Shown piece by piece: positions 1 to 64,000 of a stretch of DNA of 64,000 nt. The stretch is from positions 1-64,000 of the forward strand of contig NZ_BAABIA010000009.1 of the NCBI RefSeq assembly GCF_039542385.1. Reading direction: 5' to 3'. Both the position numbers and the translations under genes were made by a program. The notes below the pieces were generated by a model that was given only the letters and a program-made list of their open reading frames with translations, did no database searches and was not told the origin of the DNA. How positions within the stretch are numbered: the stretch's first letter is position 1; each line of letters starts with the position of its first letter. The stretch comes from Prosthecobacter algae. Lineage in GTDB: Bacteria > Verrucomicrobiota > Verrucomicrobiia > Verrucomicrobiales > Verrucomicrobiaceae.

Positions 1-2
1 AC

Positions 3-545
3 TTCAAGGAGGATGCGATCATCATGCTCGATGACGACATCAGTGCGTGCGTCTGCATGGTATCGCTCCGCTGCCGCAAGCTGTCCGTGGAGGAAACGCT
101 GCAAATGCTCAGCAACTCGGCCTACAACGCGCGTGGAGCCGGAGCACGTTTGTTTGGCTGGCATCAACGCAGTGATCCGCGCCTGCTGCAACGCAATGAT
201 CCCTTTGGCGTGAACCATTGGGTTGGAGGAGCGGTGGGTGTGGTGCGCGATGCTGAAGGTGGAGTGCCGGTTTGGGATGAACTACTCAAGTGCAAGTGCG
301 ACATCGACGCCTCGCTCCAGGAGCTTCTCGACAATCGCCTGGTGTGGAATGAAGCGCGGTTCTGCTTCGTGCAGGAGCGCGACAAGAACCTGGGCGGCAA
401 CTCGCTGTTCCGCAGTGCGGAGCGCATCGCCACTGAGAAGCGGCACCTCAAACGCAAGTGGAAGGCCCACATCGACTTCGGTGACTACAAGAGTCAGGAG
501 CGCGTCTCGATGAGCGCCCCACGCCGCCAAAGCATTGCCCTGTGA
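3..545 (+). CDS. Partial glycosyltransferase-like protein (TET-associated/GREB1-like?), 5' end outside window
   Basis: The reading frame is open to the left edge of the window, so the N terminus is missing; an internal ATG at 24 is unlikely to be the true start. About 180 residues are visible. The first visible segment is hydrophobic and runs straight into IIMLDDDIS, which resembles the DxD metal/nucleotide-sugar site of GT-A glycosyltransferases. Further on there is a GVNHWVGGAVG segment and a C-terminal stretch (GGNSLFRSAERIATEKRHL) whose GG...R...E...L spacing resembles phage glycosyltransferases linked to modified-base systems. That assignment comes from pattern memory and is uncertain. 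The next gene starts about 110 bp downstream behind the repeated upstream element. It could instead be another phage-type GT-A protein of unknown substrate. Confidence 0.5.
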   Translation, partial: FKEDAIIMLDDDISACVCMVSLRCRKLSVEETLQMLSNSAYNARGAGARLFGWHQRSDPRLLQRNDPFGVNHWVGGAVGVVRDAEGGVPVWDELLKCKCDIDASLQELLDNRLVWNEARFCFVQERDKNLGGNSLFRSAERIATEKRHLKRKWKAHIDFGDYKSQERVSMSAPRRQSIAL

Positions 546-603
546 CGACGCACCCCAAGGCACCTCCCAAACCCTGCGACCTAACCAAACCCCACGGCAT
601 CAT

Positions 604-648
604 TTGGTGATGCAAACGGATGGAACCCCGAAGCCACGGTGACGAGGG
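604..648 (+). promoter_or_regulatory. 45-bp repeated upstream element, degenerate copy A
   Basis: This is a diverged copy of the element seen at 1459, 2465 and 6680. It keeps the left box (TGGTGATGCAAACGG) and the right box (CACGGTGACGAGG) at exactly the same spacing, while the middle differs. It ends 8 bp before the ATG at 657, the same distance as copy D from its gene. Confidence 0.55.
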
Positions 649-656
649 CTTCCTCC

Positions 657-1241
657 ATGGACCTCCCAGATCTCTTTCCCGCCAACCCCATGCAACTGCG
701 CACGATTCGTCATTATAACTTCAGCGAGGTATCTTCTGCCATGCAGAAAGCCATCCGCCGTGGTGACGCGGCGTTGGCGGGTTACTGGGCGCTAGAACTG
801 TGGAGCAGCGGCTTTGGCAAGTATGTGTGGAAGCGCCTGCTCACCATCAGCGCAGAAGATTGCTGGGGTATCCTGACTCAGGAGGTTAAGGCGCTGCATG
901 ACAGCTACCTCGTCATCAACGACGGCATCCCGCCGAAGCAGGCCAAGGGCCGCATCTTCATCAGCAAGGCAGTCATCCTGCTGTGCCTGTCGAAGAAGAG
1001 CCGCGATCCCGATCATCTGCAAAATTTCGTCTATGACCAGACGGCGGGGCTTGATCCTGACACGCTTGCGCTGGAGTTGCGCAGCAGTGGTGAGTATGTC
1101 GCCATCCCTGAATATGCGTATGATTGCCACACGCGGGAGGGCAAGAAGCGCGGCAAGACCAAAGCGGACTTCTTCAAAGCGGAGCAGGCGGCACTGGAGC
1201 CGTTGCAGCCCGGCCTGTTTGATCATCTTATCGACGAGTGA
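657..1241 (+). CDS. RarA/MgsA C-terminal-domain-like protein
   Basis: A 194-residue protein. A GTG at 639 would extend it in frame, but ATG 657 directly follows the repeated element and gives a compact start. The middle (SSAMQKAIRRGD..., then WKRLLTISAEDCWG, then ISKAVILLCLSKKSRD) follows the helical pattern of the C-terminal domain of RarA/MgsA replication-associated AAA+ ATPases, in which a KS.RGSD..AA.YW...I..EDxG pattern precedes a QA..YLA..PKS segment. The C-terminal IPEYAYDCHTREGKKRG segment is typical of stand-alone relatives in mobile elements. There is no AAA+ domain in this gene, but a clamp-loader-like AAA+ protein is encoded at 4991. The family match is inferred by eye. Confidence 0.5.
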   Translation: MDLPDLFPANPMQLRTIRHYNFSEVSSAMQKAIRRGDAALAGYWALELWSSGFGKYVWKRLLTISAEDCWGILTQEVKALHDSYLVINDGIPPKQAKGRIFISKAVILLCLSKKSRDPDHLQNFVYDQTAGLDPDTLALELRSSGEYVAIPEYAYDCHTREGKKRGKTKADFFKAEQAALEPLQPGLFDHLIDE

Positions 1242-1458
1242 GTTTTCGCGAAGGTCGCATCAAGGCAGGCTGATAATCTCAACAAGTGCATGTGAGGCTG
1301 GGCCATACAGCCATACCTTGCGGAGCGGTCCCCATCGTAAAACGCTTCCTACGCGCCTTCACAAGGTCCTGCTGATGCGGGGTGTTGTTGGTTGGAACTG
1401 AGTGTCGTTCAAATGGTGCCAATCATGGATGGACAACGGTGTTCTGCGTCTCCGCCAC
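1242..1458. other. Intergenic stretch without a recognised gene
   Basis: Together with the 45-bp element and the short leader ORF that follow, this makes about 305 bases between the RarA-like gene and the DNA ligase gene. I see no convincing coding frame, RNA gene or terminator hairpin here. It probably holds the promoter for the ligase transcript. Confidence 0.5.
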
Positions 1459-1503
1459 ATGGTGATCAAATCGGTGCGACACACGCGGTCATGGTGACGA
1501 GGC
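1459..1503 (+). promoter_or_regulatory. 45-bp repeated upstream element, copy B
   Basis: This copy is nearly identical to those at 2465 and 6680. The left box is TGGTGATCAAATCGG, the middle GTGCGACACACG is shared, and the right box is ATGGTGACGAGGC. It lies 43 bp upstream of the ligase ATG. The GTG inside the right box opens a 20-codon leader ORF that ends on the ligase start. Confidence 0.75.
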
Positions 1504-1556
1504 CGGAGGGAACCCAGCCCAGCGCTGGTCAACAAGCCACTCCTCCATGTCCATGA
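1494..1556 (+). CDS. Possible 20-residue leader peptide upstream of DNA ligase
   Basis: The frame starts at the GTG of the repeated element and encodes MTRPEGTQPSAGQQATPPCP. Its TGA stop overlaps an ATG at 1553 (ATGA), which is the second in-frame Met of the ligase. This geometry would allow translational coupling. Nothing else supports its expression, so it may be accidental. Confidence 0.25.
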   Translation: MTRPEGTQPSAGQQATPPCP

Positions 1557-2452
1557 ACACTACCGCCTCATCACCCATCACCAAGCCCATGCTCGCCGAC
1601 AAGTGCGAGCGTCTCCATGCCCTCTCCTTCCCCCTGCTGGCCACGCCCAAGCTCGACGGTATCCGCTGTCTCAAGATCAATGGCCGCGCCCTGACACGCA
1701 GCTTCAAGCCGGTGTCCAATCGTTTCATCCGTGAGTGGATCGAAGCCAACCTGCCTGATGGGTTGGACGGCGAGTTGATCGTCAAAGGCACCACCTTCAA
1801 CGAAACCGCCGGGCATGTGGGCCGCGAGAGTGGTGAGCCTGACTTCACCTTCGCTGTCTTCGACTATGTGAGCGATGGCATCGACGTACCTTATGCCTGT
1901 CGGATGAAGGAACTGGCGCGGCTGCCTGATTACCTGCGCGTTGATAAAGTGCTGCCTGAGGAGATCCATTCACTCGATGACCTCATGGCCTATGAAGAGC
2001 GCTGCGTGAGTGAGGGTTATGAAGGTGTCATGATCCGCACGCCGGGCTCACCCTACAAGTGTGGCCGCTCCACGGAGCGCGAGGGCTATCTGCTAAAGAT
2101 CAAGCGCTTCGAGGACGCGGAGGCCGTGGTGCTCGACACCTATGAAGGCATGAGCAATCACAACGCGGCTGAGAAGGATGCGTTTGGCCGCACCAAGCGC
2201 AGCATGGCGCAGTCCGGCATGGTCGGGCGCGGCGAACTCGGCGGCTTTATCGTCAAGCTTGTGGAGACGGGCATCGAGTTCCGGCTGGGTTACAACCATG
2301 TCGTCGGCGGAGTGGATCGAGTATCCCTCTGGCAGCAGCGTTCCTCTTTGTTGGGCCGCATGGTGAAGTTCAAGCACCAACCCAGCGGCGCGAAGGAAGC
2401 GCCCAGGTTCCCGAAGTTCATCGGGTTCCGTGAGCAGTGGGACCTCTCATAA
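1547..2452 (+). CDS. ATP-dependent DNA ligase, phage type
   Basis: A 301-residue minimal ligase that would seal nicks using an enzyme-AMP intermediate. Motif I is KLDGIR, with the adenylated lysine at about residue 35. FAVFDYV (about 107) fits motif III, EGVMIR (about 160) motif IV and LLKIKRF (about 184) motif V. The C-terminal part, including GGVDRVSLW and MVKFKHQ, fits an OB-fold domain. The size matches T7-like and other mobile-element ligases and is much smaller than NAD-dependent LigA, the usual bacterial replicative ligase. The start may be ATG 1547 or ATG 1553; the latter would be coupled to the leader ORF. The gene probably belongs to the replication or repair functions of the element. 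Confidence 0.92.
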   Translation: MSMNTTASSPITKPMLADKCERLHALSFPLLATPKLDGIRCLKINGRALTRSFKPVSNRFIREWIEANLPDGLDGELIVKGTTFNETAGHVGRESGEPDFTFAVFDYVSDGIDVPYACRMKELARLPDYLRVDKVLPEEIHSLDDLMAYEERCVSEGYEGVMIRTPGSPYKCGRSTEREGYLLKIKRFEDAEAVVLDTYEGMSNHNAAEKDAFGRTKRSMAQSGMVGRGELGGFIVKLVETGIEFRLGYNHVVGGVDRVSLWQQRSSLLGRMVKFKHQPSGAKEAPRFPKFIGFREQWDLS

Positions 2453-2464
2453 GCGGTCTTTAAA

Positions 2465-2509
2465 ATGGTGATCAAAACGGTGCGACACACGCGACCACGG
2501 TGACGAGGC
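2465..2509 (+). promoter_or_regulatory. 45-bp repeated upstream element, copy C
   Basis: The left box is TGGTGATCAAAACGG, the middle is GTGCGACACACGCG and the right box is CACGGTGACGAGGC. It begins only 12 bp after the ligase stop codon and lies 47 bp upstream of the amidoligase ATG. The short distance argues for a promoter or RNA element that is separately useful for each gene. Confidence 0.75.
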
Positions 2510-2556
2510 CAAGGGGTGCCCTGCATGGGGCCAGCCACCCGCATCCATTCCTCCAC

Positions 2557-3519
2557 ATGAAACCTGCCGATCCCAAAGCCGCCCTCATCCAGTGGGGCAT
2601 CGAACTGGAAACCCGCCTTCCTGTCACCAGTCAGGTGTCAGTGGGCAGTTACCACGCCGGGTATCCGGTCACCACTGGCATCACCCTGGCCGGTGCTCGC
2701 AGCAATGCTCCAGCCTTCCATGCTGACACTTGGAAAGCCGAGCGCGATGGCTCCATCCGCTGCGACGCCGGGCAGATGCCCTGCGAATTTGTCTCACCCA
2801 TCCTCCATGGCGAGCATGGCGTGGATCATTTGATCGCCTTCGTTGAATGGCTCAACGCCCTCGGTGCTACGGTGGATCGCTCCTGCGGCTGCCACATCAC
2901 CGTGGGCATTGAGTCCATCATCGGCACTTCCGACACGAAAGCGGTGAGCGAGTTCATCCGCAAACTCGCCCACATTGCCCGCTGGCACGCTCGCAGCCTT
3001 TACGGCCAGACCGGGACGGACCGCCATCTCAACCACTACAGCCACCCGCTCTATGAGCAGACTGCCGACCACATGCGCAAGCTTGTCACCTGCGAGGAAG
3101 AGCGGGTCAAAGCCGAGTGCGCCGAGCAGTGCGGGCGCGGCATGGTGAACTTTAGAAAAGCGTTCAAGCGTGATCGCAACGGACGCTTCGTCGGGGTGGT
3201 GGAGTTCCGCGTCTTTGCCGGCACGCTGAACATCGAAAAGATACTGCATCACCTCGCCAGTGTGCTTGGCCTGTGTCGCCGCGCCCACGAGGTCCAATGC
3301 CTCGGCGGGTTCGGCAAGAACAAGATCCAAGCCAAGCGCACTGCCACGGCTTCTGATGGCCTGAGATTCCTCTGGGACTACCTCGGGTGGACCGGCAGTG
3401 CGCGTCCTGTCGCCCTCGGCCTCTTCGGCAAGCTGCACTCGGAGTTCCGCCACTACCGCAAGAGCGCGCAGCGGCTCTGCCAGCAGTTCGATAGCCGCTA
3501 CCCCGACGCGAACCTCTAA
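2557..3519 (+). CDS. Amidoligase_2-family enzyme (COOH-NH2 ligase)
   Basis: A 320-residue protein, predicted to form amide bonds between a carboxylate and an amine using ATP, on a glutamine-synthetase-like catalytic fold. The motifs are GIELE near the N terminus (about 14-18), DGSIRCDAGQMPCEFVSPI, CGCHITVG (about 109) and VEFRVFAGTLN (about 217), in the order expected for the phage and prokaryotic amidoligase family. ATG 2557 is chosen because GIELE then sits close to the N terminus; an in-frame GTG at 2500 lies inside the repeated element. The next gene is a class II glutamine amidotransferase, which could supply ammonia. The substrate is unknown and may be a peptide, a protein or a modified nucleotide. 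Confidence 0.78.
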   Translation: MKPADPKAALIQWGIELETRLPVTSQVSVGSYHAGYPVTTGITLAGARSNAPAFHADTWKAERDGSIRCDAGQMPCEFVSPILHGEHGVDHLIAFVEWLNALGATVDRSCGCHITVGIESIIGTSDTKAVSEFIRKLAHIARWHARSLYGQTGTDRHLNHYSHPLYEQTADHMRKLVTCEEERVKAECAEQCGRGMVNFRKAFKRDRNGRFVGVVEFRVFAGTLNIEKILHHLASVLGLCRRAHEVQCLGGFGKNKIQAKRTATASDGLRFLWDYLGWTGSARPVALGLFGKLHSEFRHYRKSAQRLCQQFDSRYPDANL

Positions 3520-3597
3520 GCCTTTGCCCAAGTTATACGCAGTCTGCGGATAGCCGGGCCAAACCCAAGAACAACGAACCCAAGAAACGAACCTGAT

Positions 3598-4230
3598 ATG
3601 TGTGTGATCCTGATTTGTCCTGAAACTGTGCGCCCGAAGCCCGAGGTGGTGTATGCCTGTCATGAAGCCAACCCGCACGGCGCGGGCGTGGCATGGCGGG
3701 AAGGTGGCCGCGTGCGCTGGCAGAAGAACCTCAGCACTGGCGAACTCGTGACCTTGCTCAAGAAGCTGGAGGGCGAAGTGGTCATCCACTTCCGCTGGGC
3801 CAGTGTGGGCGGGGTGGATGGACGGCTGTGTCATCCATTCCCCATCACTCCGAAGGCCAGCGTGAGCCTCTCGGGCATGGCCGGGAGCGTGCTGTTCCAC
3901 AACGGCACTTGGAGCGGGTATGTGGATGCCCTGATGCGGCTGGAGCAGCATCGCAAGGAGCCGCTGCCGGCCTCTCCGATGAGCGACACCCGAGCGGCGG
4001 CTCTCGTGGTCCACACCACCGGCCCTGAGGCGCTGCACAAGCTGCCAGGGCGCTGGGTGTGGATGAATGCGCAGGAGACGCGGCTCTACGGAGCTTGGGA
4101 GGAGTGGCGGGGGATGCAGGTGAGCAACACGCACTTCGTCCCGCGCCTGCGCGCCGCCCAGTCCCGGCGTCACCACGCCAAGACCACCGATCACCGCCCC
4201 CTGGGCCAGTCCTGCCTTTTTGCCTGCTAA
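3598..4230 (+). CDS. Class II glutamine amidotransferase-like (Ntn hydrolase)
   Basis: A 210-residue protein starting Met-Cys, so removal of Met would expose Cys as the nucleophile used by class II glutaminase domains. ANPHGAGVAW, a WASVGGVDGRLCHPFPI segment and LFHNGTW match the GAT-II pattern of a central arginine/histidine region and a HNGxW glutamine-binding motif. In place of the usual R-x-A-T-x-G segment the protein has FRWASVGG. It probably releases ammonia for the neighbouring amidoligase. The start is preceded directly by the AACCTGATA leader seen before two other genes here, with no Shine-Dalgarno sequence. The C-terminal 35 residues are basic and look disordered. Confidence 0.75.
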   Translation: MCVILICPETVRPKPEVVYACHEANPHGAGVAWREGGRVRWQKNLSTGELVTLLKKLEGEVVIHFRWASVGGVDGRLCHPFPITPKASVSLSGMAGSVLFHNGTWSGYVDALMRLEQHRKEPLPASPMSDTRAAALVVHTTGPEALHKLPGRWVWMNAQETRLYGAWEEWRGMQVSNTHFVPRLRAAQSRRHHAKTTDHRPLGQSCLFAC

Positions 4231-4256
4231 CCCAAACTCAAACCTGATAACCCGAT

Positions 4257-4841
4257 ATGAAACTCTTCAAACTGATCGCCAGCCGAGCTGGCCAAGTGTT
4301 GTTCGATGACCGTGTGGAGGCCGACTCCCCGCGCGAAGCGCGTGAACAGATGAAAGCCCTGATGGGGCTCAACTCACTGACCGGGGTGGTGTATGCCATC
4401 ACGGAAATCCCCGTGGACCTCATTCAGAGCATCGTGGATGCGCGACTCGTCGAAGCCCTGCAACGTCTCAACGGTGGGCAAGCACCGGCCACGGTGGAGC
4501 AGATGCTCCGACCCATCGCCAGCGAAGCAGTCAGAGAACAACTCGCCAGCTTGCGCACCGTGCAGGCGGCAGAGGCTGCGCCACCACCCGCGCCGCAGCG
4601 GTTCGATGCCTTTGCCGGTGGAGCGGTGGCTGAACAGATCATTGGACAACCTGCCGCTGTCACGCCCAAGCCCGGGCGCAAGCGCACTAGCGTGACCACC
4701 GATGGCACTGTGGTGGATTGGAAGGCGGTGAAGCGGGTTTACCGCCGCACGGGTTCCATCAAGCAGACCGCCGCGCAGTTTAAGCTTTCGATTAACTCCG
4801 TGAAAGCACGCATCCGTCGGGAGGGCTGGACCCATGAGTGA
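4257..4841 (+). CDS. Hypothetical protein with C-terminal helix-turn-helix
   Basis: A 194-residue protein. Residues 1-85 form a compact alpha/beta-looking region, followed by a Pro/Ala-rich linker (about 100-145) and a C-terminal DNA-binding-like segment. That last segment (VKRVYRRTGSIKQTAAQFKL, then SINSVKARIRREGW) has the spacing of a homeodomain-like HTH as in transposases and phage regulators. The leader contains AACCTGATA 8 bp before the ATG. The stop overlaps the next small gene by 8 bp (ATGAGTGA), so the two are probably co-translated. The role is unknown, possibly a regulator of this cluster. Confidence 0.7.
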   Translation: MKLFKLIASRAGQVLFDDRVEADSPREAREQMKALMGLNSLTGVVYAITEIPVDLIQSIVDARLVEALQRLNGGQAPATVEQMLRPIASEAVREQLASLRTVQAAEAAPPPAPQRFDAFAGGAVAEQIIGQPAAVTPKPGRKRTSVTTDGTVVDWKAVKRVYRRTGSIKQTAAQFKLSINSVKARIRREGWTHE

Positions 4842-5010
4842 TCGGCTCACCATCACCAAGTATGGCACGCGCTACTGGGCCGTGTGGATCGACGGGCAGT
4901 TGCTCGCCGTCACGCTCTACAAGAAGGGCGCACGGTCGGTGGCCTCCGCGATTACGACGCTTTCCACGACTCATGGAAAGGAGGTCCATCATGGCATCCA
5001 AGGCGCGTGA
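4834..5010 (+). CDS. Small conserved mobile-element protein (58 aa)
   Basis: This encodes a 58-residue protein beginning MSDRLTITKYGTRYWAVWID and continuing LLAVTLYKKGARSV. The two beta-strand-like segments followed by YKKGA resemble short proteins found widely in phages and integrative elements. The gene starts inside the preceding gene and its 3' end overlaps the AAA+ ATPase start by 20 bp, a typical compact operon arrangement. Function unknown. Confidence 0.65.
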   Translation: MSDRLTITKYGTRYWAVWIDGQLLAVTLYKKGARSVASAITTLSTTHGKEVHHGIQGA

Positions 5011-5647
5011 ACGTGTTCTCAAACAAGCTCCGTTCTCCCCGATGAACTGGCGACCGCGCATAGCGGAGGATTTGATCGGCCAGGCCAAGCGTGTGGCGAT
5101 GGCGCAGGGGAGCAAGGCGAAGCGGCTCTCCAGTGATCCTTCGGCCACCATGAAGCTCCTGCTCTACGGTCCACCCGGTGTGGGCAAGACGAGCGTGGTG
5201 GAATTGGTGGCCTTGCAACTCGCTGGCACGCCTCTGTCCATTGAGGACTACAACGGGCGTGAGGTGACGGTGGATCTCGTGCGCGATTGGATGCGCCAGC
5301 TTCCTTATGGCAGCCTGTTCAGTTCATGGTCGGTCAAGATCGTTAATGAGCTGGATCGATGTTCCCGTGAAGCGCAGGACTTGTTGCTCACCTACCTGGA
5401 CCGATTGCCACCGGGCCGGGCGTTCCTCGGCACGAGCAACCTGCAGCTCGATCTGCTCACCGAGCGGTTCCAGACGCGGTTCCAGGCCATCAAGCTGCTG
5501 CCACCGACCACGGAGGAGCTGGCGGCGTTCCTGAGCGCTCATTGGGCTGTGCCATCTGTCACCGCCACGCAGATCGCCGTGGGCAGTGGTGGCTGTGTGC
5601 GGGCCGCCCTCGCCGATCTCGAATCCTATCTCGACCAGCAACCCTAA
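4991..5647 (+). CDS. AAA+ ATPase, clamp-loader/RarA-like
   Basis: A 218-residue protein. The start is ATG 4991, which has a good ribosome binding site (AAGGAGG about 8 bp upstream) inside the 58-aa gene; the frame extends further upstream without meaning. The Walker A motif GPPGVGKT lies at about 60-67. The Walker B position reads VKIVNELDR, with Glu-Leu-Asp where a DE pair is common. Sensor 1 is FLGTSN, followed by RFQTRFQAIKLLPPT, which fits an arginine-finger region. The architecture resembles clamp-loader small subunits or the N-terminal part of RarA/MgsA. A C-terminal RarA-like domain is encoded separately at 657-1241. Confidence 0.8.
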   Translation: MASKARERVLKQAPFSPMNWRPRIAEDLIGQAKRVAMAQGSKAKRLSSDPSATMKLLLYGPPGVGKTSVVELVALQLAGTPLSIEDYNGREVTVDLVRDWMRQLPYGSLFSSWSVKIVNELDRCSREAQDLLLTYLDRLPPGRAFLGTSNLQLDLLTERFQTRFQAIKLLPPTTEELAAFLSAHWAVPSVTATQIAVGSGGCVRAALADLESYLDQQP

Positions 5648-5674
5648 CCCCCGAACAAACCTACGCAACGCACC

Positions 5675-6082
5675 ATGAACAACATCCAGAGAATGATTGA
5701 ACGACACGGCGGCTTTGAAGCCGTGAAAACGGATTACCTGCGCCTTGAGAACCCGCCGTTCATGCGGCTGGTGATCGAGGTGATCGGCGGGCCGTATCCG
5801 AACCTCGCGTATGAGGTGAGCGTGGCGCACTATGGGGAGCAGAATGGCGATGCCATGCGTGATCCCGAGATCACTTTCCTGGTGGTGCCTTCAGCCGAGG
5901 GCACGACATGGACACCACTCACGTTCGAGAACAGCTACCTGGGGGCTTGGCAGGTCGTGGCCACAGTGACACCGCAGGGCTTTGTGAATGTGAAGGATGC
6001 GGCGCAGTTACGTGACCTGACAGACTTCGCCAGCCAGTGGGATCGTAATCTCAAGGCGCAGGGATTTTGCAAGCAGGAATGA
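5675..6082 (+). CDS. Hypothetical protein, DUF6908-like
   Basis: A 135-residue protein with an N-terminal helix, a beta-rich middle and the segment EQNGDAMRDPEITFLVVP, which resembles the conserved QxGDxMRDPExxF signature of a family found in integrative elements. The end is helical (LTDFASQWDRNLKAQGF). It follows the AAA+ gene by 27 bp and probably shares its transcript. The biochemical role of the family is not known to me. Confidence 0.65.
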   Translation: MNNIQRMIERHGGFEAVKTDYLRLENPPFMRLVIEVIGGPYPNLAYEVSVAHYGEQNGDAMRDPEITFLVVPSAEGTTWTPLTFENSYLGAWQVVATVTPQGFVNVKDAAQLRDLTDFASQWDRNLKAQGFCKQE

Positions 6083-6110
6083 TTGCTGGGGCAGACAGGT
6101 TGGAGTGCGC

Positions 6111-6662
6111 CTAACAAAGGTGCATCACCTCGATACAGCTAAGAAGATGACCCGCTGGACATGCGAGGCGGTCATGGATCGATCCTATGACCTCGCGTCC
6201 AGGTGGCACCACCAGCTCACCCGGCGAATAGAGGTGGCGGCAGGCGTGGTACCACACCTCAAAGTGTCCGGGTTCGATGACTCCCTTCAGGATAATAATC
6301 TCAATTCCTCTCCAGGCCGGAGGCAGCATGGTTGTCGCCTCGGCATCCCGATCTCTGCCACGAAGCCAGTCGAACAAGTCATGATCCAAAGTCGTCACTC
6401 GGCCATCGACGGCGTTGATCTTCAAATGTTCGTAAACCGCACGAGACAGATGCACCGTTTCAAAACAAAAGGTGCCAAACAAGTTGTCCTGCCCAGGCCA
6501 GAGCATCTGCTGGTAGGCGAGCCTTTGCGTGCATCGGGGCAGCTCGCCGACACTGAACTCCCGAAACTTGTCGGCCTGGCCTGTCTTGACCCAGTGTGGG
6601 ATGATCCGGAACATGGTGGAAGAGCATTGCGCTTTTGCGTCCGTGGCAAAGCCTTTTTTCAT
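6111..6662 (-). CDS. Hypothetical protein (183 aa) on opposite strand
   Basis: An isolated leftward gene between two rightward groups. The protein has the composition of a folded domain (FRIIPHWVKTGQADKFREF, FGTFCFETVHLSRAVYEHL, RGIEIIILKGVIEPGHFEVW) and ends in a Cys-containing helix. A + strand frame over the same bases is less protein-like, with runs of basic and Ser residues, so I favour the - strand. The start may be ATG 6662 or the Met about 16 codons later (MFRIIPHW). I do not recognise a family. Its 5' end lies 18 bp from repeated element copy D, pointing the other way. Confidence 0.5.
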   Translation of the reverse strand: MKKGFATDAKAQCSSTMFRIIPHWVKTGQADKFREFSVGELPRCTQRLAYQQMLWPGQDNLFGTFCFETVHLSRAVYEHLKINAVDGRVTTLDHDLFDWLRGRDRDAEATTMLPPAWRGIEIIILKGVIEPGHFEVWYHACRHLYSPGELVVPPGREVIGSIHDRLACPAGHLLSCIEVMHLC

Positions 6663-6679
6663 CCAGTGATGATTGGAAA

Positions 6680-6724
6680 ATGGTGATCAAAACGGTGCGA
6701 CATACGAAGGCATGGTGACGAGGC
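6680..6724 (+). promoter_or_regulatory. 45-bp repeated upstream element, copy D
   Basis: The left box is TGGTGATCAAAACGG, the middle is GTGCGACATACGAAGG and the right box is CATGGTGACGAGGC. It ends 8 bp before the ATG at 6733, and those 8 bp (AGGAGGGC) form a strong Shine-Dalgarno sequence. Confidence 0.75.
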
Positions 6725-6732
6725 AGGAGGGC

Positions 6733-6984
6733 ATGAGCACGCCCCTCAACAAGTATCACACCCTGCTGTTCATCAACGGGTCACAGGTCGGTGACAATGC
6801 CACGTTTGCTGACTGGTTTGCCAGTGATGCAGACGCCATCGCCGGCGCACGCGGCTACTTCACCGCCGAAGGCTACCACGTCGAGTCTGTGACCGTCAGT
6901 CATGGCGAGGTGCTTCCGGCCAACCGCTTCACCCCCGCCTTGCATGGCCTGATGCTCACCGTGCGACTGACCACGCAGGCCTGA
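6733..6984 (+). CDS. Small hypothetical protein (83 aa)
   Basis: ATG 6733 is preceded by AGGAGG, a clear ribosome binding site; an upstream in-frame TTG at 6673 would translate through the repeated element and is rejected. The protein has a beta-alpha-beta look (YHTLLFINGSQVGD, ADAIAGARGYFTAEGY, VESVTVSHGEV, LMLTVRLTTQA). It is similar in style to small accessory proteins of phages and ICEs. Function unknown. Confidence 0.6.
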   Translation: MSTPLNKYHTLLFINGSQVGDNATFADWFASDADAIAGARGYFTAEGYHVESVTVSHGEVLPANRFTPALHGLMLTVRLTTQA

Positions 6985-6990
6985 CCTCCC

Positions 6991-7050
6991 ATGCCTTCCG
7001 ACGACCTCTTTGCCTGGATGGCGCTGACCGGCCTGCTGATCCTCACATGA
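6991..7050 (+). CDS. Very short hydrophobic ORF (19 aa), doubtful
   Basis: Six bases after the preceding stop, an ATG opens MPSDDLFAWMALTGLLILT, a short peptide with a hydrophobic C terminus. No Shine-Dalgarno sequence is visible. It could be a membrane microprotein or simply chance. Confidence 0.25.
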   Translation: MPSDDLFAWMALTGLLILT

Positions 7051-7104
7051 ATCATCCGCCACCTGCGGACCCCTAAAACCGAACCTAAACCTGATACCAC
7101 GACC

Positions 7105-8079
7105 ATGCCCACACACCCCTTGAGCGACCACCCTGCCGAAGTCGAACTTCCACCCGATGCAGCCACGACAGATGATCACCGTAACCCGCGCCGACGACGA
7201 CGTGATGCTGAGGAAGCTGCGCCCGATCTTGGTATCATCATCCAGCCAGAGCCCCGTCACTGCCTCGACAAGCTGATCCTGCACCCGGAGGTGAAGACGG
7301 ACATCCTTGCCGGTCTGCGAGCACTGGAAACCCGCTCTGACCTGGACCGCATCTGGAACCTGAGCAGCATCCAGCCTCAGCAGGGCCGCTGCATTCTCAA
7401 CTTCTACGGCCCACCCGGCACCGGTAAGACGCGCGCAGCCTTGGGCATTGCCCATCGGCTTGGGAACCCGCTCTATCAGGTGGACTACTCAGCGGTGATC
7501 TCGAAATACCTCGGCGACACTGCCAAGCACATCAAAGCCGCGTTTGACGCTGCCCGCGATCACAACGCGGTGCTGTTCTTCGACGAAGCCGACAGCCTGC
7601 TTTCCAAGCGTGTATCAACCGGTGAGTCCTGCGCAACCTCCATCAACCAGAACCGCAACTGCCTGATGCAGGAGTTGGACCGCTTCGACGGCGTGGTGAT
7701 CGTGACGACGAACCTGTTTGAGAACTACGACCCAGCGCTGCTTCGCCGTATCCAGCGTCATATCAAATTCCGCGTTCCAGACGCCTCCATGCGCGGGGAG
7801 CTGTTCGCCCTTCATCTACCAAACCCTGAGCGGGTACAGGCCGATTACGCGGTTCTCACGGAGCTATCGCGGGGCCTCAGTGGCGGGGACATCCTGAACA
7901 TCTGCCTGAATGCGATCTATGCCGGTAGCACGGACCCGAACCCGGAGCGGTGGAGGGTCACACAGGAGATGCTGGAGCGGGAGATTGCGAAGGCGAAGAA
8001 GGCCAAGGCGGAACACGCGGGAGAGAAGGGTAAGAGCCGGAGGAGGATTGGGTTTTGTGCGGGGAGTGCTCCGTCGTGA
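7105..8079 (+). CDS. AAA+ ATPase, classic (FtsH/VPS4-like) clade
   Basis: A 324-residue protein. Walker A is GPPGTGKT (about 102-109), Walker B is VLFFDEADSL (Asp160-Glu161), sensor 1 is VIVTTN and the arginine-finger region is DPALLRRIQRHIKF. The pore-loop position has SKYLGDT, typical of the classic AAA clade that remodels or unfolds proteins. The N-terminal 45 residues are charged and probably disordered; the C terminus is a basic tail. The leader contains AACCTGATA about 9 bp before the ATG, without a Shine-Dalgarno sequence. No protease domain is present, so it may act as an unfoldase or in element maintenance. Confidence 0.85.
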   Translation: MPTHPLSDHPAEVELPPDAATTDDHRNPRRRRRDAEEAAPDLGIIIQPEPRHCLDKLILHPEVKTDILAGLRALETRSDLDRIWNLSSIQPQQGRCILNFYGPPGTGKTRAALGIAHRLGNPLYQVDYSAVISKYLGDTAKHIKAAFDAARDHNAVLFFDEADSLLSKRVSTGESCATSINQNRNCLMQELDRFDGVVIVTTNLFENYDPALLRRIQRHIKFRVPDASMRGELFALHLPNPERVQADYAVLTELSRGLSGGDILNICLNAIYAGSTDPNPERWRVTQEMLEREIAKAKKAKAEHAGEKGKSRRRIGFCAGSAPS

Positions 8080-8242
8080 ATGAGTCAGGGCTCAAATGCA
8101 GTCTGTAAGTCCATGAGAATGGGCATCCTTTGACAGGCTTCTGAAGGCCCTCGGATTTTCCCGTTGATGTTTTTGAACAGCAAGAGCGGCGACGTGCTGC
8201 CACCCTCTTTCTGACGATTTCCCTAGCAGGTCACGCTGCGCG

Positions 8243-9280
8243 TTAGGCTTCCTCATCATCATCGAGAGAGTTGGCAGGCAGGCGCACGGTGGCTGGTAGA
8301 GTTGCCAGTTTACAGTGCGACGAGCACTCGACAGAGGTGCTGTCCCAGCCGACGACCGCGAGGAGCACGATTGCCAGCGGCAAGAGAAACAGCGCTAGAA
8401 TCTCGAAGTCGAAATACTCCTCGCGCAGGGCGAGATCATTTTCACATGCACTCTCCGTGTCCTCAGAATCAGACGGCGGCATTGGCATCGAAGTGTTCTG
8501 TAGCAGCGGCACCAGAATGGCCAGAGAACGGTCATCACGCGTCGTCTGGCTCCAATGCTCGGCTTCGAGCATGCTGGTGAGATTCCCGTTATTGAGATCA
8601 CCCGTAGCAAGAAGATCGGCAAGCTGACGGTTGGCCTCCGCCGGAACCTGCGCCGTCTGGTCGATGAACTTGGCCGCCGTGCCGTCGCTCATCAGCAGCA
8701 CGGCTTCGAGGCCAGTGGATGAAAATATCCCGCCGTGCAGATTCAGCGGGCCGTCTGGACGTGCCTGCACGAAATGCGTTTGATTGGCGAACGATCCGCC
8801 CGTCTGGCAGAAAGGCATCGCCAGCACGCCTGCACGCTGCACGACGATGGGACTGTCCCCCACGCACATCCATCCCGTGCTTATGCGTCCGGAAACGGTG
8901 AGTGAGAGCGTGAACTCGAACTCTCCTGCAGGCAGTCCGGAGGCTTCCGAAAGACGACGCTGTTCACGTGCCGCGGTGCAGTACAGTTGCGAAGCGACGC
9001 CCTTCCATGCGACCCGTGCGAGTGCCGGATCATCGCGGTCCAGACATTGCGCGAGTTCCGTTTCCAGTTCGAGCAGCCGCTGGCGCAGGGCCGTGATGGC
9101 GGCTTCGGCACCGTCATGGCTGCGCCGGGCGCTGCCGCGTCCGTCGAGAACGATCCCACATGGGCGCGGCGCAGCCCACGCGGCGGCGCGGTCCTGGCAG
9201 GGCACGCCGCGTTCCAGATGACCTCCCCCGGGCACGGCGGCGGAGAGGGAGGTCCATCCGTGGGCCGTGTCTGTCGTCAT
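8243..9280 (-). CDS. PP2C-type protein phosphatase with C-terminal membrane segment (TerY-P/YegK-like)
   Basis: A 345-residue protein. The start is ATG at 9280, 4 bp after the VWA gene stop; an upstream extension of the frame runs through the VWA gene and is a shadow. GGGHLERGVPCQDRAAAW followed by IVLDGRGSARRSHDGA matches the metal-binding N terminus of the PP2C_2 group (H..G.PCQD, then D-G-x-G-S), and CVGDSPIVVQ is a second conserved strand. Near the C terminus a hydrophobic stretch (ILALFLLPLAIVLLAVVGW) predicts one transmembrane helix. It lies in an operon with a VWA protein and a kinase, so it probably reverses phosphorylation by that kinase. Confidence 0.75.
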   Translation of the reverse strand: MTTDTAHGWTSLSAAVPGGGHLERGVPCQDRAAAWAAPRPCGIVLDGRGSARRSHDGAEAAITALRQRLLELETELAQCLDRDDPALARVAWKGVASQLYCTAAREQRRLSEASGLPAGEFEFTLSLTVSGRISTGWMCVGDSPIVVQRAGVLAMPFCQTGGSFANQTHFVQARPDGPLNLHGGIFSSTGLEAVLLMSDGTAAKFIDQTAQVPAEANRQLADLLATGDLNNGNLTSMLEAEHWSQTTRDDRSLAILVPLLQNTSMPMPPSDSEDTESACENDLALREEYFDFEILALFLLPLAIVLLAVVGWDSTSVECSSHCKLATLPATVRLPANSLDDDEEA

Positions 9281-9284
9281 GGAT

Positions 9285-10037
9285 TCACATCGCCCAGTCA
9301 TACTCGTCCACGTGAGGGGTTGCCCTTTGCTGGGTGGTGGATCCGCTGGTGACGACCTTGAGGCTGTCGGCAAGCCAGCGGAAGAATTCCTTGAAATGCA
9401 GTCCCTGAAGCAGATGCGGTGGGCAGTCGGGCGGCAGGATGGAGGCCAGCGTATGCATGTCCACGCCTTGGCCGATGCCGATCCCCATGAACTGCAGGCC
9501 GCCGCGTGCCGCTTTCTCCCGTGCGCGTGCGGCGGGACCGTGCCATTCGTCATTGGGCTGGCCATCGGTGAACAGGATCATCCACGGTTTGTAGGCCGCC
9601 AGCCCCTGCGCCTTGTAGAAGCGGCGTCGGGCGGAGATCTCGTTGAGGCCCAGCGTGATCGCGGCACCCATGGGCGTGTTGCCGCCGGCATCCAGACGCG
9701 GGCTCGGACTCTTGAGGGCATCAACCGCCGGCTCGAATCCGCGCAAGACCTCGACGCTCGACCCGAAGGGGATGAGGCAGGGTTCCACCGAGAGGCGCGC
9801 GATGGCATCCGAGCCCACTTCCTGATAAAACTGACCCACGCCCTCCTGCAATTCGCGAATGGGTTCCCCGGCCATGCTGGAGGAGCAGTCCAGCAGCAGC
9901 ACCACCGGGCAGCGCGGCTGCGGATTCGCGGCGAAGTCCAGCTTCACCAGTTGCAGGCTGCGGCTGACGGTGGGGAAATCGGTTTCGAGATCGATGACTG
10001 GAGAGAAAGAGGAGGAAGGGTTGCGGGAGGAGTTCAT
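9285..10037 (-). CDS. VWA-domain protein, TerY/YegL-like
   Basis: A 250-residue protein that is essentially one von Willebrand factor A domain. The MIDAS metal site is complete: DCSSS at 50-54, the GGNTPMG threonine loop and TDGQPND. LFTDGQ, FMGIGIGQGVDM and FFRWLADSL follow the pattern of TerY and E. coli YegL. It lies between the kinase gene (54 bp upstream) and the PP2C gene (4 bp downstream). In TerY-P systems this protein is thought to scaffold or be modified by the kinase/phosphatase pair; the target here is unknown. Confidence 0.88.
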   Translation of the reverse strand: MNSSRNPSSSFSPVIDLETDFPTVSRSLQLVKLDFAANPQPRCPVVLLLDCSSSMAGEPIRELQEGVGQFYQEVGSDAIARLSVEPCLIPFGSSVEVLRGFEPAVDALKSPSPRLDAGGNTPMGAAITLGLNEISARRRFYKAQGLAAYKPWMILFTDGQPNDEWHGPAARAREKAARGGLQFMGIGIGQGVDMHTLASILPPDCPPHLLQGLHFKEFFRWLADSLKVVTSGSTTQQRATPHVDEYDWAM

Positions 10038-10091
10038 GGGGGGCTTGGATTTGATTAAGTGGAAGGACTGAGGTGTGAAGAATTCCGAAAC

Positions 10092-11234
10092 TTAATTGGT
10101 GTTGGTGGCAGGTAGCTTGGCGCGGGCGGGGATCAGCGCGGCATCTGCCTTGCCGGAGCGCAGGCGGTATTCGTAGCGTTCCAGGGCTTCGCGCCACTCG
10201 GCGATGGCCGGCCGGGCGGCTGCATCGGCATGCCCATCGCGAAAGCAGCGGATAAAAAGGTTCTTCAAATCGAAGCTCATGTGGCTCCAGATCACATACC
10301 AGGGGCCGGGCGGCATGGGGCAGTCCGCGTCCTTGCCGAGGCCGCAGATGCCGACACGGAGGTTGTCCACGGGGTCATTGCCGTTGCGATGGCGATAGGG
10401 ATTGTTGCCGAGGTTGAGGATGAAGAACAGCACCATGCCCACAGAAAACCGCAGGCTTGCCGGCTTCACCGATGCCTCGCTCCAGCGGCTGCGCTCCAGC
10501 AGTTCCGGTGCAGCAAGATCCGGCCGCACCGCCTCGCACAAGTGCAGGTTTCCTGCGGCATCTAGAAACTGATACCCGTCGCAGTCGATGAAGGCGCAGC
10601 GTGCAGTCGTCACATCGACGAGGAAGTTGCAGGGATTGAAGTCCACCGGCAGCGTCCGCTCTGCGGAGAGGATCTCGATCGTTTCGAGAAAGTCTAGGCA
10701 CAGGCGCACAAGGTGCAGGCGGTTCCAATTCGGGGCGAACTCTCGCATATTCTGTGGGGCACCGAGCAGTCCTTGAAGGCTGATGCCAGCTTGGCGCCGC
10801 ATTGCATAGCCGCACCATCGGCCCGAGTTCGGATCATACAATTGTCGCAGCGGCCATGCAGCACGATCCAATCCGCGCAAACGCTGGTTAGCAGTCATTG
10901 CGGCGATCTTCTGTTCCAGTCGTGCCGCAGACCTGGCATCCTGCAGGACGCGAGCGTGGTACACCTTCACCAGCACATCCACCCGCTCCTCCAGTTGGTA
11001 CACGACTCCTTCACCACCACGGGCGAGTTCTTTCCCCAGTCGCTTCTCCATTCCATACACATCACATACGCCTTGCAGGACTCTCCGTTTGGCCTTGGGT
11101 GAGGCAGCCGTCTTGATTGGTGTGCTCTGCGTGAACGAAGGCGTTGGGGACTGCAATACCGGTTTGCTTGGTTTAGATGCAGCGACTGCCTGTGGCGCAG
11201 AAGCCGCGAAGAATTGTCTGATCAGTGCGAACAT
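10092..11234 (-). CDS. Serine/threonine protein kinase-like, YegI/TerY-P type
   Basis: A 380-residue protein. The first 55 residues are Ala/Pro/Ser-rich. The kinase core has a glycine loop RGGEGVVY (about 72-79) and a VKVY lysine (about 90). The catalytic loop reads VDFNPCNFLVD (Asp198, Asn203), lacking the usual HRD histidine and arginine. FIDCDGYQF stands where DFG is expected. These substitutions are typical of the YegI-like branch, not signs of decay. The C-terminal region after about 300 (WYVIWSHMSFDLKNLFIRCF) is helical and resembles the end of that family. First large gene of the triad operon, 37 bp after a small membrane protein gene. Confidence 0.8.
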   Translation of the reverse strand: MFALIRQFFAASAPQAVAASKPSKPVLQSPTPSFTQSTPIKTAASPKAKRRVLQGVCDVYGMEKRLGKELARGGEGVVYQLEERVDVLVKVYHARVLQDARSAARLEQKIAAMTANQRLRGLDRAAWPLRQLYDPNSGRWCGYAMRRQAGISLQGLLGAPQNMREFAPNWNRLHLVRLCLDFLETIEILSAERTLPVDFNPCNFLVDVTTARCAFIDCDGYQFLDAAGNLHLCEAVRPDLAAPELLERSRWSEASVKPASLRFSVGMVLFFILNLGNNPYRHRNGNDPVDNLRVGICGLGKDADCPMPPGPWYVIWSHMSFDLKNLFIRCFRDGHADAAARPAIAEWREALERYEYRLRSGKADAALIPARAKLPATNTN

Positions 11235-11271
11235 AGTGTGTGAGAGTGGTTTTGAGATTGGGCCACCTGCA

Positions 11272-11493
11272 TCAACTCAGGATCAAGATAAGTAGAATAA
11301 TCAGAATCAGGCAGCCCCAGCCATTGCTACCGCTGCCGGAATTGTTACTGCGGTGGACGCGGACCCACTCGTTCGGGCGGGCGTGTATGTGGCGAATGCG
11401 GCGGCTCATGATGTCGGGGGCTGGTTTTCGGTGGCTCGGTGTTGGTCCTTTCCTATTGTGAAGGCCGCACTTGTTCATTTTTCCGGACATCAC
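11272..11493 (-). CDS. Small C-terminally anchored membrane protein
   Basis: A 73-residue protein: a basic N-terminal half, a Gly/Ser/Asn linker and a strongly hydrophobic tail (GWGCLILIILLILILS) that would insert in the membrane. It lies just upstream of the kinase in the same direction, so it may be the first gene of the kinase/VWA/PP2C operon and anchor the signalling proteins. An alternative start is the Met at codon 6. The low similarity to anything I know limits confidence. Confidence 0.5.
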   Translation of the reverse strand: MMSGKMNKCGLHNRKGPTPSHRKPAPDIMSRRIRHIHARPNEWVRVHRSNNSGSGSNGWGCLILIILLILILS

Positions 11494-11548
11494 TGCATTT
11501 TTTTGAAGCTTGTTGATGATCGTTTTCCTCTACCTCAATCCAGACACT

Positions 11549-12101
11549 ATGAATCAAGATGCTGCGCAGCCCTCTGATAAAACCACCATCACTACTGAAG
11601 AATTGACAGGGGCCATTCCATCGGCTTCGGCTCTCTGCGACCCAGAGTTCCGATCACAGCTCGAAGAAACGCTCAAGAACCATCTCTTCGCTGGCACCAT
11701 CGTCATAGTATCGGGGTCGAGTTTTGCGTTTGTCCGGATAGACGGGCATTCGGATGATCTATTTTGCCATCGCTCGGTCTGGCCAGAGGATTCCTCCTTG
11801 ATGGTGCCTGGTCGACGAGTCGAATCAAAGTGGGCTTGCGTTTTCATGACAAGAATGCCGCGTGGTAGCCGCCGTCATTGCCACTGTGGCTTGGCTGGAC
11901 ACCGAAGAGCCCGACTTTCGCGAAGCAGCGCTCGGCATCATGGATGGAGGATGGAAATGCTTGGTTCCGAAACAGCCTCTTGTCGAAGTGCTGCCAGCCG
12001 CTGGCACAAAGGTTGATCAGCTCAGTGATGTTCTTTCAAGTGAACCGGACCGTGACAAAATTGATCCTGTTCTCGACCTGATTTATTTCAACTACCGATA
12101 G
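11549..12101 (+). pseudogene. Cold-shock-domain-like protein interrupted by a frameshift
   Basis: The frame from ATG 11549 encodes an acidic N terminus, then a segment (AGTIVIVSGSSFAFVRIDG, DDLFCHRSV, MVPGRRV) that resembles a cold-shock/S1-like beta barrel, in which GFGFI and DVFVH are conserved. At about 11855-11865 this frame turns into a basic, Cys/Arg/Ser-rich sequence, while the +1 frame becomes protein-like (VAAVIATVAWLDTEEPDF to LIYFNYR, stop 12101). A single inserted base would explain both. It is either a decayed gene or an assembly indel. It is divergent from the TerY-P operon. Confidence 0.5.
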
Positions 12102-12124
12102 CGCAACATGACGGCCCACTTTGT

Positions 12125-13246
12125 TCAATGGACAAATTCATGTGTTGGGTTGCAGGCTAGTTTCTCGACGAAAGCCGCAAAGTCTTTAAGCGCAGGTGCT
12201 AGAGCGGAACCCACTATCGCAGTCTCCCAGTTGGCTTCCGTGCGTTGGCCGTTGAGTGAGTATGGGTTGAAGTTAGCCGATAGAATGCCGCAGAACTGCT
12301 TGTCGATGAGAATTCCCTTTGCGTGCAGTCCGGTGATTCCCCGTAATTCCATGCCGTGCTTGATCAACTCAACGGTCGCACGATCCGGGTAATTATCTGT
12401 CTTGAAATGCTCGGGTCGGACAACTGCGCGAACATGAACGCCGCGTTGAAGTGCCGCCAGTAAAGCATCACCGAATCCCGGAATAGTGTCAGTTTCATAG
12501 AGCGACATGGTGATCAGAAAAATCTCGAATTTCGCTCCGTTGATCAGCTCTGTCAGCTTTTCGCTGATGACGCCAATTGCAGGAGCGGAGAGGAACAACT
12601 TGGCATCCCCGAGGCACCAGTGCGATGATTCTTGCGATTCTGTGGCGTGGGATTTTTGCAATTTTTCATCAAGCGTCACTGCTCCGGCTAAAGCCTTCAT
12701 CGAGTAGGGGCTCGATCTCCAAATGCGATCAAAGGCGTCTTTTGTTCCGGCTAGCGAAGCCTGGTCGTCGATAACAATGGCGGCTTCCAAGGCACGGCCC
12801 CTCAATGAATTTTTTGTGAGATTCGCGGAACCGAACACTGCCTTTCTTCTATCGAGATGAACTAACTTTGTGTGAGGCGTGGTTCTGGGCGAGCGGAGTA
12901 GGACGCCGACTTTTGCGAGGGTTCGGATGACTTCATGGTGGATTTCTTTGACATTCAGAGATGCATCCCAACCCTTCGTCACCATCTTCCCTCGATTGTC
13001 AGTCAGTGGAGCGAGAATTCTGACCACCACTCCGCGCTTCCGCGCATCGCAAAGCAAATCGACCACACCAGGGTCATCAATTATTGGGGAAATAATTCGG
13101 AGCGAATCTCCGTCTGCCGCCAGCTCCAGGATTGATTCGATCTCTTGTGTGAGACCTCCATGTGGGGTGGTGGCCCGAAAACATCCATCTGCGCGAATCC
13201 CGCTGGTGAGCGAATTGAAATCTTGGGTGGTGCTAATCCAATTCAT
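12125..13246 (-). CDS. Phospholipase D-family nuclease with two HKD motifs
   Basis: A 373-residue protein. The start is ATG 13246, 4 bp after the upstream gene's stop; a longer version of this frame overlaps that gene and is a shadow. Two HxK motifs are present: HTKLVHLD (His125, Lys127, Asp132) followed by VFGSANLT, and HAKGILID (His308, Lys310, Asp315) followed by ILSANFN. Both half-sites are complete, so it should be active as a monomeric PLD-fold phosphodiesterase, most likely a nuclease given the helicase partner. Last gene of the leftward helicase operon. PLD nucleases also partner helicases in DISARM, but no DUF1998 protein is present here. Confidence 0.85.
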   Translation of the reverse strand: MNWISTTQDFNSLTSGIRADGCFRATTPHGGLTQEIESILELAADGDSLRIISPIIDDPGVVDLLCDARKRGVVVRILAPLTDNRGKMVTKGWDASLNVKEIHHEVIRTLAKVGVLLRSPRTTPHTKLVHLDRRKAVFGSANLTKNSLRGRALEAAIVIDDQASLAGTKDAFDRIWRSSPYSMKALAGAVTLDEKLQKSHATESQESSHWCLGDAKLFLSAPAIGVISEKLTELINGAKFEIFLITMSLYETDTIPGFGDALLAALQRGVHVRAVVRPEHFKTDNYPDRATVELIKHGMELRGITGLHAKGILIDKQFCGILSANFNPYSLNGQRTEANWETAIVGSALAPALKDFAAFVEKLACNPTHEFVH

Positions 13247-13250
13247 GGCC

Positions 13251-14612
13251 TCACGAGAATTCGCTGATGAAATCCACCACATCCCCATCGGGGCTCCGGC
13301 GTGCGGCTGCCAGCATCGCGTCGAAGCGTACTCTCGCCTTTCCAGAGTCACTTTTCCAAGCCTCGGAAATACGGTTTTGGCTTTCAGACCACCACGTCGG
13401 AAGGTCGAAAGTTGAATCGACTCCGTTGGATGCCAGATGCGTAAGTCTCCGCAGGCCAGCGAGCAACAGCAACACTTCAGCAGTCTTGTCGTCTCGTGGC
13501 TCAATGTGCCTGACAGCGAAACTAAACGGGTGCCACCAGTGCGGAAACGAGAGCATATCCCTGAGTTGCGCGGGGAATTCTTCGGATGGCACTCGCGACG
13601 CTTCTCCTTCCTCCTGCCAATCATCATCCGACTCTTCGGCATCCCGTTTGCCAAACCATAGCGGCACTTTGGCTGGATGAGGTAGTGAAACTAACAGTGT
13701 GCCGTTTTTGCCTTCATATTCGAGGTGAGGTTTCCACGCTGGCGGGATGTCCTGGGCGACAAGCCCACTCGCATCCGGCTGAAACAATCCATAGGCAGAG
13801 TGTTTTCCTCGTCTGATCTGCTCCGCGAATTTTTCCGCATGGGCAACGTCCACCGACAACAATTCAAGGTCGGGGCGACAAGCGGGTCTAACCGAAATCG
13901 CACCGTCATCCCTAACCTCCGCCAGGGCAAGAAGCCAGCGCTGGCGCAGGCATTTGCCAGACCCTTCAATCACTTCAATGGCCCCTTCAGGAATTCCCCA
14001 ATCCGCCTTGCACTTGGGGTCGGTATCTTCTAAAGCACGGACGAGGTAGGTTTGTCCGGTCGAATGAAGAGGAGCCACCCAGCAAGCATTCCTTTGAAGT
14101 TTCCCCGTATAATCCTCAACCGCTCCTCCCGCCTCTGCCAGATTCACCTCGACCCAGTGCCATCGCGGAGCTTTCCCGAGCACAAGTGGCACAAGCCCGC
14201 CGGTTGGCCCATTTACGAGGAATGCATAGGGTTGCACGACTTCCCTAGTCCACTTTCCTCGCGAAAGCCTGTCCAACGTATCGCTTGGGACAGCATACCC
14301 TGTAGCTTTTTGGGTGATCACACGCGGAAAACGTTCCAAATCATGGATGACGGCATCCACGACAAACATTTCCAAACCCAGGAGTGACGACAATTCCTGA
14401 CTTGTCAAAGGGCCGAACCTCGCAAGCGCTTCCAGCAAGTGGCGTTCAATGACGCCCATCTCCTCCTCAAGACAAACCTTCAGGTGGTGCTCGACCTCGA
14501 TAATAGGCCACGCCATGGGGATAAGTCTTCTGAGTGTAGGTGCTTCGGCGGTTTCAGCCAAGGCCTCCTCGATGACTTTGAAAAGGTTAAGCGGTCTTTG
14601 TTTTCTAGCCAT
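13251..14612 (-). CDS. Winged-helix-like protein of unknown function, helicase partner
   Basis: A 453-residue protein. The start is ATG 14612, which has GGGAGG 9 bp upstream; it lies inside the last codons of the helicase gene. Residues about 55-105 (IERHLLEALARFGPLTSQEL, LGLEMFVVDAVIHDLERF) look like a winged helix. The rest is a mixed alpha/beta region with VQPYAFLVNGPTGGLVPLVL and an acidic stretch EESDDDWQEEGE. It is not a recognised family. It sits between the helicase and the PLD nuclease, so it may be an adaptor or DNA-recognition subunit. Confidence 0.65.
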   Translation of the reverse strand: MARKQRPLNLFKVIEEALAETAEAPTLRRLIPMAWPIIEVEHHLKVCLEEEMGVIERHLLEALARFGPLTSQELSSLLGLEMFVVDAVIHDLERFPRVITQKATGYAVPSDTLDRLSRGKWTREVVQPYAFLVNGPTGGLVPLVLGKAPRWHWVEVNLAEAGGAVEDYTGKLQRNACWVAPLHSTGQTYLVRALEDTDPKCKADWGIPEGAIEVIEGSGKCLRQRWLLALAEVRDDGAISVRPACRPDLELLSVDVAHAEKFAEQIRRGKHSAYGLFQPDASGLVAQDIPPAWKPHLEYEGKNGTLLVSLPHPAKVPLWFGKRDAEESDDDWQEEGEASRVPSEEFPAQLRDMLSFPHWWHPFSFAVRHIEPRDDKTAEVLLLLAGLRRLTHLASNGVDSTFDLPTWWSESQNRISEAWKSDSGKARVRFDAMLAAARRSPDGDVVDFISEFS

Positions 14613-17600
14613 TGTGTTCATCCTCCCAAACGTGAAGCACCCGACCTCGATCAGAGACATGTTTGCGGAAGCGACTTAGCACTTCAGCACCCTCGTCCGT
14701 GCCATAACGATGGTCTGTAAGCGACTCGATGTCTCCCACCAAAATCAGCATTCGCTTCGCCCTTGAGAAGGCAACATTCAGACGACGTAGATCATGCACC
14801 CAACGGAGCCCTGGCCCTTCCCAGCCCCGGCCTCTGCATGGCCCACAGCGTTGGCCGTGTGAGATTCCTTTTCCTCTGCACCTTTTACATTGCGTCGGAC
14901 TCCGAACAAATGATGCAATCATGACATCCCGCTCTGAGCCTTGAAAACTGTCCACTGAAGCAATGTCATTTTTTTCCAAAGTGACATGGCTGCCCGAAGC
15001 GAAGAACTCACTGAGTTTCTGCTCCATCAGGACTTTCTGTGCAGCGTAAGGCGTGACTACGCCGAAAGTGACAGCCTCACCAAGACTCTGTCTGGCCTGC
15101 TTGAGAATACGCCGCGTTAAGTCCACTTCGAGTGGGTTTTGAATACTTGTCGAGTCGTCATTGGGCGTCTCCTCGTGCCGATCTTGATAGGCCGAGGTCG
15201 AAACTAGGCAAACAGCCTTCGTGAACTCACCGAAGGCCAAATGGCGAGCCTCTGCCGTTACGCCGTTCTCAAGGCCACCATCGTCTTGGTAAAAGACATG
15301 CCCGATGAAATCAGCAATGTCAGGGTGCATCCTGAATTGGCGATTCAGCACCACCCTAGGAACCGAAGGTCGTGTTTCGGTCAGCCATTCAAAGGCGCTG
15401 CGTTCTAGCCAGCACGAGGACATCGACGGTTTGAACGACTGACTCGATGAGGGCAGGCGTGTCACGTCATGACACCGTGCGGAGCATGAATTCTCGCACT
15501 GCCGTCCGAGCTCCATCGGTGGGGCCGGAGGCAACTGCATCTCGTCGCCAATCAGAATGGCACGCTTGGCTCGGGACAGAGGAATCAAAGTCTGGGCCAG
15601 AGTCGCGTGAGCCGCTTCGTCTACAATCACCATGTCCACGCCCTCCTTGCCGTAATACTCGTGGAATGCCCTCCATGATGCCAGGCCGACACAGGTGCTC
15701 AGAAAGACCTGTGTCGTGTTCCAAAAGAGTCCGGTGAGCTCTTGCGAAGACGTTTCGGCGGCCTGTTGCCAACGCTCGCAAAAAGCTGCCTTCTCTTCAT
15801 TCCGCCTGATGGCGTGGATCAGTTCGCTGATCCGGTCGTTCCACACTGGCGGCGGGTTGTCCCATGTGATGGGCGCAAATTCCCCAGCCGCATTCCATGC
15901 CTGGGCGGCACGCTCCTGGGGCGGCAAATGTTCAGACTCTGCCAGCTCCCGCTCATGCTTCAGATCCTGCAAACGCCCGCGCAACGATTGTTGCGCTGCT
16001 TCAAGGACCATGTTGCTCGCTGACTGCACTTCTTGAATGGCGGTGGATGCATGGCAGCGGCACTCTTGAAGGTTCCTCTCATGTTCCGCGAAGGAGCACT
16101 CATATTGCGCAATCTGCCGCCTCGCCGCCTGCTCGTCCGCGATGGCGCGCGAGAAGCGCTGCTGCAACAACGCAGCTGTTGCGAACATGTTTGGCACCAG
16201 GGACGAAAGGTCAAACCATCTGCCCGGTTCGGCCCCGCTGTGTTCAGGCGCAGCGCCGGTCTTCTTCAGGTAGGCACCCGCCGCATCATCACCTCTTTCT
16301 GCCGCAGCGCGCCAGTCTGCCTGGGCTTTGAGCAGTGCACGACCGTCGGCGGCGGCTTCAACCTCGATACGTGCGAGCTCGCTGTCTCTGTTCGATTCCA
16401 AGGTCGTTGTCTGATCCGCTCGCTGGCGCTCAGCTGTCTCCCTCGTCCGTTCGAACTCCTCCTGTGCCTCTTGCGTGAGGCATTCAATCTCGTGACGCCT
16501 CGCCGCCAGGATGACAGCTCCAGCATGGGCGGATTCCAGCATTTTGGGCAGGGGAGCGAGCCTGCCTCGGAGATCGTGACAGGCCTGCACTTGTGCGGCA
16601 GCCCGCTCACGCACCCGGGCCAGAAAGCCCTGCTTTGTGCCGCCTTCGAGGTAAGCTCTCTCCAAGTCGGTGAGGCGTGGATTGTCAGGGCGGGCATGGC
16701 GCACCATGCGGAGTGAGCCATCGCGATGAAGCCGCTCAAGAACATTCGCAACGGCCTGATGTGTCTCACTGCAGATCAAGACTTTCTGCTTCCTCGGGAT
16801 CGCCTGCCGCACGGCCTCGGTGATCACCGTGGTCTTGCCCGTCCCTGGCGGTCCCTTCACCAAAACCAGCGGCGCGTCCGACATCATCCAGTTCAAGGCG
16901 GCCTGCTGCCTCGGGTTTCCGCTAAGGGCCGGATCAGATGCGACGACATCCAGCGCAGTCACCGGTCTGCCGGGTGCATTTTTCGTGAAGGCTGAGATCA
17001 GATCAGGCGCTTCATCAGGTATGCACCAGCGAGCCAGCTCCTTCAACTGGGCCAGTTCAGGGGGAGGGATCAGATAGGGGGACACCCACACGCATTCCGG
17101 CACGTCGGCCACCACGATATCAGCGGGAAAACTGATCAAAAAGCAGGGCGATCTCGCGGAGCAGTCGAGGCCGGCAAAGAGCGGATCCACAGGTTTCCCG
17201 AACGGATCTGGAGACTGGCGCCTGATCTGCACTTCGCTGCCGCGTTCATCATAGGCCAGCCGGAGGGGGGTGGACACAGCGAACGGCTCCGTGCCTCCCC
17301 GCGCCCAAGCGGGCGGCTTGATGATGGGAAACCTCAAGATCACCCGTTTCCGCATTCGTGCGGTCGTGGCCTCTGGCGCACCGAGTTGAACCGCACGGAA
17401 GTCCAGCAATTCACGCGCTACACCGCCCGCCTCCATCGCCATCTCTAGACATACACCGAGCCCTGCGATTTCGTGTTGAACTGCCACGACTGCGGCACGC
17501 GCCGCCGAATCTTCATCCGCTTTGCGCAGCAGGACATGGAGCAGTTTCCTGGCATTCTGAGAAAGCGCATAGTCAGCACCAGCGACACCGTCCCAGGCAG

Positions 17601-18612
17601 CCACCTTTTCATGGGGGATGTCATCATCGCGCCAAAAATAGCACCCGGTGGCTGAATTGAATCCCACATGAACAACACCTTCTCCCAAACATTCACGACA
17701 GCTCTTTGATCCAGAACCTTCGCAGGCATTGCAGGTTAGGATCGGAGGCTTGCCGCTTCCCTTGCATACATAGCATGTTTGTCGGCCAGCTCCCTCGCAG
17801 ACATTGCAATCTAGTCGTCCACTACCGGAACAAGTCCTGCAATCTCCCATGCGATCCCCCTTTCTCCCAATGAAATCACCGCTTCCGTTACAGCGCCGGC
17901 AGCAAACGTGCCCGCAGCTGCCACATTTCGAGCAAGCAACGGTGCGGGAACTTCCACACTTCTTGCACACACCCTCGGGCTGCCATGTCCCGTGCCCCTC
18001 GCACTTCCTGCACACCACCTCTCCAGAGCCGCAACATCCAGTGCAGACCACTCCCAGTTTCACATCCCCCTCTGCCAGCCGGCGGAGGGTCCATGATTGA
18101 GCATCACCTTCTTTCTTCGTTCCGGCAGGTGGGCGTTGGGCCAACAACGGCAAGGGTAGCAATGAGTTGGCCCAGACTTCCACCCCCACGAAGACGTCCT
18201 TCCCAGGCAGAATATCCGCGAGGATCGTGATGAAGTCCGTTGAAACCGCCAGCATCGGGTGGTCCTCCCAAGTAGTCTTTCCCGGCGCCCCCGCTTCGGC
18301 CGGCGATGCCTGGGCAGACATGCCGTAAACGCGGTCAATCCGCACAATGCCTTGCAAAGACTCAGGTGCCTCCCCGCCGGAGAAGCGAACGACAACTTCC
18401 CCGGCATGACAGTTCTTTCCCCGGCGAACGGGCATAAGCATGACTCCCTCTCTGGGTCGCCGAATTCGCACTGGCCAGACCGCGAGACGCGAAGGTTTTA
18501 TGATAAGTTCGTCAACCCCGGCGGTCATCTCAACCCCGAGTGCTCGCAAGGCTGGCAGGACCTTTTCCGCCAGACGCTTGTCAAAATAGAATGGCAGCAG
18601 AAGATCCGGCAA
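14605..18612 (-). CDS. Giant SF1 (UPF1/DNA2-like) helicase with DnaJ-type zinc-finger array
   Basis: About 1335 residues from a proposed TTG start at 18612; ATG 18528 is the main alternative. Starts further out would run into the oppositely transcribed gene at 18676. After a unique N terminus of about 170 residues comes a dense array of CxxCxGxG-type zinc motifs, with at least ten CxxC pairs. Then follow Walker A GPPGTGKTT, a long coiled-coil insertion rich in Glu/Arg/Gln, Walker B VIVDEAAHA, ILIGDEMQLPP, and the late motifs DSFQGSERDV and LNVAFSRAKR. A further two-CxxC zinc motif is inserted between these last two. It probably unwinds DNA or RNA-DNA for the PLD nuclease encoded downstream. 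Confidence 0.85.
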   Translation of the reverse strand: MPDLLLPFYFDKRLAEKVLPALRALGVEMTAGVDELIIKPSRLAVWPVRIRRPREGVMLMPVRRGKNCHAGEVVVRFSGGEAPESLQGIVRIDRVYGMSAQASPAEAGAPGKTTWEDHPMLAVSTDFITILADILPGKDVFVGVEVWANSLLPLPLLAQRPPAGTKKEGDAQSWTLRRLAEGDVKLGVVCTGCCGSGEVVCRKCEGHGTWQPEGVCKKCGSSRTVACSKCGSCGHVCCRRCNGSGDFIGRKGDRMGDCRTCSGSGRLDCNVCEGAGRQTCYVCKGSGKPPILTCNACEGSGSKSCRECLGEGVVHVGFNSATGCYFWRDDDIPHEKVAAWDGVAGADYALSQNARKLLHVLLRKADEDSAARAAVVAVQHEIAGLGVCLEMAMEAGGVARELLDFRAVQLGAPEATTARMRKRVILRFPIIKPPAWARGGTEPFAVSTPLRLAYDERGSEVQIRRQSPDPFGKPVDPLFAGLDCSARSPCFLISFPADIVVADVPECVWVSPYLIPPPELAQLKELARWCIPDEAPDLISAFTKNAPGRPVTALDVVASDPALSGNPRQQAALNWMMSDAPLVLVKGPPGTGKTTVITEAVRQAIPRKQKVLICSETHQAVANVLERLHRDGSLRMVRHARPDNPRLTDLERAYLEGGTKQGFLARVRERAAAQVQACHDLRGRLAPLPKMLESAHAGAVILAARRHEIECLTQEAQEEFERTRETAERQRADQTTTLESNRDSELARIEVEAAADGRALLKAQADWRAAAERGDDAAGAYLKKTGAAPEHSGAEPGRWFDLSSLVPNMFATAALLQQRFSRAIADEQAARRQIAQYECSFAEHERNLQECRCHASTAIQEVQSASNMVLEAAQQSLRGRLQDLKHERELAESEHLPPQERAAQAWNAAGEFAPITWDNPPPVWNDRISELIHAIRRNEEKAAFCERWQQAAETSSQELTGLFWNTTQVFLSTCVGLASWRAFHEYYGKEGVDMVIVDEAAHATLAQTLIPLSRAKRAILIGDEMQLPPAPPMELGRQCENSCSARCHDVTRLPSSSQSFKPSMSSCWLERSAFEWLTETRPSVPRVVLNRQFRMHPDIADFIGHVFYQDDGGLENGVTAEARHLAFGEFTKAVCLVSTSAYQDRHEETPNDDSTSIQNPLEVDLTRRILKQARQSLGEAVTFGVVTPYAAQKVLMEQKLSEFFASGSHVTLEKNDIASVDSFQGSERDVMIASFVRSPTQCKRCRGKGISHGQRCGPCRGRGWEGPGLRWVHDLRRLNVAFSRAKRMLILVGDIESLTDHRYGTDEGAEVLSRFRKHVSDRGRVLHVWEDEHNG

Positions 18613-18641
18613 AGTAGAGTGAGTTGGAATTGACGAAGCTG

Positions 18642-18663
18642 GCAGACCGCTTGAACGGTCTGC
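18642..18663. promoter_or_regulatory. Perfect inverted repeat in divergent promoter
   Basis: The arms GCAGACCG and CGGTCTGC are separated by 6 bp (CTTGAA) in the roughly 63-bp gap between the leftward helicase operon and the rightward four-gene operon. There is no T-tract, so an operator for a shared regulator is more likely than a terminator. Confidence 0.55.
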
Positions 18664-18675
18664 ACCTCTACATAG

Positions 18676-19155
18676 ATGTCCCCAGTAGGCAAAATTTCCG
18701 CAGCATTCGCCCAAGAAATTCAGCAAGCGCTGATGGCGGGCACCTTGCGGTCGCCGGAGCCAGAACTGCACTCCGCCTTTGGCAGCGTTTATTTCGGGCC
18801 TCTTGCACCGTTTGCCCAAGGGCTTCCGCACTACGGAATGGTTCGGGCTCCAAAAGAGGGAGGGAAGCACCTCGGCGTCATGCGCTTCTCGCCCGTCACC
18901 TCAAAAACGCCTTCAGCAAGGTGGGAACGTGAGACTTCTCTAGCGATGCCAAAAGGGACGCCGCTGAGTCGGGACCGGAATTCGGAGAGTTTGCAAAAGG
19001 ACTCTTGGCTTCTGCTGGGGCTGGGGCCAATCCCGGTCCCAAGGCAAACTCTCAAGTCTCAGATCACCCGGCACGAGAGTCATTACGTGGGACTGCTGCC
19101 CGAGGAGTGGATTCAGAAAGCCCGTGAACGGCTCAATCCCAAGCCGACCCCATGA
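18676..19155 (+). CDS. Unrecognised protein, first gene of Lon-like peptidase operon (MazF/PemK-like?)
   Basis: A 159-residue protein. Its stop overlaps the next ATG (ATGA at 19152), which supports it as real. The first half has YFGPLAPFAQGLPHYGMV, and the second half ends QKDSWLLLGLGPIPVPRQTL, then HYVGLLPEEWIQKARERL. The LxKDSW...L......VGxL order vaguely resembles the C-terminal strands of MazF/PemK-type toxins, but this is a weak guess. It is divergent from the helicase operon, sharing the palindromic promoter region. Confidence 0.55.
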   Translation: MSPVGKISAAFAQEIQQALMAGTLRSPEPELHSAFGSVYFGPLAPFAQGLPHYGMVRAPKEGGKHLGVMRFSPVTSKTPSARWERETSLAMPKGTPLSRDRNSESLQKDSWLLLGLGPIPVPRQTLKSQITRHESHYVGLLPEEWIQKARERLNPKPTP

Positions 19156-20237
19156 ACACCTTTGATGCTGTTAGCGGATCCGACCTTCCCACAGCCATTG
19201 AGGTGTGGATGGGCCGTGAGGACGCAGGTGCTGACCATGACCGTCTGATCGGCGGGCTGTTTGCAGTATGTGTGAACCTCGCCAACGAACTGCGGGAAGA
19301 CAGCCCGACCAGGCCTGGCATGGATGCGATGGATCTGGCTCACGAGTTCCTAGTGGCCGCCCGCCACGAAGGCCTGGGAGGCATCGAGAAAAAGGCCGGC
19401 CTGCGCACGGCATTTCGCCGCCACGTATGGCGCTCGCAGAATCCAGCGTCTGACGAACTCTGGGAAACCCTGAGTGAAAGTCTTCGGGAGCTAGCGCGGC
19501 AGGGGCACGCTTGCCGAGTGGGTGCCAACTGGTCTGCTCCCAATAGCAATGATGCGCAGTGGGCAGCGGGTCCGGCCACGGGGGTTCCTCAAGCCACCGA
19601 CATGGTGGTGTTTGAAGAGTGCGCGGAGAAACTCAGACACTACTATCCGCCTGGAGCGCTGGGTGCGGCAGGTAAAAAGGTGCCAAAAATCATTTCTCCC
19701 ACGGATGCCCGGGAGCTGGCCGCGTCTCTTCTCGATTGCGCCCCCGGCTGGGTAACCATGCGCGAACTCTTCGCAGCTTTCCGAAAACATGTTCATCTTT
19801 TGAGTGTGGATGTATCCATTGACGATGGGAACAACCCCGGCTTTCTGAATGAGGAAGACCGCCGGCATCCTGACACGGAACTGAAACTGCTGGAGCTGGC
19901 TCGCGCCAGAGCCGGCACACTCTGGGAAACTCTCCGTCAGAAGACACTGTGTGAGGTGCTCTGCGGTTATGTTCTCCCCAAAGTGCTGGAAGGGAAGAAA
20001 GTGACGCTTGAGGCCCTCGGCAAACACTCGGTGGTGTTCGACAAAAAGGAAAAGATCATGCGACTTCTTGCCGAGGAACTGCGTCCTGAAGCGTTCGCGG
20101 AGGATGAAGCCGTGACGGCGCATCATTCGTGGCATGCGGTATTCGTGGCTTTGGTTGCTTCCGAACTGGCAGCCCGCTGTGACGAATGCACCGGAAAACG
20201 TGAGAATTCCAGCCTTCCTTCCCCTGTGACGATATGA
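19152..20237 (+). CDS. Unrecognised mostly helical protein (361 aa)
   Basis: The start overlaps the previous stop and the stop overlaps the next start (4 bp each). The composition is helical and charged. Residues 35-120 (LIGGLFAVCVNLANELRED, MDAMDLAHEFLVAARHEGL, GLRTAFRRHVWRS, WETLSESLRELARQG) have a spacing faintly reminiscent of a sigma-factor-like helical bundle, but no region 2 or 4 signature is clear. Residues 285-320 (VTLEALGKHSVVFDKKEKIM) could form an HTH. I do not assign a function. The position suggests a regulator or core component of the module. Confidence 0.6.
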   Translation: MNTFDAVSGSDLPTAIEVWMGREDAGADHDRLIGGLFAVCVNLANELREDSPTRPGMDAMDLAHEFLVAARHEGLGGIEKKAGLRTAFRRHVWRSQNPASDELWETLSESLRELARQGHACRVGANWSAPNSNDAQWAAGPATGVPQATDMVVFEECAEKLRHYYPPGALGAAGKKVPKIISPTDARELAASLLDCAPGWVTMRELFAAFRKHVHLLSVDVSIDDGNNPGFLNEEDRRHPDTELKLLELARARAGTLWETLRQKTLCEVLCGYVLPKVLEGKKVTLEALGKHSVVFDKKEKIMRLLAEELRPEAFAEDEAVTAHHSWHAVFVALVASELAARCDECTGKRENSSLPSPVTI

Positions 20238-21292
20238 CAACACCTTCCCACAAGGATCTGGCAGCAGGATTCCAACGGCTTTTAACGGCCGCGAAGGACA
20301 GTCCGCCGCGTCCACGTCTGCTGGTGCCTGTGATGAGCACCTCTGCCCCCGCTCGTCCCGGTGACGTATGGATCGCATCTGGTGGTGAATTAGCAGGGCA
20401 GTATCCGACTGAGACGGAAGGGATATTGTTGTTGGTCGTGGCTGACACTGGCATGGATTCACGCCTCGGCCGGGTCTTGCGGGTGGCACCCGTCTTTTCC
20501 GAGATCGAACTCGCCTCGTTCGAGGATGCGATTCTTCCCTCTCATGTCCTTGGCTGGGAAGCCGGCATCGCCTTGGGTTGCGAGTCGCCATTGGCCCAGG
20601 ACAGCCTGAAACGCTGTGTGGGCCATCTGCCGGAGGAATGGACCCGTCGAATCGACGCCTTCCGCCACAGACTGGAAGATGAATCCATCCCCTTTCCAGA
20701 CGGCATTCTCACCGGGCGTCCTTTTACCGACGACCGTGATCCTGGTTTCCTCTTCCATGAATCATTGGTGCAGCGCATGACCGAACTGATGGAACCGGTC
20801 CTCTGTGAGGTGCTCTCCCCAGCCGCCATACCCCGCACCCAGGTGAGCCAGTGGCTGCGCGAAGAATGGCAGAGCTGGATGGCAGCCGCCAGGCAGGCCG
20901 GACGCACCGTCCAGGACTCCACCCAGGGCTTGCTTGACTGGGCTGAAGGACATCTGGCTCATTTCGAATTTTCCGTCCCTGCGCCCGCTGGCTTCAAGGC
21001 TGACGATGAGCAGCGGGCTGGCGGCGTCCAAGTCACCGAGTTCCGGGTCGTGGACAGCGGAGCATGGTTCCACATCGTGCGTGAGATTCCGGCCAGGGCG
21101 GAACTCATGCTCCAAGTCCTCGAAGATCCGTCCGGCAGTCTCGAAGGCGCTGAGATCCTCGATGTGGACGGAGGCGTGCTTGCCACCGTGCGCGGCGGAC
21201 TTTCATCTCATCCATTTGAGGTCAGGGATGGCTCGTTGCTCATTCGCCTGGCATCGGGATCGCTGGCCCTCCTCACCCGGGTTGATGCGTAG
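20234..21292 (+). CDS. Unrecognised protein (352 aa) with beta-rich ends
   Basis: The N-terminal part (RPGDVWIASGG, EGILLLVVADTG, GRVLRVAPVFSEIELA, DAILPSHVLGWEAGIALG) looks like a beta-barrel sensor region. The middle is helical, and the C terminus (AELMLQVLEDPSGSLEGAE, ILDVDGGVLATV, LALLTRV) is again beta-rich. Proteins with this layout often sit between a regulator and a large effector with TPR repeats in bacterial conflict operons, which matches its place before the Lon-like/TPR gene. No catalytic motif is visible. Confidence 0.6.
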   Translation: MTTPSHKDLAAGFQRLLTAAKDSPPRPRLLVPVMSTSAPARPGDVWIASGGELAGQYPTETEGILLLVVADTGMDSRLGRVLRVAPVFSEIELASFEDAILPSHVLGWEAGIALGCESPLAQDSLKRCVGHLPEEWTRRIDAFRHRLEDESIPFPDGILTGRPFTDDRDPGFLFHESLVQRMTELMEPVLCEVLSPAAIPRTQVSQWLREEWQSWMAAARQAGRTVQDSTQGLLDWAEGHLAHFEFSVPAPAGFKADDEQRAGGVQVTEFRVVDSGAWFHIVREIPARAELMLQVLEDPSGSLEGAEILDVDGGVLATVRGGLSSHPFEVRDGSLLIRLASGSLALLTRVDA

Positions 21293-23363
21293 TTCCATGC
21301 ATCTCATCACCAGGCTCCAAACGCATCGGGGATTTCTTCGATTCGTGTCCCATGAGACACTCGCCGGGGTGCTCCTCAGACCTCTTACACCGGTGCTGAA
21401 AGCCCGGTTGATCGCGGAGTCTGTGCATCGGGTCTGGCTCTATGCAGGCAGTTCCCTCGACTTTGGCCACACAGCGTCCTTCGAGCGAGCGTGGAAGCAC
21501 CTCGACATCCCTGAAACTGTCATCACGGCGATTCTGGAATGGGGCTGCTCCCAGCACAGCACGCGCGACCATGCTCCGCCTGCACCATGGTTGGAGTGGG
21601 CGGACGCGCAGCTGCGGCAGGAGCTCGGCACTCTCCTGCAAGGCTGGCAGGAGGCGGATGGCATCATCCCCTTCATCGCCCCACCTGGAGAGCCCAATGA
21701 CTGTCTCCGCGCCGTCGGGCTGCCCTTTCGGATTCGGGACAATGTGGGCACGCACGGCCCTCATGCCGTGGGATGCCGGGGGCAACCCTGTGGGCTAGAC
21801 CTGAATGAAGGTGTTGAAGCCGCCATCGAGATGGCCCGGCGCGCAGGATGGATCGGACGGAACGACTGCTTCGCGGTGGAAATGACCACCCTCGAGGGTT
21901 CCTGCGACTTCCCCGTCTCAGGAGCAAGCTGCGGGCTTCCCGTGGCCTTGGCACGAGGCTTGAGGGCCGAAGGACTCCGAGTGCCTGTCTTCCAGTTTGC
22001 GGCTTCAGGCACCCTGGGTAGCGGCGGCAGCAGCCTCGCCCCTCATCGTGATGCCGAAACCCTTTCCCAAAAGGAGACGCTCCTGCGTTCCTTCGGGGTG
22101 AAGCAGGTGATCCTTCCCGGCGGAGGACCAACCCGCTGGCCTTGCGGTGAAGACCTCACTCTGCGGATCGAGGACCTCTTTGCCCGGTTGACGCCCGTCG
22201 CGCAAAGTGACGCGCATGATGCCTTGCTGCAAAAGGTCAGCCAGCACGCGGAAGCCATGCACCGTGGTCATCAGCCAGCTGAGCTTGTTGAGCGGCTGAT
22301 ACGCAAAACGATCGCCGACAGTCTACCCGACAACGACAGTCGCCTCACTGACGTCCGGGCCGAGGCGCTGCTGACACTCTCTGCGGCCATGAGCCACCTC
22401 GGACGCCCATTGGAGGCCCGGGATGCCAGCAGGCAGGCTCTTGAGCTGGCCCAGCGGCTTCCGTCGTCGTGGCGGGGCCTGGCATTGGCCAGGTCAGCCG
22501 TGATTCTCCAAGACCTTGGCGAATACGAGGCCGCGATGGAAAACTGCGAGCAGGCATTGAGTGTGATCCACCCTTTCCAACAGGATCTTGAATCATTGGA
22601 ACTGGATATGAAGGTGAGCGGAACCAAGGGGCAGTTGCTCACATACTGGGGCCTTGGTGGCCCTGATCCATCCCGTTCCCTGGAGGCACTCCGATTGCTC
22701 GAACACGCCAGGCAATGCGCTCAAAAAATTGACGCACGTCGTCGTCACCTGGGTGAACCTGAAGAACCCAGAAATGCCGCCTATCTGTTTTTATGGCATG
22801 CCTTGCATGCACCTGGACAAGCGGCTGAAGCCTGGCAGAACGCCTGGGCGGCAGCCGAGAAACTGGATCTCAGCAGAACCAGCCAGCAGTATCTGCTCAG
22901 GCATCGCTGGCTGGCAGTGTATCGAAGCATGTTAGTGGAGGGCAAGGCCCCTGGCTGGATGCACGACGCGGAAGACCTCGGGATGCCCGGCAGCGGATGG
23001 CTGTTTGGCACAGCGCTGAAATACCGGGGCACCTGGCATGCTTTCGAAGGCAGGGCGCAGGCAGCTTCTGACGATTTTGACAACGCCGTCCGGCAGTTCC
23101 GGCACAACCACGAAGGCATCTCACTCTTCGACTTCTTTGCCGCCACCACCTCCTTGCAAGCGGGTGAAAGCCTCCAGCCCTTGGATCCAGATCGCAGCGC
23201 CGCCTTTTTCCAGCAGGCATTGGCCCTCTTCGAGCAGTGTGAGGTTCACCAGTCATGGTTTTCCGGCCGCCCCTTTGCAGGGTCCATTTGGAAAGAGCGG
23301 ACTAGAGCACGGATGGCAGGGCGTGAATGCATGGAGAACCCGCAACTGCATTATCCGTACTGA
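21285..23363 (+). CDS. Lon-like (S16) peptidase domain fused to TPR-like repeats
   Basis: 692 residues from ATG 21285, which overlaps the previous stop (ATG 21297 is also possible); the frame is open further upstream only as a shadow. Residues 150-280 resemble the Lon proteolytic domain. VSGASCGLPVALARGL contains a Ser (about 215) in the place of the Lon nucleophile, FAASGTLG matches the strand after it, and SQKETLLRSFGVKQVILPG contains a Lys (about 263) at the distance expected for the Ser-Lys dyad. There is no AAA+ domain. From about 330 to 640 the sequence is helical with repeated A..L..LG...EA pairs, as in TPRs. A sensor-triggered protease effector is plausible. Confidence 0.65.
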   Translation: MRSSMHLITRLQTHRGFLRFVSHETLAGVLLRPLTPVLKARLIAESVHRVWLYAGSSLDFGHTASFERAWKHLDIPETVITAILEWGCSQHSTRDHAPPAPWLEWADAQLRQELGTLLQGWQEADGIIPFIAPPGEPNDCLRAVGLPFRIRDNVGTHGPHAVGCRGQPCGLDLNEGVEAAIEMARRAGWIGRNDCFAVEMTTLEGSCDFPVSGASCGLPVALARGLRAEGLRVPVFQFAASGTLGSGGSSLAPHRDAETLSQKETLLRSFGVKQVILPGGGPTRWPCGEDLTLRIEDLFARLTPVAQSDAHDALLQKVSQHAEAMHRGHQPAELVERLIRKTIADSLPDNDSRLTDVRAEALLTLSAAMSHLGRPLEARDASRQALELAQRLPSSWRGLALARSAVILQDLGEYEAAMENCEQALSVIHPFQQDLESLELDMKVSGTKGQLLTYWGLGGPDPSRSLEALRLLEHARQCAQKIDARRRHLGEPEEPRNAAYLFLWHALHAPGQAAEAWQNAWAAAEKLDLSRTSQQYLLRHRWLAVYRSMLVEGKAPGWMHDAEDLGMPGSGWLFGTALKYRGTWHAFEGRAQAASDDFDNAVRQFRHNHEGISLFDFFAATTSLQAGESLQPLDPDRSAAFFQQALALFEQCEVHQSWFSGRPFAGSIWKERTRARMAGRECMENPQLHYPY

Positions 23364-23475
23364 GTGCAGAGAGAATCGCCGACCGAAGTGTGAATGTGTA
23401 AGGAAATCTCTTTCTGAGATCGTCCGTGACCCTGGGTCGGCACACCACCAAGCAAATTCCATGCAAACGCGAATT

Positions 23476-23919
23476 TCAGCTTTCCACTTTTTTCACTGCC
23501 TGGTTCGCGTCTAGCGATTCAGAATCAACGATTTGGGTTTTTTCCGTTCCAGTGGATTCGGTGGAAAACTGCCTGATTTCGTCACTCACCAGCTCAGCCA
23601 TGCGCTTCACATTCTCCAGCGTGATTTGATCCGGTCCGAATCGGAACACGCGCCAGCCCGCGAGTCCTGCGGCGAGGTATTTCTCCAGATCCGCGTTGAA
23701 CCCGGCGGCGCGGTTGTGGCGACCGTTGACCCAGATGCCACCCTCGATCTCGATCAGCATACGAGCGCCTACATGCGCAAAATCAGACCTCCAGCGCCGC
23801 TCGTGGTGGAAGCGGTATTCCCTCTCCAAGTCAGGTCCTTTGACGTGGTTCCAGAGCATCAGGAAGCGCGCCTCCAGACTGGAGGGAGATTTCGGGGCAC
23901 GGTAGCGCAGGCGGGGCAT
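23476..23919 (-). CDS. PD-(D/E)XK endonuclease-like protein (DUF559/Vsr-type)
   Basis: A 147-residue protein. The core reads EREYRFHHERRWRSDFAHVG followed by RMLIEIEGGIW. This gives the N-terminal Glu, the central Asp and the E-x-E of a PD-(D/E)XK nuclease related to DUF559 and very-short-patch-repair enzymes. GRHNRAAGFNADLEKY and GWRVFRFGP complete the fold. The last 30 residues are hydrophilic and probably disordered. It is the last gene of the leftward replication operon and may process replication or recombination intermediates. Confidence 0.75.
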   Translation of the reverse strand: MPRLRYRAPKSPSSLEARFLMLWNHVKGPDLEREYRFHHERRWRSDFAHVGARMLIEIEGGIWVNGRHNRAAGFNADLEKYLAAGLAGWRVFRFGPDQITLENVKRMAELVSDEIRQFSTESTGTEKTQIVDSESLDANQAVKKVES

Positions 23920-23940
23920 GGCCTGCGCTGAGAGTCAACT

Positions 23941-24129
23941 TTACGCCTCGGGTGGAGACTGCTCCTTGAGGCGACGTTCCAGTTCTTCCAGTCGCTTTTC
24001 CAAGGCTGTGTTGCGCACTCGGCGCTGCATGTGCAGCTCGATCCAACGCTCGATAGGGATGCACAGGGCGAGAACGACCCAGGCGAGGCCCACGGCGAGC
24101 GCCCAGGCGATGATTTCTGCGGGTGTCAT
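23941..24129 (-). CDS. Small membrane protein with coiled-coil tail (62 aa)
   Basis: From ATG 24129 the protein is MTPAEIIAWALAVGLAWVVL and onward: one transmembrane helix, then a charged coiled-coil-like tail (RNTALEKRLEELERRLKEQ). It sits between the nuclease and a small gene of the same operon. Function unknown. An upstream extension to 24237 overlaps the next gene and is less likely. Confidence 0.55.
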   Translation of the reverse strand: MTPAEIIAWALAVGLAWVVLALCIPIERWIELHMQRRVRNTALEKRLEELERRLKEQSPPEA

Positions 24130-24161
24130 AATGATCTTCGGGGTTTGGAATGGTGTTTGGG

Positions 24162-24401
24162 TTACAGCAGTTTCATCTGCTCCGGGTCGTCCACCTGGCT
24201 CTCGATCTCGTCGGTGATGGTTTTGCTGATGCTGCACTTCACTTTGAGCTTGGCGGGTGCGCCGTTGAGAACGGAGATGCGCAGGCCGATGGCGAACTTG
24301 CCGTCTTCGTCGGCGGAGTCCTTCGCTTCGCGCCAGTGGGTGGCGAGCAGTTCGCGGGCGTGTTCGAGGGCTTGATCTTGGAGGGTTTGGTCTGTGTCCA
24401 T
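24162..24401 (-). CDS. Small hypothetical protein (79 aa)
   Basis: A 79-residue acidic protein (MDTDQTLQDQALEHARELLA, then DEDGKFAIGLRISVLNG, APAKLKVKCSISKTITDEIE). The pattern of N-terminal helix plus beta hairpin and a C-terminal ESQVDDPEQMKL tail is seen in small conserved proteins of integrative elements. It lies between the regulator at 24418 and the membrane protein. No function assigned. Confidence 0.6.
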   Translation of the reverse strand: MDTDQTLQDQALEHARELLATHWREAKDSADEDGKFAIGLRISVLNGAPAKLKVKCSISKTITDEIESQVDDPEQMKLL

Positions 24402-24417
24402 GGCGGGGCTGGGTGAT

Positions 24418-25104
24418 TTAGTTGGAATCGAGTTCGCGGATGATCCGCACGACCATGCTCAGGTCGCGTTTGAGGGTCTCCTTCTGCTCGCGGGTCGCCC
24501 GCTTGAGCCAGCCGTTGTCCTTCATCTGCACCCACCAGGCGTTCAGACGGTTGAGAAACGGGATATGATTGAGGCGGCCACGGTCGGCTGGATCGGAGGT
24601 CATCTCCTCGGCGGTGAGCAGGCGACCAGCGGTGATGCTCTTGCGCAGTCGGCGGGTGGACACTGCGCCATGGGCGTCGTCGCCTTCAGCCTCGGCGATC
24701 TGGAGCCAGCGCTGCTGATCTTCCTCCTTCAACTTCGCCACCGCCTTGTGATGCTCCCAAGAAAGCTGTTCGTTGCGCAACGAAGCGGGGACACGCCGCG
24801 CCACATAGGCGTAGGTCACGAGCGTGCTACGGTCCAAACCTGTCAGACGCAGGGCTTCGTCATAGATCTCGGAGGGCACTCTTCGGGTGCTGATGGATTC
24901 GTCTTCAAAGCCAGGGAGGCGTTTCTGGCCACGGAAGTGATCCTCGCCATACACGAGCCAGTCGCCGATGACGAAGGCCGCGCTGGACATGGCAGCACCG
25001 AAGCGGGAGGCCATGGACTGCCACTCCTCGAAGCTGAGGTCGGCGGTCACCTGCAACCCTGTGCGGGTGATGGTGATTTTCGGGTCGATGCGGGCGGGTT
25101 TCAT
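24418..25104 (-). CDS. LmbU-like transcriptional regulator
   Basis: A 228-residue protein. SFEEWQSMASRFG, VIGDWLVYGEDHF, TGLDRSTLVTYAYVARRVPA, LSWEHHKAVAKL and WLQIAEAEG follow the conserved order of the LmbU family (GDWL.YG, TGL...TL.NY..VA, S..HH..VA, A), which has a ParB-like HTH. The start overlaps the stop of the upstream HTH gene by 4 bp. Such proteins are frequent in phages and ICEs; here it probably regulates the replication operon or binds element DNA. Confidence 0.72.
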   Translation of the reverse strand: MKPARIDPKITITRTGLQVTADLSFEEWQSMASRFGAAMSSAAFVIGDWLVYGEDHFRGQKRLPGFEDESISTRRVPSEIYDEALRLTGLDRSTLVTYAYVARRVPASLRNEQLSWEHHKAVAKLKEEDQQRWLQIAEAEGDDAHGAVSTRRLRKSITAGRLLTAEEMTSDPADRGRLNHIPFLNRLNAWWVQMKDNGWLKRATREQKETLKRDLSMVVRIIRELDSN

Positions 25105-25679
25105 GGATTCACGCGGAGATGATGGATGCGGGCCTTGCGGTAGCTCTCGCGGGCGAGCAGTGAGCGCATGGCACGGCTGGGTTTCAGATTGAGGGATTGA
25201 GTCAACTCGACGCAGCGTTTGGAGACGGCCGCGCGGGTCACATTGTGGCGCTTGGCGATCTCGGTCATCGAGTCGCCATCGTAAGCAAGCCCGGTGACGA
25301 GGGCGAGACAGTCGAGCGAGAGGCGGGCGTTGCTCTGGCTGACCATCTCGCCCACCAGGCGGCGCAGGAGATCGTGCAGGCCTTCAGTGTCCGCAGGCTG
25401 CGGATGGTGTGAACATGGCTCGATGAGGGATGATTCCTCAGGCTCTTCAAAGCTATCCTCGCAGCGGGCGCGGGAGGATTCAGCGGCGTCCTTGGTGGCA
25501 CCGCCGGAGCCGGAGGGAAGGTAGGCTTTGTCCAAGCCCATCTCCTTGACCTTCCGTCGCTCCTCGGGTGGCAGGGAGGTGATCCACTCCTGATATTCCC
25601 GGCGGTAATCATCGTCCATGTCGCGCTGGCGACTCTGGTAGGAGCTTGGCGGCAGTTCTTCATCTTCATCGAAGTTCAT
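25101..25679 (-). CDS. Helix-turn-helix regulator with sigma-region-4-like C terminus
   Basis: 192 residues from ATG 25679. The first 95 residues are acidic and low-complexity. The C-terminal 100 residues contain ARLSLDCLALVTGLAYDGDS, MTEIAKRHNVTRAAVSKRCV and ELTQSLNLKPSRAMRS, a sigma-70 region 4/Xre-like HTH (I-A-K-R-x-N-V-T-R-A-A-V-S-K). It lies 13 bp after the polymerase gene and overlaps the LmbU-like gene. It is probably a DNA-binding protein of the element and may act with the LmbU-like protein. Confidence 0.7.
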   Translation of the reverse strand: MNFDEDEELPPSSYQSRQRDMDDDYRREYQEWITSLPPEERRKVKEMGLDKAYLPSGSGGATKDAAESSRARCEDSFEEPEESSLIEPCSHHPQPADTEGLHDLLRRLVGEMVSQSNARLSLDCLALVTGLAYDGDSMTEIAKRHNVTRAAVSKRCVELTQSLNLKPSRAMRSLLARESYRKARIHHLRVNP

Positions 25680-25692
25680 GGGGTGGCTCCTT

Positions 25693-28600
25693 TCATTTCT
25701 CGCCCCAGTTGGCACAGGCACCCGCCTCGACCTCGATGGGCACCTGCGGGAACAGGGCGGCCATCGCTTCGATCATGGTGGCTTGGACCAGATCGCAGAC
25801 TTCATTCGCCATCGCTTCGGGAGCCTCCACGAGCACTTCATCATGCACGGTGGAGATGAGGCGAGCCTCGCTGGGCAGACGCGGGGCCAGGAGCACAAGC
25901 GCCTGTTTCATGCCATCGGCGCAGCTTCCTTGAACGGGTGTGTTCACCAGGGCGGTGAAGCGTTCCCATTCGGAAGCGGTTTCCGGGATCAACCGGCGGC
26001 GACCCAGCACGGTTCTGACTTCGCGGGCACCGGCGTCGGCTTGGTTGTGGCTGACACCATGCCACTGGCGCAGGCGGTCGTAGGTGCGGAAGAACTGCCG
26101 GCGGATTTGCTCGGCCTGGTCCAGCTCCATCTGCACGCCGTAGCTCGATGCGGCATAGCGCACGAGGCCAGGAGCGCTCTGACCGTAGAGCAGGCCGAAA
26201 TTGCAGTTCCCCTGCACGCAGACCTTGCCGTTGCGACGAATCAGGATCGCACCCGAGGGCACTTGCACACACCAAACCCGTTCACGGCGGCCCGTGGGTT
26301 TCAGGTTCCATGAGGCACGCCAGGTGGAAGGACCACGCAGCACATAGGAGAGTCGGTAGGTCGGCTTATGTTTTGAGTTGGTCTTTGGACTGCAGCTGAG
26401 CTGGGACGGAATGCCACTGAGGGCGGCCATCGCCTGCATCACCTCGGCCGTTTGCTTCGAAGTGGTGCAGAACTGCGCCCGGTCCCGTTGAGCCCCGAGG
26501 ATCACATGGCAGTCCCAGTTGGCGGCCTCTTCGAGATAAATTCGGGCGGGAAGTTGGTGCAGGCAGCTCCAGGAGAGATCCTTGCCGCCCTGAGTCCATG
26601 CCCTCATGGCATCGACCCAGGCTGCGTCCGCGACACTGATGGTGGTGACCCTGCCTGATGTGCTGACCTTGGGGTGGAAACCGAGAGCCGATAACAGCTT
26701 CAGGCAACGCTCTACTTTGCGCTGCTTGCTGAACCCGAAGCGGACACAGCGGGCTGAAGAAAAGGATCCATCGGCGATGACCATCGCAAGGCTGCGGGTG
26801 AAAAGCTCCAGCCTGGTGTTTGGCTGTGTGCATCCCTGAAGATGGCCCGCCGCGATGAATTGACGGCAGTTGCCGCTCGTGACTTCTGCCGCAGCAACCC
26901 TGCGTGCGTCGCCCGAATTGGAGATGAATGCGATCTGGTGATCGGCGGTCACCAACAGGTCAGTGTTGCGATCTTCGTGCTGGAAGAGTTCACGGTCTTC
27001 AAAGGATTGAAATCCGAGGGGAGTGGCGAACTCGATGATTCCCCTGCGGGCGTCCCAGTGAACCTTGCCTGTCGGATGTCCCCAGCGGTTTGACCTTGGT
27101 CGTGGAGGATTCCAGACAACGCCCTCGGGAAGCACATACTGGGCGACTTCGGCCCGACCATCATACTGGTCGAAACGCACCCAGCCTTTCGGCGTCAGCA
27201 CTTCAGTGTCTCCCGAGAAGCAGGCTTTCGATGTTTGCCGGTCCTCCTTGGTCACTTCATCCAGCGGCTTCCCCAGCACCTCGGAAGCGGTCTGCTTGTG
27301 CAGGTCCACGCCGTTCTTGTAGGCCTCGATCATCTTCTTCTCGCCAGCGATCACGGCAGCAGCGCGCAACTCGATCTGCGAGTAGTCGGCGACGATGAGC
27401 TTGTTGCCAGGCTCAGGCACAAAGCAGGTGCGCAGTTCACCACGCCCCACGTTTTGCAGGTTTGGGTCCTTCGATGAGAACCGGCCTGTGGCCGTGCCGG
27501 TTGGATCGAAGCGGCCATGGATGCGCCCGTCCTGCTTCACGCACTCCAGCAATGATGCCGCCTGTTGAGCGAGCTTTTCAGCGCCCCGGTAGTCGAGGAT
27601 CAGCGGGATGATCTCGCCATCGTCCGCCGCCTTGAGCGTTTCCTCGTTGGTGTTCTCCAGCTCGATGCCTACCGCCTTGAGCGCTTCAAGAAGCTGCTGT
27701 GGGCTGCCGGGGTTGAGCTTGGGCAGGTTGAGCTTTTGGCGCAGCATCCCGGCATGATCGGAGGCGGAGGAGCGCGCCCTCGTTTCGATCTCACGGAGCC
27801 TGGCTTTGTCCACGGCAATGCCGGCGGCTTCCATCTCGACGATGACGGGCACGAGATCGAATTCGAGCCGGCCCACCACATCGAGTTGATCGCCTTCGAG
27901 AAGGCCCCAGAGCTTGTTGGAGAGCGCTTGCAGGTGGAGCACATCACGCGCGGCATAGGCGAGCTGATCTTCGGTGAGGAACATCGAACCCCAGTCTGAG
28001 CGGCTGTGATCAGGGGCGGGAGCGATGCCGAGGTAACGCTCCAGGCATTTATCGAGGTCGTTGCCGGGTTTGGTGCCAGCACTGAGCAGGCGAGCGGCGA
28101 CGAGCGTGCAGAACACGCGCGTGGCACGCAGCCCGCACTTCACGCGCAGCCAGAGCAGATCGAACTTGGCGTTGTGGGCGATGATCTCGACGGATTCGAG
28201 AGCTGTCTTCAGCTCACCGAGATCGTAGCCGATGGCACGCAGGTCCAAGATCCAGGCTTCCTGGCCGTCCACGCGAAGCGACAGCAGTCGGATGTCACCA
28301 GCCCATGGATCGAGGCCATCGCCTTTGCGCGAGCCATAGGTTTCCAGATCGAGCGCAACGGAGTGGGATTCGCGGATCGCGGCGGCGATGGCTGGCAACT
28401 CGGAGCCGACGGTGATGAACCTGCCCACGGGCATTGCGGGCGTTTCGGGCATCTCCTCCCCTGTGTCTGTACTATACCCCTCTATATACTCTCTCTTTTT
28501 ATTATTTTCCCCCAATTTAAAGCTCTGGAGTTTTGGCAGAGCTATAGAATGCCCGAAACGCCCTAAATGCCCGTGGTTGGGTGTGGTTGGATCGGTTGCG

Positions 28601-30936
28601 GTGGCGTCTTGAACGGTGGATAGGCCGGTGAACAAGTCATTGAGCACATTGCCCCTGTTGCTTTTGCGCTTGGTGAACTGGAAGCGGTGTTGCTGGCTTT
28701 TGTCGGCGTGGTCATCAATTTGAAGCATGATGCCATCGAGTTCGCGATCCTTGAACTGCCGCAGGTCTTTGCCAATGCGGTGCTTGACGCCCTTTTCGGC
28801 CAGATCGCCGAACCACGAAAAGGCCTCCGTCTCCGCGTTGCTCTCGATGATCTCATAGATCTGAGCCTTGCCGACCCACTTGTCGGGGTGGGCAGCGTAG
28901 CCAATGACGAACAGCATCCGCATGGCCTCTGTCTGCCGGTCGGCAGGCAGTCCCCCATCATCCAGATGGGGTTCGCATGGATCACCCAGGTTGTGGAACC
29001 CGAGCACTCCGCCCACGACGGTGGCCCACTCGGGGAAGCTGTTGAAGGGACGTTTGCCGGCAGGACAACCAGCCTCCACCCACAGGGCGACCAGTGAGTC
29101 GATGGCTGACAGGATTTCACGGCGGTGCTGACGCACCCAGTCGTGCAACTCCGGGTTGGGGAACTCGCGACCGTTGGCGTTGTCCTCAGGGAACTCCAGC
29201 GTGATGCGGCGTGTGCGTGGCTCGACGTCGGGCCGGAACGTGAGGCCGATGTTGGCCGAGATGGAGAACTCGATCTCGTTGGGCAAGGTGAGGTCGGAGC
29301 GCGCATCGGTGCTGCCGAGATTGCGCGCCCCGAATGTCTTGCTGGTGATCGCTCCGATGAAGACAGCGTCTTGAATGTGGCCCTGGCAGTTGGCGAAGTG
29401 CAGCATCCGTCGCCCGCTCATCAACGCGGCCGTGATGCGCTTGCGAGTTTCCTCGGACTCACGTTCCAGCGGGGCGTCTTCAATGCTGCGAGCCTCATAA
29501 ACAATCTGCGTCACGCCCGCGAGGTAGTCCTTGCCTGCCCTGGGCCGGTTGCCTGAGAAGTGCCAAAGCGGGAACCTGCCATCCCAACCCATGAGGCCTC
29601 GGCAGTAGGGCGTGATCAGACGAGCGATAGCATGGACCAGGCTCTGCTTGTCACGGAACCCGAACCCAACATGCGCCTGTTTGATCCACTCAAAAGCTTC
29701 GTCCCGTGACATGCGCCTCAGTTCTGGAGCCGCAGGGTCCGTGTAGATGCGGAAGCGAGGGTCGTAGCCAGATTTAGGCTGAGCGATCTCACCACCAGGC
29801 AGGCGGATGGGGAGCGGAAAATCCAGGATGCGGATGATCTCAGGCAGCTTGCGCCGGAGTTGTGGTGCGGCCAAAAGTCCAGCCGCGCACTCACGCGTCA
29901 TGGTGCGCGCCGAAAACACCGGCTGACTGGTGTCGCGGTCCATTTGCACCAAGCCCGTCTGCACATGATCCTCGATGGCCGTGCGAGCTTCGATGGGTTC
30001 CAGCGCCTGAAACCCGAGTGACTGCGCCTTCTCGGAAAAGCGCAGCAGGCGAACCGACACGACACGCTCGGCCTTGTTGAACCAAACCTCCTTGGGCGCG
30101 ATCACCTCGGCCACTTCGGTGGCGAACTCGGAGTCTTCACGATCAGGTCCGGGCAACACGATGCGCGGGCGACCTTCGCGATCCTTTTGACCGTCCTTCC
30201 ACACACGCTGCTCGCGACAGTGCTCATCCACGATGCCGGACTGCTGCGTTTCAAACCACTCCACCACGTCCTTGATGCTGCGTTCGGCGCAGTGGGCGTG
30301 CAGGCATTTGAATCCAGGAGGCTCGGAGGCAAAGATGGCCGTGTCAGTGCCGATGCCGTCATGCTGCTTCGAGTGATCATGATCCCAGGGACAGCGCACC
30401 GCCCACTTGCATGAGTCCGGGTCGATGCAGTCGCCCAAACGACCCGCGCGACGAAACAGGGCCACGACGTCCAAGGTGGCGAGATCGCCGTTGAAGGCGG
30501 ACCACCAGGCGGAATCCTTCTTGGGGCGGCCACGCTTGGCTGCTTCGGGAGTTTCAAAGCCGAACCAGTGCGCACCACCTCCTGTGCGCTCGCGTGGCGC
30601 ATGATCGAGTTCGGGCTTGGTGGCGAGCCAGGCGCGGACGGATTCCCCAGCGTCGGGTTTGCTGTCCAGATCGACGTGGATGAACGGAGGTCGGACCACG
30701 CAACCCACATTGGTATGAGAAGTGCCGTTGAAGTGTCGGCGGATGAAGTCTTGGGTGACTTCCTCGGCGCGGTGGTTACGCCAGCTTTTGAGGATGGGCT
30801 TCTTGCCACGCTCCTGCTCATCGCCGCGATCGGGTGGCATGAGCGGATGCACGGCCCAGCCAAGTTGGTCGTGGTAGAACTGAGCTGCCTGCAGGCGGTC
30901 GAGCTCGTTGATGTTGGACGGAATGGAAAAGCTCAT
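25693..30936 (-). CDS. Primase-polymerase / helicase / exonuclease / family A DNA polymerase fusion with intein
   Basis: A 1747-residue precursor. Residues 1-130 look like an AEP-type primase-polymerase (IHVDLDSK, then TGGGAHWFGF). A Cys/His cluster follows at about 170-216. A helicase-like region has a degenerate P-loop (SGNRPRAGKD, about 461-470) and ends near 770. After an AT-rich linker (800-835) comes a 3'-5' exonuclease (VALDLETYG, AHNAKFDLLWL, YAARDVLHLQAL). The family A polymerase core has motif A LIVADYSQIELR, motif B interrupted by an intein at residues 1239-1577, and motif C STVHDEVLVE. Spliced length would be 1408. The start overlaps the PIF1 stop by 4 bp. It would combine priming, unwinding, proofreading and synthesis in one chain. 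Confidence 0.88.
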   Translation of the reverse strand: MSFSIPSNINELDRLQAAQFYHDQLGWAVHPLMPPDRGDEQERGKKPILKSWRNHRAEEVTQDFIRRHFNGTSHTNVGCVVRPPFIHVDLDSKPDAGESVRAWLATKPELDHAPRERTGGGAHWFGFETPEAAKRGRPKKDSAWWSAFNGDLATLDVVALFRRAGRLGDCIDPDSCKWAVRCPWDHDHSKQHDGIGTDTAIFASEPPGFKCLHAHCAERSIKDVVEWFETQQSGIVDEHCREQRVWKDGQKDREGRPRIVLPGPDREDSEFATEVAEVIAPKEVWFNKAERVVSVRLLRFSEKAQSLGFQALEPIEARTAIEDHVQTGLVQMDRDTSQPVFSARTMTRECAAGLLAAPQLRRKLPEIIRILDFPLPIRLPGGEIAQPKSGYDPRFRIYTDPAAPELRRMSRDEAFEWIKQAHVGFGFRDKQSLVHAIARLITPYCRGLMGWDGRFPLWHFSGNRPRAGKDYLAGVTQIVYEARSIEDAPLERESEETRKRITAALMSGRRMLHFANCQGHIQDAVFIGAITSKTFGARNLGSTDARSDLTLPNEIEFSISANIGLTFRPDVEPRTRRITLEFPEDNANGREFPNPELHDWVRQHRREILSAIDSLVALWVEAGCPAGKRPFNSFPEWATVVGGVLGFHNLGDPCEPHLDDGGLPADRQTEAMRMLFVIGYAAHPDKWVGKAQIYEIIESNAETEAFSWFGDLAEKGVKHRIGKDLRQFKDRELDGIMLQIDDHADKSQQHRFQFTKRKSNRGNVLNDLFTGLSTVQDATATDPTTPNHGHLGRFGHSIALPKLQSFKLGENNKKREYIEGYSTDTGEEMPETPAMPVGRFITVGSELPAIAAAIRESHSVALDLETYGSRKGDGLDPWAGDIRLLSLRVDGQEAWILDLRAIGYDLGELKTALESVEIIAHNAKFDLLWLRVKCGLRATRVFCTLVAARLLSAGTKPGNDLDKCLERYLGIAPAPDHSRSDWGSMFLTEDQLAYAARDVLHLQALSNKLWGLLEGDQLDVVGRLEFDLVPVIVEMEAAGIAVDKARLREIETRARSSASDHAGMLRQKLNLPKLNPGSPQQLLEALKAVGIELENTNEETLKAADDGEIIPLILDYRGAEKLAQQAASLLECVKQDGRIHGRFDPTGTATGRFSSKDPNLQNVGRGELRTCFVPEPGNKLIVADYSQIELRAAAVIAGEKKMIEAYKNGVDLHKQTASEVLGKPLDEVTKEDRQTSKACFSGDTEVLTPKGWVRFDQYDGRAEVAQYVLPEGVVWNPPRPRSNRWGHPTGKVHWDARRGIIEFATPLGFQSFEDRELFQHEDRNTDLLVTADHQIAFISNSGDARRVAAAEVTSGNCRQFIAAGHLQGCTQPNTRLELFTRSLAMVIADGSFSSARCVRFGFSKQRKVERCLKLLSALGFHPKVSTSGRVTTISVADAAWVDAMRAWTQGGKDLSWSCLHQLPARIYLEEAANWDCHVILGAQRDRAQFCTTSKQTAEVMQAMAALSGIPSQLSCSPKTNSKHKPTYRLSYVLRGPSTWRASWNLKPTGRRERVWCVQVPSGAILIRRNGKVCVQGNCNFGLLYGQSAPGLVRYAASSYGVQMELDQAEQIRRQFFRTYDRLRQWHGVSHNQADAGAREVRTVLGRRRLIPETASEWERFTALVNTPVQGSCADGMKQALVLLAPRLPSEARLISTVHDEVLVEAPEAMANEVCDLVQATMIEAMAALFPQVPIEVEAGACANWGEK
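26206..27222 (-). mobile_element. Intein (339 aa) in PolA motif B
   Basis: The N-terminal splice site is TSKA/CFSGDTEVLTPKGW: Cys1 with a block A DTEVL pattern. TADHQI provides the block B histidine. The C-terminal end is VCVQGN/CNFGLLYG: Asn at the end, Cys as the +1 nucleophile, and Gly where the penultimate His is usual. Removing it restores TSKACNFGLLYG, the highly conserved O-helix of family A polymerases. The middle has one LAGLIDADG-like trace (LAMVIADGSFSS), so a homing endonuclease may be present but reduced. Confidence 0.88.
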
Positions 30937-32189
30937 GCAGCTACGGGTTTGGGCGTGATGGATTGGTAAAATTGGATGGCTGCCTGGCTGACGAAGATGC
31001 CGCTGAACCAGGCCTTGAGATTGAGGCCAGCCAGGGAGAGCACGCGGGACACAGCGACGTAGGCCTGCCCTGGTTCACGCGCCGCACGCACGTCAATGTA
31101 GGCACTGTCGAGAGTGAGGCCTTGGGCCTTGTGGATGGTGAGCGACCAGGCCAGCCGCAGGGGGAACTGGGTGAAGGTGGCGCTGTGCTTGTCGCGCGAA
31201 TCAAACCGCCATTCGTAGGGCGCGACACGGATCGGCATTCCATCGCAATCGACGAGCACTTCGTCGCGCCCGCAGACGATCACGGTGCCTGTTTGACCGT
31301 TTACGAAACCCAGGTCGGGCTGGTTCACCGTGAACATCACCCTAGCTCCCGGTTTGAGCACGAGTTGCTCAGGCGTGAGCAGGTTGGTGCGAAGGAACTG
31401 AACTTGATGATCGGGACCCGAGGTGCGTGCCGGGTAGATCGTCTCGTCGGTTTCAATGCAGGCGAGACGATAGGCGTTCCATTTATCCACCTGGCTGTTG
31501 TGGGTGAACAGGCGTGGTGTGTCAGCGTCCGGGAAATGCACCACACGGGAAGCGAGCAATGACCCACTGGCCGATGAAATCTTGCCCACACGAAACTCAC
31601 CCAAAGCGCGCAGGAAGTCAGGTTCCTCCTGTCGATGAACCTTCGTGAGATGGATGGTGGCGAAGTTCGCCTCAATCCAGCTTTGAGTCAGGAAGGCCCA
31701 GTCATAGGCCTCACGCGGATCAGTGCGAACCGGGGGCAGTTGCAGGAAGTCGCCTGTGGCAATGATCTGGATGCCACCAAACGGTGCCTGATCACGACGC
31801 ACCGTGCGACACAGCAGATCGAAGAAGGCGAGCGTGATGCCCGAGAGCATCGACACCTCATCGAGGACCAGCAGACGGCAGTTGCGGATGCGATCCAATC
31901 CCGCGCGAACCGATTGGCGCCTGTCATGCATCAGTTCACGGAGGTAGCCGCGTGGATCTTCGCCACGTTTGGGGCCCAGCATCATGCCGCTCCAGCGGTG
32001 GATGGTGCTGCCACCAATGTTGAGCGCCGCGATGCCGGTGGAGGCAGTGATCGCCACGGCCTCGTCCTCAGCGTCGATCTCGTTGCGCAACAAGGTGCTC
32101 TTGCCTGTCCCAGCCTGGCCGGTGAGCAGGACATTGCGGCCCTGCTTCACCAGCCGATGAAACCTCTCGGCAGTTGGATCAAAGCTCAT
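30933..32189 (-). CDS. PIF1/RecD-type SF1B helicase
   Basis: 418 residues from ATG 32189. Walker A is TGQAGTGKST (about 23-32), followed by ITASTGIAALNIGGSTIHRW, a PIF1-family hallmark. Walker B is LLVLDEVSML, motif III is IIATGDFLQLPPV, and the C-terminal motifs are FPLRLAWSLTIHKAQGLTLD and GQAYVAVSRV. A 5'-3' DNA helicase fits its place just upstream of the primase-polymerase fusion and downstream of a Cas4-like nuclease. An upstream frame extension overlaps a small membrane protein gene and is not used. Confidence 0.92.
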   Translation of the reverse strand: MSFDPTAERFHRLVKQGRNVLLTGQAGTGKSTLLRNEIDAEDEAVAITASTGIAALNIGGSTIHRWSGMMLGPKRGEDPRGYLRELMHDRRQSVRAGLDRIRNCRLLVLDEVSMLSGITLAFFDLLCRTVRRDQAPFGGIQIIATGDFLQLPPVRTDPREAYDWAFLTQSWIEANFATIHLTKVHRQEEPDFLRALGEFRVGKISSASGSLLASRVVHFPDADTPRLFTHNSQVDKWNAYRLACIETDETIYPARTSGPDHQVQFLRTNLLTPEQLVLKPGARVMFTVNQPDLGFVNGQTGTVIVCGRDEVLVDCDGMPIRVAPYEWRFDSRDKHSATFTQFPLRLAWSLTIHKAQGLTLDSAYIDVRAAREPGQAYVAVSRVLSLAGLNLKAWFSGIFVSQAAIQFYQSITPKPVAA

Positions 32190-32350
32190 GAGAGGTGTGG
32201 GTGAAGAATCCAGCCCAGGGCGAGCCCAAGCAGGAAGGTGATCCAGGGCCACGACCCGTGAGGCCGACGGCGATGGGTGGAGGTCAACGGGCGTCGCTCA
32301 TCGAGCAGTGTCATCAGGGTGGGCATGGGCTTGTCGGGTGAAAGGTTCAT
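32186..32350 (-). CDS. Small single-pass membrane protein (54 aa)
   Basis: From ATG 32350: a hydrophilic N-terminal half (DERRPLTSTHRRRPHG) and a hydrophobic C-terminal half (WPWITFLLGLALGWILHP). Both ends overlap neighbouring genes by 4 bp, which supports a real translated gene in this tightly packed operon. Function unknown. Confidence 0.5.
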   Translation of the reverse strand: MNLSPDKPMPTLMTLLDERRPLTSTHRRRPHGSWPWITFLLGLALGWILHPHLS

Positions 32351-33186
32351 GCGCTGAGGACCGGCTCGGCGGGTTGCGGGCGGTAGCCCTTGATGAAGCA
32401 CCACAGTTCGCGGGCATTGTTAAAGGCCTGCCAGAGCGACTCGTGATCCTCACGGGGCCAGACCTTCACCTGTACGGGCGTGGGTTCGACGGAGTTGATC
32501 ACCACCGAGGCGATGTCCTCCAATCGACGCGAGCATTCACCGGCGCTGTTGAGCGCCTTGAAGTAGGCCATCAATTGCAGCGGCCAGGTTTCATAGTAGC
32601 TGGCCTGATACACGCCCTTCTTGTCGGGCTTCATCTTCTGCGTCTTGAAATCAATGACCGCCCAGGTGCCCGTGCTTTTGAGCTTGGCCACGAGGTCGAT
32701 GCGACCGGCGAATCCGAACTGCGAATGCACCGCCACGGTTTCGACCAGACCGATGCGTTCGACGTGCTCGTCGATCCACAGCTTCACTGGTGCGAACAGG
32801 CGCAGGATGTCAGGATTTTCCGGGGACTCGCCGGTTTGTAGATAGACCTCAATGGCGGCGTGAACAGAGCTGCCGAGATCAGCGGCGGAGCGGACCTGCT
32901 CGCCCATGTCTTCGACGACACGGCGGGCAAAGGCATCGAGGGGCTCGTCCTCACGCTTTGGCAACGTGAGAGCGGCAAGGATGGCCTGCTCCTGCTTCCA
33001 GCCTTCAAGGCCGGGTTTGGCGAGAACGCCGAGGACATTGGTGACGGAGGGCAGCGCATTGACCTTGCGGGCGTCACGCAGGGTGACGGAACGCAGGCCG
33101 TTGCCATCGGCCCGGACCACCTCGTGATACGGGGTGCCGTCTGGCAAATACCAGTGGGAGGGAGATTCGCGTTGAATGAGGATCAT
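32347..33186 (-). CDS. PD-(D/E)XK nuclease, Cas4/RecB-like
   Basis: A 279-residue protein. HAAIEVYLQTGE carries the N-terminal His of RecB-type nucleases, GFAGRIDLVAKL gives the central Asp, and WAVIDFKTQK gives D-x-K, followed by YYETWPLQLMAYFKAL with the conserved Q...Y helix. No iron-sulphur Cys cluster is seen, so it is closer to phage exonucleases than to Cas4 proper. It is likely to resect DNA ends during replication or recombination of the element, next to the ssDNA-binding-like protein. Confidence 0.85.
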   Translation of the reverse strand: MILIQRESPSHWYLPDGTPYHEVVRADGNGLRSVTLRDARKVNALPSVTNVLGVLAKPGLEGWKQEQAILAALTLPKREDEPLDAFARRVVEDMGEQVRSAADLGSSVHAAIEVYLQTGESPENPDILRLFAPVKLWIDEHVERIGLVETVAVHSQFGFAGRIDLVAKLKSTGTWAVIDFKTQKMKPDKKGVYQASYYETWPLQLMAYFKALNSAGECSRRLEDIASVVINSVEPTPVQVKVWPREDHESLWQAFNNARELWCFIKGYRPQPAEPVLSA

Positions 33187-33214
33187 GGGATCGGATTCGG
33201 GAGGAGGATTGATC

Positions 33215-33946
33215 TCAGTAGGGGATGTTCTCGGAAGCCTCTGCCGGCTTGGCGAAGCCGAACTCGGCAGCCGCCTGCTCCACGGCGAACATGAGGTCGC
33301 GATCCGCCTTCAGTGGCTTGGCGAGCGCTTTGGCGATGGGCAGCCAGTTGTCGTAGAGCCCACGCACCGCAGCCTGATCGAGTTCGCAGATGTCCAGCCC
33401 TTGATGCTTGCCGACGTGAACTTTGGTGAAGTGCCAGTCATCCGCAGCTTGCGTAGCATCAGACGCGGGTTGGCTGACCCGGTTGTAGGAGGTGTCTTTG
33501 TCCTGGCGATCCTTGACCCGGATGTATTTGCCAGAAGGGGCCATGGTGCTGCCGGACTTGTCGGGACGGATCAGGCCGATGTTGGCATAGGTTTCGCCAT
33601 TGCGTCCCTCCGTGTGGACGATGACGAGCTGAGCCATGCGACCGATGAGCGTGTCGGTGTCGAACTCCTTCTGCTCGGCGGCAGTGAGATCACGACCGAA
33701 CCACTGTTTGAGGAAAGCCCGCAGTGCCGCCTTCTCACCAAGGCTGGTGGTGAAGCCGCGCGACCAGACCAGATAGGGCCGGCCGTCCTCGCGGAGTTGG
33801 GTGGTTTCAAAAACGAGACGGAACTGTTCCTTGGGACCGTAGTCGGTTTGCACAGTTTTGGGTGGAGTGACATCCACACAGACGGCGAGGCCGTTATATT
33901 CAGGATGAGTGTCGAAGGGTTTGTTGGCTTGAGTGCTGAGTTTCAT
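33215..33946 (-). CDS. Phage-type ssDNA-binding-like protein
   Basis: 243 residues from ATG 33946. The N-terminal half is beta-rich (YNGLAVCVDVTPPKTVQTDY, EQFRLVFETTQ, YLVWSRGFTTSLGEKAALRA) and then RMAQLVIVHTEGRNGETYAN, resembling proteins annotated near phage recombination nucleases that are likely OB-fold DNA binders. The C terminus is helical. First gene of the leftward replication operon, just after the divergent promoter with palindromic sites. The assignment rests on general pattern and gene order. Confidence 0.55.
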   Translation of the reverse strand: MKLSTQANKPFDTHPEYNGLAVCVDVTPPKTVQTDYGPKEQFRLVFETTQLREDGRPYLVWSRGFTTSLGEKAALRAFLKQWFGRDLTAAEQKEFDTDTLIGRMAQLVIVHTEGRNGETYANIGLIRPDKSGSTMAPSGKYIRVKDRQDKDTSYNRVSQPASDATQAADDWHFTKVHVGKHQGLDICELDQAAVRGLYDNWLPIAKALAKPLKADRDLMFAVEQAAAEFGFAKPAEASENIPY

Positions 33947-34082
33947 AGTATGAGTTGGATGGTGTTTGCGCCGCGAAGGGCGTGGTGGAGTCATCACCTG
34001 CCGACCGGTCTCATCGCCACGGACGTCAACTGGGAGGCGGCAAACTCATCTGGACTTCCAGGTCGGTATCATGGCCGGGCAT

Positions 34083-34096
34083 TGATACCGGTATCA
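34083..34096. promoter_or_regulatory. Perfect 14-bp palindrome plus flanking half-sites in divergent promoter
   Basis: TGATACCGGTATCA is a perfect palindrome. Half-site-like copies lie on both sides (CGGTATCATG about 34063-34072, TTTGATACTG about 34113-34122), and another (TTTGATACCGG) lies at about 34238 inside the ATPase gene. This clustering in a 225-bp divergent promoter region suggests binding sites for a dimeric repressor or the local response regulator. Confidence 0.6.
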
Positions 34097-34171
34097 GGCC
34101 ACCGGCTGGAGTTTGATACTGATGCAGTTCCCGGTGGATGCGTGCATCTCCATGCGATTATCTGCATCACC

Positions 34172-36055
34172 ATGAAACCCCACCGCATCCACTCCATCAG
34201 CATCATCGGCGGATTCCTCGACGGCGTTCACCTCGAATTTGATACCGGTCTGAACTGCATCATTGGTGCCCGAGGCACCGGGAAAACCACGATTTTGGAA
34301 CTCGTTCGCTACGTTCTGGATGAACTTCCACGCGCCGAAACCTCAGCATCCGCCCGCAAGCGCGTCGATTCCTTGATTGAGGCCAATCTCGATGGTGGTC
34401 GCGTCGAGATGCTGATCGAAACCACAGATGGACTCCGCTATATCATCACACGGTCTGTCGGAGATGATCCCATCGTCATGAACGAAGCCCGCGAAGCGAC
34501 CGCACTGTCGGTGAAGAGTTTCGATTTCTTCCGTGCTGACATCTTCAGTCAAAACGAGGTGGAAACGATTGCAGATACCAAGCGGTTCCAGCGTGATCTC
34601 ATCGACACGTTCAGCCTCGCGGAGATCAATGAATTCAATCAAAAGATTGAGGACGTGCAGCATCAGGTTCGCAACCTTGCCCGCAGCGAGGAACCCCTTC
34701 AGGTCAAACTGAATGAATGCCAGGAGGGCCTCAAGCAACTGCCCATGATTGAGGAAAAGCTCAAAGCGCTGGTCGGTGAGTCAAAGGACAGTGAGGCGGA
34801 AGCTGTGAATCAGGCACACGAGGCCAAAGCGCGTCGTGACCGGGAGACGCGGGCTGTTGCCACCGCGCGGCAGGTGCTGCAATCCATGAAAAATGATGTG
34901 GAGCCGCTGGTTGGCCGTTTAAAGAACCAACTTAACCAATGCCTGACGCCTGTCTTGGGTGCTGGTGCCAATAAAGAACTTCTCTCCGCGCTGGTCAGTG
35001 GCATGAGGCCATGTGTCACTGGAACGGACGCCGAACTCAACAAAGTTGTGGCACATCTCGACAGTGCCCTTTCAGAACTTGGACAACGTGAGCAGGAACT
35101 GCGAGAAGCACATGTCGTTCAAGACATCGAGTTTCGCACGTTGATCGAAAAACATAAGGAGCATCAGGCGCAGTCGGCTGAGCGGGTAACCCTTGAGCGT
35201 CGCCGCAATCAGCTTGAGGAAATGAAGCAGCAGTCGGCCCTGACTTCAGACAAGCTCAGCAAGCTTGGCAGTGAACGCTCGAAGCTCCTTGACCAACTGT
35301 CGAATCTCCGTGACGCGCGGTTTGCTGTCCGTGCCCAGATTGCAGAAAGGTTGACCAGTGAACTAGGCCCGACCATTCGGGTTTCGATCAGCCAGGATGG
35401 CGAGACAGAATCTTACCAGAAACTCATCGAGGAGAAGCTGCGCGGGCAGGGGGTACAGCAAGGAATCGTGGCGCAACGCCTGGCAACACGCATCCCCCCA
35501 TCAACGTTGGCCGACATCATCCGCCGGTCCGATGAAACAACCTTGATGGTTGATGCAGAACTCAATAGCAACCAGGCCAAGCGAGTCATCTCGATCTTCG
35601 GAACCCTTGAGAACCTGGCTCTCCTGGAAACCGTTGATCTGGATGACGCGCCAACCATCGAGCTTAAGGATGGGGCTGGTTACAAGGATTCCGTCTGTCT
35701 GTCCACGGGTCAGAAATGCACAACTATCCTGCCCATCCTTCTCATGGAGAGCGTCAACCCGTTGCTGATCGACCAGCCCGAAGACAACCTGGACAACCGC
35801 TTCGTTTTTGAGACGATTGTGCGCAGCATACAGCGGGTCAAGAAGGTGCGGCAGCTCATCTTCGTCACGCACAATCCGAATATCCCTGTGCTGGGCGATG
35901 CTGACATGGTCATTGTGATGGAAAGCGACGGAGAGCATGGTCGCAGCACCGTGTCGGGTACGGTTGATCACTGCGAAAAACCCATCGTCAACCTGCTTGA
36001 AGGTGGTGCAGATGCTTTCCGTCAGCGTGGCAATCGCTATAAACTGACTCCATGA
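34172..36055 (+). CDS. SMC/RecF-like coiled-coil ATPase
   Basis: 627 residues from ATG 34172; the long upstream extension is a shadow over the opposite operon. Walker A GARGTGKTT lies at 32-40, a coiled coil spans roughly 160-440, the ABC-type signature LSTGQ at about 510-514, Walker B LLIDQPEDNLDN at about 531, and the switch His in FVTHNPN at about 567. The layout matches RecF/RecN/SMC-type AAA proteins related to TrlF and phage ATPases. No nuclease or PHP domain is attached. It is the first gene of an operon whose genes overlap by 4 bp, followed by a histidine kinase and a response regulator; it probably senses DNA structure or acts as effector. Confidence 0.85.
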   Translation: MKPHRIHSISIIGGFLDGVHLEFDTGLNCIIGARGTGKTTILELVRYVLDELPRAETSASARKRVDSLIEANLDGGRVEMLIETTDGLRYIITRSVGDDPIVMNEAREATALSVKSFDFFRADIFSQNEVETIADTKRFQRDLIDTFSLAEINEFNQKIEDVQHQVRNLARSEEPLQVKLNECQEGLKQLPMIEEKLKALVGESKDSEAEAVNQAHEAKARRDRETRAVATARQVLQSMKNDVEPLVGRLKNQLNQCLTPVLGAGANKELLSALVSGMRPCVTGTDAELNKVVAHLDSALSELGQREQELREAHVVQDIEFRTLIEKHKEHQAQSAERVTLERRRNQLEEMKQQSALTSDKLSKLGSERSKLLDQLSNLRDARFAVRAQIAERLTSELGPTIRVSISQDGETESYQKLIEEKLRGQGVQQGIVAQRLATRIPPSTLADIIRRSDETTLMVDAELNSNQAKRVISIFGTLENLALLETVDLDDAPTIELKDGAGYKDSVCLSTGQKCTTILPILLMESVNPLLIDQPEDNLDNRFVFETIVRSIQRVKKVRQLIFVTHNPNIPVLGDADMVIVMESDGEHGRSTVSGTVDHCEKPIVNLLEGGADAFRQRGNRYKLTP

Positions 36056-37191
36056 ACATGCGCGAATTCAACCAGTTACTTGAGATCCTGAGGGAAGACT
36101 TCAATGCGATGCCTTGGCCAGAGCGTCGAGAACTCGCGCAGGGCTGCATTGACTCGATCAAGCAGTCTCCTCAAAGTGCTCATGTCCACATGCTGGACTT
36201 GATAGACCTGCTGCTGGACGATCCTCGAATGGAGGTTCGCAAGGCCATCGCGGACATGGTGCATTTGTTGCCAGAACATCATTTCCACAAAGCGACGGCA
36301 AAACTGGGCATGGACCATAATGCCTTTGTTCGCAGTGCCGCCGAGCGCGCGCTGGAGCGAAAAAAGCGCACAGAAGCCGGCCCTTCAAAGCGCCGGAAGA
36401 CGAGCAAGAGTGATGCGGATCTATCCAACCTTGAAACCCTGCTTGGCAGCAAAGGGGCGGCCATGGTGCATCAGCATGCACAAAATCTGTTTGAGGTGAT
36501 GGTCGGAACCTCGGTACATGAGATCCGCACTTTCATCACCAGTATGAAGGGCAATGTGGAACTCTTGCTGAAGGACTGCGAAAATGGGCATGGCGTTAAC
36601 GGGGCACAGAGACTTGGCCCTAAGCTGAGGCAGTCTTTCCAGTTCGTTGAACGGCTCATCGATGACATGAAGGCATTCACCCAAGTCACTCCTGGAGATC
36701 GGCGGAGCGAACGTATTGCCGATGTCGTTGGTGAAGCTGTTGGGTTGGCGGTTGATCACTTCAAAGCCTGCGATTTCGATGTGTCCATGATTAAGCTGCG
36801 TGTGGATGTGCCCAACAGCCTGTCTGCACCCATGTCTCGCATGGCGATGGTGCTGGCGCTGCGCAATCTGATCAAAAACGCATTTGAGGCGCACATGACC
36901 AACCCTGGAACATTCGCTGAAGGGCATGTGGGAGTGAGTGCGGCAATTCGTGACGAGCAGCTTTCCATCTCGATCAGTGACGGAGGATCTGGCCTGGGTG
37001 CCGACGAGTTAAATCAACTGCGGCAGATGGTGCCTGGTCGAACTTCAAAGCGCTACTACGGCACAGGTTATGGCCTGCCCATGGCTCACCGGAACATCAA
37101 CAACCACGGCGGCAGCTTGAAAATTGAAAGTCAGGAGGCAGTCGGCACCACCATCACCATCACGCTTCCTCTGGACCATTCAGAACCATGA
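36052..37191 (+). CDS. Soluble histidine kinase with HEAT-like N terminus
   Basis: A 379-residue protein with no membrane segment. Residues 20-105 (LDLIDLLLDDPRMEVRKAIA, MDHNAFVRSAAERALERK) look like HEAT-type helical repeats. A basic linker leads to a dimerisation helix with the phospho-acceptor candidate His156 in SVHEIRTFITS. The ATP-binding domain has N-box RNLIKNAFEA (Asn276), G1 SDGGSGLG (Asp310) and G2 GTGYGLPMA. It overlaps both neighbours by 4 bp. Cytoplasmic location and coupling to an SMC-like ATPase suggest that it reads an intracellular signal, perhaps DNA damage or phage DNA. Confidence 0.88.
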   Translation: MNMREFNQLLEILREDFNAMPWPERRELAQGCIDSIKQSPQSAHVHMLDLIDLLLDDPRMEVRKAIADMVHLLPEHHFHKATAKLGMDHNAFVRSAAERALERKKRTEAGPSKRRKTSKSDADLSNLETLLGSKGAAMVHQHAQNLFEVMVGTSVHEIRTFITSMKGNVELLLKDCENGHGVNGAQRLGPKLRQSFQFVERLIDDMKAFTQVTPGDRRSERIADVVGEAVGLAVDHFKACDFDVSMIKLRVDVPNSLSAPMSRMAMVLALRNLIKNAFEAHMTNPGTFAEGHVGVSAAIRDEQLSISISDGGSGLGADELNQLRQMVPGRTSKRYYGTGYGLPMAHRNINNHGGSLKIESQEAVGTTITITLPLDHSEP

Positions 37192-38186
37192 AACCCCATG
37201 CCCTAGTCATCGACGACGACCCTGAAATTCGCGAACACCTTAAAGAGAGGCTTGAGTCTTTCGGGCATGAATGCATTGCCGTTGGCTCACAGTCAGAAGC
37301 CGAGGAGATGTTCAAACAGCACACGTTTGCCTATGTGCTGCTCGATCTTGAAATCCCCATTCGCTATGGGCGTGTGTCAGCCAAAAGCATGGGGGAGAAC
37401 ACCCTTCGCAATCTCCGCAAAGACCCACGCAATGGCAACGCGCCAGTTCTGGTCATCACGGCCCATGGAAAGGATTCACCCGCCCTTGCAGTGAAGCTGA
37501 TGAAACTCGGTGCCGTGGATTTCCTCAACAAGCCCTTCGATGAGCGGCTGGAGGAATCCATCAATGAGGCACTGCAAAAGCATGCCGCCAGGAGACAGGA
37601 CAAGGAAACGTCAAGCGACAGCATGCAGCCATTCAAAGGCGGTGAGCTAACCTTTACCGAAGAGGCGGCTGAATTGTTGGATGCTAGGATCGTGCGATCC
37701 AATGCCACGGGTTACCTCATCCTGAAGACTCTCGCAGCCAATGCACCACATGGCGCCAGGGTCGCCATGAGCGGGAAGGGGCTTGCCAATCTCCTGAATC
37801 TCGAGCGCGGAGATGATGCCGTGAATGATGCTATCAAAAGTCTGCGCAAGGGCTTTCGCAAGGCCATGGCACAGAAGAATCTGCGGGTGGAGACTGACAG
37901 CCTCATTTGCAACAGCGACAAGGGTTACAGCCTTTCGCCAGGCATCACCTGGAAAGAAGGTGTGACGGTCAGCCCAGTGAAGGAGGAACGTCGCCCTCCT
38001 CTGGCAGAACGGCAGGCATGGTTTCGTGACCAGGTGCTTTCGGGAAAGAAGATGACGCGTCGGCACTACGAGCATCACTTCGCCATGTCTGAGCCAAGCG
38101 CTAAGCGGGACGTGGCAGGCATTCCGGGTATCCGATTCAATGGGGGTGGCATGAGCGGCTACTACGTCCCCAAATCAACGCGATGA
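37188..38186 (+). CDS. Response regulator with C-terminal DNA-binding-like region
   Basis: A 332-residue protein. The receiver domain spans residues 3-130: acidic pair DDD at 9-11, phospho-acceptor Asp53 in LLDLEIP, Thr91 and Lys115 in NKPF. The region 165-260 (VAMSGKGLANLLNLERGDDA, VNDAIKSLRKGFRKAMAQ, SLICNSDKGYSLSP) resembles a winged helix, and the last 70 residues (MTRRHYEHHFAMSEPSAKRD) look like a second HTH. The GYSL ending of the first winged helix is like that of OmpR-type regulators. Partner of the kinase; it may control this operon through the palindromes upstream. Confidence 0.85.
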   Translation: MKPHALVIDDDPEIREHLKERLESFGHECIAVGSQSEAEEMFKQHTFAYVLLDLEIPIRYGRVSAKSMGENTLRNLRKDPRNGNAPVLVITAHGKDSPALAVKLMKLGAVDFLNKPFDERLEESINEALQKHAARRQDKETSSDSMQPFKGGELTFTEEAAELLDARIVRSNATGYLILKTLAANAPHGARVAMSGKGLANLLNLERGDDAVNDAIKSLRKGFRKAMAQKNLRVETDSLICNSDKGYSLSPGITWKEGVTVSPVKEERRPPLAERQAWFRDQVLSGKKMTRRHYEHHFAMSEPSAKRDVAGIPGIRFNGGGMSGYYVPKSTR

Positions 38187-38258
38187 TGAACTTGCGATGA
38201 GCCATTACTCAAAAGTGGCGTTGACTCTGAGTTTAACCGCATCTCGGCCAATGATGCA

Positions 38259-39311
38259 TCATGCATTGGCAGCCATCCTTACAACTTCCTCCCGGACCCG
38301 CTTTTTCAACTCTGGCGGCCCGAGCACCTTCGCTTTGCTGCCCCAGCTCAGCACCCAGCGGGTGATTTCTTCCAGTCCAGACAGCATCGCTTGAAACTCA
38401 ATCACGCTGCCATCTTGTTTCAGCTTCCTTATCGCCTGTGATGGGTGCCACATGCGCTCTGCCACGACGCGGGCGGCATAGCCTTCAAAACGTATGCTGA
38501 TCTCGTGCGCTTGGTTTTCTTTGTCATCGTAGCTCCAGACGCCAAAGCCTCCGCCCAGATGATCCCGCGCGTTGAAGCGTGGGTTCCGTTGAAACTTGGA
38601 CTTCAGCACCTGGAGGTTGGTGATGCGTTGGAGGGCAAACGTCCGCATGCCTTTTCTCCCTAGATCATAGGCCAGCAGATACCATCCGTGCTCGATCTGC
38701 CCCACATGGTAGGGCTGAATGGTGCGATGCTCGGGCTTGGAACCTGTGAGCTTGTGATAATCAAAGCTCACCTCGCGACAAGCCATCACCGCATCCAGCA
38801 AATCCCCGAACAGTGTCACGTCAGCAGGCAGCACACCAGATGCTTTCACTGAGAATGCCTCATCCAGCTCATGCCACTGGATCGACACCTCGCCGGGACA
38901 CGCCTCAGCGATTTTACTGAAACTGTCGGCCAGCATTCGCTCCAGCTTCGTGCCACGGACTGGCTCCAAGGCATGACGTGCCAGGAACAAGGCGACAAGA
39001 TCATTCCGTGACAGGTGAAGCATCGGGAACTCATGCACCTCCTGCGTATAGTAATAGCCGTGCTTGATGACGTGGTATTCCAAAGGCAGCCCGAGTTGAT
39101 CGCGCATGAAGCTCACATCCCGCTGAATAGTTTTCGGTGTCACCTCAATCTCCTTCGCCAGGGTGGAGCAATTGGGATGTTTGCCAGTGCGGATGATCTT
39201 GTGAATCTCCAGCACCCGCCACATGGCAGGACGACTGGCTCCTGAACGTAGAGACGACGAGGATTGGACAGTCTTAAGTCGTGATCGTCGGGTGGCGGAT
39301 TCTTTGGACAT
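38259..39311 (-). CDS. WYL-domain transcriptional regulator
   Basis: 350 residues from ATG 39311. Residues 30-75 (AMWRVLEIHKIIRTGKHPNC, STLAKEIEVTPKTIQRDVSF) form an HTH_11/DeoR-like winged helix. The central region contains VSFDYHKL, HRTIQPYHVGQIEHGWYLLA and RTFALQRI, the ligand-binding WYL core, and the C terminus is the usual WCX extension. It is divergent from a VWA-protein gene 72 bp away and probably controls it. WYL regulators often repress defence loci. Confidence 0.9.
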   Translation of the reverse strand: MSKESATRRSRLKTVQSSSSLRSGASRPAMWRVLEIHKIIRTGKHPNCSTLAKEIEVTPKTIQRDVSFMRDQLGLPLEYHVIKHGYYYTQEVHEFPMLHLSRNDLVALFLARHALEPVRGTKLERMLADSFSKIAEACPGEVSIQWHELDEAFSVKASGVLPADVTLFGDLLDAVMACREVSFDYHKLTGSKPEHRTIQPYHVGQIEHGWYLLAYDLGRKGMRTFALQRITNLQVLKSKFQRNPRFNARDHLGGGFGVWSYDDKENQAHEISIRFEGYAARVVAERMWHPSQAIRKLKQDGSVIEFQAMLSGLEEITRWVLSWGSKAKVLGPPELKKRVREEVVRMAANA

Positions 39312-39382
39312 CTTAATGAAGAATAATCCATAAACTTTGCCTGTCACCCTGCGAATGTCCCACCCCCTGTGAGAGATTCGAG

Positions 39383-40057
39383 ATGATCATGAATCCACAT
39401 CTCACCGAAATCGCTTACATTCTCGACCGCTCCGGTTCTATGCAGCCCATGCAGGAGCCCGCCGTCGCCGCCTTCAATGACTTCGTCAAATCTCAGCTCG
39501 ATGTCCCCGGCGATGCCCGCCTGACGCTTGTCCAGTTTGATGACTCTTACGAAGTTCCAGTCTCAGCCAAGCTCATCCAGAATGTGCCCCAGCTCACAGC
39601 CGCCACCTATACACCCCGAGGCAGCACAGCCCTGCTCGATGCCATTGGCCGGACCATCAAAGAGACTGACCGCCGAATCAACGCTCTTCCTGACGCAGAG
39701 AAGCCAGGTAAAGTCATTTTCGCCATCTTCACCGATGGCGAAGAGAACGCCTCACAGGAATACAGCGCTAAGCACATCAGCGATCTCATTCGCCTCTATC
39801 GCGACACGAAAGGCTGGGACTTTATTTTTCTCGCTGCCAACCAGGACGCCATCGCCTCTGCCAGCGCTATGCACATGGATGCGCATCTGAGTGGCAATGT
39901 CAGCTTCAGTCTCAAGGGTGTAAAATCTACAGGCAGTGCCATGGCACGCAAAGTCAGAGCTATGCGCATGAAAAGCAGCGGGACCATGGATGCCTGCGCT
40001 GCTGAGGACGACGCCAAATGCATGGCCGAAATCATCAAGGAAGAAGAGGCGAAGTAG
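39383..40057 (+). CDS. VWA-domain protein
   Basis: A 224-residue protein consisting mainly of one von Willebrand factor A domain with a complete MIDAS: DRSGSM near the N terminus, YTPRGSTALLDAIG (the Thr loop) and FTDGEEN. The C terminus is helical and charged. Start at ATG 39383 or 39389. The next 262 bases hold no convincing gene. Its divergent WYL neighbour suggests regulated expression. It is unrelated in sequence to the TerY-like VWA protein at 9285. Confidence 0.88.
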   Translation: MIMNPHLTEIAYILDRSGSMQPMQEPAVAAFNDFVKSQLDVPGDARLTLVQFDDSYEVPVSAKLIQNVPQLTAATYTPRGSTALLDAIGRTIKETDRRINALPDAEKPGKVIFAIFTDGEENASQEYSAKHISDLIRLYRDTKGWDFIFLAANQDAIASASAMHMDAHLSGNVSFSLKGVKSTGSAMARKVRAMRMKSSGTMDACAAEDDAKCMAEIIKEEEAK

Positions 40058-40319
40058 CTATCCATTGGCCAATGAGGCCGAACTCCGAATCCTTGCACAA
40101 TCACTTCGTTCATCATGCACACTTCATGTTCCCGCACGCTTGATGAAGCCGCCAACGGCTGCTCGATGCTCGTGTTCTGCATATACGCCTCGTCGTGGCG
40201 ATCTCGTCCGAGGTCTGGTCTGGCTCCAAGGTCGCTACGTCGGCGCATCTTTACCATGAGTCATCGGTAGCTGCTATCACTCTCACCTTTTCCACTTCCA
40301 CATACCTTCGACTATCTCC

Positions 40320-40796
40320 ATGAATCGCCGTCATTTCTTCGCCCGCATGGCCGCTGCTCTGGGCGCTCACGCTGCCCTTACCGTGCCATGCAACGCCATC
40401 GTCATCCCTGACCCTGTGCATGAAGTCATAGACGAATGCCCGGTGGTGCTGCCGCCTGAGGTTGAGATGCCAGCCTGGCTAAGGCACTGGCGCGGTCTGC
40501 CGCGACGACCTGTTTGGGAGAGCGCTGATCCTGACGAGTCACTGCTGATCGCAGCGGCCGAGCGGTCGATGCCAGTGTCTCTGATTTACCATGCAGGCAG
40601 CACTCCTGGGCTGGCACGCACGTTCACGCCATACCTTCTCTTCCGAACAGCCGAGGGAGATGAAGCTCCCCTTTATGTCTCAGGCTGGTGCCATCATCGT
40701 CAAGCCCACCGCACCCTGCGCGTCGATCAAATCACCCTCAATGCAGCCGCGTTCAGCAATCTAAAGCGTGGCACAAACCATCCTTCTCTAACTTGA
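40320..40796 (+). CDS. Tat-signal protein with WYL-like domain
   Basis: A 158-residue protein. The N terminus MNRRHFFARMAAALGAHAAL has twin arginines, a hydrophobic helix and a small-residue cleavage region, typical of a Tat export signal. The C-terminal half (MPVSLIYHAGS, RTFTPYLLFR, APLYVSGWCHHRQAHRTLRV) follows the strand order of a WYL domain (I.Y, R...P, YL.G.C, R.FR.D.I). A WYL-like fold behind an export signal is unusual, since WYL domains normally serve cytoplasmic regulators. The signal could instead be a fortuitous N-terminal helix. Function unknown. Confidence 0.6.
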   Translation: MNRRHFFARMAAALGAHAALTVPCNAIVIPDPVHEVIDECPVVLPPEVEMPAWLRHWRGLPRRPVWESADPDESLLIAAAERSMPVSLIYHAGSTPGLARTFTPYLLFRTAEGDEAPLYVSGWCHHRQAHRTLRVDQITLNAAAFSNLKRGTNHPSLT

Positions 40797-40802
40797 TCTC
40801 CC

Positions 40803-41182
40803 ATGTGGCTCTGCACCCAACTCGGCTTCCTCTCCATCGTCCGCAAAGAACCGGACACCTTCCATATTCGTGCCCGCTGTCGGGAGGATCTGGACCAGCT
40901 CGGGGCTGCTTGCACAGGCACACCCATCGCCTCGTATGCAGGCTCCGACTACCCGTGGCGCATCCTTTGCCCTGCGGCGGATCTGCCCAGGTTCATGAGT
41001 GCGTTGACCACCAGCATCGACTACGGCAACTTCAAAAGCGCCATCGCTCTCAGCCCCACTCACCGCCCAAACTCTCCGCCTACCACGACATCCACCACAG
41101 TATGATGGAGTGGCAGAAGCAGCACGTCTTCAATACCCTCACCGACGTCGCCGCCCGCCCGCCCGCCCGCCCGCCCGCCTGA
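40803..41182 (+). pseudogene. Small conserved protein with a frameshift near its 3' end
   Basis: From ATG 40803 the frame reads MWLCTQLGFLSIVRKEPDTF, then FHIRARCREDL and YGNFKSAIALSPTHR, a family of short proteins (about 115-120 aa) common in bacteria. At about 41062-41066 the frame changes: the continuation KLSAYHDIHHSMMEWQKQ is found in the next frame and runs to a stop at 41182, passing through the GCCC repeat. One missing base explains this. It is either a real lesion or an assembly error. Confidence 0.55.
41151..41179 (+). repeat. Tetranucleotide (GCCC)n tandem repeat
   Basis: About six to seven GCCC units, followed by two copies of the 12-bp unit GCCCGCCTGACA (41173-41196). The repeat encodes the Ala/Arg/Pro tail of the frameshifted small gene and is prone to slipped-strand mispairing. 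Confidence 0.85.
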
Positions 41183-41445
41183 CAGCCCGCCTGACAGCCC
41201 ATATTTTCAAAGGGACCGCGACGCCATCGAGAAGCGCTCTGGCCCGCTCTGGCCGCAGGATGAAGGATTTAGCTCGCCAAAACCAGTCAGCCGGATTCGA
41301 TCTGAATTCCTGGATTCCGGTATGGGTAGCCGGCGGCTGGCACCAGATTCCGGGGAGGAATTAAGCGGCATTTCTTGCCATCGGCATCCCTCCCGGCTTT
41401 GATGAGAATCCAGTTCATCATTCTGCCAACAAATCCGTCCTCCCA
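41183..41445. other. Likely promoter region of the DUF1156/DUF499 cassette
   Basis: 263 bp without a convincing gene between the repeat and the SNF2 helicase start. No clear -35/-10 pair or hairpin terminator is visible. The region ends with TCCTCCCAATG at the helicase start. Confidence 0.4.
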
Positions 41446-44400
41446 ATGACCTCCATGACCGCCCTCAAACAAGGCCTTTCGCTTAAGGGCGTGGAGACTG
41501 ACATGGTGGTATCGGTTTTAGCGGTCATGCCCGTCGGAAACCAAGCCGCCCAACTTATTTACAAGCTTCCCGACGGTACGATCCGCGAGCGGATGATCAC
41601 ACAGGGCGAAATCTCGACGATTGACGTTGCCACGACGGAGCGCCCTTGGTCCTTTGACGGCGATGGCGAAGCATTCAAGCTGGCTGTCGAAGCCAAGCGC
41701 ATCGACCTCGCGTTCTTGTTTGACCCCATGATGGCTGTCCACACGTCCAACGTGGAACCGCTGCCCCATCAGATCACCGCCGTTTATGAATCGATGCTGC
41801 CGCGTCAGCCGCTCCGTTTCGTTTTGGCAGATGACCCCGGTGCAGGCAAGACCATCATGGCGGGCCTTTACATCCGCGAACTCATCATGCGTGCCGATTC
41901 AAGACGCATTCTCGTCGTCGCTCCTGGCAGCTTGGTGGAACAGTGGCGCGATGAGCTGTACGAGAAATTTGGGCTTCAGTTCCAGGTCTTTTCAGCAGCG
42001 TTGGAGGCAGGCACGCCTACCGGCAATCCGTTTGAGGATGCTGACCATCTCATTGTGAGGCTCGACCAGTTGTCGCGAGACGAGGTGAGCGAAGGATCGG
42101 ATGAGAAGCACCCTGGACCTCTCCAAAGCAAGCTTTTGGAAGCCGGATGGGACTTGGTGATATTTGACGAAGCTCATAAACTTTCCGCCCATTACTTTGG
42201 GACCAAGCTTAACAGGACTGCCAGATTCCGTTTCGCCGAACGGCTGGGTGCTCACACACGGCACCTTCTGCTGATGTCCGCCACGCCTCACAACGGCAAG
42301 GATGAAGACTTTCAGCTCTTCCTGTCCCTGCTCGATTCCGACCGCTTCTACGGCAAGTTTCGCGGTGGTGGCGATGCTGCGCACAAGGTGGATGTCAGCG
42401 ACCTCATGCGCCGCATGACCAAGGAAGAGATGGTCCGCTTTGATGGCACCAAGCTGTTCCCCGAACGCAAAGCCTACACAGCCAATTATCCTCTCTCCCC
42501 GCTGGAAGCCGCCCTCTACGAATCGGTTACCAACTACGTCAAAACCGAGATGGGGAAGGCCGATGCGTTGAAAGGTCCGCGCAAGGGATCGGTTGGATTT
42601 GCGCTCACCGCGCTTCAGCGCCGTCTAGCTTCCAGCCCCGAGGCCATCTTTCAATCCCTAAAGCGACGCAAAGAACGGCTTGAGAACCGGCTCAATGAAG
42701 AGCGGGTCCTGTCCAAGGGGCAGCAGTTCAAACGTCAGGTGGCTGACGAGGTGCCGGAAGACGAGGACGACATCAGCGCCGAAGAGCAGGAAGATCTGGA
42801 GGAAAAACTCGTCGCCACCGCCACGGCCGCCGAGACCATTGCCGAACTGGAAGCCGAGATCATCATTCTGGGCGGTCTTGTCAATCAGGCTCGTGGCGTT
42901 GTGGATTCCGGGGTGGATCGGAAATGGGAGGAACTCTCCAGCATTCTTCAAAACAACCCCCACATGCGCGATGCCGATGGCCGTCAGCGCAAGATGATCC
43001 TGTTCACCGAGCACAAGGACACGCTGAACTACCTGGAGCGGAAGATTGGCGGAGTCCTCGGCACACCGGACGCCATCACCACCATCCACGGCAGCGTGCA
43101 TCGCGATGAGCGCCGCAAACGTCAGGCTTTGTTCCGTTCTGATCCTATCGTTCGCATCCTCATCGCTACCGATGCGGCAGGTGAAGGTGTGAACCTTCAG
43201 AACGCGAATCTGATGGTGAACTATGACCTGCCGTGGAATCCCAACCGCCTCGAACAGCGCTTCGGGCGCATTCACCGTATCGGCCAGGATCAGGTTTGCC
43301 ACCTTTGGAACTTGGTCGCCAAGGAAACCCGCGAGGGTGAGGTTTATCACCGCCTGCTCACCAAACTGGAAACCATCAACGAAGCCTTTCATGGCCGGGT
43401 GTTCGACATCCTGGGTGAAGTGTTTGAGGAGCGCAGCCTGAAAGACCTCTTGCTTGATGCCATCCGCTACAATGATCATCCGGAGCGCGCAGCCGAGCGT
43501 CTCAGGAGCATTGATAACGCACTCGATGTCTCTCACATCCAAGGCTTGCTCGAACGCAACGCCTTGGCCCAGGAAACGATGAACGCCGAGCAGCTCTTCG
43601 CCGTGAAGGAGAAGATGGAAATGGCCGAGGCCCGCCGCTTGCAGCCCTACTTCGTCCGCTCCTTCTTTGCCAAAGCCTTCGAGGGGCTCAACGGAGCCAT
43701 GTATCCTCGCGAGCCGGGACGTTTTGAGATCACGCACGTTCCCGCAGCTATCCGCGAGCGGGACCGCCAGATAACCGGGCGCAATCGCCGCGAACTCGCC
43801 CCCGTGCTGAAACGCTACGAGCGCGTCTGTTTCACCAAGGAAGCCGTCCGCCCGTTGGACCGTCCAGGCCTCGCCTTCGCCCAGATGATCCACCCCGGTC
43901 ATCCGCTCATGCTCGCCGTTAGCGATCTCGTGCTGGAGCAGCATAGTAATCTCATGCGCCAGGGAGCCATTCTCGTGGACCCCGCCGACGATGCCACCGA
44001 GGCCTCGCTCCTCTTTCTCATTACCCACGAGATCAAGTCCGGCGACAGCACAGTCTTATCAAAGCGGCTCCAATTCGTCCACGTTACCCGCGACGGGAAA
44101 GCCAGTTTTGCCGGCTGGGCACCACATCTCGACTATGAGCCGCTCCCCTCCGGTGACCTCCACCTGCTGAAGCCACTCCTGGCCGAACCGTGGCTCTGTG
44201 CCGATCAGGAACAAAAAGCCCTAGCCCTCGCTGCCGCCACGCTAGTCCCCGAGCATTACGGCGAAGTCGCAACGCGCCGCATTACCCATGTGAACAAGAC
44301 CCTCACAGCCGTCCACGAGCGCCTGACCAAAGAGATTGCCTTCTGGTCCGACCGCTGGATGCGGCTCAAGGACGATCAGGAAGCCGGGAAAGACGTGCGT

Positions 44401-45006
44401 CTGAACCTCGACAACATCCAGCGCACCATCAACGACCTCAACGGCCGATTGGAGAACCGGAAGAAGGAACTGCAATCCATGCGCCACGTTACCAACGGCA
44501 CGCCCGTCGTGCTTGGCGGTGCCCTTGTCGTCCCCATAGGCCTCCTGCGAAAACTGCGCGGCGAACCTGCGCCCGATGCTGCCACCACAAGCTTCTCCGC
44601 AGATCCCGCCGCCCGCTCACGCATCGAGATGCTTGCCATGAACGCCGTCCGCCTTGCTGAAGAAGCTCGTGGCTGCCGCGTGGTGGATGTCTCTGCGCAG
44701 AAGTGTGGCTGGGACATCACCTCTTACGCGCCTGCCGTGGATGGCAAGTTGCCCGAGTCCCGCCACATCGAAGTTAAGGGCCGCATCCAAGGCGCGACCA
44801 CCGTCACCGTGACCAAGAATGAAATCTTTGAGAGTTGGAATCAGGGCAGCAAATACCACCTCGCCATCGTGCTCGTCGGAGAGGATGACGGCATCGACGG
44901 CCCACATTACATCTCCCACCCGTTCAAGGAAGAGCCTGGCTGGGGTGTGTCCTCGGTGAACTACGATCTCAAAGCGTTGCTCGAACGAGCCATGACAATT
45001 CAATGA
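41446..45006 (+). CDS. SNF2-type helicase with C-terminal DUF3883-like domain
   Basis: A 1186-residue protein. Motif I is [12 protein letters not shown] (about 129-140), preceded by [13 protein letters not shown]; motif II is [27 protein letters not shown] is motif III. The C-terminal RecA-like half has [26 protein letters not shown] and [14 protein letters not shown]. The end ([20 protein letters not shown], then [10 protein letters not shown]) resembles DUF3883, found in restriction and defence proteins. SNF2 helicases of this kind partner DUF1156 methylases in predicted anti-phage loci. Its stop overlaps the next gene by 4 bp. Start at ATG 41446 or 41455. Confidence 0.88.
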
Positions 45007-45476
45007 TCCAAGAAGATTTAGCCGCACAACAATTGCAGGGAGCTGCCCAGGCGCTCAGCGCTCTCGTGCGCCATTGCCGTGATGTCTACGTGCGAGCCGC
45101 CACGCTGCTCGATGTCCAATCCGAAGAACTCGCGTTCTTGAGGAGTTTGGGAGTGGTCGAATCAATCAACCTGACACCGCTCGCACCTGCCTATCACAAG
45201 CTGTGCGCACGCTACAGAACTACGCTGAATGATGGACAGACTAATTTGTTTCCATCGGCCCAGAAGACGACTGAGGAGATTTGGTGGGCTTGGTATTACC
45301 ATGAACTAACACCTCAACTGCTGGGCAGCGCTCACTTTATCCGCACCGTGTTGCGAAGCTTGGGACTGTTGCACTGCCCTGATCCGTCCATTGCCAGGAT
45401 CGAGCTGGAAGCATTTATCGACAATCTCCCGCTACATAACAGCTATTTTCATCCCACTTGGCCAGCGCCGCTATGA
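45003..45476 (+). CDS. Hypothetical protein of the defence cassette (157 aa)
   Basis: This gene overlaps the helicase stop and the methylase start by 4 bp each, so it is clearly part of the operon. The protein is helical ([60 protein letters not shown]). No catalytic motif or known family is recognised. It could be a small adaptor or inhibitor of the helicase or methylase. Confidence 0.65.
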
Positions 45477-48400
45477 CCGACCACCCCATCAAATCCCCCC
45501 GCAAGCTCATCGAAGTCGCCCTTCCGCTGGACGCGATCAATGAGGCTTGTGCGCGGGAGAAATCCATCCGGCATGGGCACCCTTCCACGCTGCATCTGTG
45601 GTGGGCGCGGCGGCCGCTGGCGGCGGCGCGGGCGGTCATCTTTGCGCAGTTGGTCAATGATCCCGGCTACCAGCAGGGCGGCGGGTTCAAATACGGGAAG
45701 AACAAGAAGGAAGCCGCCATTGAGCGGAAGCGACTGTTCAAGATCATCGAAGACCTCGTGCTGTGGGAGAACACCACCAATGAGGAGGTGCTAGAGCGTG
45801 CCCGCGCCGAGATTCGCCGCTCGTGGCGGGAGGTGTGTGAGCTGAACAAGGACCACCCGCAGGCCGCCGAGCTGTTCAATCCAGACAAGCTGCCGGCCCT
45901 GCACGATCCCTTTGCCGGTGGCGGAGCCATCCCTCTGGAGGCTCAGCGGCTGGGGCTGGAGGCTTACGCCAGCGACCTCAACCCCGTGGCCGTGCTCATC
46001 AACAAGGCTATGATCGAGATCCCGCCCAAGTTCGCGGGCAGGACACCGGTCAGCCTGCTGCAAAGCCGCCAAGGCGCGAAGAAGAAGGAACTGGATTTGG
46101 ATCGGGAATGGCCCGGAGCCACCGGTCTGGCGGAAGACGTGCGTTACTACGGCGCTTGGATGCGCGAGGAAGCGCAGAAGCGCATCGGCCACCTCTATCC
46201 GCTGGTGGAAATCACGGCGGAGTTGGCGAAGGAACGGCCCGACCTCAAACCGCTCGTCGGCCAGAAGCTCACCGTCATCGCTTGGATCTGGGCGCGGACG
46301 GTCAAGAGTCCGAACCCGGCGTTCTCGCATGTGGATGTGCCGCTGGCTTCGTCCTTCATCTTATCGAGCAAGGACGGGAAAGTGTCGTATGTCCAGCCTA
46401 TGGTGGCCGGCGAAAGTTATCGGTTTACGGTAAAAATTGGCACGCCACCACCTGATGCTGCTAACGGCACTAAGCTTGCGAAAGCGAATTTTGGCTGCCT
46501 GCTGTCTGGTGCTCCGATCAATACCAAATATATCCGTGCTGAAGCTTGTGGAGGCAGAATGGGTTCTCGCCTCATGGCTATTGCTGCCGATGGACCGAAA
46601 GGACGTGTCTATTTACCTCCCACGGATGCAATGGAGAACCTCGCTCGGTCGGCGAATCCCGAGTGGAAACCAGATTTAAGAGTTACAACCCCGTGTCACG
46701 ATATCGATCGATTGCCAATGTATGGGATGTTCACTTGGGGTGATGCGTTCACCTCAAGACAGTTGGTGACGCTTACAACATTCAGCGATCTTCTGGAGAA
46801 CACGCGCGAACGGATTTGCAAGGATGCCATCGAAATAGGAATCGCGGGTGACACAGACAAGGGGCTCGATGCCGGCGGCGCTGGTCCACGAGCCTACGCT
46901 GAAGCCGTCACGGTATATCTGGCTTTTGCACTCGATAAGATGGCCGATCTCGGAAACAGCCTCGTGCGTTGGGAGCCGATAGCCCAATGTCCAAGACAAA
47001 TGTTCGGTAAACAGGCGATTCCGATGATCTGGGATTTCGCCGAAGCCAATTCACTGGGAGACTCTTCGGGATCGTGGAAGATATTCATTGATGGTCTTTC
47101 GAAGGCTTTAGCCAAAGTCTTCGAACAAACTCAGTCATGGTTTTCGGGTTGCGCGAGCCAAGCTGACGCTCAGACCCAGACAATCTCTTCGGGTAAGTTC
47201 ATTTCCAGCGACCCGCCATATTACGACAACATTGGTTACGCTGACCTGTCAGACTTTTTCTACATTTGGCTTCGGCGTTCGCTTCGCACTGTTTACCCAG
47301 GTTTGCTCGCAACGATAGCCGTGCCAAAAGTTGAGGAACTTGTTGCCGCCTCCCATCGCCACGGCGGGAAAGAGGGCGCAGAAGGCTTTTTTCTGAATGG
47401 GATGACGCTGGCAATGAAAAGCTTATCCGACCAAGCCCACCCAGAAGCGCCGATCACAATTTACTACGCATTCAAGCAGTCCGAAACGAGTGCAGATACA
47501 GGCACGGTATCACCTGGCTGGGCGACTTTTCTCGGAGCCGTCAATGAGGCAGGACTTCAATTAACAGGAACTTGGCCTCTGCGGACTGAGAACAGCTCAC
47601 GCATGATTGGGCAAGGCACCAATTCGCTCGCTTCCAGCGTCGTCCTCGTCTGCCGCAAACGCCCCGCTGACGCGCCCTCCATTTCCCGCCGCGAATTCAT
47701 CCGCGAGTTGAACGGCGTATTGCCAGAGGCGCTCGACGAGATGACGAAAGGTTCCGGCGACGAGCGTTCGCCCGTGGCTCCGGTGGACCTTTCGCAGGCC
47801 ATCATCGGGCCGGGCATGGCGGTCTTTTCCAAATACGCCGCCGTGCTGGAGGCCGATGGCTCGCCAATGAGCGTGCGCACCGCCCTCCAGCTCATCAACC
47901 GCTTCCTCGCCGAAGATGATTTCGATTCCGATACCCAGTTCTGCCTGCACTGGTTCGAGCAACACGGCTGGACGGAAAGCGTCTTTGGCGAAGCCGACGT
48001 CCTGGCCCGCTCTAAATCCACCAGCGTGGACGCCATGAAGGAAGCCGGGGTGCTGCAAAGCGGCAGCGGCAAAGTGCGCCTGCTCAAGTGGGCCGAGTAT
48101 GCCACCGACTGGGACCCGCGCACCGATACCCGCACGCCCGTCTGGGAAGCCCTGCACCAGCTCATCCGCGCCCTGAAACAAGGCGGCGAATCCGCCTCCG
48201 GCGCACTCCTCGCCGCCCTCGGCGGCAAAGCCGAAGCCGTGCGCCAGCTTGCCTATCGCCTCTACACCCTCTGCGAACGCCTCGGCCAGGCCGAAGACGC
48301 CCGCGCCTACAACGAACTCATCACGAGCTGGACCGGCATTGAGTCAGCTGCGGCTGCCGCACCGAAACCTGCCGAGCAGAACTTGCCCGGCTTCGAATAA
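45473..48400 (+). CDS. DUF1156-type DNA methyltransferase
   Basis: 975 residues from ATG 45473. The N terminus ([20 protein letters not shown], then [20 protein letters not shown]) is the DUF1156 signature. [18 protein letters not shown] is the SAM-binding motif I and [20 protein letters not shown] contains the catalytic DPPY motif IV of amino-methyltransferases. The C-terminal 350 residues are specific to this family. The middle (about 46,400-47,200) has more AT-rich codon use than its flanks, which suggests recombination of the target-recognition part. It probably methylates adenine or cytosine to mark self DNA in a restriction-like system. Confidence 0.88.
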
Positions 48401-48415
48401 TCAGGCACTCTCCTT

Positions 48416-49510
48416 ATGCTCAAATCACTGCATATTGAAAACCTCACGGTTTTTCCCAACGCTGAACTCAAGTTCGGCAAGAACTTGAACATCATTATTG
48501 GTGAGAATGGCTCGGGAAAGTCGCACTTATTAAAGACGGTCTATTGCGCCTTGGCAGTAAGCGCAGAAGGAAAGAAGGGCACTGCTCAAGGAGTTCCAGC
48601 CAGGGACTTTTTGGCAAAGGCCTTTGCCGACAAGTTGCGGGGGGTGTTCAGGCCCGATACTCTAGGCCGGCTAGCCCGCCGCACCCAGGGCCACACCACT
48701 TGCCGGCTCGAGTATCACTTCAAACAGGAGGCACTGGATTTCAGTGTGCAGTTTTCCACCCGGACCAAAGCCGAGGTCGTGGTGGATAAATCTCCTTCAG
48801 CCTGGCTTGAAAAAAAACCGGTCTTCCTCCCGACACGAGAGCTTCTTTCGATCTACCCGGGTTTTTCCTCACTTTACAAGGAGACGCACCTGCCATTTGA
48901 AGAGACCTGGAATGACACCTGTCTTCTGCTGGGTGCGCCGCTGGCCCGCGGACCCCGTGAACCTCGGATTAAGTATCTGCTCCGACCTCTGGAATCCGCG
49001 ATGGGTGGTAACGTGGAACTGGACAAGTCGGGGCGCTTTTACTTGAACACCAACACCGGCAGCATGGAGATGCACCTTGTGGCCGAGGGCTTGCGCAAGC
49101 TCGCCATGGTGGCGCGGCTCATCGCGACAGGCTCGCTGCTCGACAAGGGCTACCTCTTCTGGGACGAGCCGGAGTCCAACCTCAATCCAAAAATCATCAA
49201 GACAATAGCGCGATCCATCCTTGAACTGGCTCACAAGGGCATCCAAGTTTTCATTGCTAGCCACAGCCTGTTTCTGCTCCGCGAACTGCACATTTTGCAA
49301 CACAGTCCCGGCTTCCAAGGTCTGGATACACGCTGTTTCGGGCTTCATCTCGAATCCTGCGGGAAGGTGATCATTCAGCAGGGCAGAACGATGGATGACG
49401 TCGGTGAGATAGCGGCCCTGGATGAGGACTTGCAGCAGTCGGAGAGGTATATCGACAATGAGATGGGTGTGCCTGACCAAGCAGCAGGCAGCGACTCATC
49501 CAAAGCCTAA
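48416..49510 (+). CDS. AAA ATPase, OLD/RecF-like, without nuclease domain
   Basis: A 364-residue protein. IENLTVFPNAELKFGKNLNI leads into Walker A GENGSGKS, and the C-terminal half has the signature-like LVAEGLRKLAMVARLI, Walker B GYLFWDEPESNLNPK and FIASHSLFLLREL. This is the AAA_15/AAA_21 layout of OLD-family and related phage-defence ATPases, but no TOPRIM domain follows. It sits inside the defence cassette 16 bp after the methylase, with a nuclease-like protein just downstream that may be its partner. Confidence 0.85.
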   Translation: MLKSLHIENLTVFPNAELKFGKNLNIIIGENGSGKSHLLKTVYCALAVSAEGKKGTAQGVPARDFLAKAFADKLRGVFRPDTLGRLARRTQGHTTCRLEYHFKQEALDFSVQFSTRTKAEVVVDKSPSAWLEKKPVFLPTRELLSIYPGFSSLYKETHLPFEETWNDTCLLLGAPLARGPREPRIKYLLRPLESAMGGNVELDKSGRFYLNTNTGSMEMHLVAEGLRKLAMVARLIATGSLLDKGYLFWDEPESNLNPKIIKTIARSILELAHKGIQVFIASHSLFLLRELHILQHSPGFQGLDTRCFGLHLESCGKVIIQQGRTMDDVGEIAALDEDLQQSERYIDNEMGVPDQAAGSDSSKA

Positions 49511-49514
49511 GCCC

Positions 49515-50048
49515 ATGCCAACACTCCAAGTCGATACGCTGAGGTTTGATTTTGACGCCACGGTTGCGGCGCAGATTTATGACCAGTGGCAGCATTATAC
49601 AGCCGTCTGGAACGCCGCTACGGGCGGACAGAAAGCTGTGGATGTGGTGGCCGTCGAAGGAGCGCCGCCGCCAAGCGTGGCATGGTTGATCGAAGCCAAG
49701 GATTTCCGAGTGATTACGAACCCTCCCAAACCTTCGAACATCGGAGGGCTCGCTCAGTTTGTGGCGGACAAAGTTATGCACACACTTGCCGGATTGGCCG
49801 ATGCGAGTGCGAATGCCGTTGAAACAGGAGAAAAGGAACTCGCCACAGATGCTCTCGCTTCAGGGACACGACGCATTGTGCTTCACCTCGAACCGCACAC
49901 AGGTGCCCACAGCGCACTCTTCCCAGCGGGGTTTGCCGCAAGTGTGCTGCAACAACTACGCCGTTTGGTGAAGTCAATCGATGCCAACCCACTAGTCCTC
50001 AAAATTGCCAATACTCCGGCGGCAGGAGTGCCATGGACCGTTAGCTAA
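49515..50048 (+). CDS. PD-(D/E)XK nuclease-like protein
   Basis: 177 residues from ATG 49515, 5 bp after the ATPase stop; the frame is open upstream only as a shadow of that gene. QKAVDVVAVEG followed by SVAWLIEAKDFRVI gives an Asp and an E-x-K in the spacing of PD-(D/E)XK nucleases. An acidic helix could provide the first carboxylate. The remainder (GLAQFVADKVMHTLAGLADA, RRIVLHLEPH) is alpha/beta. It may be the cutting subunit of the cassette, or a partner of the AAA ATPase. Confidence 0.6.
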   Translation: MPTLQVDTLRFDFDATVAAQIYDQWQHYTAVWNAATGGQKAVDVVAVEGAPPPSVAWLIEAKDFRVITNPPKPSNIGGLAQFVADKVMHTLAGLADASANAVETGEKELATDALASGTRRIVLHLEPHTGAHSALFPAGFAASVLQQLRRLVKSIDANPLVLKIANTPAAGVPWTVS

Positions 50049-50060
50049 CCAACTACATTT

Positions 50061-52892
50061 ATGAGTCTGAAACCCTGGAGAGAAGTCATCGTCCCACATC
50101 CCGACGTGCTGAACGGCACGTTCCAACAATCCGAGTTTGCCGCCGACCTAACGGCGGTGCGTTCCGGCAAGGCGACACCTGAATATGGCGACGCGAAGGC
50201 CTTCTACGAGCGCACCTTCATCACCGAAGGCATGGGACGGCTACTCACTCAGGTGGCGCAGCGGCTCAACGGCAAGGGCGGCGAGCCGGTGATCCAACTG
50301 CAAACCGCCTTCGGAGGCGGTAAGACGCATACCTTGCTGGCGGTGTATCATCTGGCCTCACGCAAGTGCCCGCTTGGTGAGCTCGTCGGCATTCCGGCGC
50401 TGCTTGATCAGGCAAAGCTGCTGGATGTGCCGCCGGCACAAATCGCCGTGCTGGACGGCACAGCCCACGCGCCCGGCCAGCCTTGGAAGCAAGGCAAGCA
50501 TGCCATTCGGACACTCTGGGGTGAGTTGGCTTGGCAGCTCGGGAAAGCTGAAGGCTACGCGATGGTCAAAGAGGCCGATGAAAATGGAACTTCACCGGGC
50601 AAGGATGTGTTGATCGAGCTGCTCAGCCGCTTTGCGCCGTGCGTGGTGTTGCTGGATGAGCTTGTCGTTTACATTCGGCAATTCGTCGAGAGCCAGGCGC
50701 TGAGTGGCGGCACCTACGACAGCAATCTGAGCTTCATCCAATCCCTGACGGAAGCAGCCAAGCTGGTGCAAAATGTCGTCGTGTTGGCGTCATTGCCGGA
50801 GTCTGACAGCCAAGCCGGTGGCCCTCGCGGTATCTCCGCCTTGAAGGCACTGGAGGCAGTCTTCAACCGGGTGCAGGCGCTTTGGAAAACCGTGGCACCC
50901 GAGGAAGCCTTCGAGATCGTGCGCCGCCGCTTGTTTGAAAAGATTCGTGACCCCAAGGCCCGCGACCAAGTCTGCCGTGCTTTTGCCGATGCCTATGTGG
51001 CTGAAGGCTCAAAAGTGCCGCAGGAAACCCAGGAAGCGCGTTACTTTGACCGGATGATGCAGAGCTACCCGATCCATCCGGAAGTCTTTGCCCAGCTCTA
51101 TGAGGAGTGGACAACCATTGATGGATTCCAACGCACGCGCGGCGTGCTGAAACTTATGGCCAAGGTCATCTTCCGCCTCTGGCAGGACGATAACAAAGAC
51201 CTCATGATTCTTCCCGGCAGCCTGCCGCTCTACGACGGCAGCGCCCGCAACGAACTGATTTACTACCTCGGCCCTGGCTGGGACCCGGTGATGGATCGCG
51301 ACATTGATGGTGAGCGGGCGGAGACAACCGTTCTCGAGGCCAAGGAAACGCGTTTTGGTTCCGTCCAAGCTGCCCGCCGGGTGGCTCGAACGGTGTTTCT
51401 GAGCAGTGCTCCTTCCTCGGTGAACATCCGGCCCGGAACCCGAGGCATCGGGCGTGCCAGCATTTTGCTCGGCTGTCTCCAGCCCGGTCAGACATCCTCG
51501 CTCTACTCCGATGCTCTGAATCGACTGTCGGACCAACTCCACTACATGAGTTCGTCTGGGGACAAATCTCAGGACAGCACACGGTATTGGTTCGACACGA
51601 AGGCTAACCTCCGCCGTGAGATGGAAGAACGAAAGAAGCGCTTCGAGGACAAAAATGAAGTGCGGGGGCGCATGGCCGAAGTCGTCAAGAAGCTCACCGC
51701 CGGAGCGACGTTCTTCGATGGCACGCATATCTTCACACCACACAGCGACGTGCCTGATGACGGTGCGCTGCGCCTCGTCGTAATGCCGCCGGAGCAGTTC
51801 TACTCGCGAGAAGAGCCCCGCCTCGCCACCGAAGGCGTGCTGGACTATGTGCGGAACAATGGAACCAAACCGAGGTATCGTGGTAACCGCCTGCTCTTCC
51901 TCGCACCCGACCACGGCGCACTCACGAGACTGCGCGACTGCATCCGCGTGGCCCTCGCATGGAATTCCATCGTCGAAGATGTCGCCGCCATGCGGCTGAA
52001 CCTGGACATGCTCCAGTCAGAGCAAGCGAAGAAGGAGCTCAAGGGAGCCGAGGATGTGCTGCCACGGGTCGCCCGTGAATGCTACAAGTGGCTGCTCTGC
52101 CCTTCGCAGGACAGCCCCACAGGCAAACCATCCGTCGAAACGGTCTCACTCAATACCAGTGGAGCCGCCTTGGGACCTGAGATCGAACGAGTGTGTCTCG
52201 ATAACGAATGGGTCATCCCCACTTGGTCGCCTATCCATCTGCGCACCAAGCTGAAGGAACTCTACTGGAAGTCGGATAAGCCAGCCGTGAAAGCCGCTGA
52301 GTTCTGGGAAGACACCTTGCGCTACCTGTATCTGCCACGTATGAAGGATCGTGGTGTCATCGCACAAGCCATCGTCAAAGGAGCCGGGACTCGTGACTTC
52401 TACGGCACCGCCTACGGTGAACACGAAGGCAAGTTCGACGGTTTCAAGTTCGGCGATGCCAACATCCAGTTCGACGACACACTTCTGCTCATCGAACCAG
52501 AGGCGGCCAAAGCATACGAAGCGGCGAATCAACCAGCACCGACTCCGCCACCAGGGCCGACACCTCCGGGACCCGTTCCGTCAGGCCCGATACCTCCGGG
52601 GCTGATCCCGCCCGGGCCAACACCCCCAGGCACGACCCCGCCGGGACCGACTCCGCCATCCAAGGCAAAGTCGTTTCACGGCTCCACTGTAGTTGCCCCT
52701 GCCGCTGCCAAAATGCGCCTCGTGCAAATCGCCGAGGAAATCATTGCGACCCTCGCCGCCGACCCCAACGCCGAAGTTAAAGTCCGCATCGAGATCGAAG
52801 CCAGCTTTCCCAACGGCGCTGCCGACCAGACCAAGCGTGCCGTTTCGGAGAATGCCAAGACGCTTGGGTTTGGCACTGCCGAGTGGGAATGA
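50061..52892 (+). CDS. DUF499-type ATPase
   Basis: A 943-residue protein. [20 protein letters not shown] and FAADLTAV at the N terminus, a P-loop [13 protein letters not shown] (about 82-94) and a Walker [15 protein letters not shown] are characteristic of DUF499 proteins, which accompany DUF1156 methylases in predicted defence loci. From about residue 830 a proline/glycine-rich linker of repeated PPGP-type units (DNA 52,520-52,660) separates a C-terminal domain of about 80 residues ([20 protein letters not shown], then [12 protein letters not shown]). It is likely a motor or DNA-binding ATPase controlling restriction. Confidence 0.88.
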
Positions 52893-53431
52893 GCGCACCC
52901 CATTGGCAAACCATGCACACCTTCGCCGATCTCGCCAAAGCTTTGAACCGATCCACAGTGTATCTCTCCGGCCTGCAATCGCGCTTTGATCTCCCCACGT
53001 TCGACGGTGCAGGCTATTCCGTGGCCTATCTCGCCTTTCTCCACACGGTGGTGAATCTGCGCACACTCTCGATCACCGAAGAAACCCTGCGCGATCTCTG
53101 GCACATTGAGAAGAAGCTCTTGGTCCTGCTCCATGCCGACTCCACTGGATCACCCACCTGGTTTCTCGATTCCTGCGGTGCTGCCACCAGTCCCAAGCGC
53201 CGCCTGCTGCTGACCAACTACGAACTGGGTGCCGAGGTGCAGGGCAAAGGCGTGCAGTTGGGCCTGAACTTCGCCGACACCGCTCCGGAGCTCTTTGCTG
53301 GGAAAGAGATGGGTGAAGACGCACTGCGTGTGCTGAATGAATACTGGAAGCTTTATGCCCGCATCAGTGCCGATGTGAAAGCTGAACTGTCGCAGGTTCG
53401 TGCCGCCGCGGCCTGGGCGAAACGGCATTAA
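52889..53431 (+). CDS. Hypothetical protein, last gene of the defence cassette (180 aa)
   Basis: From ATG 52889, overlapping the DUF499 stop by 4 bp. The N terminus ([20 protein letters not shown], then [20 protein letters not shown]) looks like a MerR-like winged-helix segment. The centre is helical and beta ([29 protein letters not shown]), and a long helix ends the protein. It may recognise DNA or regulate the cassette. No named family is recognised. Confidence 0.65.
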
Positions 53432-53484
53432 GATCGACCTGATCAATTCGGCAATTGCGTGTATGCTCTTATCTGAGAGAGCCC

Positions 53485-54042
53485 ATGCAGATGATCTCCC
53501 CCAGTCTAGTGGATGCAGTAGACTATGTGGCTGGTCAGGCACATCGTCGGGTCAAGCGTCCATCCGAATGCCCTCAGTGTAAGCAACATGGGGCCTTGCG
53601 CGCGATTGGCTTCTATAGCCGCTCTGTCACCGAGTCGAGGTCGGGCAAGATTGTGGCGATCAAGGTGCGCCGCTTTCTGTGCGAGCACTGTCACAAAACA
53701 CTCAGCTTACTTCCTTCATTTGCTCAGCCCTATCGGTTGATTTGCAGCATTACCATCGAGCGCTACTTCAATGGCACAACGGCCGGAAGCGACACCTTGC
53801 GATGGCATGGGTTGCTCCGCCGCTACTGGAGGCGATTCAATGCGTGGGTTCCAGATCTGGTTTTAACAGTCGGTCAATCGCTTGGACTGCTAGATTCGAA
53901 CCTATTCAAGGAGGGGTCATGGAGTTCACTGATAAAAGCCTATGGCCGCCTGGATCAGGCAACCAGAAAGCTGGTGAGCTACTTTCAGGTTACAGCGTTT
54001 GGTCGGTATCGTTGTCATCGCCCGATTTCCCCTGATGGGTGA
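53485..54042 (+). CDS. Zinc-ribbon transposase-like protein (DUF6431-like)
   Basis: 185 residues from ATG 53485. It has two Cys pairs: CPQCKQHGALRAIGFYSR and RRFLCEHCHKTLSLLPSF, followed by PYRLICSITIERYF. The C..C...G.Y.R...I...RF.C..C..T.S.LP pattern is that of DUF6431 and related IS-derived proteins. No DDE catalytic triad is visible, so it is not a full transposase. It precedes a serine recombinase and two ParB-like genes, a combination that looks like one mobile cassette. Confidence 0.65.
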   Translation: MQMISPSLVDAVDYVAGQAHRRVKRPSECPQCKQHGALRAIGFYSRSVTESRSGKIVAIKVRRFLCEHCHKTLSLLPSFAQPYRLICSITIERYFNGTTAGSDTLRWHGLLRRYWRRFNAWVPDLVLTVGQSLGLLDSNLFKEGSWSSLIKAYGRLDQATRKLVSYFQVTAFGRYRCHRPISPDG

Positions 54043-54229
54043 GCAAAGCACACAACTGGTCGATTCCCCGTTCGTGGGTCTGTGGAAAGTTGCATGCAAC
54101 GGAGATCACTGCTCCTCAGCACAATCAAACCAGCAGCGAAGATGAAACGAAACGAGCCCCCGACAGCACATCATCTACTAATTGGCAGTCTGATATTGGA
54201 GTCATCTGGTGTCGGCAGAAGTTGGCATC

Positions 54230-55876
54230 ATGTCGTCGCGTGAGCATCGAAAACAGCAAACCAAATACCGCTTCATGTATTCATCAGAGGCTCCAGCAGG
54301 CAACGCCATTCGTGCAGCGGCTTATGTGCGAATGTCCACCGAGCATCAGCAATACTCAACCAGCAACCAAATGGATGCGGTCCGTGAGTATGCAGCAAGG
54401 CGAGGGATGGACATCGTCAAAATTTACTCGGACGAGGGAAAGAGCGGCCTTAACATTCAAGGACGAGACTCGCTCTCGACGATGATTTCGGATGTGACAG
54501 GTGGATTGGCCAACTTCACCTGCATCTTGGTCTATGACGTGAGCCGATGGGGCAGATTTCAGGACGCTGACGAAAGTGCTCACTACGAGTACATCTGCCG
54601 TCGGGTTGGGATTGCAGTTCACTACTGTGCTGAGCAGTTTGAAAACGACGGCAGTCTCGGATCGTCAATCATCAAAACGATGAAGCGTTCAATGGCTGGA
54701 GAATACAGTCGCGAGCTTTCGACCAAAGTCTTCCGGGGCGCATGTCGCCTCATCCAGCTTGGTTTCAAGCAAGGGGGCGCAGCAGGCTATGGCATGAGAC
54801 GAATGCTAATTGACCAGAGCGGAGAAAAGAAGGCGGTATTAAAGATCGGTGAGCAAAAGAGCCTGCAGACTGATCGTGTGATTCTAGTTCCTGGACCTGA
54901 AGACGAAGTGATGACCGTTCGCGCCATGTATCATGCCTTTGTCACGGAGGGCAAAAGTGAAGCCACCATTGCAGAGTCATTGAACCATGCCGGTATCCTG
55001 ACTGACTTTGGTCGAAAGTGGAATCGCACAACCGTTCGAGAAGTGCTGTCCAATGAGAAATACATTGGCAACAATGTGTATCATCGCACCTCCTTCAAAC
55101 TGAAGCAGAAGCATACCAGGAACCCGGAAGATCAGTGGATACGTGTCGAAGGTGCCTTTGAAGGGATCGTTGACCGAACTCTATTTCTCCAAGCCAGAGA
55201 GCTTTTTCTAGCACGCTCGCAAAAGCTAACGAATGAGGAGTTATTGGAGAAGCTGCGCTTACTGCTGCGTAATCACGGCAAAATTTCAGGGATTTTGATC
55301 AACGAATCCGAAGGCATTCCCTCCAGCGCGGCTTATCGCAGCAGGTTTGGGAGTTTGGTGCGTGCTTACACCCTTGTGGGCTACCGACCGAATATTGATT
55401 TCACGTTTATTGAGATCAATCGTCGGCTGCGGTATTTCTTCCCTGAAGTCATACAGAACACGATCTCAAAGCTGATTGCGCTCGGTGCTCACGTTGCTCA
55501 AACCAGCGATGCTGGCATCTTTCTGCTGAATGATGAAATTCGTGTTTCACTGGTGCTCTGCCGACATCGAACAACACAAGCAGGTGCATCAAGATGGGAG
55601 ATAAGGCTGGATCACGGTTTGTGCCCTGATCTCACGATTGCTGTGCGCATGGATCACACCAATGAAAATGTGAAGGACTATTACCTGCTGCCAAGCCTCG
55701 ACATGACCTGGGATCATTTGAAGAGACGTGTGAGTGCTGACTCCCTCGATGGCACTCCGCCAGAGCGTCTCCATTTGGCTGAGGTCAACGGAATCTATTT
55801 GGACACCTACCGATATGACTCGCTTGAGCGATTCTTCGAACTCTCACAACGGCTGCCTGTGGACGCATGTATATGA
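54230..55876 (+). CDS. Large serine recombinase
   Basis: 548 residues from ATG 54230 (GTG 54209 is possible). The catalytic domain has AAAYVRMSTEHQ (Ser36), DEGKSGLNIQGRDSL and ILVYDVSRWGR, followed by the recombinase domain (GYGMRRMLID, ATIAESLNHAGI, NRTTVREVLSNEKYIGNNVY). After about 330 the family's zinc-ribbon/coiled-coil part is replaced by an alpha/beta region without a Cys cluster. It probably mediates integration or excision of the cassette. The stop overlaps the following ParB-like gene by 10 bp. Confidence 0.92.
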   Translation: MSSREHRKQQTKYRFMYSSEAPAGNAIRAAAYVRMSTEHQQYSTSNQMDAVREYAARRGMDIVKIYSDEGKSGLNIQGRDSLSTMISDVTGGLANFTCILVYDVSRWGRFQDADESAHYEYICRRVGIAVHYCAEQFENDGSLGSSIIKTMKRSMAGEYSRELSTKVFRGACRLIQLGFKQGGAAGYGMRRMLIDQSGEKKAVLKIGEQKSLQTDRVILVPGPEDEVMTVRAMYHAFVTEGKSEATIAESLNHAGILTDFGRKWNRTTVREVLSNEKYIGNNVYHRTSFKLKQKHTRNPEDQWIRVEGAFEGIVDRTLFLQARELFLARSQKLTNEELLEKLRLLLRNHGKISGILINESEGIPSSAAYRSRFGSLVRAYTLVGYRPNIDFTFIEINRRLRYFFPEVIQNTISKLIALGAHVAQTSDAGIFLLNDEIRVSLVLCRHRTTQAGASRWEIRLDHGLCPDLTIAVRMDHTNENVKDYYLLPSLDMTWDHLKRRVSADSLDGTPPERLHLAEVNGIYLDTYRYDSLERFFELSQRLPVDACI

Positions 55877-56748
55877 AATCCGAAGTCCAATCCATCTCCA
55901 TCGACAGGATACGAATCCTGAATCCTCGTCATCGGGACAAGGCAAAGTTCGAGCGAGTTGTCCAAAGCATTAAAAACCTGGGTTTGAAGAAGCCGGTGAA
56001 AATTAGCCGCCGCAACGTCAAGGATGGCGAAGAGCCAGGGTACGACTTGGTATGTGGTCAGGGCCGGATTGAGGCATGTCGAGCGCTAGGATTTACGCAC
56101 ATACCTGCAATCGTCGTTGATGTATCAAAAGAAGACCGATTACTGATGAGCTTGGTAGAGAACATGGCCAGGCGTTATCCAGCCCCGATGGACCTGATCA
56201 TGGAGATTGAGAGATTAAAAACTCAGGGGTACAGTAATCTGGCTATCAGCAAGAAGCTCGACATCAGTGACACTCAGGTGGGTGGCCTGCTTGTACTGCG
56301 AAGTGCCGGCGAAGAGCGTCTCATTGATGCAGCTATCAAAGGCAAGGTGCCATTGGGGGTGGCGATTGATATTGCCAAGACTGACAACCGTGAAGCGCAG
56401 CAAGGCTTGCTCAAAGCCTATGAAACTCGGCAGTTAAATCAGACCTCAATCCGTGTGGTCAAGAAGCTGTTAGACCAACGTCACTTCTTTGGTAAAGCCC
56501 TCACCGCTGGTGGACGAGGCACAAGGAGGAGGCAAACCGCCGAAGATTTGGTCTATGCTTACCAAAAGGAGTCACAGCGGCAAAAGCTCATGGTCAAAAA
56601 GGCCAAGTTTTGTGAGGCCAAGCTGGTATTTGTGCAGGCGGCATTCAAGCAACTGCTGAGCAACGAGGATTTTATCAACCTGCTGAGAGCGGAGGGACTG
56701 GCTACGGCTCCGAAATTTATCGCTGAATCGACCAAAAGAATCAAATAG
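55867..56748 (+). CDS. ParB/RepB-like partition protein 1
   Basis: A 293-residue protein. The N-terminal ParB domain has DRIRILNPRHRDKAKFERVV, LGLKKPVKISRR, DLVCGQGRIEACRALGF and LLMSLVENMARR, with GQGR in place of the usual GERR. The HTH is QGYSNLAISKKLDISDTQVG. The C-terminal third is helical (RepB C-domain-like). It is translationally coupled to the recombinase by overlap. Paired ParB-like genes after a serine recombinase recur in many bacteria and may direct the recombinase or silence the element rather than segregate a plasmid, since no ParA is present. Confidence 0.88.
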   Translation: MYMKSEVQSISIDRIRILNPRHRDKAKFERVVQSIKNLGLKKPVKISRRNVKDGEEPGYDLVCGQGRIEACRALGFTHIPAIVVDVSKEDRLLMSLVENMARRYPAPMDLIMEIERLKTQGYSNLAISKKLDISDTQVGGLLVLRSAGEERLIDAAIKGKVPLGVAIDIAKTDNREAQQGLLKAYETRQLNQTSIRVVKKLLDQRHFFGKALTAGGRGTRRRQTAEDLVYAYQKESQRQKLMVKKAKFCEAKLVFVQAAFKQLLSNEDFINLLRAEGLATAPKFIAESTKRIK

Positions 56749-56749
56749 C

Positions 56750-57616
56750 ATGAACGAACCCACACGCGGATTTGAAATGGAGAGCATCGTTCTCCCACTC
56801 GATCAGATTCTCCCAATCCGGCTGATTCAAGATCCAGAGAACAAGATCTCCCGTTACAAAGCCATTCGCAGCTCGATCCAAGAAGTCGGTCTTGTTGAGC
56901 CTCTGATTGTCAGCAGGTCAAAAGACAAATTCATTCTCGTCGATGGACATCTGCGGCTTCATGCCATGAAATCACTTGGAATGACGGAAGCCGAATGCCT
57001 GATCTCGACAGACGACGAAAGCTTCACTTATAATGCTCGCATCAGCCGCCTCGCACCGATCCAAGAGCACAAAATGATCCTGAAAGCGGTGAAGGATGGA
57101 CTCACCCCTGAACGCATTGCGACGGCACTCAATCTTCGCGTCAAAGACATCCGAGACAGTCTTCGCCTTCTGGATGGCATTCATGAAGAGGTGGCTGACA
57201 TGCTCAAAGACAAGCAAGTCGCGCCTGGGGCGATCCACGGCCTAAAGAAAGTCACGGCTGTTCGACAGATTGAAATCGCTGAGCTCATGGTGAGCACCAA
57301 CACATTCACGCGCAATTATGTCGATGCCCTGTTGATAGGAACACCGAAGCATCAGCTCCTTAATCCCCAGGAACCCAAGGCAGCCAAGGGGATGACAGTG
57401 GAGGAGATTGCTCGCCTGGAGGAGGAAATGGAGAGCCTGCACACGGATTTCAAAGCCATCGAATCAACGTATGGCGACAACATGCTGAACCTTACGGTTG
57501 CGCGCAGCTATGTGAAGAAGCTGTTGGACAACACCAAAGTCTCACGGTTTCTGAAAACGCGGCATGAAGACCTCTTCTCAGAATTTGAAATCCTTGCAGC
57601 CAAAGAACTGTTGTGA
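56750..57616 (+). CDS. ParB/RepB-like partition protein 2
   Basis: A 288-residue protein, one base after its paralogue. The ParB domain has LPLDQILPIRLI, SIQEVGLVEPLIVSR, ILVDGHLRLHAMKSLGMTEA and ISRLAPIQEHKMI; the HTH is TPERIATALNLRVKDIRDSL. The C-terminal part carries an acidic coiled coil (EEIARLEEEMESLHTDFKAI). It is clearly diverged from protein 1, so the two probably form a heteromeric complex. No ParA-like ATPase is encoded in the window. Confidence 0.88.
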   Translation: MNEPTRGFEMESIVLPLDQILPIRLIQDPENKISRYKAIRSSIQEVGLVEPLIVSRSKDKFILVDGHLRLHAMKSLGMTEAECLISTDDESFTYNARISRLAPIQEHKMILKAVKDGLTPERIATALNLRVKDIRDSLRLLDGIHEEVADMLKDKQVAPGAIHGLKKVTAVRQIEIAELMVSTNTFTRNYVDALLIGTPKHQLLNPQEPKAAKGMTVEEIARLEEEMESLHTDFKAIESTYGDNMLNLTVARSYVKKLLDNTKVSRFLKTRHEDLFSEFEILAAKELL

Positions 57617-57717
57617 TGCCGTGGAGAAGCTAGCTAATTCTTTTCTAAACCACTGGCATCGTGCAAATCAAGGTATCAAAGCCCCGTTCCTGCATGAATG
57701 CCAAACCTGCGACTATC

Positions 57718-57773
57718 TTTGAAGGAACCTCCGGAAATACGAAGATTTGGATACACACGAAGCACCCAAACAA
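57718..57773 (+). repeat. 56-bp imperfect direct repeat, left copy
   Basis: This copy matches 61954-62009 over 56 bp without gaps. The shared core is TTGAAGGAAC, then CCGGAAATACGAAGATT, with scattered differences after it and a conserved CACCCAA near the end. It lies just after the ParB pair. Confidence 0.7.
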
Positions 57774-57883
57774 ATAGCAGCGGGCTTCAGATTACCAAAT
57801 CAAACCGAATGGTATGGGCTGCCTACTGGCAAGGATATGAAAAAGCGGCGGCACGTCTCCGCGCCGCCGCCTCGTGGGGAGAA

Positions 57884-58096
57884 CTATTTGCCCTTTCCTC
57901 CGTGGAGGATGTCATTGAGGGAGGCCATACCCGTGCGTTGTTTCAGAGTGTCGAGGCGCATGTCGCTTCGCACACCGAGATCGACGCCGTACTGCTTCTC
58001 TATCGTGCCGACAAGTGTGTCGCCACGTTTGGCGCGTAAAGGTCCGCTGGGATTGCGGGACCGATTGCCAAGCATGCCTGGTGCATCTTTTGCCAT
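57884..58096 (-). CDS. Small hypothetical protein (70 aa)
   Basis: From ATG 58096, preceded by GAAAGGAAAA, a reasonable ribosome binding site. The protein MAKDAPGMLGNRSRNPSGPL..., GDTLVGTIEKQYGVDLGVRS, MRLDTLKQRTGMASLNDIL ends in GGKGK. Codon use and composition look like a real small basic protein. It is the only - strand gene between the recombinase cassette and the arginine genes. Function unknown. Confidence 0.6.
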   Translation of the reverse strand: MAKDAPGMLGNRSRNPSGPLRAKRGDTLVGTIEKQYGVDLGVRSDMRLDTLKQRTGMASLNDILHGGKGK

Positions 58097-58249
58097 GGTG
58101 GGGGATTTTCCTTTCTAGTCTTGAGAGTTCTCCCCTCCAAGCTCAGGGCTTGACTCGCGTCCAGTCTGCCAGGAAAATGCGTGCAGTCGTCCCGACTGAA
58201 AGCCGTTCCAAACGGGCGGAGTGCTCCGTGCCGGGGGGCGGCCGGAGTG

Positions 58250-58281
58250 AGCCGTCTCTGTATCAGCAGAGGCGGCTTTTT
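58250..58281 (+). terminator. Rho-independent terminator
   Basis: The arms AGCCGTCTCTG and CAGAGGCGGCT (one T-G wobble) form an 11-bp stem with a 6-base loop, followed by TTTTT. No + strand gene ends nearby (the last stop is at 57616), so it may end a long 3' UTR or a small RNA. Confidence 0.75.
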
Positions 58282-58374
58282 CGTGTTGCTGTAAGTTGAG
58301 CTTCACGGTGGATAGAGTGGGGTGGGTAAAAGGCAATGTCAAAACTATTTTAACCTTTGGGGTAAAAAGGCATT

Positions 58375-58391
58375 GTTCACCATCGTTCACC
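58375..58391 (+). promoter_or_regulatory. Direct repeat upstream of toxin-antitoxin genes
   Basis: GTTCACC occurs twice with a 10-bp period, about 35-50 bp before the HigB-like start, next to TTGACA at about 58398. This could be an autoregulatory site or part of the promoter. HigA operators are usually inverted repeats, so the reading is tentative. Confidence 0.3.
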
Positions 58392-58425
58392 CTGATATTG
58401 ACAGGATATTCACACCCGTCGGCCC

Positions 58426-58761
58426 ATGCTGGTTCATTTCCGAAACACCAAGATTGAAAAAGAGTTCTCCTCAGAAAAGGAGCTAGTGCGGGCCTATGGG
58501 TCGGAGCAGGGGCGGATACTCATGCGTCGTGTGACCGAGCTGCGGGCAGCACGGCGTCTGGCGGATCTGCGTCTGCTGCCGCAGTTGCGCGCCCATGAGC
58601 TGACGGGCGACCGACAAGGACAGATTTCCATCACCGTGCGGCATCCCCACCGCCTGATCCTCCTGGTAGCCCATGAACCTGAGCCGCGTAAGGCGGACGG
58701 CGGACTGGACTGGGAGGCGGTGACAGAGATCACGATTTTTGAAGTGGTGGACTACCACTGA
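58426..58761 (+). CDS. HigB-like toxin
   Basis: A 111-residue protein. The N-terminal VHFRNTKIEKEFSSEKELVR, RRVTELRAARRLADLRLLP and LRAHELTGDRQGQISITVRH follow the RelE-fold HigB pattern; the C terminus (AVTEITIFEVVDYH) has the family's closing strand. HigB-type proteins are ribosome-dependent mRNA endonucleases. The antitoxin-like gene follows after 33 bp, the toxin-first order usual for higBA. Confidence 0.82.
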   Translation: MLVHFRNTKIEKEFSSEKELVRAYGSEQGRILMRRVTELRAARRLADLRLLPQLRAHELTGDRQGQISITVRHPHRLILLVAHEPEPRKADGGLDWEAVTEITIFEVVDYH

Positions 58762-58794
58762 GAAACACCAAGCAACCCAAATCCCCCAACACAC

Positions 58795-59904
58795 ATGAGC
58801 ACCAACTTCCAACCCGACTACGCCTCCCCGCCAGGAGAGACGCTTGCGGAGACCCTCGATGCGATGGGTCTGACGCAGTCCGAACTGGCCCGGCGCATGG
58901 GAAGGCCGATCAAAACCATCAATGAAATCATCCAGGCCAAAGCCGCTCTCACAGCGGACACAGCCCTGGAACTCGAACGCGTCCTGGGTGTGCCAGCCCA
59001 CTTCTGGATGAATTTGGAAACTCAATACCGCGAGCTTCTGGCCCGCCAGCGTGCCGCTGACCGCCTAGAGGTGGACGAGGAATGGCTGGCCAGCCTGCCG
59101 GTTATGGCAATGCAAAAACTGGGCTGGCTTTCCCGAACCAAAGACAAGAAGCAGATCATGGTGGAACTGCTGAACTTCTTTGGCTGCGCCAACGTGAAAG
59201 GGTGGAAAGAAGTCTGGAGCGGGCCGGTGGCTGCTTTCCGTAAATCACCCAAGCTGCAAAGCGATCCCGAGGCCGTGGCTGCCTGGCTGCGCAAGGCGGA
59301 GCTGGAAGCCCGTAAGCAGCCCTGCGCTCCCTACGATGAAGCCGCCTTTCTCAAGGCACTACAAAAGCTACGGGGTGCCACCACGCTGCCTGTGAGGCAA
59401 TGGGTCTCAACCATCCAACAAGCCTGCAATGAATGTGGCGTGGCCTATGTGCTGCTGCCGGAGCTCCAAGGCACTCATGTGAGTGGGGCGGCACGCCAGC
59501 TCACGGACAGCACCGCTTTGATCGTGCAAACGGGCCGCTATAAAGATGACGGCCACTTCTGGTTCACCTTCTTCCATGAGGCCAAACATGTGCTGCAAGG
59601 TAAACTGAAACGCGAATGGCTGGTAGAGTATGAGGGACGTGAAGATGCCCTAGAGGTGGATGCGAACCAGTTTGCCCGCGAGTTCCTCATCCCGACGGAG
59701 CGGATCGCGGCTGTGCGTGCCAGTCATGGAGGAAAGTTGCCCGTGGCAGCAGGCAAGGCGCTCGCGAAGCAACTCGGTATCTCCGAAGGAATCGTAGCTG
59801 GAAGGCTACAATTTGACCGCATCTGGATGCGCTTTGTCGGCAATGAACTCAAACGCCGCTATGACGTGAGCGATTTGTTAACCAGCGAAGCTGCCGCCAT
59901 TTAA
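58795..59904 (+). CDS. HigA-like antitoxin fused to ImmA/IrrE-type metallopeptidase
   Basis: A 369-residue protein. Residues 8-70 (PPGETLAETLDAMGLTQSEL, RRMGRPIKTINEIIQAKAAL, LERVLGVPAHFWMNLETQY) are a HigA/VapI-type Xre HTH. The C-terminal domain has FTFFHEAKHVLQGKL, the HExxH zinc site of ImmA/IrrE peptidases, followed by EVDANQFAREFLIP. This long form exceeds plain HigA (about 100 aa) and could link toxin control to proteolysis of a regulator. It lies directly downstream of the HigB-like gene. Confidence 0.85.
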   Translation: MSTNFQPDYASPPGETLAETLDAMGLTQSELARRMGRPIKTINEIIQAKAALTADTALELERVLGVPAHFWMNLETQYRELLARQRAADRLEVDEEWLASLPVMAMQKLGWLSRTKDKKQIMVELLNFFGCANVKGWKEVWSGPVAAFRKSPKLQSDPEAVAAWLRKAELEARKQPCAPYDEAAFLKALQKLRGATTLPVRQWVSTIQQACNECGVAYVLLPELQGTHVSGAARQLTDSTALIVQTGRYKDDGHFWFTFFHEAKHVLQGKLKREWLVEYEGREDALEVDANQFAREFLIPTERIAAVRASHGGKLPVAAGKALAKQLGISEGIVAGRLQFDRIWMRFVGNELKRRYDVSDLLTSEAAAI

Positions 59905-59941
59905 GAGGAAAAGATGCGTCCACTGACCGCGCGATTCAATG

Positions 59942-60141
59942 CATGGAATCCAACGCCCTAAACGCTGCCCTGGCCGCCAAACAGCAACGCCGTCAAGAAC
60001 TGGCGCGAATGCCCATGGATCAGAAAGTCCGTACTCCAGAAGATGGCTGTTCCCATCCTGAAGAAGCGCGGTAAAATGCGAGGCGTCTGGGTGCCTTCTG
60101 AAGGAGGAAGGAAATCCATTCCACGAAATCTCCATTCATGA
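59942..60141 (+). pseudogene. Small conserved protein broken by one base
   Basis: From ATG 59942: MESNALNAALAAKQQRRQEL, then ARMPMDQKV. The next frame then continues VLQKMAVPILKKRGKMRGVW to a stop whose TGA overlaps the next gene's ATG (60138). The joined product would match the common short family with an RRxELAxLP..EKI..L..MA.PI...RG...VW pattern. A single missing base near 60022-60030 separates the halves; without it the first frame stops at about 60075. It was probably co-translated with the DUF488 gene. Confidence 0.55.
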
Positions 60142-61031
60142 TGCTCTACAAACGCCAGAAGCTCCTGCTCGATCTTGTCCATGCGGCGGGCGGTGAACTG
60201 GCGGCCACGGACCTACAAAAACTCCTCTTCCTCTACTCCCGGCAGAATGAGGCGGAACCGAGCTTTCAATTCGTGCCCTATCGGTTCGGCTGCTTTTCGT
60301 TCCAATCCTATGCAGACCGGGCGGTGCTCGAGCACAAGGGTCTGCTGTTTGAGTCTGACGATAGTTCGTGGAAGCTGACGCCCAAAGCCCAGCCCTACCT
60401 TGACCCGAAGCGGAAGGCGGAGATGACCCACTTTGTGACTCGGATGGTACCGGAAAGGGGGCATGACTTGGTGCGCCGTGTCTATCGGCTTCATCCATAC
60501 TATGCTATTAAGAGCGAGATCCTGGACCGCGTCTTTCCAGCCAAGGTGGATCAGAAAACCATCCGTGACGCATGCCCGGCCCACAGCGGCCAGGCTCTTT
60601 TCACCATCGGCTATGAGGGCGACAGCGTGGATGGCTACCTGGAGCGCCTGATCCGTCATGGCGTGAAACTGCTGTGTGACGTGCGCCGCAATCCACTGAG
60701 TCGGAAGACGGGCTTCTCCAAAGGCCCGCTTTCCAGCTACTGCGCCAAAGTCGGCATCGAATACCGGCACCTGCCGGAACTCGGCATCCCCGGCCACCGC
60801 CGCCAGGAGCTGAACACGCTAGCCGACTATCAGGCCCTGTTTGTTGATTACCGCCAAGAAGACCTGCCCCAGGCCCGACAGGCGATTGAGGAGCTGGGAA
60901 CCCTGCTGAAGCAATACGATCGCATCGCCCTGACCTGCTTTGAAAAGGATCACCAGTGCTGCCACCGCCACTGCGTGGCCGATGAGATGAAACGCCTGCT
61001 CAAGGACTGCCCGGAACCTCAGCATATCTGA
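60138..61031 (+). CDS. DUF488-domain protein with N-terminal winged-helix-like region
   Basis: A 297-residue protein. The N terminus (KRQKLLLDLVHAAGGELAAT, then DLQKLLFLYSRQNE, FVPYRFGCFSFQSYADRAVL) resembles an HTH/SocA-like antitoxin fold. The C-terminal half from about 150 is DUF488: FTIGYEGDSVDGYLERLIRH, LLCDVRRNPLSRKTGFSKGP, YRHLPELGIPGH and LTCFEKDHQCCHRHCVAD, with the Cys/His cluster near the end. The stop is 3 bp before the next gene. DUF488 proteins are often found in defence and nucleic-acid-processing contexts, but their chemistry is unknown to me. Confidence 0.78.
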   Translation: MMLYKRQKLLLDLVHAAGGELAATDLQKLLFLYSRQNEAEPSFQFVPYRFGCFSFQSYADRAVLEHKGLLFESDDSSWKLTPKAQPYLDPKRKAEMTHFVTRMVPERGHDLVRRVYRLHPYYAIKSEILDRVFPAKVDQKTIRDACPAHSGQALFTIGYEGDSVDGYLERLIRHGVKLLCDVRRNPLSRKTGFSKGPLSSYCAKVGIEYRHLPELGIPGHRRQELNTLADYQALFVDYRQEDLPQARQAIEELGTLLKQYDRIALTCFEKDHQCCHRHCVADEMKRLLKDCPEPQHI

Positions 61032-61034
61032 CCC

Positions 61035-61862
61035 ATGCCCACGGAGCGGATCCTGATCACCGTCAAAACCTACCCGACGCTGTCGGCGAAATACGGTGAG
61101 CTGGTCTGCACCGCCGGACTGAGGCAGGACGGCTCCTGGATTCGCATCTATCCCGTGCCCTTTCGCCAGCTCGAAGCCTACCAGAGGTTTCCCAAGTACA
61201 GCTTCATCGAAGCGGAAATCGTCCGAAATCACAAGGATGCCCGCCCGGAAAGCCACAAGGTGAACACGGACACGCTGAACCTGACCGGGGAGGAGCTCTC
61301 CACCGGCGATCACTGGCGCGAGCGGCGGCAATGGATTCTGAAACGCGGCACCGTGCATACCAACCTCACGGAGCTGATCGAGGCGAACAAACAGGGCGTC
61401 CTATCCATCGCCACCTTCAAACCCGCGAAGATTATCGACTTCAAAGCGGAGGCAGACAAGGCGGACTGGGGAGATGAAAAGCTGGCCGCTGTGGATGCCC
61501 TGGCAAGCCAGGGAGACCTTTTCTCCGGTTGGAAAGGGGCGGACCTCGCCGCCTTGATTCGGAAACTGCCCTGGAAGTTTTCATACACCCTGGAAGACGA
61601 TGCTGGCAAACGGAGCACCATGATGATCGAGGACTGGGAGATCGGCGAGCTCTACTGGAACTGCCTCAAGACCTCCAAATCTCCCGCGGAAGCGGTCGAG
61701 AAAGTCCGGCAGAAGTACCTTACCGAGTTCGCCACGAAGGATCTCTATCTCTACCTTGGCACGACCAAAAAATATGACCGCTGGGCAAACAATCCCTTTG
61801 TGATCATAGGCGTATTTTATCCTCCGATCCAACAGCAGGCGGAGCTTGATCTGTTTGGCTGA
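61035..61862 (+). CDS. Conserved partner of the DUF488 protein (275 aa)
   Basis: A 275-residue protein. MPTERILITVKTYPTLSAKY, GELVCTAGLRQDGSWIRIYP, VPFRQLEAYQRFPKYSFIEA and the late NPFVIIGVFYPP form a mixed alpha/beta protein that recurs next to DUF488 genes. No catalytic motif is certain; a Cys at about 25 and the GSWIRIYP strand are the best-conserved-looking parts. The spacing of 3 bp to the DUF488 gene shows an operon. Last gene before the repeat/hairpin region and the arginine genes. Confidence 0.65.
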   Translation: MPTERILITVKTYPTLSAKYGELVCTAGLRQDGSWIRIYPVPFRQLEAYQRFPKYSFIEAEIVRNHKDARPESHKVNTDTLNLTGEELSTGDHWRERRQWILKRGTVHTNLTELIEANKQGVLSIATFKPAKIIDFKAEADKADWGDEKLAAVDALASQGDLFSGWKGADLAALIRKLPWKFSYTLEDDAGKRSTMMIEDWEIGELYWNCLKTSKSPAEAVEKVRQKYLTEFATKDLYLYLGTTKKYDRWANNPFVIIGVFYPPIQQQAELDLFG

Positions 61863-61953
61863 GACCGATGCTTCAGAGAAGCTATCGCATGACAAAACAT
61901 GACAACCGAAGCTTATATCCTTGCGAAATGGTTCCTCGGCACCTGCGAATACC

Positions 61954-62009
61954 CTTGAAGGAACACCCGGAAATACGAAGATTCACACATGGACGAAACA
62001 CCCAAGCAA
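61954..62009 (+). repeat. 56-bp imperfect direct repeat, right copy
   Basis: This is the partner of 57718-57773. Here it runs straight into three strong hairpins, which the left copy lacks. It lies at the border between accessory genes and argJ, so it may mark an element boundary or be a dispersed repeat. Confidence 0.7.
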
Positions 62010-62104
62010 GCCCAACGGGCTTGCGGAATTAAGCCCAGGGTTGGCACAACCCTGGGTCACAACCACGCCACATCCCGTCCCCGCGATCAACCCCAAAGGG
62101 GTTG
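62006..62104. repeat. Three consecutive perfect hairpins (REP-like)
   Basis: Hairpin 1: GCAAGCCC-AAC-GGGCTTGC (62006-62024). Hairpin 2: CCCAGGGTTG-GCA-CAACCCTGGG (62034-62056). Hairpin 3: CAACCCC-AAA-GGGGTTG (62088-62104). All stems are perfect with 3-base loops and no T-tract. They lie 3' of both the rightward 61035 gene and the leftward argJ gene, a converging position typical of REP-like elements that may block transcription from either side. Confidence 0.8.
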
Positions 62105-62138
62105 TATCCACCGTCGAAGGTCCCCCTCGGCCCTGACC

Positions 62139-63428
62139 TCAAGCCAGCCCCTTCTGACGCTTCGCATGGATCGCAGCCGAATACTCGCTGCTGTTAAAGT
62201 CCACGTATTCCTCAGACAGGTCACTGGTGTAAACAATGTGATTGGCACTGCCTTGATTGAGATCAATCGTCACGGAGAAGCGTGGTTCCTTCACCACCTT
62301 CTCAAGCTCGCTCACGGGCGTATTCGTGGTTAGGCCGCCTTTGCAGGCAATGAGGCCGCCGAAGTAAATATCAATGAGTTCCTCCCTCAGGCGCGCGCCA
62401 GAGTAACCCACGGCATGGATCACACGTCCCCAGTTCGGGTCGCTGCCATGCCAGGAGCACTTCACCAGCATGGACTTCGCCACCGCTTCCGCCGCCTTTT
62501 TCGCATCGGCATGGGTGCGGGCATTGCGCACGCGGATCTCCACAAACTTCGTTACGCGCTCACCATCGCTCACGATCATCTTCGCCAGCTCCAGCATCAC
62601 TTTATGCAGCGCACAGCGGAAGATCTTCGCCTCGTCACTGCCTTTTTTAATCGGTGGGCATTCGGCCATGCCGTTGCTCATCACAATGACGGTATCGTTT
62701 GTGCTCGTATCACCATCAATGGTGATGCAGTTGAACGACTGATCCACCGCACTGCGCATGGCCCGCTTCAGTTCATCGGGAGAAATCTTCGCATCGGTCG
62801 TGATGAAGCACAGCATCGTCGCCATGTTCGGGCAGATCATTCCCGCGCCTTTGGCAATGCCACCGATGCGGAAACTCCCGTCCCCGCAGGGTACTTCGAT
62901 GGAGTAGCTCTTCGGCTTCGTATCGCTGGTCATGATCGCCCGTGAGGCATCGTCAGAACCTGTGGGCGTGAGTATTTCCGCCAGTTCTTTCACTCGGGGA
63001 GTGATGCGCTGGATGGGCATGTTCATGCCGATGATGCCGGTGGAGCACACCTGCACCTGGCGCATGCGGATGCCCAGCGCTTCCGCCGTGGCCTTGCACA
63101 TGGCCTTCGCATCCTGGATGCCCTGGGGCCCCGTGCAGGCATTGGCATTGCCGCTGTTGGCAATGATGGCACGCACATCGCTGTCCTTGATGTGCTGCTG
63201 GGACACACGCACGCAGGCCGCACGGACCTTGTTCGTCGTAAAGACCGCATCCGTCACCGTGGGCACATCGGAGGTCAACAGCATCAGATCCAGGCGTGTG
63301 ACCTCTGGATTCTTGATGCCGCAGGAGATGGCCCCCGCACGAAATCCGCGCGCAGCCGTCACCCCACCGTCAATGATTTTAAATGGCACCCGCACCTCGC
63401 GGAAGGGATCAAAGAAATCGTCGCTCAT
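62139..63428 (-). CDS. argJ: Bifunctional ornithine acetyltransferase / N-acetylglutamate synthase
   Basis: A 429-residue protein. ArgJ transfers the acetyl group from N-acetylornithine to glutamate in the cyclic arginine pathway and cleaves itself into two chains. GVTAARGFRAGAISCGIK is at the N terminus, and GAGMICPNMATMLCFITTDA contains the ATM cleavage site, whose Thr becomes the nucleophile. FNCITIDGDTSTNDTVIVMS and the C-terminal DLNQGSANHIVYTSDLSEEY are highly conserved. The length fits the family. The start overlaps the argC stop by 4 bp, so the two are co-translated. It is an ordinary chromosomal gene marking the island edge. Confidence 0.96.
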   Translation of the reverse strand: MSDDFFDPFREVRVPFKIIDGGVTAARGFRAGAISCGIKNPEVTRLDLMLLTSDVPTVTDAVFTTNKVRAACVRVSQQHIKDSDVRAIIANSGNANACTGPQGIQDAKAMCKATAEALGIRMRQVQVCSTGIIGMNMPIQRITPRVKELAEILTPTGSDDASRAIMTSDTKPKSYSIEVPCGDGSFRIGGIAKGAGMICPNMATMLCFITTDAKISPDELKRAMRSAVDQSFNCITIDGDTSTNDTVIVMSNGMAECPPIKKGSDEAKIFRCALHKVMLELAKMIVSDGERVTKFVEIRVRNARTHADAKKAAEAVAKSMLVKCSWHGSDPNWGRVIHAVGYSGARLREELIDIYFGGLIACKGGLTTNTPVSELEKVVKEPRFSVTIDLNQGSANHIVYTSDLSEEYVDFNSSEYSAAIHAKRQKGLA

Positions 63429-64000
63429 ACACTCAAAAGTCCTGCAGCAGGGTCAAAGCCACACACTAGGTTCATATTCTGCACCGCCTGGCTGGAAGCG
63501 CCTTTACCGATGTTGTCTTCGGCACTCATCAAAATCAGGCGGCCCGCCCGTGTGTCCATGGCCCAGCCGATATCCACAAAGTTCGTCCCCATCACATGCT
63601 TCGTATCCGGGCTCTGATTCTTGCCCAGCAGACGGATGAAGGTCTGGTCGGCGTAAGCGTTATTCAATACAGCTTCCACCTGCTCAATCGTCACACCCGG
63701 TTTCGGTGTCGCAAAGATGGTGGTGCAAATACCCGCAAACACAGGCACCAGATGGGGCACAAAGGACAACCGCACCGGACGTCCGGCGGCGATCTCCAGT
63801 TCCTGGCCGACTTCGCTCAAGTGGCGATGCTGGGGGACACTGTAGCTACGCAGGCTGTTCTGGATCTCACAAAACAGTAGCGGGATGCTAGCATTCCGCC
63901 CCGCCCCACTGGCCCCGCTCATGCTGGAAACTGCTAGTGGATCTTCCGTCAGCAGCCCTGCCTTCAGCAGCGGGATCAGCGGCAGCAAGATGCTTGTGGG
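63425..64000 (-). CDS. argC: N-acetyl-gamma-glutamyl-phosphate reductase, 5' part outside window
   Basis: About 191 C-terminal residues are visible; the frame continues to the right edge. ArgC reduces N-acetylglutamyl phosphate in arginine synthesis. PTSILLPLIPLLKAGLL follows directly on the catalytic Cys, which lies just outside the window. SSMSGASGAGR, QHRHLSEVGQEL and SFVPHLVPVFAGICTTIFA are the conserved core, and TNFVDIGWAMD with LDNIGKGA-like EDNIGKGASSQAVQN ends it. Downstream of it argJ overlaps by 4 bp. Confidence 0.95.
   Translation of the reverse strand, partial: PTSILLPLIPLLKAGLLTEDPLAVSSMSGASGAGRNASIPLLFCEIQNSLRSYSVPQHRHLSEVGQELEIAAGRPVRLSFVPHLVPVFAGICTTIFATPKPGVTIEQVEAVLNNAYADQTFIRLLGKNQSPDTKHVMGTNFVDIGWAMDTRAGRLILMSAEDNIGKGASSQAVQNMNLVCGFDPAAGLLSV

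Follow-up and report, generated by a model that had tools for sequence, protein, structure and literature searches.

The window, that is, the whole 64-kb stretch of DNA analysed here, carries an array of genes in which a directional element recurs four times. As the original prediction had it, all four copies (43-bp cores at 605-647, 1460-1502, 2466-2508, and 6681-6723) lie on the + strand, each ahead of a gene. The conserved unit is 47 nt long and consists of AAATGGTGATCAAAACGGTGCGACA, 8 variable nucleotides, and CACGGTGACGAGGC, so that the full copies span 602..648 (type 1, the CGGATGGA subtype) and 1457..1503, 2463..2509, and 6678..6724 (all type 2). The genes concerned are also encoded on the + strand. 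Gene A (657..1241), a phrog_16866 protein with a weak MgsA_C-like match under Pfam's cut-off and related to the "AAA-ATPase" of Microbacterium cluster EC phages, follows the type 1 copy, whose GAGG (644-647, 9 nt to the ATG at 657) is likely its Shine-Dalgarno sequence. A degenerate half-element (AAATGGTG..GGATGGACAACGG, 1411..1456, +), recognized by eye and giving no match to the element model in the window, lies directly 5' of the second full copy, which precedes the ATP-dependent DNA ligase gene (1547..2452); comparable half-sites occur ahead of full elements in three related loci (L277, L286, and L355, with model matches in L277, L355, and the L286 region). The third copy starts 10 nt past the ligase stop codon (2450-2452) and is followed by a spacer (2510..2556, +) with a possible, partly mismatched RNA hairpin (GGUGCCC-UGCAU-GGGGCC) that shows compensatory changes versus relatives, and then by the amidoligase gene (2557..3519). 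Further on lie gene X (4257..4841), with a predicted C-terminal three-helix helix-turn-helix (HTH) that makes its product a candidate trans-acting protein, and, after the fourth copy, the gene of an 83-aa protein with no assigned function (6733..6984), with its start codon 9 nt past the GAGG of the element.

The spacing between the boxes had been described as fixed. This is true of the window, where box 1 GGTGA and box 3 GGTGA are 32 nt apart in all four copies, but relatives hold exceptions: one copy in L285 has a box 1-box 2 distance shorter by 1 nt, two copies in L279 and L280 have a box 2-box 3 distance shorter by 1 nt, and one in L348 has no middle. The constant spacing holds for copies collected in a fixed register. 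With the 45-bp limits originally proposed, two copies do end 8 bp ahead of an ATG (657 and 6733); the start codons of the remaining two (1547 and 2557) lie 44 and 48 nt 3' of the 43-bp core. Searching the window for TGGTGATCAAAACGG with up to 3 mismatches gave 6 matches versus 1.68 expected, among them the four copies, with 0, 0, 1, and 2 mismatches; the remaining matches (31349 and 32490, both on the minus strand, 3 mismatches each) are at places without a two-box match. Specificity is lower for the second box on its own (48 window matches to CGGTGACGAGG at up to 2 mismatches versus 24.8 expected), with a single isolated exact match at 25292.

The region is a prophage, as judged from the relative L290, where genes for both the large and small terminase subunits, the portal, and a ParB-like protein adjoin the array. 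An integrase is encoded close to the array in L286, and the element is also present in IMG/VR contigs. Across the host genome (6.12 Mb), the two-box pattern occurs 7 times, versus 0 for a reversed-pattern control, and the element model gives 8 matches, split evenly between two contigs (4 and 4) and lying without exception inside two related prophage segments, which bears out the proposal that the sequence is specific to a mobile element. Of 68 genomes from the host's family, 19 have a model match at E<1e-3, as do 7 genomes from a second family; regions were fetched from six of these seven, with G183 (one weak partial match, E 6.9e-4) left out. In the second family, the element again precedes the same genes, although its sequence changes and so does the selection of genes that carry it. 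Loci were retained only when scoring on the full unit, and the broad two-box matches in genome and viral collections, apparently mostly due to chance, were not counted. The copy set was collected with patterns and a model built from the window's own kind of element; as the copies are, moreover, related by descent, the counts given below are not independent.

The table of copies in the fetched loci contained 109 rows, or 106 once duplicates were removed. For 96 of the 106 copies, the start codon of a recognized prophage gene lies 7-80 nt downstream on the same strand; in 5 assigned copies the recognized gene is farther off or rearranged, and the 5 copies without an assigned gene comprise two truncated by contig ends, two degenerate ones, and one other. 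None of the 101 assigned copies faces away from its gene, and a scatter at random sites within genes was not found. Being element-specific, directional, tied to gene starts, and common to a set of genes, the sequence therefore belongs to the class of a regulon operator or start signal, as had been suggested. The copy at 605, previously regarded as degenerate, is not a decayed one, and represents instead a conserved subtype found ahead of the same gene in other prophages. Type 1 is the subtype of this first gene, while type 2 (CGGYGCGAC) precedes at least eight genes: GATGGA is present in 25/25 copies ahead of gene A and missing from 79 of the other 81, both exceptions being truncated by contig ends just past the element. 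The original prediction had recognized neither the prophage nor this gene-specific subtype. Two kinds of leaders can be distinguished. In the short ones (gene A, 83-aa, and RadC genes), GAGG lies 7-10 nt ahead of the ATG in 34/34 copies; in the long ones (ligase, amidoligase, MSK, AAA2, X, and DUF6908 genes), the element is 26-80 nt from the start codon, or 19 in one deleted copy.

The element keeps its primary sequence but has no conserved RNA fold, and it has a preceding gene (or a gap) on one side and a phage gene start on the other. Our leading explanation, held tentatively and at a little less than an even chance, is that a family of Verrucomicrobiota prophages (temperate phages) uses it as a start-associated cis-regulatory site, putatively bound by a protein. 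The binder is probably a phage protein, and it may act on DNA rather than RNA, which is our judgement and not a result. A phage-encoded protein would thus recognize a directional double-stranded site, and the bound sites would keep genes down in the prophage or switch them together at induction, in the manner of stoperator/operator sites. Gene X, of which the fetched loci hold 21 distinct versions including that of the window, would be the candidate to encode the binder, given its predicted HTH (C-terminal pLDDT 86-92 in the predicted structure). Its assignment as the trans-acting factor is a guess, because its fold has no PDB match at E<0.001 and its HTH match falls under Pfam's curated cut-off.

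Other explanations start from the same features. The 47 nt could form a ribosome-recruiting or protein-bound mRNA leader ending in a Shine-Dalgarno sequence, as suggested for the mycobacteriophage start-associated repeats (SAS) discussed below, a possibility that we consider somewhat unlikely. The uniform position of GAGG in the short leaders accords with translation at least as well as with a DNA site, the GGTGATC box is complementary to the host 16S tail (GGATCACCTCCTT), and the placing can be intercistronic, either, as in the window, 10 nt past the stop codon of the ligase gene or, as in L290, overlapping the DUF6908 frame at its 3' end. In addition, in many copies the leaders 3' of the element carry hairpins with compensatory changes (3/7 pairs in A3, where the number of two-sided pairs was equalled by 72/500 shuffles and the covariation score by 0/500, and 1/7 in A2, where the covariation score was equalled by 43/500), and in 12 variants of type 1 leaders, GGATGGA pairs at 4-7 of 7 positions with the nucleotides directly 5' of the ATG, compared to a mean of 3.3 at 23 other gene starts. 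The hairpins thus indicate an RNA-level constraint adjoining the element, which counts against the protein-bound DNA site. However, the start codons of the long leaders are too distant for the element to be directly the ribosome-binding site of those genes, no more than 37 of the 84 distinct elements contain GGTGATC (second-family copies often have GGCG or another variant), and the element itself does not fold. For alignment A1 (52 copies cut in a fixed register, and gap-free because they were selected by that register), RNAalifold returned 2 pairs at -0.14 kcal/mol, and single-sequence folds vary between copies. By eye, some of the second-family copies show a GGYGC/GCRCC pairing that others disrupt. 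Rfam gave 0 matches at the gathering threshold in the window, with a chance-level lncRNA match (E 0.87) in 400-7100. An encoded 12-codon leader peptide (ATG/TTG-GTG-ATC-AAA-ACG-GTG-CGA-...-CGG-TGA) whose translation governs the downstream gene would account for the fixed length through its frame, and the full ORF is present in 62 of the 84 distinct elements. We nevertheless regard it as highly improbable: 22 of the 84 lack the ORF (in overlapping classes, 7 are without a start codon, 6 stop prematurely in frame, and 12 are still open at codon 15), second-family copies lose the ATG or TGA while keeping other bases, and codon third positions are no less conserved (mean 1.31 bits versus 1.10 and 1.16). 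Although most close relatives read MVIKTVRxxxxR* in frame 1, the peptide was therefore rejected in general, given the second-family copies without ATG or TGA or with an early stop.

A phage-specific promoter for an uncharacterized sigma factor or polymerase appears improbable, although not to the degree of the peptide. The same gene is found in differing upstream contexts, with homology often starting at the 5' edge of the element as if this were the 5' end of a transcription unit (of the 67 homology breakpoints at elements, 41 are no more than 5 nt from its first base). The Microbacterium cluster EC phages, linked via gene A, possess a sigma factor gene and a repeated intergenic motif, as described in the parts of PMC7302621 concerned with them. 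On the other hand, no -10/-35-like pair is present, a -10 placed 17 bp past box 1 would coincide with the variable middle, the 3' box is rich in G+C, and copies lying 10 nt past an upstream stop or translated as the C-terminal end of the preceding gene require no promoter. A promoter in the ordinary sense, one of the options originally raised, found no support: in a sigma-70 scan of 8.5 kb of the window, one site was found, at 8441 and off the copies (2.3 expected), TATAAT-like hexamers within 60 nt upstream occur in 2 of 84 contexts versus 8.7 in shuffles, and no sigma-70 -35/-10 hexamers with 16-18 nt spacing were found near the element. The breakpoints also raise the idea that the main role is that of a recombination joint between phage gene modules, a cassette-like boundary, which we judge very unlikely. 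Within one genome, the order RadC-element-ligase-element-amidoligase (L286) coexists with RadC-element-amidoligase (L285), where a hybrid element has a ligase-type 5' part and an amidoligase-type 3' flank, and an element also joins the ligase to MSK (L308) and DUF6908 to the 83-aa gene (L281). Of 505 breakpoints, 67 lie at elements, versus 14 expected at random positions (maximum 24 in 500 trials), or 0.66 per element versus 0.32 per element-free gene start. Since element-free starts attract breakpoints as well, only an approximately twofold excess is specific to the element; moreover, a conserved stretch beside divergent flanks ends alignments in any case, the arms are not inverted, the centre differs among copies of one prophage, and the junctions can be explained by ordinary repeat-repeat recombination, as in the account of cluster O phages in PMC4351075. 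The idea of an integron attC-like or integrase site was set aside as well, the arms not being inverted and the centre being variable. A broader proposal, unlikely in our view, is that the element is a standard 5' connector, its 47 nt giving control and in part a ribosome-binding site to any following gene, and also a joint for gene swap, loss, or gain. If so, new genes would enter the control circuit of the phage in one step.

In limited searches of the open literature (subscription journals being mostly outside coverage), such an element was not found in Verrucomicrobiota. The element resembles SAS and their extended form (ESAS), the stoperators, and the Microbacterium cluster EC motif in kind, but not in sequence. 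SAS/ESAS come from cluster K mycobacteriophages (Pope 2011, PMC3203893), whose passages on these repeats leave their function without explanation. According to the same passages, SAS are asymmetric, present in many copies per phage genome mostly in one orientation, located shortly upstream of start codons, and found ahead of a given gene family in only some of the phages; they contain a Shine-Dalgarno core and conserved bases unable to pair with 16S rRNA. All of this is like our element, the Shine-Dalgarno core being its short-leader GAGG. However, SAS are 13 bp long (GGGATAGGAGCCC) and unrelated in sequence to the 47 nt seen in the alignment of 52 copies, and 17-bp inverted repeats lie upstream of about half of them (ESAS), as described there, whereas our element has no such repeats: the alignment gives no consensus fold, and in the groups compared the flanks on the upstream side vary with context. 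The orientation agrees, and so does the position directly upstream for the short leaders; the 26-80 nt of the long-leader group and the two gene-specific subtypes set our element apart. The cluster EC phages carry an 18-bp motif (TAGaCTATaGGTgTaAgC, as printed in the text of PMC7302621) which, in that description, is directional, with 12 copies placed 21-30 bp ahead of start codons. The homologous ATPase gene of phage Jayden (gp86, the relative of gene A) is preceded by a copy (17/18 bases) 28 nt from its start codon, which we take as a precedent for the cis-regulatory site proposed here, and a ParB-glycosyltransferase-ATPase neighbourhood is common to these phages and the element-bearing prophages. 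Yet the motif is shorter than the element, its phages are described in the same source as lytic and of Actinobacteria, and kinship in sequence was rejected, as neither subtype has significant local similarity to it (shuffle p 0.41-0.91).

Stoperators of cluster A mycobacteriophages, as presented in the relevant parts of PMC9283540, are likewise asymmetric, repeated in short intergenic spaces, and oriented with transcription, and our element shares this arrangement of asymmetric sites in the intergenic spaces of a temperate phage. They are 13-bp sites bound by the phage immunity repressor, whose two-domain structure is known, and also occur as the operator at the early promoter, whereas the binder here is only a candidate (gene X). 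The 17-bp repeats of cluster O mycobacteriophages (parts of PMC4351075) are also phage-wide, with deletions explained by recombination between copies, but they are described as dyad-symmetric, loosely linked to start sites, and with an orientation that has no meaning. Our element further illustrates how repeated control sites can serve as joints in mosaic evolution. Directional gene-start repeats of actinobacterial phages are left without explanation in the accounts mentioned (PMC3203893 and PMC7302621). The version in the Verrucomicrobiota prophages is longer, belongs to phages of a different phylum, and includes a gene-specific subtype; its 84 distinct natural variants offer a mutational record of the recognized bases and make it a testable question what binds such repeats, at the DNA or RNA level, and when.

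The original prediction of four + strand copies of an upstream element, with the same spacing between two boxes, was borne out by the sequence, the 43-bp cores lying at 605-647, 1460-1502, 2466-2508 and 6681-6723 of the window. There, the first box has six matches against 1.68 expected, which is above chance, and the second box alone only roughly twofold over chance. The two-box pattern has seven occurrences in the entire 6.12-Mb genome (control, 0), and a model from a 52-copy alignment recovered eight elements in it, four on the contig of the window (C9) and four on another contig (C4). A lone exact CGGTGACGAGG at window 25292-25302, lacking the first box, is probably due to chance. Since the C4 segment shares ~90% identity with window 1-5645, and the two contigs are broken at the identical base, 604 nt ahead of the first 43-bp core, they represent two related copies of one segment. 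The start of the window and the end of L008, the C4 locus, have the same terminal base inside near-identical prophage sequence; these ends derive from two related prophages, which assembly apparently failed to resolve.

The segment is a prophage, given that genes for a ParB-like protein, the large and small terminase subunits and a portal precede the same array in a relative (L290), that an integrase is found immediately ahead of it in another locus (L286), and that IMG/VR contigs carry the element. The window covers one prophage end only, where no structural genes were seen. Its element-led genes encode a protein with weak similarity to MgsA_C, an ATP-dependent ligase, an amidoligase and a protein of 83 aa. 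The array also contains genes for a GATase-like protein, for protein X, which bears an HTH, for two AAA ATPases and for DUF6908. At 2557-4230, the amidoligase adjoins the GATase-like gene (under the Pfam cut-off), an enzyme pair located in a prophage. A 183-aa minus-strand ORF with no Pfam match, located between DUF6908 and the fourth element (6111-6662), may be an insertion. In L286, a DNA polymerase III alpha-like gene (16463-19486, minus strand) directly adjoins the array on the opposite strand.

At E<1e-3, the model search identified the element in 19 of 68 host-family genomes; matches in four further ones (E 0.006-0.009) may have arisen by chance. Order-wide, it was detected in 26 of 386 genomes (E<=0.001), seven of which, one of them weak, belong to a second family, and the strict pattern identified it in 15 IMG/VR stretches; every copy was collected by patterns or a model derived from this lineage, the copies are related by descent and the host genomes are fragmented.

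The fetched loci contain 106 copies after removal of duplicates, of which 101 have a recognised prophage gene next on the same strand, with its start codon 7-80 nt downstream in 96 copies. Gene A follows 25 copies, the amidoligase 24, the ligase 17, MSK 14, the 83-aa gene and AAA2 seven each, X four, RadC two and DUF6908 one, while five are without a gene call. The subtype CGGATGGA is present in all 25 copies ahead of gene A, and the non-A copies have the subtype CGGYGCGAC or close variants; GATGGA occurs in only two of these 81, both truncated by contig ends. Columns G6, G18, G22 and A23 are the best conserved, being invariant in all 84 distinct elements, across which AAATGG, AACGG, CACGG and GAGGC are mostly retained and columns 27-31 and 33 are almost unconstrained. 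As most copies were collected in a fixed register, the exact spacing is partly a consequence of how they were chosen, and exceptions are present (copies 1 nt shorter, one without the middle). Some ligase and amidoligase leaders have a half-element (5' part only) upstream of the full one, as recognised by eye at window 1411.

The prophages differ in gene order at the elements. The clearest case is the RadC-element-ligase-element-amidoligase order of L286 versus RadC-element-amidoligase in L285, a locus of the same genome, where the element is a hybrid of a ligase-type 5' part and an amidoligase-type 3' flank. Further junctions are ligase-element-MSK (L308) and DUF6908-element-83aa (L281). Homology breakpoints coincide with elements in 67 of 505 cases versus 14 for random positions, but they also gather at element-free gene starts (0.32 per site versus 0.66 per element). 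These junctions are sufficiently accounted for by ordinary recombination between repeats, which was proposed for repeats of cluster O mycobacteriophages in the excerpted report (PMC4351075).

We favour the element being a directional DNA site, putatively bound by a protein, considering its 47 nt of conserved primary sequence, for which no conserved RNA fold was found in the copy alignment, and the many copies far from start codons. The strongest rival is a role at the RNA level, and both levels may be active together. Leaders fall into two groups by element-to-start distance. In the short one (A, 83-aa, RadC), the GAGG of the element lies 7-10 nt ahead of an ATG in 34/34 copies, including L289 with its rearranged gene A, and, as the host 16S tail ends in GGATCACCTCCTT, it can act as a Shine-Dalgarno sequence. 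A ribosome-binding site alone poorly explains a conserved sequence without fold and with distant start codons: in the long group (ligase, amidoligase, MSK, AAA2, X, DUF6908) these are mostly 26-80 nt off. Many long-group spacers contain a hairpin. In amidoligase leaders (n=7), three of seven hairpin pairs have changes on both sides, the covariation score being reached in 0/500 shuffles and the number of two-sided pairs in 72/500; MSK leaders (n=6) have one such pair, with the score reached by 43/500. Thus, RNA-level constraint acts on the leader adjoining the element, which itself has no conserved fold. For the favoured DNA site, the product of gene X (window 4257-4841) would be a candidate binder, as its predicted structure has C-terminal helices (155-189, pLDDT 86-92); its Pfam match is under the cut-off, and the structure had zero PDB matches at E<0.001.

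Promoter-pattern scans around the elements ruled out a sigma-70 promoter, and the window search gave no accepted match to an Rfam family. A conserved leader peptide was also ruled out, the ORF being intact in 62/84 distinct elements and absent in 22/84. At L290:12662-13228 and like loci, the DUF6908 frame continues across the element, which thus encodes its C-terminal tail (..YGDQNGATTAVTVTRP..); the window gene ends earlier. Elements at L033:809 and L352:4976, in two other loci, lie 8 nt ahead of the start of a small unassigned gene (ATGTCCAAG..) that is itself upstream of AAA2.

The nearest known repeats, as far as the excerpted sources describe them, are the SAS/ESAS of cluster K (PMC3203893), stoperators (PMC9283540) and the 18-bp motif of cluster EC (PMC7302621), which, like the element, are repeated, directional and placed at or between genes. 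In the comparisons made, neither the published SAS/ESAS nor the cluster EC motif had sequence in common with the element, and stoperators were compared by description. Gene A has 64 matching phage records and its glycosyltransferase-like neighbour (a weak Pfam match to TET-associated glycosyltransferase) 75, in each case 56 from Microbacterium. The ParB-like, glycosyltransferase-like and ATPase-like neighbourhood (L290:6283-7059, L271:3330-4070 in a further locus, window 657-1241) is common to the prophage and Microbacterium cluster EC phages, across phyla. In phage Jayden, the gene A relative is preceded by the published cluster EC motif (17/18 bases, ending 28 nt before the start codon), yet this motif has no significant similarity to either element subtype. 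Thus, phages related through this neighbourhood have different start-associated repeats before the same gene, which suggests that the function of these repeats, rather than their letters, is conserved.
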